Of a stretch of 27,868 bases of DNA, positions 1 to 27,868 are shown one piece after another. The translations under genes were made by a program, and so were the position numbers. Each line of letters starts with the position of its first letter. The first letter of the stretch is position 1. The notes below the pieces were generated by a model, which was not told where the DNA came from, did not search any database, and saw nothing but the letters and a program-made list of their open reading frames with translations. The DNA comes from a virus. Location: the IMG/VR virus record IMGVR_UViG_3300037584_005199, positions 1 through 27,868 of that record; one strand, given 5' to 3'.

Positions 1-29
1 GCGGTGAATTTAGCTTGCCTTAGTTGCAT
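1..29 (-). CDS. possible 5' end of a further leftward gene (cut by window edge)
   Basis: An ATG at 27-29 on the minus strand opens a frame that stays open to the window edge (MQLRQAKFT...). It lies 11 bases downstream of the radical SAM stop codon, in keeping with the tight packing here. I see no clear Shine-Dalgarno sequence, and nine residues cannot be identified. If real, it would be the next member of the base-modification operon. Confidence 0.3.
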
Positions 30-40
30 ACCAAAAACAA

Positions 41-1057
41 CTAAGAACTGGTCTCCGAGCTATTTTTAAAGTCGTAATGTTTCTTGACTAACTGTGTATA
101 TGGTTCTCCTTGCACTGCTTCTTTAACTAAATGATCTATAAACATATCTGGCTCCATAAGCACGGCTCTACCCATACGGTCAGGTAACAACCCATTACGG
201 AGAGTTACATTATCACAGCCATTACACACACCAAAATCACGCTGTCCGTGATACAGTTTTGTACGAGCGGCGTAGAAAGCATTGTTTTGCCAAAGATCTG
301 TGATGTTTTCTTTTAAGATATTCCCACACTTATATACTCCTGCCCAATCATTACAGCACAAAGCAACATTACCGTCCCACCGTAAACTAAGTTCCCTGAA
401 AGGTTTGGCACATCGTTTGCCCTGCTGTGTGTGATTTAATGGAAAAGCAGACCCTGCATGATTACTAACAAGCGAATGCGTACCATCAGTAGCCAAAGTC
501 AAATCCATTCCAACGACAATATCTTTTTCTTTTGCTTTCCTACGTCTATGAGGGTTACCCCTTTTGTCTTGTGGATATTGGTAGACGGGATACGGACCTT
601 CGTAACGTTCCTGAATCTTATCTACTATTTTAATACGGTCATAGTTGTCTAGAAACAATACGTTCACACCTGCTTCCATAAGTTTATTAACTTTTGCTGT
701 AATATCCCCAAGTAGACCGCCACCATTACTTGTCATCATGATAGATGTTTTTGGTAATGTTTTACGGAAAATAGATATGATGCCACAATAATCAGGGTGC
801 ATAGTTGGTTCACCATGCATGGCGAACTCTAAACGTGGGTTCCAATATTCGTTTACCATAGCCTGCTTTATTTGATCAGCTATGGTTTGTGCAAGTTCTG
901 CTGTAAGTATTTTATAAGGAGATGATGCTCTACCGTGAATGTTTTTTGGACCGTCAGCTTTGTTATCACGTATAGCTTGTATACCACAAAACGAACAGGC
1001 GAGGTTGCACCCTTCAACTAATTCAATTTGTATGGCGTTTGGTGCATCCTGCTTCAT
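41..1057 (-). CDS. radical SAM enzyme with SPASM-like C-terminal cysteine cluster
   Basis: 338 aa. The radical SAM [4Fe-4S]/SAM-binding motif CX3CX2C is at residues 17, 21 and 24 (GCNLACSFC), followed by a GEP motif at 82-84 (HGEPTMHP) typical of the fold. The C-terminal third has C216, C234, C235, C244, C278 and C281, spaced as in SPASM domains that bind auxiliary Fe-S clusters. The family makes a 5'-deoxyadenosyl radical to attack an unactivated carbon of the substrate. The substrate is not visible in the sequence. Because the two genes just upstream look like DNA base-modifying enzymes, a base or base adduct in phage DNA is the best guess; a peptide or nucleotide precursor is the alternative. 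The start is supported by a strong GGAGGA site lying inside the end of the glycosyltransferase gene, with which it overlaps by 35 bases. Confidence 0.88.
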   Translation of the reverse strand: MKQDAPNAIQIELVEGCNLACSFCGIQAIRDNKADGPKNIHGRASSPYKILTAELAQTIADQIKQAMVNEYWNPRLEFAMHGEPTMHPDYCGIISIFRKTLPKTSIMMTSNGGGLLGDITAKVNKLMEAGVNVLFLDNYDRIKIVDKIQERYEGPYPVYQYPQDKRGNPHRRRKAKEKDIVVGMDLTLATDGTHSLVSNHAGSAFPLNHTQQGKRCAKPFRELSLRWDGNVALCCNDWAGVYKCGNILKENITDLWQNNAFYAARTKLYHGQRDFGVCNGCDNVTLRNGLLPDRMGRAVLMEPDMFIDHLVKEAVQGEPYTQLVKKHYDFKNSSETSS

Positions 1058-1811
1058 AAGCTTTCCTCCATTGTACTCTTACATCATAGCGTTTTTTCAT
1101 ACCTTCCCAACCTGTTTTGGTTTCTTTTTCTACAACCTTAACAAAATCAGGATAATGAAAAGCTAATTCTTTAGAGGCGTGTTCTTGTAATTCAGGAGTG
1201 CGATAGGTACTGCACCCTCCTTTAGCTCCTGAACCACCACGTTGATCCCATGTCCAGTCTACTATTACAGCATTGGGTTTACCTCTTTCAAATAAACCCA
1301 ATGTCATAAAATAATCCTCCATAAGTTCCACATCAGTATACTTCAACCCTGTGTTGTAAATGTCAAAAGGTCGTAAACCATGCACAGCGTTCATACGCAT
1401 ACCATGCTTGACTTTATATGGGAAATGTTTATCGTTCATTTGGCGTGGGCTAACACCGACATGCACGTACTCATTAAGTAATTCGTCCATTCTATTGAAC
1501 AGCTCCGCTGTTTCTTGGCTTGTTACTTTTCTTAGGTTGGGTGCATCATCAGATGCCCGAGTATTAAAAATAAGATCATCGTCCAAAATAAGAATTTTAT
1601 CATAGTGTGCCTCCATAGCAAATTCTATTATAAACTGCCGAACACGATTTATGCCTGTTATCTCTCCACGGTCTATGACCTTACGCCCCATCAGTTCGTG
1701 TTGTTGTACTTCATGCTTGGGGCAGACAACAAAAGCATTCTCTTTTCCAATACTGTCTAGTGTGACTTGTTTATATACTCTGCCTTTTGTGGGAATAAAT
1801 ATGGGTATCAT
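1023..1811 (-). CDS. TET-associated-glycosyltransferase-like GT-A enzyme (putative DNA base glycosyltransferase)
   Basis: 262 aa. The N-terminus (IPIFIPTKGR, residues 2-11) and the LILDDDL motif (residues 74-80, DDD at 77-79) are those of a GT-A nucleotide-sugar transferase, the acidic triad being the metal/nucleotide-sugar site. An ED pair at 165-166 is a candidate for the catalytic acidic region. The conserved tail KGGCSTYR (198-205) and DVRVQWRKAY (243-252) matches what I recall of TAGT, the TET-associated glycosyltransferase family of phages. That family is predicted to put sugars on hydroxymethylated pyrimidines in DNA. No TET/JBP dioxygenase or pyrimidine hydroxymethylase is in the window, so the source of a hydroxyl acceptor is unseen. 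The gene starts one base after the upstream stop and overlaps the radical SAM gene. A general surface or nucleotide glycosyltransferase is the alternative. Confidence 0.75.
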   Translation of the reverse strand: MIPIFIPTKGRVYKQVTLDSIGKENAFVVCPKHEVQQHELMGRKVIDRGEITGINRVRQFIIEFAMEAHYDKILILDDDLIFNTRASDDAPNLRKVTSQETAELFNRMDELLNEYVHVGVSPRQMNDKHFPYKVKHGMRMNAVHGLRPFDIYNTGLKYTDVELMEDYFMTLGLFERGKPNAVIVDWTWDQRGGSGAKGGCSTYRTPELQEHASKELAFHYPDFVKVVEKETKTGWEGMKKRYDVRVQWRKAYEAGCTKRHTN

Positions 1812-1812
1812 T

Positions 1813-2817
1813 TTAAAATCCTAACTCTAAACGCTCAGGGTGTAACATACGTTCTGCCCCCTGCTTTTCAACTGTTGGTTTATAAAGACTGCGTGGTTTA
1901 CCCTGCCCCCATAAAACTCTTTCATATTTATCCCACTCGCACAAACTATGTTCAATACAACGCATATCTACCATAGATTGTAGCTCGTCACTCGCAAGCA
2001 CCCACCCATACGGAACTAACAAACCCTGTTGGGGGTCACGCATTTTTTGCAACAACTCAAACATTTGTTTGTTAGCTTCAGGCTGAGACATAGATTTATT
2101 TAAAATTGAGGCAGGAACACGGCTATTTTTAAGCCTGTTCAAACCACGTATTGCTCCAGGACCTGCGTTTGCCCAAGTGTATCTGTCGTTAGCAAATCGT
2201 AGTACAGGTGTATAGTTAAGATCTGTGACCACCTCATACGCCATAAATCCTCCACCACCAAACCCTTGATACTTTTTAAGTTCCTTATGTACTTCATACA
2301 AACTTTGACTTTCATGTGCAACTTTTCCTAAGTATAACCTAGCTGAATAAATAGGTCGTAGGAAGTGGTCTACCACCACCTCACCCTTTGGAAGTTTTAA
2401 GCCTTGATTGGTGATTACGTATGCTCCTGTGAAACACCTTTGTTTATCACGTAAGCGTTGTTCTATCAAGTCTTTTGTATACTGTGGTGACCAGTCTTTG
2501 CCTACCCACCCATGAGCATCAAAAAACTCTGATGTGCCAATCATGCGGAACAAACACGTATTGAATATAATATCGCCAAAGGGACTATTGTCGTGTGCTT
2601 TTGTCCACTTTCTAAACGCTACCGTTGTACGGTCATGCTCCCTAAAAGGGTTAGTAAACTTGTATGTTTCAAGGATAGGGTCATCAGTAAGTTTTTCAAA
2701 CCCACGTTGTTTCTTTTTATAAACACTGTGACGCTCAGCAATCCAGTAAGCAAATCTTTTAATTGGCTCTTGTGGAATACGTTCACGCCAGTTTCTAATA
2801 CGGTCATTTAATATCAT
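1813..2817 (-). CDS. 5-hmdU DNA kinase helical-domain / aGPT-PPlase-like DNA base-hypermodification protein
   Basis: 334 aa. The N-terminal block YKKKQRG...DDPILETYKFTNPFRE.DRTT (residues 33-65), the glycine run with the following acidic/YTP segment (GFGGGGFMAYEVVTDLNYTP, 185-204), AGPGAIRGLNRL (218-229) and IEHSLCEWDKYER (288-300) are what I recognise from the HMUDK helical domain, first described as alpha-glutamyl/putrescinyl-thymine pyrophosphorylase. That family is linked to a DNA-glycosylase-like fold and to thymine hypermodification in phages such as SP10, phiW-14, M6 and ViI. I see no Walker A P-loop (GxxxxGK[ST]) anywhere, so the kinase half present in the characterised two-domain enzymes is absent here. 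The start is supported by AAAGGTGG four bases upstream of ATG. It heads the three-gene cassette with the glycosyltransferase and radical SAM genes. Confidence 0.72.
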   Translation of the reverse strand: MILNDRIRNWRERIPQEPIKRFAYWIAERHSVYKKKQRGFEKLTDDPILETYKFTNPFREHDRTTVAFRKWTKAHDNSPFGDIIFNTCLFRMIGTSEFFDAHGWVGKDWSPQYTKDLIEQRLRDKQRCFTGAYVITNQGLKLPKGEVVVDHFLRPIYSARLYLGKVAHESQSLYEVHKELKKYQGFGGGGFMAYEVVTDLNYTPVLRFANDRYTWANAGPGAIRGLNRLKNSRVPASILNKSMSQPEANKQMFELLQKMRDPQQGLLVPYGWVLASDELQSMVDMRCIEHSLCEWDKYERVLWGQGKPRSLYKPTVEKQGAERMLHPERLELGF

Positions 2818-2820
2818 AAT

Positions 2821-2845
2821 ACCACCTTTCTATATGGTGGGGTGG
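2821..2845 (-). promoter_or_regulatory. ribosome-binding site that can pair with upstream CCACC
   Basis: On the minus strand the Shine-Dalgarno sequence AAAGGTGG before the 334-aa gene can pair with CCACC about nine bases upstream (plus-strand halves at 2822-2826 and 2836-2840). A second CCACC complement lies at 2841-2845. Such pairing could damp translation of the base-modification cassette. The stem is only five base pairs, so this is tentative. Confidence 0.25.
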
Positions 2846-2906
2846 ATAAGCACTTGCACTACAAGCAGAGCTAACGCACATTGACTTACACCCCAAAAAC
2901 ACTATA

Positions 2907-2934
2907 GCCCCTTGCCTTTTCACAGGCAAGGGGC
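2907..2934 (-). terminator. strong hairpin just after the DUF932 gene
   Basis: An 11-bp perfect stem GCCCCTTGCCT / AGGCAAGGGGC closes a 6-base loop, beginning 6 bases past the stop codon of the DUF932 gene. On the minus strand a run of five T follows only after about seven further bases, so it is not a textbook intrinsic terminator. It could attenuate transcription into the base-modification cassette or protect the upstream mRNA 3' end. It is the strongest simple hairpin I found in the window. Confidence 0.5.
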
Positions 2935-2940
2935 AAAAGC

Positions 2941-3972
2941 TCAAGATGCCTCGGCATACTCCATAACTTTGTCAAGTGCCTTACGCTTGGTATTTGCACC
3001 CGAACCAAACCACGCAGAGGTTAGCCGTAAGTCATTAGTCTTAGACTTTTTCTGGTGATCCATAACATAAGTAACACCGTTAAGGACACCCCACCACGAA
3101 CCTTTGGCTGAAGCTAAGTCAGCTCCTGGTGATTCTTCAATAGCCTCACGCACAGCCATACTGGTTTTAGTAAACTCCTCGTGTAACGGAGGTAACACCT
3201 GTTCCATAACTTTGCCACGCTCCTTGAGCACATTAGGCTGGAACATCTCTGCTATGAAGTTGTCTACTTGGTCTTGCTTGGCACGCTTTTTTGCCAAGAA
3301 CTCTGACTTTTGCTGGAACAACTCCATTTGTGTACCACTGATACCAAGTGCTTCCTCAGCGGCAGTCATAATGTCATCATCAAACATTTGTAAGTGTAAC
3401 ATACGGAACTTACCAGTCATGCCGTCTTGGTTGAGGGCAAGGGTAATTGTATTGTTACAGACAACACGGATAGGCGTAAACATAATAGTCATAGCCGTGC
3501 CTACCTTGTGACTGTTAGCCATAAGCAAGTAACCCTCAATTTCGTCGCCACCTGCTAACTTGAAGCCCTTTTTAATTTTAGCCAGACCCCATACACGCTC
3601 ACCGTCACTAAGACTGCCTGCCGTATCCATAGCCATTTGACCTGCGTCAGTAAACTTTTTAAAGAACGACATAGTCTCATGGTTTTGGAATGGCGTAAAA
3701 GCCTCACCACAATGCGATAACACTTTGTTATCTGTATCACGTACAACCATATATTGACCGTCGGCTGTAAGTAATTTAGCTTCACCACGTGGATCGTTGA
3801 GATCCCATACGTCTGGCTTACTAGCATAATAGACAGGACGTTTGCTAACTGTCCAATCGAGTCCTGCGGCTTTTAACATTTCCTCAGGAGTGAGGTTGCC
3901 CTCAACTTTATTACCTAGCCCATGCCAAGGGACTTCCCCTGCATAAGCCATAGTTTCTACCATATGTGCCAT
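2941..3972 (-). CDS. DUF932 / phage-plasmid-like protein (TIGR03299 type)
   Basis: 343 aa, close to the usual length of the family. The N-terminal MAHMVETMAYAGEVPWHGLG with the following EEMLKAAGLDWTVSKRPVYY segment is the hallmark of the DUF932 proteins found in phages and plasmids. FTPIRVVCNNTITLAL in the middle and DLRLTSAWFGSGANTKRKAL near the end also fit. The biochemical role of the family is not established. It is often near replication or recombination genes, as here, downstream of the helicase-primase block. A good ribosome-binding site (AGAGAGGTTA) precedes the ATG. The strong hairpin at 2907-2934 follows the stop codon, so this gene may end one transcription unit. Confidence 0.85.
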   Translation of the reverse strand: MAHMVETMAYAGEVPWHGLGNKVEGNLTPEEMLKAAGLDWTVSKRPVYYASKPDVWDLNDPRGEAKLLTADGQYMVVRDTDNKVLSHCGEAFTPFQNHETMSFFKKFTDAGQMAMDTAGSLSDGERVWGLAKIKKGFKLAGGDEIEGYLLMANSHKVGTAMTIMFTPIRVVCNNTITLALNQDGMTGKFRMLHLQMFDDDIMTAAEEALGISGTQMELFQQKSEFLAKKRAKQDQVDNFIAEMFQPNVLKERGKVMEQVLPPLHEEFTKTSMAVREAIEESPGADLASAKGSWWGVLNGVTYVMDHQKKSKTNDLRLTSAWFGSGANTKRKALDKVMEYAEAS

Positions 3973-3992
3973 ATTAACCTCTCTTTCTATAG

Positions 3993-4319
3993 TTAAGCAC
4001 TTTCAAGATCCTCTACCGTAAGGGTAGGTATCTTTTTGTAATCTGCTACGCTAACCGTTAGCATAACAGGACTAAGGTCGTGGGTAATATTACCCTCTGG
4101 ATCCACATATACTGCACCTGCTACGACCTGTATCCTTACTAAGTTACCCTGCACCAATCCAGACGTTACAGGGTACTGTGTAACTGTGCCGTCATTGTTG
4201 TGTTCAGGTAACTGTTCAACAAACTTACGTTGTAGAGTATGTGGGTACTCGTTACTGATTGCCTCATTATTAAGCTTTTTTAACAAGCTCTTTGTTAAAC
4301 ACTGCATTTGCTCTGACAT
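3993..4319 (-). CDS. hypothetical protein, 108 aa
   Basis: I do not recognise this protein. The first third is charged and helical-looking (MSEQMQCLTKSLLKKLNNEA). The rest looks beta-rich, alternating hydrophobic stretches (GNLVRIQVVAGAVYVDPEG, PVMLTVSVADYKK), and could be a small OB- or barrel-like domain, but that is only an impression. It sits 20 bases upstream of DUF932 on the same strand, with AAAGG before the ATG, and has its own 100-bp upstream gap containing a promoter-like element. The spacing suggests that it and DUF932 form a two-gene unit. No signal peptide or membrane segment is seen. Confidence 0.72.
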   Translation of the reverse strand: MSEQMQCLTKSLLKKLNNEAISNEYPHTLQRKFVEQLPEHNNDGTVTQYPVTSGLVQGNLVRIQVVAGAVYVDPEGNITHDLSPVMLTVSVADYKKIPTLTVEDLESA

Positions 4320-4357
4320 AACTTACCTTTCTATGTAGTTGTTTAATTAATATACTA

Positions 4358-4369
4358 TATATACAGGGG
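4358..4369 (-). promoter_or_regulatory. candidate leftward promoter element (CCCCTGTATATA)
   Basis: In the 100-bp gap 4320-4419, the minus strand reads CCCCTGTATATA about 39 bases upstream of the 108-aa gene start. An 11/12 identical element (CCCCTATATATA) sits 43 bases upstream of the first gene of the replication operon at 9177-9188. Matching sequence and placement suggest a shared phage promoter element. No convincing -35 box is seen. The rest of the gap holds nothing I can identify. Confidence 0.4.
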
Positions 4370-4419
4370 CTACGTTTGGATTAGTACCCTTTTTTACTCT
4401 CACGATGCGTTTTGATGTT

Positions 4420-5937
4420 CTATGCTAGCTGATAGCCCCGACTAAACATTGGATGTATCAGGTGCAGGTTACGGAGTGCTCGTGTCAAACCCACATAAAA
4501 CACACGAGCTTCATCATAATGTTCGTTTTCAAACTTACGCCACATTGAATATGAGCGACGCATAGTATCTGTAAGCATCATAACATTGGTAGCCTGAGCT
4601 CCCTTTGCTGAGTGAATCGTTGAGATTCTGATCCGTGGGTCATCAGTAAGTGATTCGCCTTTACGCAAACACGCTTTGATATATATTCTATCTCTATCAG
4701 CAATTTTACCAAGACCTTCGTCCCAAGGCAGGCTATGTAATAACCCATGGAAGTCTTGTAAATCTTGTAGGGTGTATGTTTGGTCAGGCTGACCTTTGGA
4801 AAATGTTTTGTGTCCATATTCAACCTGCGTGCCAAGAAGCATTTGTCCGTAGACTATCTTTACTTGTTCATATGTAAGGCGAGCTCCATTGCGTAAGTTT
4901 TCCCATAATCGCACAGCTTCTAATACTTTATGGTCAATTGACTTACTGCCGTTATAGATATACAAGTGACCCCTACGCCTCACCTCTTCTTCTATTTGTT
5001 GAGCTCCACGAGTGGTTCTGCTGAGTAATAGCCAATCTCCATCTGATAAATCCACTTCAGCTGAGTGTCTATGCCAAAATACGCAACCTTGTTCTTCACG
5101 AGGTACAAACTCCTTTGGTCTTCTGCCCACCACCTTACGAATTACATTCTGGCTTAAAATATGATGGCTGGAAGGTATCCTATAACTTTTATTCAGCACC
5201 GTAACCTCACCTTTTAAACCTATAAAATGGTCTACATCAGCCCCTGCATAACGGAAGATAGCTTGGTCATCATCACCTGCTATGTATGTTTCTTTTGCAT
5301 TCTGTTGTAACAGTTCTACCATACGCCATTGGAGCGGTGATAAATCCTGTGCTTCATCTATAAACACCACCTCTAGTCTAGGTGCGAGTTGCCTATCACA
5401 AAACTGTTCAAGCATATCGGTATAATCAAATAGTTCGTGGTGGTCTTTCCATGCTCGTAACCCCCTGCTTACATAATCCACTCTTGCCCAATCTGTTTTA
5501 AGTGGCACAGTGGAAGCATTATAAACAGAACGCAGTTCTTGTTTTTGTATTCGTGCGATATTTATTATTTCCAAAAACTTATCACCATAACCAAAGTCTT
5601 TATACGGACCTTGTTCCATTACCTGTTGACTACCAAAGAACTTACCTATCTTTAACCATTCACCTATTTCGGCATACTTTTCAGCTGACATTATCTGTGA
5701 GGTAGTAATACCAATCTGCATAAAGGCTAGGCTATGAAGTGTTCTAAAAAAGGGTAAATCACGCTTAGTCAACTTAAACTTTTTGTATGCTCTATCAACA
5801 GCTTCATGGGCGGCTCTTCGTGTAAAAGCAAAATACCCGATTCTATCTGGTGACACACCCTTTTCCAAGTATTGCTCAATCAAGTTAAGCAGGGTAGTGG
5901 TTTTGCCAGTTCCAGGAGGACCGAGTATTATCTTCAT
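4420..5937 (-). CDS. UvrD/Rep-like superfamily 1A DNA helicase
   Basis: 505 aa. All SF1A motifs are readable in order: Walker A GPPGTGKTT (6-14), FAFTRRAAHEA (motif Ia, 37-47), TLHSLAF (66-72), Walker B DEAQD (194-198), GDDDQAIF (221-228, motif III), SYRIP (251-255, motif IV), ISTIHSAKGAQAT (438-450, motif V) and YVGLTRA (481-487, motif VI). It should be an ATP-driven 3'-5' DNA translocase/helicase. It is shorter than cellular UvrD or Rep, as phage versions often are. The ATG overlaps the primase stop codon by one base (TAATG), so it is translationally coupled to the primase. Together with the SSB-like protein this suggests that it works at the phage replication fork or in recombination. Confidence 0.92.
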   Translation of the reverse strand: MKIILGPPGTGKTTTLLNLIEQYLEKGVSPDRIGYFAFTRRAAHEAVDRAYKKFKLTKRDLPFFRTLHSLAFMQIGITTSQIMSAEKYAEIGEWLKIGKFFGSQQVMEQGPYKDFGYGDKFLEIINIARIQKQELRSVYNASTVPLKTDWARVDYVSRGLRAWKDHHELFDYTDMLEQFCDRQLAPRLEVVFIDEAQDLSPLQWRMVELLQQNAKETYIAGDDDQAIFRYAGADVDHFIGLKGEVTVLNKSYRIPSSHHILSQNVIRKVVGRRPKEFVPREEQGCVFWHRHSAEVDLSDGDWLLLSRTTRGAQQIEEEVRRRGHLYIYNGSKSIDHKVLEAVRLWENLRNGARLTYEQVKIVYGQMLLGTQVEYGHKTFSKGQPDQTYTLQDLQDFHGLLHSLPWDEGLGKIADRDRIYIKACLRKGESLTDDPRIRISTIHSAKGAQATNVMMLTDTMRRSYSMWRKFENEHYDEARVFYVGLTRALRNLHLIHPMFSRGYQLA

Positions 5938-7445
5938 TATATTATATCACTATCCTTAGGTAACTCAGGTAAGTCCAGTGTTTCTTCGCTTATGAAAAAG
6001 TCTTGTGGTAATGACCATACATGTATCCCTTTGCCCTTCACTCTCCAAAACATTTTTTCTGCCTCTATATTCTGTAACCTTAGAGTAATTTTATTAGACG
6101 AATAGTGGTTAAAGTCATTTACAGATAAGTGTTTCTTTACATCTTTTATCTGAAAATAAACTCTACCATCTACCCATACTGCGACACCCTGCAGAATATC
6201 CTCCCTGTCTGCTCCTTTTGCACGTTCGCTACAAAAAGAGTGGAGTAAATCTACAAACTCACCTTTTATAGTAGCATCAGGTGGCACTTCTACAATCGTT
6301 AAATTATCTAACAATAGCTGAATTTTAGTTTGCCATGCTCTTTGGTTAATGGTTACAGGGAGTTTATTGATTTGTGACACACAATCTTTTTGAAATCGTG
6401 TTTGGCTAATCAACCCATCGGTGCTTACTTCAATGCGTTGCCCATCAACATCAAGTATCCATATAGGTGGGTCACCATCTATTTTAGTAAGACTAGACAT
6501 TTGGTTTTGCACTCCTGCAGGACCAACACCATGCTTACGAGTAAGACACACATCTTTATTACAAAAAGGTTTGATAGGTTGGTCATCACACTTATAATGG
6601 TATTCTTTACGTTGTAGCTGTTTAATCACAGCACCTACCTCGTTATGCCCTAATGGTGGCTGTAGATAATCCACATTGTACCTTTGCACTAGACCTTCCC
6701 AGTTATCAGGGTCAAACAATCGAGCATACACACCCAGATTAAACAAAGCATTATTACGTGACCCTTCACTAAACCCTTGTTGGCACAGTTCGTTTAAACA
6801 AGGGGGACCGTCCTTGAGTGTAAGCTCTGGTTCTGATACACGATATTGCTCAAAGTCATTTGGTTTTATCCTCCACTTTTCTGCCTTAGTTACAAACTCT
6901 TCAGGTGACATAAGCTCACCCTTAAAATCATAAACAGAGCGAGTGCTTAACTCGCCCTTAAAATACGGCATATTCATAGCACTACCTGTATCACCCCTGT
7001 CCACTAATATAGTAGCCTGCTTTGGAAATATTTCACCATCAGCATGACCTAGTGAAGAAGCTAACTCAGCAAGTTTACTTTTTACAGTTGAGGCTTGTAT
7101 ACGCCCCTTAAAGAAAAAATAAACATGAGCTCCACCCGATTTACTGCGTGCCACCCACCCTAATACCTTTGCTTCTTTTAGCTTTTTTACTAAGGCTTGG
7201 TGGTCAACACTGTAATTATCAATATCAATGGCTCCCCAAGAGGCTGTGTTATCATCGCATATAGGAATAATACGTATACCCTTTTCACCATCTAGGTGCT
7301 TTTGCCACAAGTCAGCATTGGGTGGTGTTTTGATTACGGTATACACACCGTTTTTCTTGACACCACCGTTTGCATCATCAGGCAAAAACATACCGTGAGC
7401 TCGCTCGTTACCTGCGAACAGTTTAAAAAACTTTTCCGCAAGCAT
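5937..7445 (-). CDS. archaeo-eukaryotic-type primase (AEP superfamily, TOTE-like) with C-terminal zinc/PriCT-like region
   Basis: 502 aa. The catalytic DxD is seen as GAIDID (71-76), followed by SKSGGAHVYFF (101-111; the sGGxH element) and EIFPKQ (138-143), in the order expected of an AEP catalytic core. This type resembles the AEP domain named after TOTE conflict systems. A helical PriCT-like stretch (PCLNEL..QGFSEGSRNNALF, about 215-235) and a cysteine region (C286, C295, C300 in CDDQPIKPFCNKDVCLTRKHGVG) follow, plausibly binding zinc. The last 170 residues are unassigned. It should make primers and perhaps extend them for phage replication. It is coupled by TAATG overlaps to both the SSB-like gene before it and the helicase after it. 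Confidence 0.85.
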   Translation of the reverse strand: MLAEKFFKLFAGNERAHGMFLPDDANGGVKKNGVYTVIKTPPNADLWQKHLDGEKGIRIIPICDDNTASWGAIDIDNYSVDHQALVKKLKEAKVLGWVARSKSGGAHVYFFFKGRIQASTVKSKLAELASSLGHADGEIFPKQATILVDRGDTGSAMNMPYFKGELSTRSVYDFKGELMSPEEFVTKAEKWRIKPNDFEQYRVSEPELTLKDGPPCLNELCQQGFSEGSRNNALFNLGVYARLFDPDNWEGLVQRYNVDYLQPPLGHNEVGAVIKQLQRKEYHYKCDDQPIKPFCNKDVCLTRKHGVGPAGVQNQMSSLTKIDGDPPIWILDVDGQRIEVSTDGLISQTRFQKDCVSQINKLPVTINQRAWQTKIQLLLDNLTIVEVPPDATIKGEFVDLLHSFCSERAKGADREDILQGVAVWVDGRVYFQIKDVKKHLSVNDFNHYSSNKITLRLQNIEAEKMFWRVKGKGIHVWSLPQDFFISEETLDLPELPKDSDII

Positions 7446-8242
7446 TAGAAGGGTGTTTCATCCTCTACATCATCAGCCTCTATTTGAGGTGCTTGTGATG
7501 GGTTGGGTGCTTCTTGCTCCAATGCTTGGTGCTGTATCTGTGCTTTACCTTCTAACACAGCACTTTGGAAGGTAAGGGCTTCTTGAAACATATTGTTATC
7601 GGTTAGTTTGTCTAACTCATCAACTGCACCAACCTTTTCAATATCCCAACCAAACCAACTACCTTTGTCATTACGCTCTTCTATGGTAGTTAATTTAAAC
7701 TTTGTAGACATCATAGGTAGCCTTTTTGGTTTACCATCACCACCCTTAAAGGTTTGCTGACTTAACAAAGAGTTCCACCTTTTAGCTTTACGCAACTGCG
7801 TGCTTGTCATAGGTATAAGTGCTTTTGATGCTTGATCACCTTGCACTAACAACACAAAAAACTGTGACGTTTTGGTGAGTAAATTACCATTTGGTAACAC
7901 ATCTTCATTACGTTCGTTTGAAGTTGTAGTTTTAACAACAGGGTCTTCAGGTAAGTATGAACCCATATACCCACCACCTTGATCACGAGGTGTCCACTCA
8001 ACATACCGTGTATTATAGTGACAAGGTATTACTTCTATACCTTTTACACCATCGTATACTTCATGTGTGACACTATTATAAATCATGCCTGCTTCAGCCC
8101 CTTCAACATACGCACCATCACGTTTGTTGGTTTGTGGACTTGTGTTTGCAAGTATCCGCAAAAACGGTATTGCCATATCATCAGTAGAAGTTTCTTCAAA
8201 CCCCAAGCCTGATAGTTTTTCTAGTTCGCTTAATTTTGCCAT
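7445..8242 (-). CDS. putative phage single-stranded DNA-binding protein
   Basis: 265 aa. The C-terminus is a flexible, acidic tail ending in DDVEDETPF, very like the SSB C-terminal tip (acidic residues then Pro-Phe) that recruits replication partners. The body (residues 20-215) is rich in predicted beta segments (GIEVIPCHYNTRYVEW, SQFFVLLVQ, STKFKLTTIEE) and could be an OB-type fold. I base the assignment on the tail and the position between primase and upstream replication genes, not on a family match. A clear GGAGGG ribosome-binding site precedes the ATG. The stop codon overlaps the primase start (TAATG). An alternative is a recombination mediator or other acidic-tailed DNA protein. Confidence 0.62.
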   Translation of the reverse strand: MAKLSELEKLSGLGFEETSTDDMAIPFLRILANTSPQTNKRDGAYVEGAEAGMIYNSVTHEVYDGVKGIEVIPCHYNTRYVEWTPRDQGGGYMGSYLPEDPVVKTTTSNERNEDVLPNGNLLTKTSQFFVLLVQGDQASKALIPMTSTQLRKAKRWNSLLSQQTFKGGDGKPKRLPMMSTKFKLTTIEERNDKGSWFGWDIEKVGAVDELDKLTDNNMFQEALTFQSAVLEGKAQIQHQALEQEAPNPSQAPQIEADDVEDETPF

Positions 8243-8253
8243 ATTTTACCCTC

Positions 8254-8820
8254 CTATATTTTTTTAGTAACTTTGGCTCTACGTCCCTCGTAGATGTTTA
8301 ACAAATCAAAAGGTAGCTTAACTTCACCCTTTTGTATTTGCTCCTTAACAAAAGCCTTGAGTGATTGATATTCCACCCATGTTTTTGTAGAAGACTTATC
8401 AGCTAGACCTCTTGTTTTTAGGTCTGCCACTAATGCTGTTGCTTTGTTGTGTTCTTTACGGTCAAATACTATTTCCACCTTATTTTTTATTAGGTGATCA
8501 AAGTTATTATCTACCAACCAAGCAAATGCTTTTTCACGTTGCTCAAGATCGGTAGCTGATATACGTGCATCATAAAAATCAGTAATGGTAACAGAATACC
8601 CATCTTCAGTAGTAATTTCTTTTATTTGGTGTTCATCAGCTGATGTGGGTAACAACTCCTCAGATACTTCCCTGAGCCGTGCCTTTTTAACCTTTATTGC
8701 ACCTTCAAGTTCACGTATATCTTGTTCTAACTGCACTTGTTCCTTACACAGTTTGCTTATGGTGCTAACACCTTCCTCACTTACTGCCATAAGTTTATTT
8801 GCTATTTTTTCTAGTTCCAT
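8254..8820 (-). CDS. hypothetical protein with N-terminal coiled coil, 188 aa
   Basis: Not recognised. Residues 23-56 (KLCKEQVQLEQDIRELEGAI and on to EVSEEL) look like a heptad-repeat coiled coil, so it is probably oligomeric. The remainder is highly charged with mixed helix and strand; FAWLVDNNFDHLIKNKVEI may be a globular segment. It is the second gene of the replication operon, overlapping the stop of the 104-aa gene by one base and ending 11 bases before the SSB-like gene. Position suggests an accessory replication role, which remains inference. No membrane segment or known catalytic motif is visible. Confidence 0.75.
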   Translation of the reverse strand: MELEKIANKLMAVSEEGVSTISKLCKEQVQLEQDIRELEGAIKVKKARLREVSEELLPTSADEHQIKEITTEDGYSVTITDFYDARISATDLEQREKAFAWLVDNNFDHLIKNKVEIVFDRKEHNKATALVADLKTRGLADKSSTKTWVEYQSLKAFVKEQIQKGEVKLPFDLLNIYEGRRAKVTKKI

Positions 8821-9134
8821 TAATCTTCCTTTCCAAAATTTATATGTAATGGATAATACTTAGCTTCTAGCCTATCCCACTTCAATACCCTCACTTTGCC
8901 ACGATTTACTATTGAGGCATACGCTAGTGCAATACCAATAATAACTGGGTCACCAGACAATAATAAATAATCATCGTCATCATACTTTTGCAAACCTTTA
9001 GCTATACGACGAACAGTGGGTTGTGTGCTATAAGCTATTTGTTCTTTTGCTGGAACTAATACTTGTAAGTCACCAAACTGTATAGCATCAGTAAGGTCAC
9101 GACCACGTACTTCCTGTGTTATGTATACCGTCAA
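8820..9134 (-). CDS. hypothetical first gene of the replication operon, 104 aa, TTG start
   Basis: Not recognised by function. The middle (KYDDDDYLLLSGDPVIIGIA) and end (KVRVLKWDRLEAKYYPLHIN) look like a compact alpha/beta fold, and I recall similar small proteins in marine phages. The start appears to be TTG at 9132-9134: it is preceded at good spacing by GGGAGA, and no ATG or GTG with a better site lies nearby. A TTG start on the leading gene of the operon may keep its dose low. The stop overlaps the next start (TAATG). A candidate promoter lies about 43 bases upstream. Confidence 0.75.
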   Translation of the reverse strand: MTVYITQEVRGRDLTDAIQFGDLQVLVPAKEQIAYSTQPTVRRIAKGLQKYDDDDYLLLSGDPVIIGIALAYASIVNRGKVRVLKWDRLEAKYYPLHINFGKED

Positions 9135-9171
9135 CGCTTTCTCCCGTTACTACTTTCTACAGCTAGCCTAC

Positions 9172-9188
9172 ACTTTTATATATAGGGG
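9172..9188 (-). promoter_or_regulatory. candidate leftward early promoter box
   Basis: The minus strand reads CCCCTATATATAAAAGT. It contains the element shared with 4358-4369 (CCCCT[A/G]TATATA), and its 14-base inner part CTATATATAAAAGT is 13/14 identical to the plus-strand box at 9330-9343. It would serve as a -10-like region for the replication operon. No good -35 match is visible, so phage-specific or extended -10 recognition is possible. Confidence 0.42.
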
Positions 9189-9219
9189 TAAAAGTAAAAT
9201 GTAATCATTGTGAGAAAAA

Positions 9220-9258
9220 AGATATTACAATATACAATATCTGACTATCTCAATATCT
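9220..9258. repeat. three AATATCT motifs at exact 16-bp spacing (operator- or iteron-like)
   Basis: AATATCT occurs inverted at 9220-9226 and direct at 9236-9242 and 9252-9258, with starts exactly 16 bases apart. The two direct copies extend to CAATATCT (from 9235 and 9251). The first two copies form the inverted repeat GATATT..AATATC (9221-9226 / 9236-9241). Position between two divergent promoters suggests a regulator binding site or iteron set. Confidence 0.4.
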
Positions 9259-9329
9259 TCCCAAGTTTTCGCCCCCACGCGAGCGACAGTTATAGAATAA
9301 AAAACTATGTGCTGATTTATTTTGGTGTG

Positions 9330-9343
9330 CTATTTATAAAAGT
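9330..9343 (+). promoter_or_regulatory. candidate rightward promoter box before SNF2-like gene
   Basis: CTATTTATAAAAGT on the plus strand, 13/14 identical to the minus-strand box at 9172-9185. The TATAAA is only 11 bases from the ATG at 9352, so a transcript starting from it would have almost no leader. That distance argues for either a leaderless-type start or a different promoter further upstream. Confidence 0.35.
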
Positions 9344-9351
9344 AGAAAGTT

Positions 9352-10788
9352 ATGCGTTATAAATTTAAATTACAGCCCTACGAGCATCAGCTTGATGCTT
9401 TGCGTGCCTCTTGGAACAAGCAAGAATATGCTTGGTTCATGGATATGGGTACAGGCAAATCAAAAGTATTGATAGATAATTTCTGTGTTCTGTATGACAG
9501 AGGCAAAATATCTGGTGTTTTAATTATCGCACCAAAAGGTGTGTATAGAAACTGGGAACAAGGCGAGTTGCCCACACATATACCTGAACATGTTGATCAT
9601 GAAACAGTATTGTGGCGACCCAACCAAACTCAAGCACAAATACAAAAGCAAGATGCTTTGTTTGTACCTACCGAAACACTTAAAATATTTATTATGAACG
9701 TAGAAGCGTTTAGCACACGTAAAGGTTTAGATATAGCTACACGTTTTGTAAATGCCCATACCTGTATGATGGCTATAGACGAAAGCACCACTATTAAATC
9801 TAAAGATGCTAAACGTACAAAGAATATTGTAAAGCTCGGTAAGCAGGCACGTTACAAAAGAATATTAACTGGTTCACCTGTAACTAAATCACCTATGGAT
9901 TTGTATACACAATGTGAGTTTCTTGATCCTTGGTTATTGGGTCATGGTAGTTACTACACGTACCAAAATGAATATGCAATCATACAACGCAGAAATATGG
10001 GAGCACATTCGTTTAACCACATTGTTGGGTATAGAAACTTAGATAAATTAAACACACAGCTAGAAAAGTTTAGTTTCCGTGTACGTAAAGAAGATTGTTT
10101 AGATTTGCCTGACAAAGTATATATAAAACGTTCTGTAGAGTTGTATCCAGAACAACGCAAAATGTATGAAGAACTAAAGCAGTATGCTCTTGCTGTGCTA
10201 GAAGATGATAGTGTTACGGCAACAACTGTTTTGACACAACTCTTACGATTACAGCAAGTTTGTTCTGGACACGTAAAAACAGATGAAGGTGAACTGCACA
10301 CATTCAAATCAGCTAAATTACCAGAGTTGCTTGATGTATTAGCTGAAACCAACAGTAAGGTAATTATCTGGGCTAACTTTACACACGATATAGTAACTAT
10401 ACGGTCAGCATTACAAGAAGTGTATGGTGAAGGTTCGGTGGTAACGTATTATGGTGAAACACCAAGCGAACAACGGCAAGAGGTAGTGCGTCAGTTTCAA
10501 GACCCTAAATCATCTGTAAAATATTTTGTGGGACAGCCACGCACAGGGGGGTATGGTCTTACTCTTACAGAAGCAAAAACCGTTATTTATTACAGTAATA
10601 ACTTTGATTTAGCCATACGCCTGCAAAGTGAAGACAGAGCACATCGTATAGGACAAACCAGTAAAGTAACGTATGTAGACATTGTTGCTGAAAACACAGT
10701 AGATGATAGAATACTAAAAGCACTACGTAGTAAGATAGATATTGCTAGTCAAATACTGGCTGAAGATTATAAGAGCTGGATCATTTAA
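9352..10788 (+). CDS. SNF2-like superfamily 2 helicase/ATPase
   Basis: 478 aa. Walker A is MGTGKSK (32-38), motif Ia APKGVYRNWEQ (60-70), Walker B IDEST (142-146; a DEST variant of DEAD/DEAH), motif III TGSPVTKSP (173-181), and the C-terminal RecA lobe carries GGYGLTLTEA (motif V) and EDRAHRIGQ (427-435, motif VI), the last diagnostic of SNF2 proteins. Such compact SNF2 proteins occur in many phages and presumably move along or remodel protein-bound DNA during replication, recombination or transcription. It is the only plus-strand gene here, divergent from the replication operon and convergent with the 180-aa gene, whose stop codon it overruns by eight bases. The ribosome-binding site before ATG is weak (AGAAAG). 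Confidence 0.93.
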   Translation: MRYKFKLQPYEHQLDALRASWNKQEYAWFMDMGTGKSKVLIDNFCVLYDRGKISGVLIIAPKGVYRNWEQGELPTHIPEHVDHETVLWRPNQTQAQIQKQDALFVPTETLKIFIMNVEAFSTRKGLDIATRFVNAHTCMMAIDESTTIKSKDAKRTKNIVKLGKQARYKRILTGSPVTKSPMDLYTQCEFLDPWLLGHGSYYTYQNEYAIIQRRNMGAHSFNHIVGYRNLDKLNTQLEKFSFRVRKEDCLDLPDKVYIKRSVELYPEQRKMYEELKQYALAVLEDDSVTATTVLTQLLRLQQVCSGHVKTDEGELHTFKSAKLPELLDVLAETNSKVIIWANFTHDIVTIRSALQEVYGEGSVVTYYGETPSEQRQEVVRQFQDPKSSVKYFVGQPRTGGYGLTLTEAKTVIYYSNNFDLAIRLQSEDRAHRIGQTSKVTYVDIVAENTVDDRILKALRSKIDIASQILAEDYKSWII

Positions 10789-11323
10789 ACTTTTTGTTTA
10801 AGGAATCTACCACACTATCAATGTTTGGTTCTGTTCCTCCTGGTTCATATTTACAGCGATATTCCATAGGACAATGCCCCTCAACCACGAGAGAGTAGGT
10901 ATCATTAGCTCCTTTGTACAAACATACCTCTTGCCCATTTTTTGCTTTCTTACGTTTATATCTTCGGCAGGTAATATATTTAGGGTCTTCACGCATACCT
11001 TTACGTATTTCTTGTTCCCATGTCCAATCACTAAATTTTTTGAAAAAGCAAGTAAAACATTGTTTTATATTGTCTGATTGTGCAATGAGTATAACACGAT
11101 CCTCTTTATCTTTATGCACACATACCCATTCGTATGTTTCTTGACCGCCCTCTTTACGTAAGGGTTCAGTTTGATAACATTCGGGTTCTTGTTCTTTACC
11201 AGTTGCCTCTGTCGAATTGGACAAGACCGTAAACGAAAGCCAAGAGAACACCACCACCAATGATAAGAACACCGATAAGAGCGATGACACCGATAATTTT
11301 TTCTTGAAGTTTTTGCCTGTCAT
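10781..11323 (-). CDS. secreted or membrane-anchored cysteine-rich protein, 180 aa, near lysis genes
   Basis: Not assigned to a family. It has a positively charged N-terminus (KNFKKK) followed by a hydrophobic stretch at about residues 10-35, a signal peptide or membrane anchor without a lipobox. The rest is polar with eight cysteines (49, 68, 89, 92, 119, 134, 151, 157), suggesting disulfides in the periplasm or zinc binding if cytoplasmic. It begins inside the upstream 164-aa gene, overlapping it by 128 bases in another frame. A weak AAGAAA is the only ribosome-binding site. Location just after lysozyme suggests a role in lysis or the envelope, but this is position-based. The well-formed, non-repetitive sequence outside the overlap supports a real gene. 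Confidence 0.7.
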   Translation of the reverse strand: MTGKNFKKKLSVSSLLSVFLSLVVVFSWLSFTVLSNSTEATGKEQEPECYQTEPLRKEGGQETYEWVCVHKDKEDRVILIAQSDNIKQCFTCFFKKFSDWTWEQEIRKGMREDPKYITCRRYKRKKAKNGQEVCLYKGANDTYSLVVEGHCPMEYRCKYEPGGTEPNIDSVVDSLNKKFK

Positions 11324-11690
11324 ATATTTCTTTTTGTCTTTGTTTTCTTATTTGCCCTTCCATACGTAATAACTCATCCCATGATGCAGTACCATATTTA
11401 AATTTTATGAACTGTTGTAATTCATAGCGTTGTTCTTCCAATTTTTTCTTAGCCGTAAACGCTTGGATAGCATCTTGTTCTATATTGCTCGTACCTTTCA
11501 TAAACTTACGCACAAACGACGGATTTTTAGCCGACTTCGCGGCATTATCAATATCACTAGCCGCTCCCATCCAACGAGATATATCGTTAGCCATCGACTC
11601 TAAATCACGTCCTGTGGCAAAAGCCTGTTTGAGAGTGTTGAAAGCCGCCGTCGCCGTACTGACAGCGGCTGATATTGTTAGTGGATCCAT
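11196..11690 (-). CDS. C-terminally membrane-anchored protein, 164 aa, lysis-region
   Basis: Residues 1-120 are mostly helical and charged (TAAFNTLKQAFATGRDLESM, AKKKLEEQRYELQQFIKF), with a likely coiled coil at about 80-130. Residues 132-156 form one strongly hydrophobic membrane span (IIGVIALIGVLIIGGGVLLAF), followed by a short tail. I recall similar proteins next to lysozyme genes in marine phages, without known function. One span and a long cytoplasmic-looking coil do not match a classical holin, though a pinholin-like or spanin-like role cannot be excluded. It starts two bases after the lysozyme stop. The membrane span is encoded by the same DNA as the signal segment of the 180-aa gene. 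Confidence 0.75.
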   Translation of the reverse strand: MDPLTISAAVSTATAAFNTLKQAFATGRDLESMANDISRWMGAASDIDNAAKSAKNPSFVRKFMKGTSNIEQDAIQAFTAKKKLEEQRYELQQFIKFKYGTASWDELLRMEGQIRKQRQKEIYDRQKLQEKIIGVIALIGVLIIGGGVLLAFVYGLVQFDRGNW

Positions 11691-11691
11691 C

Positions 11692-12132
11692 TCATAGAGC
11701 TTTCATTCTTTCTATAAGTCTGTTGGCTCTATTTGGTACTTGCCTTGCCCAGAGGCTATCTTTCATTTGGACAGCGGCTTCATTCCAATCTCTGTTTGTA
11801 ATAGCAGATCGCATTTTACGAAACTTTTTTAATCGGCTGTAGCCCATGTTAAACATCATATTGGCAAGTATTCTCTGACAATCCTCAGGTAAATCATCAA
11901 GATCTTTAAACAACCTTTTGCAGTCATCAATCACATCTTCAATATCTTCCCTAAATATAGCAGACACTCGTTCTGCACTGATTGCTGTGCCGACTGGCTT
12001 GCCATGTTCTTCATCATCAGGTGTAATTAAGTGACCAATACCAAAGGTAGGATACCCCAAGTGGTCTTTATATATTTTGTTTACACAGCCTTCATCGGCT
12101 TCTACTTCTTTTCTTAATAATTCCATATCCAT
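11692..12132 (-). CDS. T4-type lysozyme / endolysin (GH24 muramidase)
   Basis: 146 aa, near the length of compact GH24 endolysins. The catalytic layout of T4 lysozyme (Glu-Asp-Thr) is readable: E14 in EADEG, D23 in IYKDHLGYPT, T29 in TFGIGH. A C-terminal NRANRLIERMKAL helix follows, as in the family. It cleaves the MurNAc-GlcNAc bond of peptidoglycan. No signal peptide or SAR segment is seen, so export would need a holin. The start overlaps the stop of the 1026-aa gene by one base (TAATG). It could be a free endolysin for lysis or, given its coupling to large virion genes, also be used during entry; lysis is more likely. Confidence 0.92.
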   Translation of the reverse strand: MDMELLRKEVEADEGCVNKIYKDHLGYPTFGIGHLITPDDEEHGKPVGTAISAERVSAIFREDIEDVIDDCKRLFKDLDDLPEDCQRILANMMFNMGYSRLKKFRKMRSAITNRDWNEAAVQMKDSLWARQVPNRANRLIERMKAL

Positions 12133-15100
12133 TATCCAATACTCCCTATGCCTTGTGTTAATCGTCGGTTCGCTATGGCTTCCCCAATCGGATCGTTGGC
12201 AAACAAAGATGCAAAATTTGTAATTCCTTTTCCCGTTTGCTGTGCAGGAGGGGGTACTGTTGTTCTGTCAAAAGGCAATGTTGCCTGTGAAACTTGGTTA
12301 ATCGGCGGTTGTTGCGTTGTAACTACCTCAGTGTCATCTGCCTGTGGTTGCTCTACTTGTGTTTGTGAAATATCTTCCTGTAAGTCAAAAGTTGCATCAT
12401 TGTTTGGCTTCATATTATCCAAACCTTTTATTACTTCTTGTATAATGGTTGTTGCCACCTGTATTTTCCTAGCACCTTTTGTATTCGCATACTGCTTGAG
12501 TTGTTGCACGGAAGGCGTGCTAGACAATATTCGAGACATGAGGTTGTTAGTAAATAAGGTTTGATAAGCACCTAATGCACCAGTATAATCAAGAATATTA
12601 ATTAAACCAGATCGCACTGAACCTGCCTGCATCAACCCACCAACATCCCCTTTTATGCCCATAAAGTCAGAGTAAAATTTAATATTTGTAACGTCTTTTA
12701 TATATTTTTCATTTGCTATTAATTTTCCATCAGGTTTGATTGTTCCAAATAATGCTCGTAACCCTACATAATCACCCGATGGAGTATCACTTAAGGCTAG
12801 TTTGAGTTGATCAAGCTCCGCTGATAATTTTTTTGGATCAATAAGATCACCACCTATTGCTTCCTCATCAATGCCTTTTGACTTTGCCAATATCGTTTTA
12901 AATAAAGCCGCTCGTAATTCTTTACCTGCTTTGCCATCAACACCGCCACCTGTCTGTATAAAATCTTGTATAGCTAAATCGTTGGTATTAGTTTTAAATT
13001 GATCTTGTACAACCTGTAACGCTCTAGCTCCTTGCGAGGTTTTTGCATTTAAAGCGAGTTTAAAAGGGCTACTATTTAATTGTTCAGCAGATAAAATAAA
13101 ATTATCCAGCTGTTGTCTAAATTGTGGGTTAGGGAAAAAAGTTTCCAGTAAACCTCTTTCTTTTAAATTAGTTATTTTTTCTATTGACCCCACAGGATCG
13201 CTTACAATGTCGTTGATAGCGAGCTCCCTAAATGTTGACGTCATATCCGTTTTTAATTTATTAGCTCTTTTGCCTGTACCGTGTTTTGCTATCACATTCA
13301 TAAATAATTCATATTGTTCTTTGTTGAAATTACCATTAAGAACACCACGAGCAAAAGTTTGCGGAGTATACGTTTTAGATTTAAATAATTTACTCAATCC
13401 CGCTATGTCAGAAACTGCTTTGCGTTGTGAATATAATTCACCTGCTTGTTGATAAAATTTCAGGAAGTTTTTACCACCTGTCACTTGTCCATTCTTGACA
13501 CCATTTATAATAAAATCATCAAAAGCCTCTAACATTTTTACAGCTTTATTTCTATTGATTACGCTTAATGTATCGTCATAAGCTAATTCTGCTACTTGAT
13601 CACGTAAGGCTTTTATTTGACCAAAAGAACTCTGTGTTTCTTTAGCCCCCACAGAAACAGCTTTAACTTGAGGACTTAAATCATTAATTTTGTCAAGAAC
13701 TTGTAGCAATCTATTGTCTATATCAGCAATTTTCATAAAACTGCCATCAGCTTTTTTAGACATGGCAGGTGTTTTCAATCCTGCAGAAATACTTTGTAAA
13801 GAGCTAATATCAAAAGTTATTTTTTGAGCATCAGAAGCATCGAAAGCCTTGCCATACACATCATCTATATATTTTGTTAACGCTTTATTTGCTAATTCAG
13901 ATCGCTTGACTAAATCATCTGCTGATTTTGCTAAACTTGCTGTGCCTCCTATAAAGTCCGTACCCTCTTTAAGAAACAAATCTGAGTAGCCCTTAAACAA
14001 GTCATCCTTCATACCCCTGTACGATAAATCTAAGAAGTTAGAAATTTCATTAGAGCTGAAAGAACTAAAGTCTCCTCCGTCTCCAGCTTTTTTTACCATA
14101 AGATCATATAATTTAGTTTTTTGTTTGCTCAAGTTTTGGGGTAATCTTCTACTGGTAGCAGAAATTTGTGTCCCCATACCACGAACCAAAATACTATCAC
14201 TAATTTGTGCGATATTTAACAATGGTAAATCAATGCCATACTCCTTGCGAAGCTCTTCTACTCCCTCAGCGGCTTTCCATGCGTTACCCTGTGGTCTAGT
14301 AAAGCCTAGTGTCAACCACCAACTTTCTCCGCGATCACCCATGCCTGTAATTTTTGAAGCTGTGCGTTTCATGGTGTTGATAAGACCTGGAGCAAATTTA
14401 GTTATGGCTCCTTCTACTAAACCCCAAGTTGCTCTTTCACCATCAAATAACTTACCTTTAAATTCCTCTTGATCAAGCCCCGATCCCGCAATCAAATCAT
14501 CTATGTAATCACCGATATAATATCCTGCCGCTGTTCCAATTAGAGGCGTTAAAAAAATAGTTCCTAAAATAGACCCTGCTGTTCCAGCCGTTGCAAAAGA
14601 ACCTGTAGCTTTGCCTAAATCACCTAAACTTAAAACTTCATTGCTAACTCTATATTTTTTGCCTCCTGGACTGGTTTCGTATAGTTCTATAATATCATTA
14701 CCACTTTTGACGTTAAATAAATTGCCTTCGGGAAAAATTTTCTTAAAGTAGGCTTGTCTCATAGGACCTTTGGTGCGACGCATAAGCCCATCAACCTGAC
14801 CAAAGGTTAGTGGACCTTCAACATTTGTTCCTGCATAGTTTGGGAATCTTTCCTTCAGCAAGTCTTCGATGCGTTGGTTCTCTGTTTCTACTTGTTGTTT
14901 GCGAGCTTTGAATAACTCTGGGTCTAACGTTCCAGCTAATGTGGGCTCTACAGATTTCTCAAAGGTATTTACAAACGGTGTGCCTTCTATTAAGTTTTGT
15001 GTATCAAGCTGTTTCCGCTCCATTTGATCTTTCAAAACTGCTTTTGAAATTTCTTTGTTTTGTGGTTTTATAAATTCTTGTAATTGTGCTTCTTCTAATC

Positions 15101-15212
15101 GTGTTCCTCCAGGAGAAACTTTTACACCAAAATCTTCTATCTCCTTAAATTCTTTTTCATCGATTAGTGGAGTACCAAAATCTTCTAATATAATCAATCC
15201 ATCTTCGCTCAT
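12132..15212 (-). CDS. large putative internal virion / ejection protein, 1026 aa
   Basis: Not matched to a named family. It is long and mostly helical, with a Gly/Ala-rich hydrophobic segment at about residues 201-236 (ATGSFATAGTAGSILGTIF and following) that could insert in a membrane. The C-terminus is a Gln/Pro/Thr-rich linker (around 950-1000). Size, lack of enzyme motifs, and position between another giant protein and the lysozyme are like those of internal virion proteins that podoviruses eject into the cell. The start overlaps the previous gene by four bases (ATGA); no strong ribosome-binding site is visible, so coupled translation is likely. Confidence 0.62.
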   Translation of the reverse strand: MSEDGLIILEDFGTPLIDEKEFKEIEDFGVKVSPGGTRLEEAQLQEFIKPQNKEISKAVLKDQMERKQLDTQNLIEGTPFVNTFEKSVEPTLAGTLDPELFKARKQQVETENQRIEDLLKERFPNYAGTNVEGPLTFGQVDGLMRRTKGPMRQAYFKKIFPEGNLFNVKSGNDIIELYETSPGGKKYRVSNEVLSLGDLGKATGSFATAGTAGSILGTIFLTPLIGTAAGYYIGDYIDDLIAGSGLDQEEFKGKLFDGERATWGLVEGAITKFAPGLINTMKRTASKITGMGDRGESWWLTLGFTRPQGNAWKAAEGVEELRKEYGIDLPLLNIAQISDSILVRGMGTQISATSRRLPQNLSKQKTKLYDLMVKKAGDGGDFSSFSSNEISNFLDLSYRGMKDDLFKGYSDLFLKEGTDFIGGTASLAKSADDLVKRSELANKALTKYIDDVYGKAFDASDAQKITFDISSLQSISAGLKTPAMSKKADGSFMKIADIDNRLLQVLDKINDLSPQVKAVSVGAKETQSSFGQIKALRDQVAELAYDDTLSVINRNKAVKMLEAFDDFIINGVKNGQVTGGKNFLKFYQQAGELYSQRKAVSDIAGLSKLFKSKTYTPQTFARGVLNGNFNKEQYELFMNVIAKHGTGKRANKLKTDMTSTFRELAINDIVSDPVGSIEKITNLKERGLLETFFPNPQFRQQLDNFILSAEQLNSSPFKLALNAKTSQGARALQVVQDQFKTNTNDLAIQDFIQTGGGVDGKAGKELRAALFKTILAKSKGIDEEAIGGDLIDPKKLSAELDQLKLALSDTPSGDYVGLRALFGTIKPDGKLIANEKYIKDVTNIKFYSDFMGIKGDVGGLMQAGSVRSGLINILDYTGALGAYQTLFTNNLMSRILSSTPSVQQLKQYANTKGARKIQVATTIIQEVIKGLDNMKPNNDATFDLQEDISQTQVEQPQADDTEVVTTQQPPINQVSQATLPFDRTTVPPPAQQTGKGITNFASLFANDPIGEAIANRRLTQGIGSIG

Positions 15213-17929
15213 TGGTTTGTACCCAATCGTAATATGGTAGCACCTTTAAGTATTGGGAAAATTTTCTCTTTTATAGTTTTTTCAACTGCAAGACGTTGAG
15301 CTTCGTTTTGTGAAGGAGCGTAACTCATAGTAGCTCCTTGTTCTTGCATAAAAATACCTAATGAACCATCACGATACTTGTCTATTAACTCATCAGCTGT
15401 TTCAATGTTTTGTACAAAAGGTATCATTTTACCTAAATTATCGGTAATTTTAGCTTTTTGGTTGTCACTTGTTTGAATGTAAACTTTATTGGGCTCAAGC
15501 TGTACCCTGTTATTTTCCTCTATTTCAGCCATTTCTGCACGTAATTCATTAATCTGTTCTTGATTAATTTCCTCACGCCGTTGTGCCATAAAAGTATCGA
15601 TTTTAGCGTCTATTTCTACAGGAGAGACACCGTCTTTTTGTAAATCTATTATAAGCTTGTTGGCATCGTTCAACACCGTTCTAGAGCGTGTGGACGCATT
15701 AGTGAATATTTTAGTGATTAACTGAATAGCTTTTGGAGTTTTAAGCAAACTCGGACCAACAGAAGTAATGATGGCTACCTCTTCCTTGTTAAGGTTTCCT
15801 GGAAAACTTTCAGCCAAATTGATCGCTATACGTTTACCAACAGAATCGAGCGTTTGACCTGTTGGAATATCGCCACCAAGCAAATCAGTAAGTTTCTTTT
15901 GGTCTACATTTTCATATCCTAATGCTTTGAGTGTATCTGTAACGATTGTATTGACACCAGAAGTCTCTAATAAATTACCAAGAGCGACTCTAAAGTTTCC
16001 TGCAAAACCAGTTGAAAATTGTGTTGATAATACTGTGGCTCGCTGTGCATCACCTGCCACCTCTGCCATAAGGTTTGCATTAGCCCTTTGACCTTCCAAC
16101 ATTTTGTAAAGATTTTTGGAGGCAGAGTCATTCATTTCTTTGTTTGGATTGTAAGGCGAAGTTTTTGTTGTTTGTGCTTCTAAATACTTTTTAATATTAT
16201 CCGCTCTGAATTTATCCCGAGCTTTTTCTGCTTCTAATTTTGCCGACTCACTATTTCCAAGAAAACTTATAGCTTGGTTATACACACGATTAGCTTGATC
16301 GTTTAGCAACCTTTCAAAAGCTGTTAATTTATCTTGTGGGATAACATTCGCGGCATACCCTTCTACCATCTTTAGTGCATCTTTGTGCTCTTTTGTTCCA
16401 GGAGGAGCGAGGTCTAACGTGTTTATGGCTGTCATATAACCTTTTAAGTTTTTCTGTAAATCGGTTAGATCTAAATCCTCTCTAGAAGGTATGCCGTTTT
16501 GTCCATTTAAGACTTCAACATTACCTTTTTTATCCACTCGTGCTATTAAGCCACCAAAATTCACTACGTCTTTATTTTTAGAGCTATGTATTGGAATTAC
16601 TCTGAGCGGATTAGTTTTGTCTATAAGTAATACATCACCATCAACAGTAACCTCTTTATACTTAGCATCAAAATTTTCTGTGCCATGAGTAACTTTACGT
16701 GCTCCTGTAAACTTATCTACCCCGATATGCACACCATTACCTAGATTTATGAAATTTAATTCTTCTTTTCCGCTTATTTTTCGTGCTGTGTTCAAATCAA
16801 AATTTGGATCTTGTAAATCAGTATCAGATACAAAGTAAATTTCGTTACCAATAGGAACTTGATCATAAGTTTTACCCTGCTCATATTTTACAGCTAAGTC
16901 TTTTTGGGGTATGCCATTTATAATAGGTAAGACATATTTTACTTTTTGTTTTGTTTCAGGGTCTATACCATCGACTATTTGTGTTTTAGTAGATCCTGCA
17001 GGAGCGTCCTCCAACATGGCTTTTAATCCTGTAGCCAATAGTGTGGCTTTTGTAGAGTCTTGTTTTGTAGAAACCTCAGCCGCTTTTGTACGTGCCGCTG
17101 ATTCGGCTTCAGCCGCTTTGAGTTTTGCCTGAGCTTCAGCTTGTGCTGTACCCTGTGCCATTTCTAACAAGGGGTCTGTAATCCCTTTTATATTTTGTGG
17201 AGCTAAAACATTAGAAATTAATTGCCCTTTTGGAGCATTTGCCACAGCTCCTGCAAGATTTAAGGCGGCGAGTAAAGGGTTATATTTGAACCCTTTTTGT
17301 GCGTCTTGAGCATATTGTTGATAGGCTTCTATTAAGGGTTGTTGAGCAGTTTGATATCTAGATAATGCTGTGTTATAGTCAACTCCTCCACTGCCACCGA
17401 AATTTTCCAAAAATAATTTTGTAAGATTATACTTATCTGCCGCTCTAGGGTTAGTCTTGAAAAGTTCGTCAAGGGCTGAGGGTTGTTTTTTTGCCGTTGT
17501 GGTTGATGCTCCTGGAATACCTGTTAATTCTGGGTCACCTAAGTTTGTACCTATTGATCGCTTTACAGGTGTTTCACCCATTGCAATACGCATGGTTGCT
17601 TCTTCTGTGCGAGGAGCCTGAGTCGTTTCTGCCATGTCCAATATAGCAAAGGTGGGTTGTAGGAGTGTAAGCACCGACTCAGGCGTTTGTTTAGCGTCGG
17701 GTTTACCTACATAACTAGCTAGCTCTGTACGACGCTCCTCCACAGACTGATTATCACCACGTAATACATTCATAATACCTTCAGGTGATTCAGCACTGTC
17801 TATACCTTTGTTTACAGCATCCATTTGACCTGCAACTTCACCAAGTCCTGATGTTATACCAACACCTTCAGCATCAGCCTGTGGCATTGCTCCTTGAAAC
17901 ATTTGTCTTTGTAGAGTTGGGTCTATCAA
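15209..17929 (-). CDS. large putative internal virion / ejection protein, 906 aa, TTG start
   Basis: Not matched to a named family. It contains an Ala-rich coiled coil at about residues 260-300 (AQAEAQAKLKAAEAESAART), a central beta-looking region (VPIGNEIYFVSD, HIGVDKFTGARKV), and a helical region with a second likely coiled coil near 790-815 (INELRAEMAEIEENN). The start appears to be TTG at 17927-17929, overlapping the previous stop as TTGA and preceded by GGAG seven bases upstream. The next in-frame ATG is nine codons in. It belongs to the four-gene block 391-317-906-1026 and is probably part of the ejected core or a tail component. Confidence 0.62.
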   Translation of the reverse strand: MIDPTLQRQMFQGAMPQADAEGVGITSGLGEVAGQMDAVNKGIDSAESPEGIMNVLRGDNQSVEERRTELASYVGKPDAKQTPESVLTLLQPTFAILDMAETTQAPRTEEATMRIAMGETPVKRSIGTNLGDPELTGIPGASTTTAKKQPSALDELFKTNPRAADKYNLTKLFLENFGGSGGVDYNTALSRYQTAQQPLIEAYQQYAQDAQKGFKYNPLLAALNLAGAVANAPKGQLISNVLAPQNIKGITDPLLEMAQGTAQAEAQAKLKAAEAESAARTKAAEVSTKQDSTKATLLATGLKAMLEDAPAGSTKTQIVDGIDPETKQKVKYVLPIINGIPQKDLAVKYEQGKTYDQVPIGNEIYFVSDTDLQDPNFDLNTARKISGKEELNFINLGNGVHIGVDKFTGARKVTHGTENFDAKYKEVTVDGDVLLIDKTNPLRVIPIHSSKNKDVVNFGGLIARVDKKGNVEVLNGQNGIPSREDLDLTDLQKNLKGYMTAINTLDLAPPGTKEHKDALKMVEGYAANVIPQDKLTAFERLLNDQANRVYNQAISFLGNSESAKLEAEKARDKFRADNIKKYLEAQTTKTSPYNPNKEMNDSASKNLYKMLEGQRANANLMAEVAGDAQRATVLSTQFSTGFAGNFRVALGNLLETSGVNTIVTDTLKALGYENVDQKKLTDLLGGDIPTGQTLDSVGKRIAINLAESFPGNLNKEEVAIITSVGPSLLKTPKAIQLITKIFTNASTRSRTVLNDANKLIIDLQKDGVSPVEIDAKIDTFMAQRREEINQEQINELRAEMAEIEENNRVQLEPNKVYIQTSDNQKAKITDNLGKMIPFVQNIETADELIDKYRDGSLGIFMQEQGATMSYAPSQNEAQRLAVEKTIKEKIFPILKGATILRLGTNQ

Positions 17930-18879
17930 CTAAGTGCTCCGTATATGCCTGCTCCAGCGATACCACCACCTAATAATTGATTAAACACTGATGGATTAGG
18001 GGTTGATTGCATACTAATCGTAGTTTGTGAACTAGGCACTCCCTGTAATATATCGCTGTAGAATCCTAGTCGTTTGTAAGGTTCATAAATGTTTGCCATT
18101 TGTGTTTGATAATCGGCTTCAAGTCCTGCTTGGTCTGTTTTTTGTTGTATACCACCAAGACCTGCAATTTGTCCTATTTCGCCCCCTTGTAGTTTTGCTA
18201 GTAAACCACCGAGACCTGCTTGCTGAGCTCCAAGACCACCTATCCCTTGTGCTAATGCCCCTTGTGTAGCACCGAGCTTGCCTAGTCCTTGAGCCGCCAT
18301 CAATGATCGTGTGAGTTCGTTTTGAGCGGCTTTTTGAGCTTGCATAAAGTTTTGTGCTTCACTTTTTGCTAACGCAGAGGCACGATTACGATCTATTTCT
18401 GATTCCATTACTGCCGCTCTACTACCACCAAAAGCCGACGGACCACCTGCCTGTCCTGCTGATCGGCTCCTTGCCTGTGCTACTTGTTGGTCATATGCTC
18501 TATTTATTTCTGCGGATACAGCATCTTGGTAAGGGTTCATATACCCTTCCATCATTTCTTGTGTGGGTGCTCCAGTGCCTAATCCATACTGTGCCGATCC
18601 TTGACCTATAAGATTCAATCCACCTTGAAAGGCAGGTATGGCTGAACCTATAGTAGTAGATCCTGCTTGCAGATAGGGTGAATAACTACCAATACCTGCT
18701 TTTGCTAAATCAAAAGCTGTTGTTTGTAAATCACTTGGTCCTGCCGCTTTGACATCAGGTAATCCACCTGTTGGTGGTTGACTCGTCAGGGCTTTTGCCT
18801 GATCAAGGATACCTAAATAATATGCCTGTTTCTCGGGATCAGGAAGTATTTGCTGTATTGTTTTTGAAACTTCTGCCAT
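17926..18879 (-). CDS. Gly/Ala/Gln-rich virion-type protein, 317 aa
   Basis: No recognised enzyme motif. The N-terminal part has aromatic-Pro motifs (GSYSPYLQAG, MEGYMNPYQDAV). The middle is a basic helical stretch (NRAYDQQVAQARSRSAGQAG, DRNRASALAKSEAQNFMQAQ), followed by a repetitive Gly/Leu/Gln run (LGKLGATQGALAQGIGGLGA). The C-terminus ends with a hydrophobic glycine-rich tail (GGGIAGAGIYGAL). I recall such proteins as unnamed structural genes in marine podovirus contigs. It is coupled on both sides (TAATG with the 391-aa gene, TTGA with the 906-aa gene). It could be an ejection protein that crosses the membrane, which is inference from composition and neighbours. Confidence 0.6.
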   Translation of the reverse strand: MAEVSKTIQQILPDPEKQAYYLGILDQAKALTSQPPTGGLPDVKAAGPSDLQTTAFDLAKAGIGSYSPYLQAGSTTIGSAIPAFQGGLNLIGQGSAQYGLGTGAPTQEMMEGYMNPYQDAVSAEINRAYDQQVAQARSRSAGQAGGPSAFGGSRAAVMESEIDRNRASALAKSEAQNFMQAQKAAQNELTRSLMAAQGLGKLGATQGALAQGIGGLGAQQAGLGGLLAKLQGGEIGQIAGLGGIQQKTDQAGLEADYQTQMANIYEPYKRLGFYSDILQGVPSSQTTISMQSTPNPSVFNQLLGGGIAGAGIYGALS

Positions 18880-20054
18880 TATGCCATCGCTGTTTTTTCA
18901 AATTTTTTCATCATATCATACATACGTTTTGCTCCTGCCTTACGATCACCATTACCTGCCCCTCGTACCGATTTTGCATTCATCACAAATTCACCATCAC
19001 TTAACATTGCAGGTATAGAATCACTGGTCGGTGTTCCAGGACCAATTATTTCTCCACCATCGTTAGCTCTTACTGGTTGAAAAGCAGAATCTTGGTAGTA
19101 AGGATTAGAGCCAAAGAAGTTATCACCTAAACCATATCTACCCAGATTAGCTAAATACATTTTTCTAGGGTCTTGTAGCTCAAAACCTTCTTCTTCTGGA
19201 GCTGATAAAGCATCAGCTACCCCTGCTACACCTAATGTCGTGCCTGCTATGGGAGCATATTTTTCTAACATTGTTGGTTGCTTCGCCGCTTCAGTAAGCA
19301 GATTTGTCGCCGCTGGAGTACCCTTTATGCCTGCACTTTCTATGATCTTTTGTGCTTCCGCTAGTTTTGCTTGGGGCATGATACTTGGTCGGTTCGGACC
19401 TAATAAATCAGCTACCCCTTTACCTGCTGATTTTGTAGTTTCTGCTATATTTGCACCTACTTCTTTTGTTGCTCCTCCGAGACCTTTTTCTTTCAGAGCT
19501 GATATACCCTGTTGTGCTTGTTGTCCTGTACCAAAGAAACCTTTATTACTTAAATAACTTCCAGCTCCTGCTGTTGCACCAGTCAATAATGCACTCTTTA
19601 GTGCATCTTCTGGTGACGCACCACCAATCAAGTTTCCTGCAAAACTACCTATACCACTTGACAAGGCTAGTGGCATCGCAGGCAACAAATAAGGAGCGGC
19701 GATCGCCAATGCTATAGGGGCTACCTTTTTAACAACATCTTTCAACCCATCAAATATTTTACCTAAGAAAAACTCAGGCTGTCCTGTTTCAGGGTTGATA
19801 CTGTTTAACTCATTGCCTACTATATACCGCTCAGGCTCTAATCCCATTTCACGCATTTGCTTAAACAACATTTGTTTCATACGTGGGTTAGCATCTAGCA
19901 CCTCCATAGGCACTACTGTTTCACCTTCAGCGGCATGAACAATGTATGTATCGCCCTCTCTACCGTAGGTAGAAACTATATCAGCGGCTTCTTTTACTGA
20001 AAAAATGCCACTTGTATCGAATGTTTTGGGTTCTATTTGCGTAATACCAGTCAT
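18879..20054 (-). CDS. putative virion structural protein, 391 aa, first gene of ejection block
   Basis: Not assigned to a named family. An N-terminal segment (TYIVHAAEGETVVPMEVLDA, about 37-56) and a C-terminal segment (SDGEFVMNAKSVRGAGNGDR, about 353-372) are motifs I have seen in structural proteins of marine phages. Residues 105-175 are a long Ala/Gly/Leu-rich hydrophobic region that may be membrane-active. The first gene after an 88-base gap, it has a strong AAAGGTGG ribosome-binding site and a sigma70-like promoter upstream, so it can be expressed apart from the fibre genes. A tape-measure-like or ejection role is possible; only the virion context supports it. Confidence 0.6.
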   Translation of the reverse strand: MTGITQIEPKTFDTSGIFSVKEAADIVSTYGREGDTYIVHAAEGETVVPMEVLDANPRMKQMLFKQMREMGLEPERYIVGNELNSINPETGQPEFFLGKIFDGLKDVVKKVAPIALAIAAPYLLPAMPLALSSGIGSFAGNLIGGASPEDALKSALLTGATAGAGSYLSNKGFFGTGQQAQQGISALKEKGLGGATKEVGANIAETTKSAGKGVADLLGPNRPSIMPQAKLAEAQKIIESAGIKGTPAATNLLTEAAKQPTMLEKYAPIAGTTLGVAGVADALSAPEEEGFELQDPRKMYLANLGRYGLGDNFFGSNPYYQDSAFQPVRANDGGEIIGPGTPTSDSIPAMLSDGEFVMNAKSVRGAGNGDRKAGAKRMYDMMKKFEKTAMA

Positions 20055-20075
20055 TATTCCACCTTTGTATTGATG

Positions 20076-20094
20076 CAGGAGTAGCTAAATCCTG
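20076..20094 (-). promoter_or_regulatory. small inverted repeat in mRNA leader of 391-aa gene
   Basis: CAGGA (20076-20080) and TCCTG (20090-20094) can form a five-base-pair hairpin with a nine-base loop between the candidate promoter and the ribosome-binding site. It could affect leader folding, but it is short and may be chance. Confidence 0.2.
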
Positions 20095-20112
20095 ATATTC
20101 GCTTAACTGAAC

Positions 20113-20141
20113 ATTTTAATATGTAATTTTTCATATTGCAA
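20113..20141 (-). promoter_or_regulatory. sigma70-like promoter before the ejection-protein block
   Basis: On the minus strand, TTGCAA (20136-20141) is followed after exactly 17 bases by TAAAAT (20113-20118), matching 4/6 and 5/6 of the -35 and -10 consensus. It would start a transcript near 20106, giving a leader of about 50 bases with a good ribosome-binding site before the 391-aa gene. Confidence 0.5.
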
Positions 20142-20142
20142 C

Positions 20143-20445
20143 CTAAGATATTGTAACAGAAACAGAACCTAATGTGGTCGTGCTTCCATTACCCTGTGGG
20201 TGAGGGGCATTGAGTTTACTAATTTTGACAAAACCGTCTACTTCAAACAACGCTCCTGTTTCTAAATTTATATCAAAATCACTAGGTAACGCAGTCATAG
20301 TCATTTTTGTAGCTCGTGCCTCTCCTGGATTACGCTGTTGTTCAACAAACACACCAAAAGCACGCACTACATCAGCGAAATATTGTTGTTGGTACTCAGT
20401 TGGTGGATAAGCAAATAAAGGGGCTGGAACTTGACGTGTGGACAT
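20143..20445 (-). CDS. small virion-associated protein, 100 aa
   Basis: I recognise the style (PAPLFAYPPTEYQQQYFADV at the N-terminus) from unnamed proteins that follow the large beta-rich tail protein in marine phage contigs, but know no function. The first half is helical with a Gln-rich stretch. The second half (DFDINLETGALFEVDGFVKI) is beta and ends in a Thr/Ser/Val tail. It is coupled to the 700-aa gene by a TAATG overlap, suggesting a matched pair such as a tail or connector component and partner. It is the last gene before the internal promoter at about 20.1 kb. Confidence 0.65.
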   Translation of the reverse strand: MSTRQVPAPLFAYPPTEYQQQYFADVVRAFGVFVEQQRNPGEARATKMTMTALPSDFDINLETGALFEVDGFVKISKLNAPHPQGNGSTTTLGSVSVTIS

Positions 20446-22547
20446 TAACGCCTCCCATCAGGGCGTACATCTATACGTGGTACTCCCAATCGCCATTGTG
20501 TACCTGTAGCTGTACTTTCTATGCGGAATACAAACTGCCTACCTCGTAACCGTACACGTAATTGGTCAGTGTATTGTTCTATCGGTGTTGTAGCCGAACG
20601 AGTAATATTTGTTTGACCTGAGGAAGTTTCATTAAAGTTGACTCCTGGAAAGTTTGTTGTTTTCACAGTCAAACTTGCTACAGGTTCGCTATTTGTACTA
20701 TCTCTAAAAGTTAAATCAGGTATAATTTTTTGCACCAAAGCAAATTTATCACCCTGATCTAAATCTATTTGTGCTGATTCTATGTTCGCACTAATAGCTG
20801 ATACAGGGTTTGTGCTACCATCATCTTGCCCAAACTCATGATAATATAATTTTTTGTCTGTGCTTGCGGCGATAGGGTATTGGTTAATTCCTCTATCAAC
20901 CCATGCTGTGCGAGCTAACGTGCCGTAATACCACACTTTTTCTTGATAGTTATATATGACATATCTATCATTTGTTGTGCTACTGCCACTCGGATAGAAC
21001 CACCACACTTCACCGTATGAACTATTATGTCCCCCAGTAACCTTACCAATTTGGTCTCTGTTAAAATCACTAAACACATAATCTAAAACAGTACAGGGTA
21101 GTCGTTGTACCGTACCACCATATGCGTAAAACTCTTTTGAACCCATCCAGAATACAAAATCATTTACTGCGACGGCGGCGTCAGGACTAGCTATTGTAAT
21201 ATTGCGTGATATTTCAGATAAACCAAAAGTAAACGGTGGTCCTAAGAACTGTAAACCATGTAATGACACATCGGTGAATACTAATATCTGCTGTTTTGTT
21301 TGTATGGCTACGACAATCTCACTGCCTGTTGATATACGTAATTCACCTGCTGTATTTGTTGTAAGTGTTTGCCATGCTGTGAGACTTTCTTGGTCACTAA
21401 AGCGAATGAGCAGTGGGTCTTGTGTACCGATGCTACCTTCGCCATCACACCCAAAAGCAATAATATGCCGTGCTTGGTCGCTCACCATAATTTGTTTTGC
21501 TATCGTTGGAGCTAGATTACTACCACTTAAACTACTCAAAGCAACAGCTCGTGTAGAAGTTCCTCCCGTGCGATCCCAGTAAAATATACCACCATTACGA
21601 GAGTTCATTAACAAGTCTTCACCAAAATTATCATGCGTCCAGTTAGATATGTTTGCCCCTGCTACCGTCGTTGTTGCAGGCATACTCCAACCAAAGGTCG
21701 CTTCGATAACCGTATCATCGTCACTATGACTCGCGGCTGTGGTATTATAACGAGCACGAATTAGTCCTGTAAAAGTAGTTGATGTTTTACCTGTATACTC
21801 TATAATTTCATCATTTATTTTTATAAGTCCCGCATCAGAAAAGTTTGTGGTCGCATCCACCGTAACTGTTGTTGCAACGGCTGTTAAACCACTGCCATCA
21901 TTTATAGCTGTAGAAGGTAATGAATCAGTTGTACCGCTGAATACTCCTGCTCCCCAACCTGTTCCAAAAAAGTTTGTATCTAAACCTGTGTTTATTTGGT
22001 ATTGAGCTACAGTGCTACCCCCACCATTTTGGTTATCACTACCAGAAGCTGTTGCTGATACAGTAATTTTGTAAGAGTTATTGTTGACTTTTTCAATAAT
22101 CTGGTGTTCACCATCTAATACTGTAGCTGTAATCTGGTCTCCTAACGAAGCTGTGCTAGAAAAAGTTACAAAATCATTAAGGTTAGCCCCATGAGCCGCA
22201 TCTGTTACTGTGATAGTTGTACTACCATTTGTCGCCGCAAACGTCGCCGCTCCTGTTGTAGTTTTACGTATAGGTGTTACATCATAATATTGTCCACCAT
22301 CAGCGATGTAATATTTGAGATTTGTACCAATACCTAAAAATTTAGTACCATCTAATGCCACCCAACTAAATAACGCTCTACATGTTCCTAGAAATGTATT
22401 ATCACTATAGGCAGACCACCCACCTATTTTTTCAGGGTAGCCTAACCTAAACCGTATTTTATCGCCATCAAACCACCCACCTTCGTTAGAATACGAAGTG
22501 CCTTCGCGATTAATTCCAGGTTTAAATTTAAGTGCGGTTAATGGCAT
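20445..22547 (-). CDS. large beta-rich tail/neck protein, 700 aa, possibly P22 gp10-like stabilisation protein
   Basis: The start KFKPGINREGTSYSNEGGWF, the following IRFRLGYPEKIGGWSAY, and repeated beta-blade-like segments (FLGIGTNLKYYIA, HIIAFGCDGEG, VWYYGTLARTAWV) look like a beta-propeller structural protein. The C-terminus RRGQ-type region (LRGRQFVFRIESTATGTQWR, then VDVRPDGRR-like end) is typical of this tail family in marine phages. A relation to P22 gp10, the packaged-DNA stabilisation/tail protein, is my best guess but rests on general similarity. An inserted domain at about 90-290 (repetitive Thr/Ser/Asn, IITVTDAAHG-like) may be Ig- or adhesin-like. It is coupled by TAATG to both neighbours. 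Confidence 0.55.
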   Translation of the reverse strand: MPLTALKFKPGINREGTSYSNEGGWFDGDKIRFRLGYPEKIGGWSAYSDNTFLGTCRALFSWVALDGTKFLGIGTNLKYYIADGGQYYDVTPIRKTTTGAATFAATNGSTTITVTDAAHGANLNDFVTFSSTASLGDQITATVLDGEHQIIEKVNNNSYKITVSATASGSDNQNGGGSTVAQYQINTGLDTNFFGTGWGAGVFSGTTDSLPSTAINDGSGLTAVATTVTVDATTNFSDAGLIKINDEIIEYTGKTSTTFTGLIRARYNTTAASHSDDDTVIEATFGWSMPATTTVAGANISNWTHDNFGEDLLMNSRNGGIFYWDRTGGTSTRAVALSSLSGSNLAPTIAKQIMVSDQARHIIAFGCDGEGSIGTQDPLLIRFSDQESLTAWQTLTTNTAGELRISTGSEIVVAIQTKQQILVFTDVSLHGLQFLGPPFTFGLSEISRNITIASPDAAVAVNDFVFWMGSKEFYAYGGTVQRLPCTVLDYVFSDFNRDQIGKVTGGHNSSYGEVWWFYPSGSSTTNDRYVIYNYQEKVWYYGTLARTAWVDRGINQYPIAASTDKKLYYHEFGQDDGSTNPVSAISANIESAQIDLDQGDKFALVQKIIPDLTFRDSTNSEPVASLTVKTTNFPGVNFNETSSGQTNITRSATTPIEQYTDQLRVRLRGRQFVFRIESTATGTQWRLGVPRIDVRPDGRR

Positions 22548-23809
22548 TATGCAGGTCTTAACTCTATTCCTGTTCCTGTAAAACTAGAACCAGATATTGA
22601 TCCACCTACAGGTAAAATAAATGAAAATGGATCGTTTGTACCACTATCACCATCTTGTTGAGCTACAGTGCCACTTCCACCACCACCATTGGTAACAGTA
22701 AAAGTAAAACTACCACCACCTGCATTTGATCTTCCTACAATAAAGACTGGGTAAGATCGACTATTGGTAAAGCTAGTTCCACTAATTGAAAAAATAGCTG
22801 ACGATGTTGACATCCAACTATTTTTCATAGCTACTGTAGTAGCATCATCCTCTTGCAATCCTTGACCCACAGCACTGTGTTTATCGTCTAATTGCGTTTG
22901 TATATTACTTGTTACGCCATCAGTATGATTTAACTCAGCAGTCGTTGCTGTAACACCGTCCATAATATTTAATTCATCTTTTGTTGCTGTAACACCGTCC
23001 ATAATATTGAGTTCATTGGCTGTTGCTGTAACTAACGTGCCACCTAGTTTAAGACCATTTGATGTATCATGTGAAGCAATATCTACATCTGTTGAGCCAT
23101 CAGCAAAAGTAACATTGCCTGTAACTACGAGTTTATCTGTGCCATCTTCATCATATTCTATTGTTGCGTCTTGGTCATTACCAAAATGTATTTTTTTATC
23201 ATCAGCAATGTATATATCACCCCACTCAAGTGAAGTAGAACCTATATCAGCACCACCTGACGCATCAGGAACAATAGCAGTGCTTGCTGTGATAGTTGTG
23301 CCTGTAATAGTTGTGCCTGTAATCGCCGCTGGAGTAGAACCCCCTATTACAGAGTTATCTACCGTAACACCATCTAAGGCTTGGCTGTTTATAAAAAGAG
23401 CGGTAAGATCCGTGACTGCGGCTCCTGAACCTGCACCATCGGCAAATATTATAGCACCTTTACCTGCTGTAATCGTAGCATTAGCACCCGAACCCTGTGA
23501 AAAAATTACAGACTGCGATGTGCCATTTTTCACAAGATACACTTTATCTGCATCATTAGGAGCTATTGTTATAGTGTGAGTACCAGAAGGTGATCCCCCT
23601 AACACTAACACTTTAAACATACCATTAGATAAACTACCGTCACTTGTTGTAAGAGTGCTAGAAGTACCAGATAAAGTTAAATCGCCTACCCCATTTATTA
23701 ATCTATCAATAATATCAAAGTTTGTGTTTGTTGTAGTACCCCATGAACCTGCTTGTTCACCGAGCCCTATTTTTTCTATACCACCGTTTAATGTAAATGT
23801 TGATCCCAT
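22547..23809 (-). CDS. tail-fibre-like protein with ELN-DGVT repeats, 420 aa
   Basis: The N-terminus (GGIEKIGLGEQAGSWGTTTN, residues 9-28) is a conserved virion-attachment-like segment. The middle is beta-rich and low in complexity (Thr/Gly/Ala/Ile). Three 13-residue repeats with the core ELN(I/H)(M/T)DGVT occur at about residues 266-304, a repeat widespread in phage fibres and probably a trimeric shaft. The C-terminal third is Gly/Ser-rich (FTVTNGGGGSGTVAQQDGDS) and may form the tip. There is a GAGGTT ribosome-binding site before the ATG. It sits between small virion genes and the 700-aa tail protein. Fibre function is inferred from repeats and composition. Confidence 0.65.
   Translation of the reverse strand: MGSTFTLNGGIEKIGLGEQAGSWGTTTNTNFDIIDRLINGVGDLTLSGTSSTLTTSDGSLSNGMFKVLVLGGSPSGTHTITIAPNDADKVYLVKNGTSQSVIFSQGSGANATITAGKGAIIFADGAGSGAAVTDLTALFINSQALDGVTVDNSVIGGSTPAAITGTTITGTTITASTAIVPDASGGADIGSTSLEWGDIYIADDKKIHFGNDQDATIEYDEDGTDKLVVTGNVTFADGSTDVDIASHDTSNGLKLGGTLVTATANELNIMDGVTATKDELNIMDGVTATTAELNHTDGVTSNIQTQLDDKHSAVGQGLQEDDATTVAMKNSWMSTSSAIFSISGTSFTNSRSYPVFIVGRSNAGGGSFTFTVTNGGGGSGTVAQQDGDSGTNDPFSFILPVGGSISGSSFTGTGIELRPA
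22898..23014 (-). repeat. three in-frame 39-bp repeats encoding 13-residue fibre repeats
   Basis: The repeat units run 23014-22976, 22975-22937 and 22936-22898 on the minus strand. The first two share a 26-base identical core (22983-23008 and 22944-22969); the third is diverged (ELNHTDGVTS). They stay in frame, so unit gain or loss would lengthen or shorten the fibre shaft. Confidence 0.8.
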
Positions 23810-23816
23810 GTTAACC

Positions 23817-24179
23817 TCATAAGTCTATATTCGTCCATGTTGGCGTGGATCCTGTTGTAATACCGCTCCACGTTGGACTGCTCGAAGGAGTTATTGTTGC
23901 ATACGATGTTCCTGGAGCAGGAATTATGTTGCCCCATACTAATATACTTCCTAGAGAAAGTGTAGCTGAAAATCCTTCTATTGTAATATTAGCTTCACCA
24001 ACTACTGTAACATCCTCTAAAGTTAATGTAGCTGTGACAGCTGTAGCATCTGCGGCTCCTTCAGCTTCAATACCTACACTACCTTGTGCAAGTGTAGCGA
24101 AAAGCCCTGTGTTTATTGGGACAAAAGTTCCTGGAAGTTCAGCAATCGCTGTTTCTGATATGGCATTAAAGCCAAGCAT
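23817..24179 (-). CDS. small virion protein, 120 aa, beta-rich
   Basis: MLGFNAISETAIAELPG at the start, then alternating Ala/Thr/Val/Glu beta segments (ATLTLEDVTVVGEANITIEG), and a C-terminal Ser/Thr/Pro/Trp tail (SPTWSGITTGSTPTWTNIDL). Unnamed proteins of this type are common in marine phages near fibre genes; I recall no experimentally known role. The C-terminal PTW repeats resemble short tails that anchor on other virion proteins. It is coupled to the 59-aa gene by TAATG. No membrane segment is seen. Confidence 0.65.
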   Translation of the reverse strand: MLGFNAISETAIAELPGTFVPINTGLFATLAQGSVGIEAEGAADATAVTATLTLEDVTVVGEANITIEGFSATLSLGSILVWGNIIPAPGTSYATITPSSSPTWSGITTGSTPTWTNIDL

Positions 24180-24358
24180 TAGTCAGCGTCCTTAATTGTC
24201 AGTGTGCCTTTCTTTACTTGTTTTAGTATCTCTGCGTAGTGTCTGTTGGCAGGGTCTAGTGGTACAGACATTTCTTGCTCGTCAAGCTCGTTAATTATAA
24301 TAATAATTCCTGCTTTCTTACCTCTGTCTGTATAATACTGTGCTGATTTTATATTCAT
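24179..24358 (-). CDS. small conserved phage protein, 59 aa
   Basis: The minus-strand frame from ATG at 24356-24358 to TAA at 24179-24181 encodes MNIKSAQYYTDRGKKAGIII ... MSVPLDPANRHYAEILKQVK ... TIKDAD. The NRHYAEI..QVK.GTLTI.DAD ending is one I have seen repeatedly in small marine phage proteins near fibre genes; the function is unknown. A strong AGGAG ribosome-binding site precedes the start, and the stop overlaps the next start as TAATG. These two features make it a confident gene despite its length. Confidence 0.78.
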   Translation of the reverse strand: MNIKSAQYYTDRGKKAGIIIIINELDEQEMSVPLDPANRHYAEILKQVKKGTLTIKDAD

Positions 24359-24366
24359 CTTAACTC

Positions 24367-25473
24367 CTACAACTCTGCATCAAAAGAAATGCGTGAAGTG
24401 TTAGCTTTAAACTGAAGATTATAACCTCTGTCAGCTGCACCCAAATTACTTGTGCCTGTAACTCTAAGTGCAGACGCAGTAAAATTAGTGTTTTCATTTG
24501 TAATTACTAAACCACTAGTAAAATTTGCACCATCTGCCGTACCACCTTGACATCTACAAGTTCCACTAAGTTCAAAAGACGGTGTTGCCCTCATAATTAC
24601 AGGATATACTATGGGAAATCTTGCTGCACTTGTTGACTCAGAGTATCCTGCAATACCAGTCATATCATCATCGTCCCCTTGTATCCTATAAAAGTATCTC
24701 TGGCATTTAGTCAGAGTCCTTTCATAAGGCTCATGTTCAAACTCTGTTGGGTTCTGCCCTACTTCTAACTGAACACCTGTGATGAAGAAGGTTCTGTCTG
24801 TGCTGTCAAAGAATGAATCTCCCCCTTCAGCAGCATTTGAGTTAGAGTAGCTTGCCCATGTTAAAGGTAGTGTGCCACCTTTATATGTGCTACCACAATG
24901 AAGCCAAATCCACAGTTCCAAACTACTCGCATTGTCATCATCCAAAGCACCTGTAGTATCGGCAGGAAAGGTTATTTCTACTCTTGTCCAATCTGTTGTG
25001 ACACTAAATGTTTTGCCCACATATCGAGTATTATCCTCATCAAACAAAGCTGCCACATATGTTGCACTAGCGTTGCCTTTTACATAGAAAGATAAAGCAA
25101 AAGGTTTAGCTTCTGATGTGCCTTTAGCAAAGCCTTGTACGTTTTGCCCTTCTATTTTTTGTTGAAATATAAACTGTTCTCCTGATGCAATAGATGTATC
25201 TGCTGTAGTACATTCAAGTTTTAAACTGTTTGCAAATCCTTTTCCTGTGGGTACAGAACTATCTTGTGTAGAGGAAAATCTAGCTGCCGTGTTAGCACAT
25301 TGAAACTTCCATCTATCCAAATAATACAAAGCTGAACCACCCACTCCTGTGAACCCCCCATTATCTCTTTGCTTGACGTTCATTGCACCATTGATGATGA
25401 CATTCCTGTTTACTCCACCACCCCCTGCGTTGATGTTGCCTATAAGGTTTGCTAATTCTGCTGCTTTGCTCAT
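24367..25473 (-). CDS. putative tail-fibre/receptor-binding protein with carbohydrate-binding-like jelly roll, 368 aa
   Basis: NRNVIINGAMNVKQRDNGGF (about 22-41) followed by the segments YYLDRWKF, FQQKIEGQ, FALSFYVKG, WTRVEITFP and FFITGVQLEVGQNPTEFEHE forms a beta-sandwich pattern that I recognise from putative fibre tips of marine phages and that resembles carbohydrate-binding modules. The segment ERTLTKCQRYFYRI starts a second C-terminal domain (about 245-368). The N-terminal 20 residues (MSKAAELANLIGNINAGGGG) may be the attachment helix. This is a strong candidate for host recognition, by analogy only. It lies in the fibre cassette, four bases after the 176-aa gene. Confidence 0.65.
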   Translation of the reverse strand: MSKAAELANLIGNINAGGGGVNRNVIINGAMNVKQRDNGGFTGVGGSALYYLDRWKFQCANTAARFSSTQDSSVPTGKGFANSLKLECTTADTSIASGEQFIFQQKIEGQNVQGFAKGTSEAKPFALSFYVKGNASATYVAALFDEDNTRYVGKTFSVTTDWTRVEITFPADTTGALDDDNASSLELWIWLHCGSTYKGGTLPLTWASYSNSNAAEGGDSFFDSTDRTFFITGVQLEVGQNPTEFEHEPYERTLTKCQRYFYRIQGDDDDMTGIAGYSESTSAARFPIVYPVIMRATPSFELSGTCRCQGGTADGANFTSGLVITNENTNFTASALRVTGTSNLGAADRGYNLQFKANTSRISFDAEL

Positions 25474-25477
25474 GGTG

Positions 25478-26008
25478 TTATCCTAATAAATGTCCGTTGA
25501 AGTAACCACCAGTGGTACTGTCATTTGGAAATTGAAGGTCGTTACCCCCAGTATTTTTTACTTGTAGATAATCGTTTGCTGATAAACTAAATATAAAATT
25601 TATGCTGAGAAAATCGAAATGATTACTTTCACCATCTTCTTTACCTGCTCCACTTGATGAAATCTCTGTTCCGTTTTTAACAAGTCGTACTGTTGTTGCA
25701 TGACTTGAACTTGTTGCTCTACAATTTATACCAACATTTACCATGTAAACACCTGTAACTGGAACAGTAATTTTGTAATCAGACGCACCACTCCAAGTAA
25801 CGCCACCCTGAACAAAACTTAAATTACTACTTCCATTATTTGTATTTGCAAAATCCAAAATGCTGTTATTTGATGATGTCCCCCCAATGCCCTCTATACT
25901 CCAACAAGGCAATACTGGCTGCGTAACTCTGCCACTACTATCCACAGAAATAGCCGTATTAGAGTTCGTTGCGTCTTGTATGGTATTTACTTTAAGTATT
26001 GATGCCAT
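25478..26008 (-). CDS. modular tail adhesin, 176 aa, C1q/TNF-like jelly-roll type
   Basis: The N-terminal module MASILKVNTIQDATNSNTAI..VDSSGRV is shared in pattern with the next upstream gene. The body (FVQGGVTWSGASDYKITVPV, TGVYMVNVGINCRAT, TVRLVKNGTEI, NDYLQVKN) shows the alternation of a C1q-like trimeric jelly roll used by phage adhesins. It starts with a TAATG overlap. Function as a fibre tip or accessory adhesin is inferred. Confidence 0.66.
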   Translation of the reverse strand: MASILKVNTIQDATNSNTAISVDSSGRVTQPVLPCWSIEGIGGTSSNNSILDFANTNNGSSNLSFVQGGVTWSGASDYKITVPVTGVYMVNVGINCRATSSSHATTVRLVKNGTEISSSGAGKEDGESNHFDFLSINFIFSLSANDYLQVKNTGGNDLQFPNDSTTGGYFNGHLLG

Positions 26009-26026
26009 TACTGAGCTATCTCCTGT
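26004..26026. repeat. 23-bp junction repeat, copy 1 (partner at 26528-26550)
   Basis: A 23-base segment covering the last codons of the 174-aa gene and the start codon of the 176-aa gene matches 26528-26550 at 21 of 23 positions. It marks a junction between adhesin modules and could be where they recombine. Confidence 0.6.
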
Positions 26027-26532
26027 GCCGTTAGCGTGTTCATTCCTGTTGAAGCATACTCATTTGCCCAATTGCCTGGAAAGTAACCAGTCCCAGATGC
26101 TGTGCTAAGATGACCTTGAACTTTGTACGTTAGTGTTGAAGTTGTGTTTGGTGCATCTAATTTGCTTAGACAACATCCTTCAAAGTTATTAACCTCATAG
26201 AAAAAACCACCACCATTAATCATAGTAAAACTTCCACTACCTATCTGTCTCTGTATTTGTAGTAACAAAGCACAGTTATCTCCACCTGAACCACCAAAAC
26301 CTATCATTGAAACTAATATTTTACTTGTATTAAACTTAGGCGTAATTTGCAGAGTTAAGCCAGTATCAGCTAAAGAAGTTGATGTTGTAGTAAATTGACT
26401 GGTTGAAACTAGAGTTCCTTCTACAACTTGCAAGACTGCACCTGCTGAATGAACATGACCACTACTATTAATTGTAATGGCACTTGTGCCACCAGAATGT
26501 TTTATTGCATCTACATGAAGTTCACTTGCCAT
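26008..26532 (-). CDS. modular tail adhesin, 174 aa (start corrected)
   Basis: I place the start at ATG 26530-26532, which overlaps the stop of the upstream gene as TAATG and gives MASELHVDAIKHSGGTSAIT..INSSGHV, parallel to the N-terminus of the 176-aa neighbour. The longer frame beginning 23 codons earlier would overlap the upstream gene by 70 bases and adds a sequence unlike the paralogues. The body (FTTTSTSLADTGLTLQITPK FNTSKILV) is clearly related to the 165-aa upstream protein. Both end in QEI(A/S)Q. It should be a beta-sandwich adhesin domain of the tail or fibre. Confidence 0.72.
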   Translation of the reverse strand: MASELHVDAIKHSGGTSAITINSSGHVHSAGAVLQVVEGTLVSTSQFTTTSTSLADTGLTLQITPKFNTSKILVSMIGFGGSGGDNCALLLQIQRQIGSGSFTMINGGGFFYEVNNFEGCCLSKLDAPNTTSTLTYKVQGHLSTASGTGYFPGNWANEYASTGMNTLTAQEIAQ

Positions 26533-26550
26533 TACTGTGATATCTCCTGT
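26528..26550. repeat. 23-bp junction repeat, copy 2 (partner at 26004-26026)
   Basis: This covers the last codons of the 165-aa gene (QEISQ) and the TAATG junction with the 174-aa gene, with 21/23 identity to the first copy. The same reading phase and junction geometry are kept in both copies. Confidence 0.6.
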
Positions 26551-27029
26551 AATGTGACAATAATTGCACCATTGTCTGTAGAGTGAGGCAAACCTGCCCA
26601 ATAAAATGTATTTGCACTTGTCTTAAAAAAACATTGGTAATCTACTTGACTAGTTGTATTTGGTGAATCCATAAATTGAGCAGAATGTGGCTCATAGTAG
26701 CTATAGTTATTTAAATACCTTCTACCTACATTATAAATAGAAGAATAACCCCCACTAGCTATTTGTCTATGTAATTGAGTATAACCAATACAATTTCCAC
26801 TTCCATAACTCACTAATCCTCCTGCTATAGTCCAAAGTATTTTACTCGTTGAAAATTTAGGAGTTATAGAAGTAACCCATCCAGTTGCAACATAAGAAGT
26901 GCTTGTTGTATCAATATTATTATTGGGTTGTTCAAAACTCAATGTCTGTATTACCATGCCTGCAGGCATCTGAATAGTTCCAGAACTCGCTTTACCCTCA
27001 ATCTTATCTACTAATAATCTACTTGTCAT
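26532..27029 (-). CDS. modular tail adhesin, 165 aa
   Basis: N-terminal MTSRLLVDKIEGKASSGTIQ resembles the short attachment-like module of the next two genes. The body has TSTSYVATGW..SITPKFSTSKILW, matching TSTSLADTGL..ITPKFNTSKIL of the 174-aa paralogue, and SPNTTSQVDYQ matching APNTTSTLTYK. It ends QEISQ. This pair arose by tandem duplication, then diverged. It is a common adhesin-domain type in marine phage tails. Its start overlaps the stop of the 153-aa gene as ATGA. Confidence 0.7.
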   Translation of the reverse strand: MTSRLLVDKIEGKASSGTIQMPAGMVIQTLSFEQPNNNIDTTSTSYVATGWVTSITPKFSTSKILWTIAGGLVSYGSGNCIGYTQLHRQIASGGYSSIYNVGRRYLNNYSYYEPHSAQFMDSPNTTSQVDYQCFFKTSANTFYWAGLPHSTDNGAIIVTLQEISQ

Positions 27030-27487
27030 ACTATTGTATACACTCCATTAACTGTGATTGTAGCATTTGTAACTGTTATAGGTCCTGCTGACAATCCGTT
27101 TGTACCACTTGGTATTGTTATATCTGCCGTAATACTGTTGCCGTTAGTTCGTATTATACTGTCGTTTCCAAGAAAAGGATAGCGTGTATCTGATTCTGAC
27201 TTGGTGTAGCTGTTGGCTATAGAGAAAGCGTCATACACTATAATCTCTACTACATCATTTAATGATGCCCCTGTTACTAGGACAGCCGTAGTTCCTGATG
27301 TAGCTGTGTAATCTGTTGCAGGTTTAAGTAAAACACCATTTTGATAGACATCTACATACTCACCATCGCTGTAGCTCAATACATTTGCATTGGCATCTGA
27401 ACCACTAAAGGAAGTCTGTCCTGCTGTGGCTTGGTAGATGAAGCGTGTTCTAACGCCTTGATTTGGTGCTTTTCCTATATATGGCAT
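27026..27487 (-). CDS. fibre-associated protein, 153 aa
   Basis: MPYIGKAPNQGVRTRFIYQA, then TSFSGSD and YVDVYQNGVLLKPATDYTAT, is a sequence style I recognise from the first gene of marine phage fibre cassettes. It ends with a Thr/Ile/Val-rich stretch (ITVTNATITVNGVYTIV) that may form a beta helix cap. YTKSESDTRYPF at about 103-114 is similar to the short connector (TKSESDARY) found in many tail fibres. No receptor-binding tip is evident, so it is probably a base or adaptor. It is coupled to the 165-aa gene by ATGA. Confidence 0.68.
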   Translation of the reverse strand: MPYIGKAPNQGVRTRFIYQATAGQTSFSGSDANANVLSYSDGEYVDVYQNGVLLKPATDYTATSGTTAVLVTGASLNDVVEIIVYDAFSIANSYTKSESDTRYPFLGNDSIIRTNGNSITADITIPSGTNGLSAGPITVTNATITVNGVYTIV

Positions 27488-27491
27488 TTTA

Positions 27492-27770
27492 TTATCCTAT
27501 CTTATCTGCTTCATCTCTTGCTTTACGGTTTTTGTAGTCGCTTCGTGCAAGAACTAATTTAACAAAGTCAGCTTGGTTGCTTGGGATTGGGTCAGTAAAG
27601 GAACTGTCATTCATTAACTTTGTTGTCCACTCTTGTTGCATTCTTTTCCAAGCATTGTTTATTTTACCAGTCATTGCGTCTTGCACCCATGTGTTTATAT
27701 CAAGCAAGTCATTGTTTAATATAGACTGTTGAGTGTCATCGACTTCTATTGTTAGTGTAAGTTTTGCCAT
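27492..27770 (-). CDS. small phage protein, 92 aa, near fibre genes
   Basis: MAKLTLTIEVDDTQQSILNN followed by DINTWVQDAMTGKINNAWKR, then IPSNQADFVKLVLARSDYKN. The pattern is familiar from unnamed proteins next to fibre genes in marine phages, function unknown. An N-terminal beta hairpin and then amphipathic helices are likely. It has the strongest ribosome-binding site in the window (AAAGGAGGT), suggesting high expression, and an upstream gap at 27771-27868 which is the window edge. Confidence 0.7.
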   Translation of the reverse strand: MAKLTLTIEVDDTQQSILNNDLLDINTWVQDAMTGKINNAWKRMQQEWTTKLMNDSSFTDPIPSNQADFVKLVLARSDYKNRKARDEADKIG

Positions 27771-27811
27771 TGTTACCTCCTTTAAGATATGTTATTTCGC
27801 ATTGGCATATT

Positions 27812-27828
27812 AGGCTACAAGATAGCCT
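27812..27828. other. short hairpin upstream of 92-aa gene
   Basis: AGGCTA (27812-27817) and TAGCCT (27823-27828) can pair around a five-base loop. No T-run follows on the minus strand. On the plus strand an A-run follows. It could be a leader or processing element; the remaining bases of the 98-base edge region show nothing else I can identify. Confidence 0.25.
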
Positions 27829-27868
27829 GAAAAATAAGATTCTGTATCTACATCTGTCTGTGCTGAAC

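Follow-up and report, generated by a model that had tools for sequence, protein, structure and literature searches.

Gene content of the cassette

The DNA analysed here (hereafter the window) is the whole 27,868-base IMG/VR virus record IMGVR_UViG_3300037584_005199 from a marine-type phage, at whose left end lie three genes with products that all exceed the curated cut-offs of their Pfam families (Table 1). As the original prediction had it, these genes stand head to tail: the ORFs of the helical-domain protein HMUDK_hel and the TAGT-family glycosyltransferase are 1 base apart, while those of TAGT and the radical SAM enzyme overlap by 35 bases. The families proposed for the 334-aa and 262-aa proteins were likewise upheld by their profiles. 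The third protein, taken to be a radical SAM/SPASM enzyme, does belong to the radical SAM family but has no clear full SPASM set and instead carries a twitch-type (truncated SPASM) domain. Similarly, the combination of enzymes described as unusual is present but not unique to this phage, since 31 dereplicated loci carry it. The gene order of the cassette is not a matter of chance, because the TAGT-bearing loci of the phage group keep the same order, and the position of the DUF932 gene upstream of HMUDK_hel is retained in nearly all relatives.

Table 1. Features at the left end of the window, with coordinates, strand and supporting matches
Feature	Position	Strand	Evidence
HMUDK_hel (aGPT-PPlase1-like), 334 aa	1813..2817	-	PF18723 E 8e-44; PHROG 2396
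TAGT-family glycosyltransferase, 262 aa	1023..1811	-	PF20691 E 1.6e-12; PHROG 842
Radical SAM enzyme with twitch-type auxiliary cluster domain, 338 aa	41..1057	-	PF04055 E 4.6e-07; PF13186 E 2.5e-10
Window end	1..40	-	Sibling collinear to window base 1; hydroxymethylase outside the window
DUF932 protein (landmark only, not claimed as part of the pathway)	2941..3972	-	PF06067 E 3.8e-45

A uracil-type hydroxymethylase beyond the left edge

The alignment of the window with a sibling contig (L002/L005) runs uninterrupted as far as window base 1 (97.8% overall); an apparent identity drop at window position 8400 is an artefact of a cut sibling segment. In the sibling, a thymidylate synthase (TS)-fold protein of 338 aa begins 41 bases past the window edge, and downstream of it lie genes for a 124-aa protein, a 640-aa DNA polymerase I (PolA) and a 186-aa HD protein that matches YfbR-like 5′-deoxynucleotidase. 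The TS-fold protein shares 42% identity with gp58 of Pseudomonas phage M6, and its best PDB match is the CMP hydroxymethylase MilA (2e-21, versus 5e-12 for thymidylate synthases). A pyrimidine hydroxymethylase had been suggested as something to look for on this side of the cassette, and the sibling thus supplies one, of uracil type and with a TS fold. The other enzymes sought there, a TET/JBP dioxygenase and a P-loop kinase, were not found: PF12851 is absent from 50 records, and PF18748 from the records of the phage group (see below). With the hydroxymethylase present instead, a TET/JBP origin of the hydroxymethyl group was rejected.

Residue 177 of E. coli TS (Asn177) decides between uracil and cytosine as substrate (PMC8670742), and its equivalent is Asn in 159 of 160 scorable homologues, from kinase-class and glycosyltransferase-class loci alike. 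M6 DNA, in turn, carries bases derived from 5-hydroxymethyldeoxyuridine (5-hmdU) (PMC9476957). Given this residue and the homology to M6, the starting base is predicted to be 5-hydroxymethyluracil rather than 5-hydroxymethylcytosine.

A conserved gene order with an exchangeable slot

The order DUF932, HMUDK_hel, slot, TS-fold protein, 124-aa protein, PolA and HD protein is common to 80 viral contigs, namely those with a relative of the window HMUDK_hel. The slot holds either TAGT together with the radical SAM enzyme or one of three other families, and is empty in two loci. Of these families, c1 is GT4-like, and a comparison of its profile with that of c3 makes c3 GT-B-like (78%). The fold of c8 is uncertain, with no confident assignment; c8 is unlike c1 by hhalign, one relative has a sub-threshold glycosyltransferase match, and its label as a glycosyltransferase is provisional. 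TAGT occurs in 18 of 46 group records, and a SPASM-matching radical SAM enzyme occurs in the same 18. The c1 and c3 glycosyltransferases of the window's own group, by comparison, stand without the radical SAM enzyme, which does not favour the pathway proposed below and for which reason this enzyme is best regarded as an optional extra.

Neither the 5-hmdU kinase (PF18748) nor, over its cut-off, the amino acid:DNA transferase ADDT (PF18724) was detected in any of the 46 group records, which may be fragments (the longest measure 52–69 kb versus ~60 kb for two circular, complete relatives), while M6 and Sonora were positive as controls for both. Six weak partial matches to PF18724 were seen in the group, and the one that was traced (G010) falls on HMUDK_hel itself. 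A hidden kinase was rejected as well, as PF18748 is negative and HMUDK_hel proteins have no P-loop or Walker A motif.

Kinase and glycosyltransferase replace each other around HMUDK_hel

For a wider set of loci, searches with the radical SAM enzyme and with a diverse HMUDK_hel alignment were combined with profile annotation and dereplication at 85% identity, and these searches brought in many unrelated phage contigs. This left 98 HMUDK_hel loci, of which 21 have the kinase and/or ADDT and 62 a glycosyltransferase (three of them through c8 alone, two without and one with the radical SAM enzyme), whereas none carries both. This exclusivity has a Fisher value of 4e-12, which is uncorrected, ignores relatedness and is based on counts over contig fragments. 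When 50 records were scanned genome-wide for the kinase in a second round, no glycosyltransferase-class record gave a match; the matches were confined to kinase-class records and to L252, a locus that is cut short. Mapped onto the HMUDK_hel tree, the kinase label changes 10 times, and strong branch support makes at least 8 of these changes unavoidable. Where independent pairs have unlike kinase labels, they point in the same direction: 5–7 of them are opposite in the glycosyltransferase, and same-way pairs number 0 in most pairings, the remaining pairs showing no glycosyltransferase difference.

From the locus counts, the kinase scans and the tree together, it follows that kinase and glycosyltransferase stand in for one another, while HMUDK_hel and the hydroxymethylase stay constant. 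The link to the kinase and amino-acid pathway drawn in the original prediction therefore did not hold up, with both profiles absent from the group and no overlap in the wider set, and the cassette is probably not an M6-type system for amino-acid hypermodification. These results also call into question the name ‘5-hmdU kinase helical domain’, as most of the sampled HMUDK_hel loci have no kinase beside them. This large family of phage DNA-modification loci can be seen as split in two, the kinase branch having established chemistry and the glycosyltransferase branch having none. Another 15 HMUDK_hel loci have neither partner, which speaks against the pathway proposed below. No description of the exclusivity around HMUDK_hel was found in the papers searched, which cover the literature in part, and in the same literature the dependence of the twitch enzyme on a glycosyltransferase (see below) is equally new.

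The helical-domain protein

The window HMUDK_hel shares 33% identity with M6 gp55, and its AlphaFold model has a pLDDT of 84.9. Foldseek returned no match to this model at E <= 0.001. In VIA-align, the phage 5-PmdU glycinyltransferase PUGT (8z2n) came first with a Z of 10.6 over 238 residues, followed by HhH DNA glycosylases (many, Z 6–9.5) and queuine salvage enzymes, all of them at values that helical models reach by chance. The conserved residues of HMUDK_hel, with GPG, CE-DK and D among the invariant ones, are the same whether its partner is a kinase or a glycosyltransferase, which would be explained if the protein were a base-flipping partner that recognises 5-hmdU, and we predict such a base-handling role. 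A match between HMUDK_hel and ADDT was considered and rejected: there was no match to a single ADDT sequence, and wider profiles gave a weak local match at 16% probability. The resemblance to PUGT, a transferase, nonetheless means that HMUDK_hel may catalyse a reaction rather than present the base.

The glycosyltransferase

TAGT scores 48.3 bits against PF20691 (cut-off 27.5) and matches PHROG 842, beta-glucosyl-HMC-alpha-glucosyltransferase, with an E-value of 2e-44. Its DDD motif at residues 77–79, a DxD metal site, is present in 12 of 12 homologues. TAGT of T6-like phages has been assigned to the glucosylation of modified cytosine DNA (PMC13390438); in the present case, the predicted glycosylation of 5-hmdU has good support from gene context. 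The notion of a sugar-bearing DNA base-hypermodification cassette is supported, with a pyrimidine hydroxymethylase just beyond the left edge.

The twitch radical SAM enzyme

The cysteines of the CX3CX2C motif (C17, C21 and C24) and those of the auxiliary cluster (C216, C234, C278 and C281) are each conserved in 23 of 23 homologues; of the further cysteines, C235 is found in all 23 and C244 in 17. A profile of these 23 members matches BtrN at 1.2e-20, with the next solved protein at 1e-6, and both the radical SAM and the four auxiliary cysteines align with those of BtrN. The reaction of BtrN converts an aminocyclitol alcohol into a ketone by oxidation (PMC9012708), and for BlsE, which is also a radical SAM enzyme, the substrate is a cytosine-linked sugar (PMC3715490). 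The likeness to BtrN holds at the level of SPASM/twitch enzymes and is too general to define the substrate, which tells against the proposed pathway, and the structure model of the phage enzyme is poor (pLDDT 60). Relatives in the viral collection extend down to 37% identity, and no cellular homologue was found in a scan of genome contigs with two short patterns only.

In the 98-locus table, the twitch enzyme occurs in 31 loci, all 31 of which have a glycosyltransferase, and in 0 of 36 loci without one; 18 of the 31 entered through the radical SAM search itself (by which loci L127–L146 were fetched), which inflates the share of this enzyme but does not force the presence of a glycosyltransferase. 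It is encoded on the same strand as the glycosyltransferase in 24 of 24 measured cases, mostly within 50 bases, and its partners—TAGT, c1, c3 or c8—are glycosyltransferases of different families. Its presence requires at least 11 gains or losses on the HMUDK_hel tree, and L137 and L141 combine it with a glycosyltransferase without HMUDK_hel in view, a further point against the proposed pathway. Such a glycosyltransferase-dependent partner was found in none of the papers searched, again a partial coverage of the literature.

With BtrN as the best solved relative and an occurrence that tracks glycosyltransferases, a sugar is the likelier substrate, and the simplest reading of context and family is that the enzyme would act on the sugar once it is bound to DNA. 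The ‘radically rearranged base’ of the original prediction has been weakened accordingly: by family and context the enzyme is unlike the radical SAM enzyme of M6, and BtrN is its closest solved relative.

Proposed pathway and alternatives

Taken together, the reading of a kinase-free cassette that glycosylates 5-hydroxymethyluracil in phage DNA and then alters it by radical chemistry has, in our estimate, about an even chance of being correct. The neighbouring TS-fold enzyme would make 5-hmdUMP, which the phage PolA would incorporate. HMUDK_hel, which is putatively HhH-glycosylase-like, may then recognise 5-hmdU in DNA or flip it out and thereby serve a swappable catalytic partner: the P-loop kinase in M6-like phages, the glycosyltransferase here. 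TAGT would attach a sugar, a hexose or one related to it, to the hydroxymethyl group, and the twitch enzyme would finally act on this DNA-bound sugar, most likely by turning a hydroxyl into a ketone in a two-electron oxidation like that of BtrN. If that last step is true, the base would be new, as would this use of radical SAM chemistry on duplex DNA. A broader version, held more tentatively and at somewhat less than even chances, casts HMUDK_hel as a general 5-hmdU-handling hub whose partner has changed repeatedly, being now a kinase and now a glycosyltransferase, which would set apart a kinase-free glycosyl-5-hmdU branch of phage DNA; in its radical SAM subtype, oxidation to a keto-sugar would yield a base not described before and with it a reactive handle on DNA.

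The main rival to the partner role of HMUDK_hel is a PUGT-like one, in which the protein is itself a transferase (PUGT/ADDT-like) that adds an amine or amino acid, the glycosyltransferase and radical SAM enzyme working on the adduct and the latter rearranging carbon or nitrogen. PUGT is the best structural match and there is a weak ADDT sequence echo in the HhH and CEWDK regions; yet an activated phosphate substrate would need the kinase that is absent here, ADDT is missing above cut-off, and in M6 HMUDK_hel and ADDT are separate, coexisting genes, so we consider this reading unlikely. A role of the twitch enzyme on the pyrimidine or the hydroxymethyl group (e.g. oxidation or formation of a C–C bond), with the sugar as a separate later decoration, draws on the many nucleoside substrates of radical SAM enzymes and on a TET/JBP oxygenase that adjoins the enzyme in L141 (one also lies next to it in the unrelated L140). 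Such a role is improbable, however: the enzyme always occurs with a glycosyltransferase in this set, even though 36 HMUDK_hel/hydroxymethylase loci without one would offer it the base to work on. The strict glycosyltransferase linkage would suit an enzyme that edits the nucleotide-sugar donor before TAGT transfers the unusual sugar. DesII-like radical SAM enzymes act on nucleotide sugars, and in L146 a UDP-glucose dehydrogenase-family gene lies between TAGT and the radical SAM gene, but donor editing is made quite improbable by the unrelated families of the glycosyltransferases involved and by a window without nucleotide-sugar genes.

A further reading, in which the glycosyltransferase and radical SAM enzyme are unrelated to DNA and have a protein or the host surface as their target, is very improbable: many phage glycosyltransferases do decorate surfaces, but this one is of the TAGT family, shares an operon with the hydroxymethylase and PolA, and swaps with the 5-hmdU kinase in the same neighbourhood. 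Still more far-fetched is a TS-fold enzyme that merely makes dTMP for an unmodified phage genome. TS-fold proteins are common in phages, and true TS, too, has Asn177; nevertheless, the enzyme is closer to MilA than to TS, and besides its identity to M6 gp58 it has an RSNDxIWGxxGAN motif that is also found in kinase-class phages.

Comparison with known systems

Loci of the M6 type (Pseudomonas phages M6 and SN1) have in common with the window's group the core of HMUDK_hel, hydroxymethylase, HD protein and PolA, in this order, together with the uracil type of the hydroxymethylase. Unlike them, the window cassette and its group lack the 5-hmdU kinase, ADDT, the PLP enzyme and the M6-type radical SAM enzyme, the cassette having a glycosyltransferase and the twitch enzyme instead. 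Pelagiphages of the HTVC023P type (PMC9599517), which are related to this group (023Pt_psg01), share the genes for TS, aG/PT-PPlase1, 5′-deoxynucleotidase, PolA and a putative glucosyltransferase. That paper already notes the glycosyltransferase beside aGPT-PPlase1 and TS and mentions no radical SAM enzyme; the passages covered here contain no discussion of the absence of a kinase. Among cultured phages, Brevibacterium phage LuckyBarnes combines two TAGT genes with HMUDK_hel and TS in one operon (TS-GT-GT-HMUDK_hel) and also has DUF932, although no twitch radical SAM enzyme was found in it.

In terms of the predicted product, a sugar on 5-hydroxymethyluracil, the cassette would fall into the same class as base J (beta-glucosyl-hydroxymethyluracil), the hydroxyl of which, however, comes from JBP oxygenases, none of which were found here. 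An earlier case of a hypermodified thymine that bears a sugar is the glucosylated dihydroxypentyluracil of Bacillus phage SP-15 (PMC5977210), which differs in both side chain and gene cluster. BtrN, a twitch radical SAM dehydrogenase of butirosin biosynthesis, is the closest solved relative of the phage enzyme, but acts on a free aminocyclitol and is only distantly similar. Lee and colleagues reportedly acknowledge that thymidine hypermodification genes in metagenomes are combinatorially diverse.

Gene content around the glycosyltransferase slot

Among the phage contigs compared, a set of HMUDK_hel loci from L200-L221, L071 and L078 carries the TS-fold gene, the predicted hydroxymethylase, immediately after HMUDK_hel, and has neither a 5-hmdU kinase nor a glycosyltransferase. 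In L079, L081, L127 and L138, the glycosyltransferase slot is occupied by a protein of about 335 aa (family c8, its glycosyltransferase label provisional), for which a fold assignment was sought and none was confident.

Sugar-related genes lie nearby in other phages (see table): the dehydrogenase-family gene separating TAGT from the radical SAM gene in L146 hints that the sugar donor there is of the glucuronate type, and sugar methylation by the FkbM-type enzymes is possible in L045 and L133. In L140, a different phage, a TET/JBP oxygenase (PF12851, 1.3e-19) follows the radical SAM gene, and in L141 a c3-like (GT-B-like) glycosyltransferase precedes it; these neighbours suggest that TET can stand in for the hydroxymethylase in modules of this type.

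Coordinates of individual genes in the window and in compared loci
Feature	Locus	Coordinates	Strand	Position
SNF2-family helicase	window	9352-10788	plus	
UDP-glucose/GDP-mannose dehydrogenase-family protein	L146	1049-1999		between TAGT and rSAM
FkbM-type methyltransferase	L045	11982-12722		beside GT slot
FkbM-type methyltransferase	L133	3290-4009		beside GT slot
TET/JBP oxygenase	L140	1122-2054		after rSAM

Divergence from the sibling contig

Within the window, a patch at 900-3000 that covers HMUDK_hel and TAGT shares about 88-95% DNA identity with the sibling contig L005, against about 97-100% in the flanks, most of the radical SAM gene included. Judged from this alignment, the low-identity patch would be a product of local recombination or a fast-changing stretch. 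The match to L005 ends near base 12,324, close to the boundary between the lysozyme and a 1026-aa ORF, and the unmatched tail region (12325-27868) appears, by sequence comparison, to have been exchanged relative to L005. The SNF2-family helicase is the sole long plus-strand gene of an otherwise minus-strand window.
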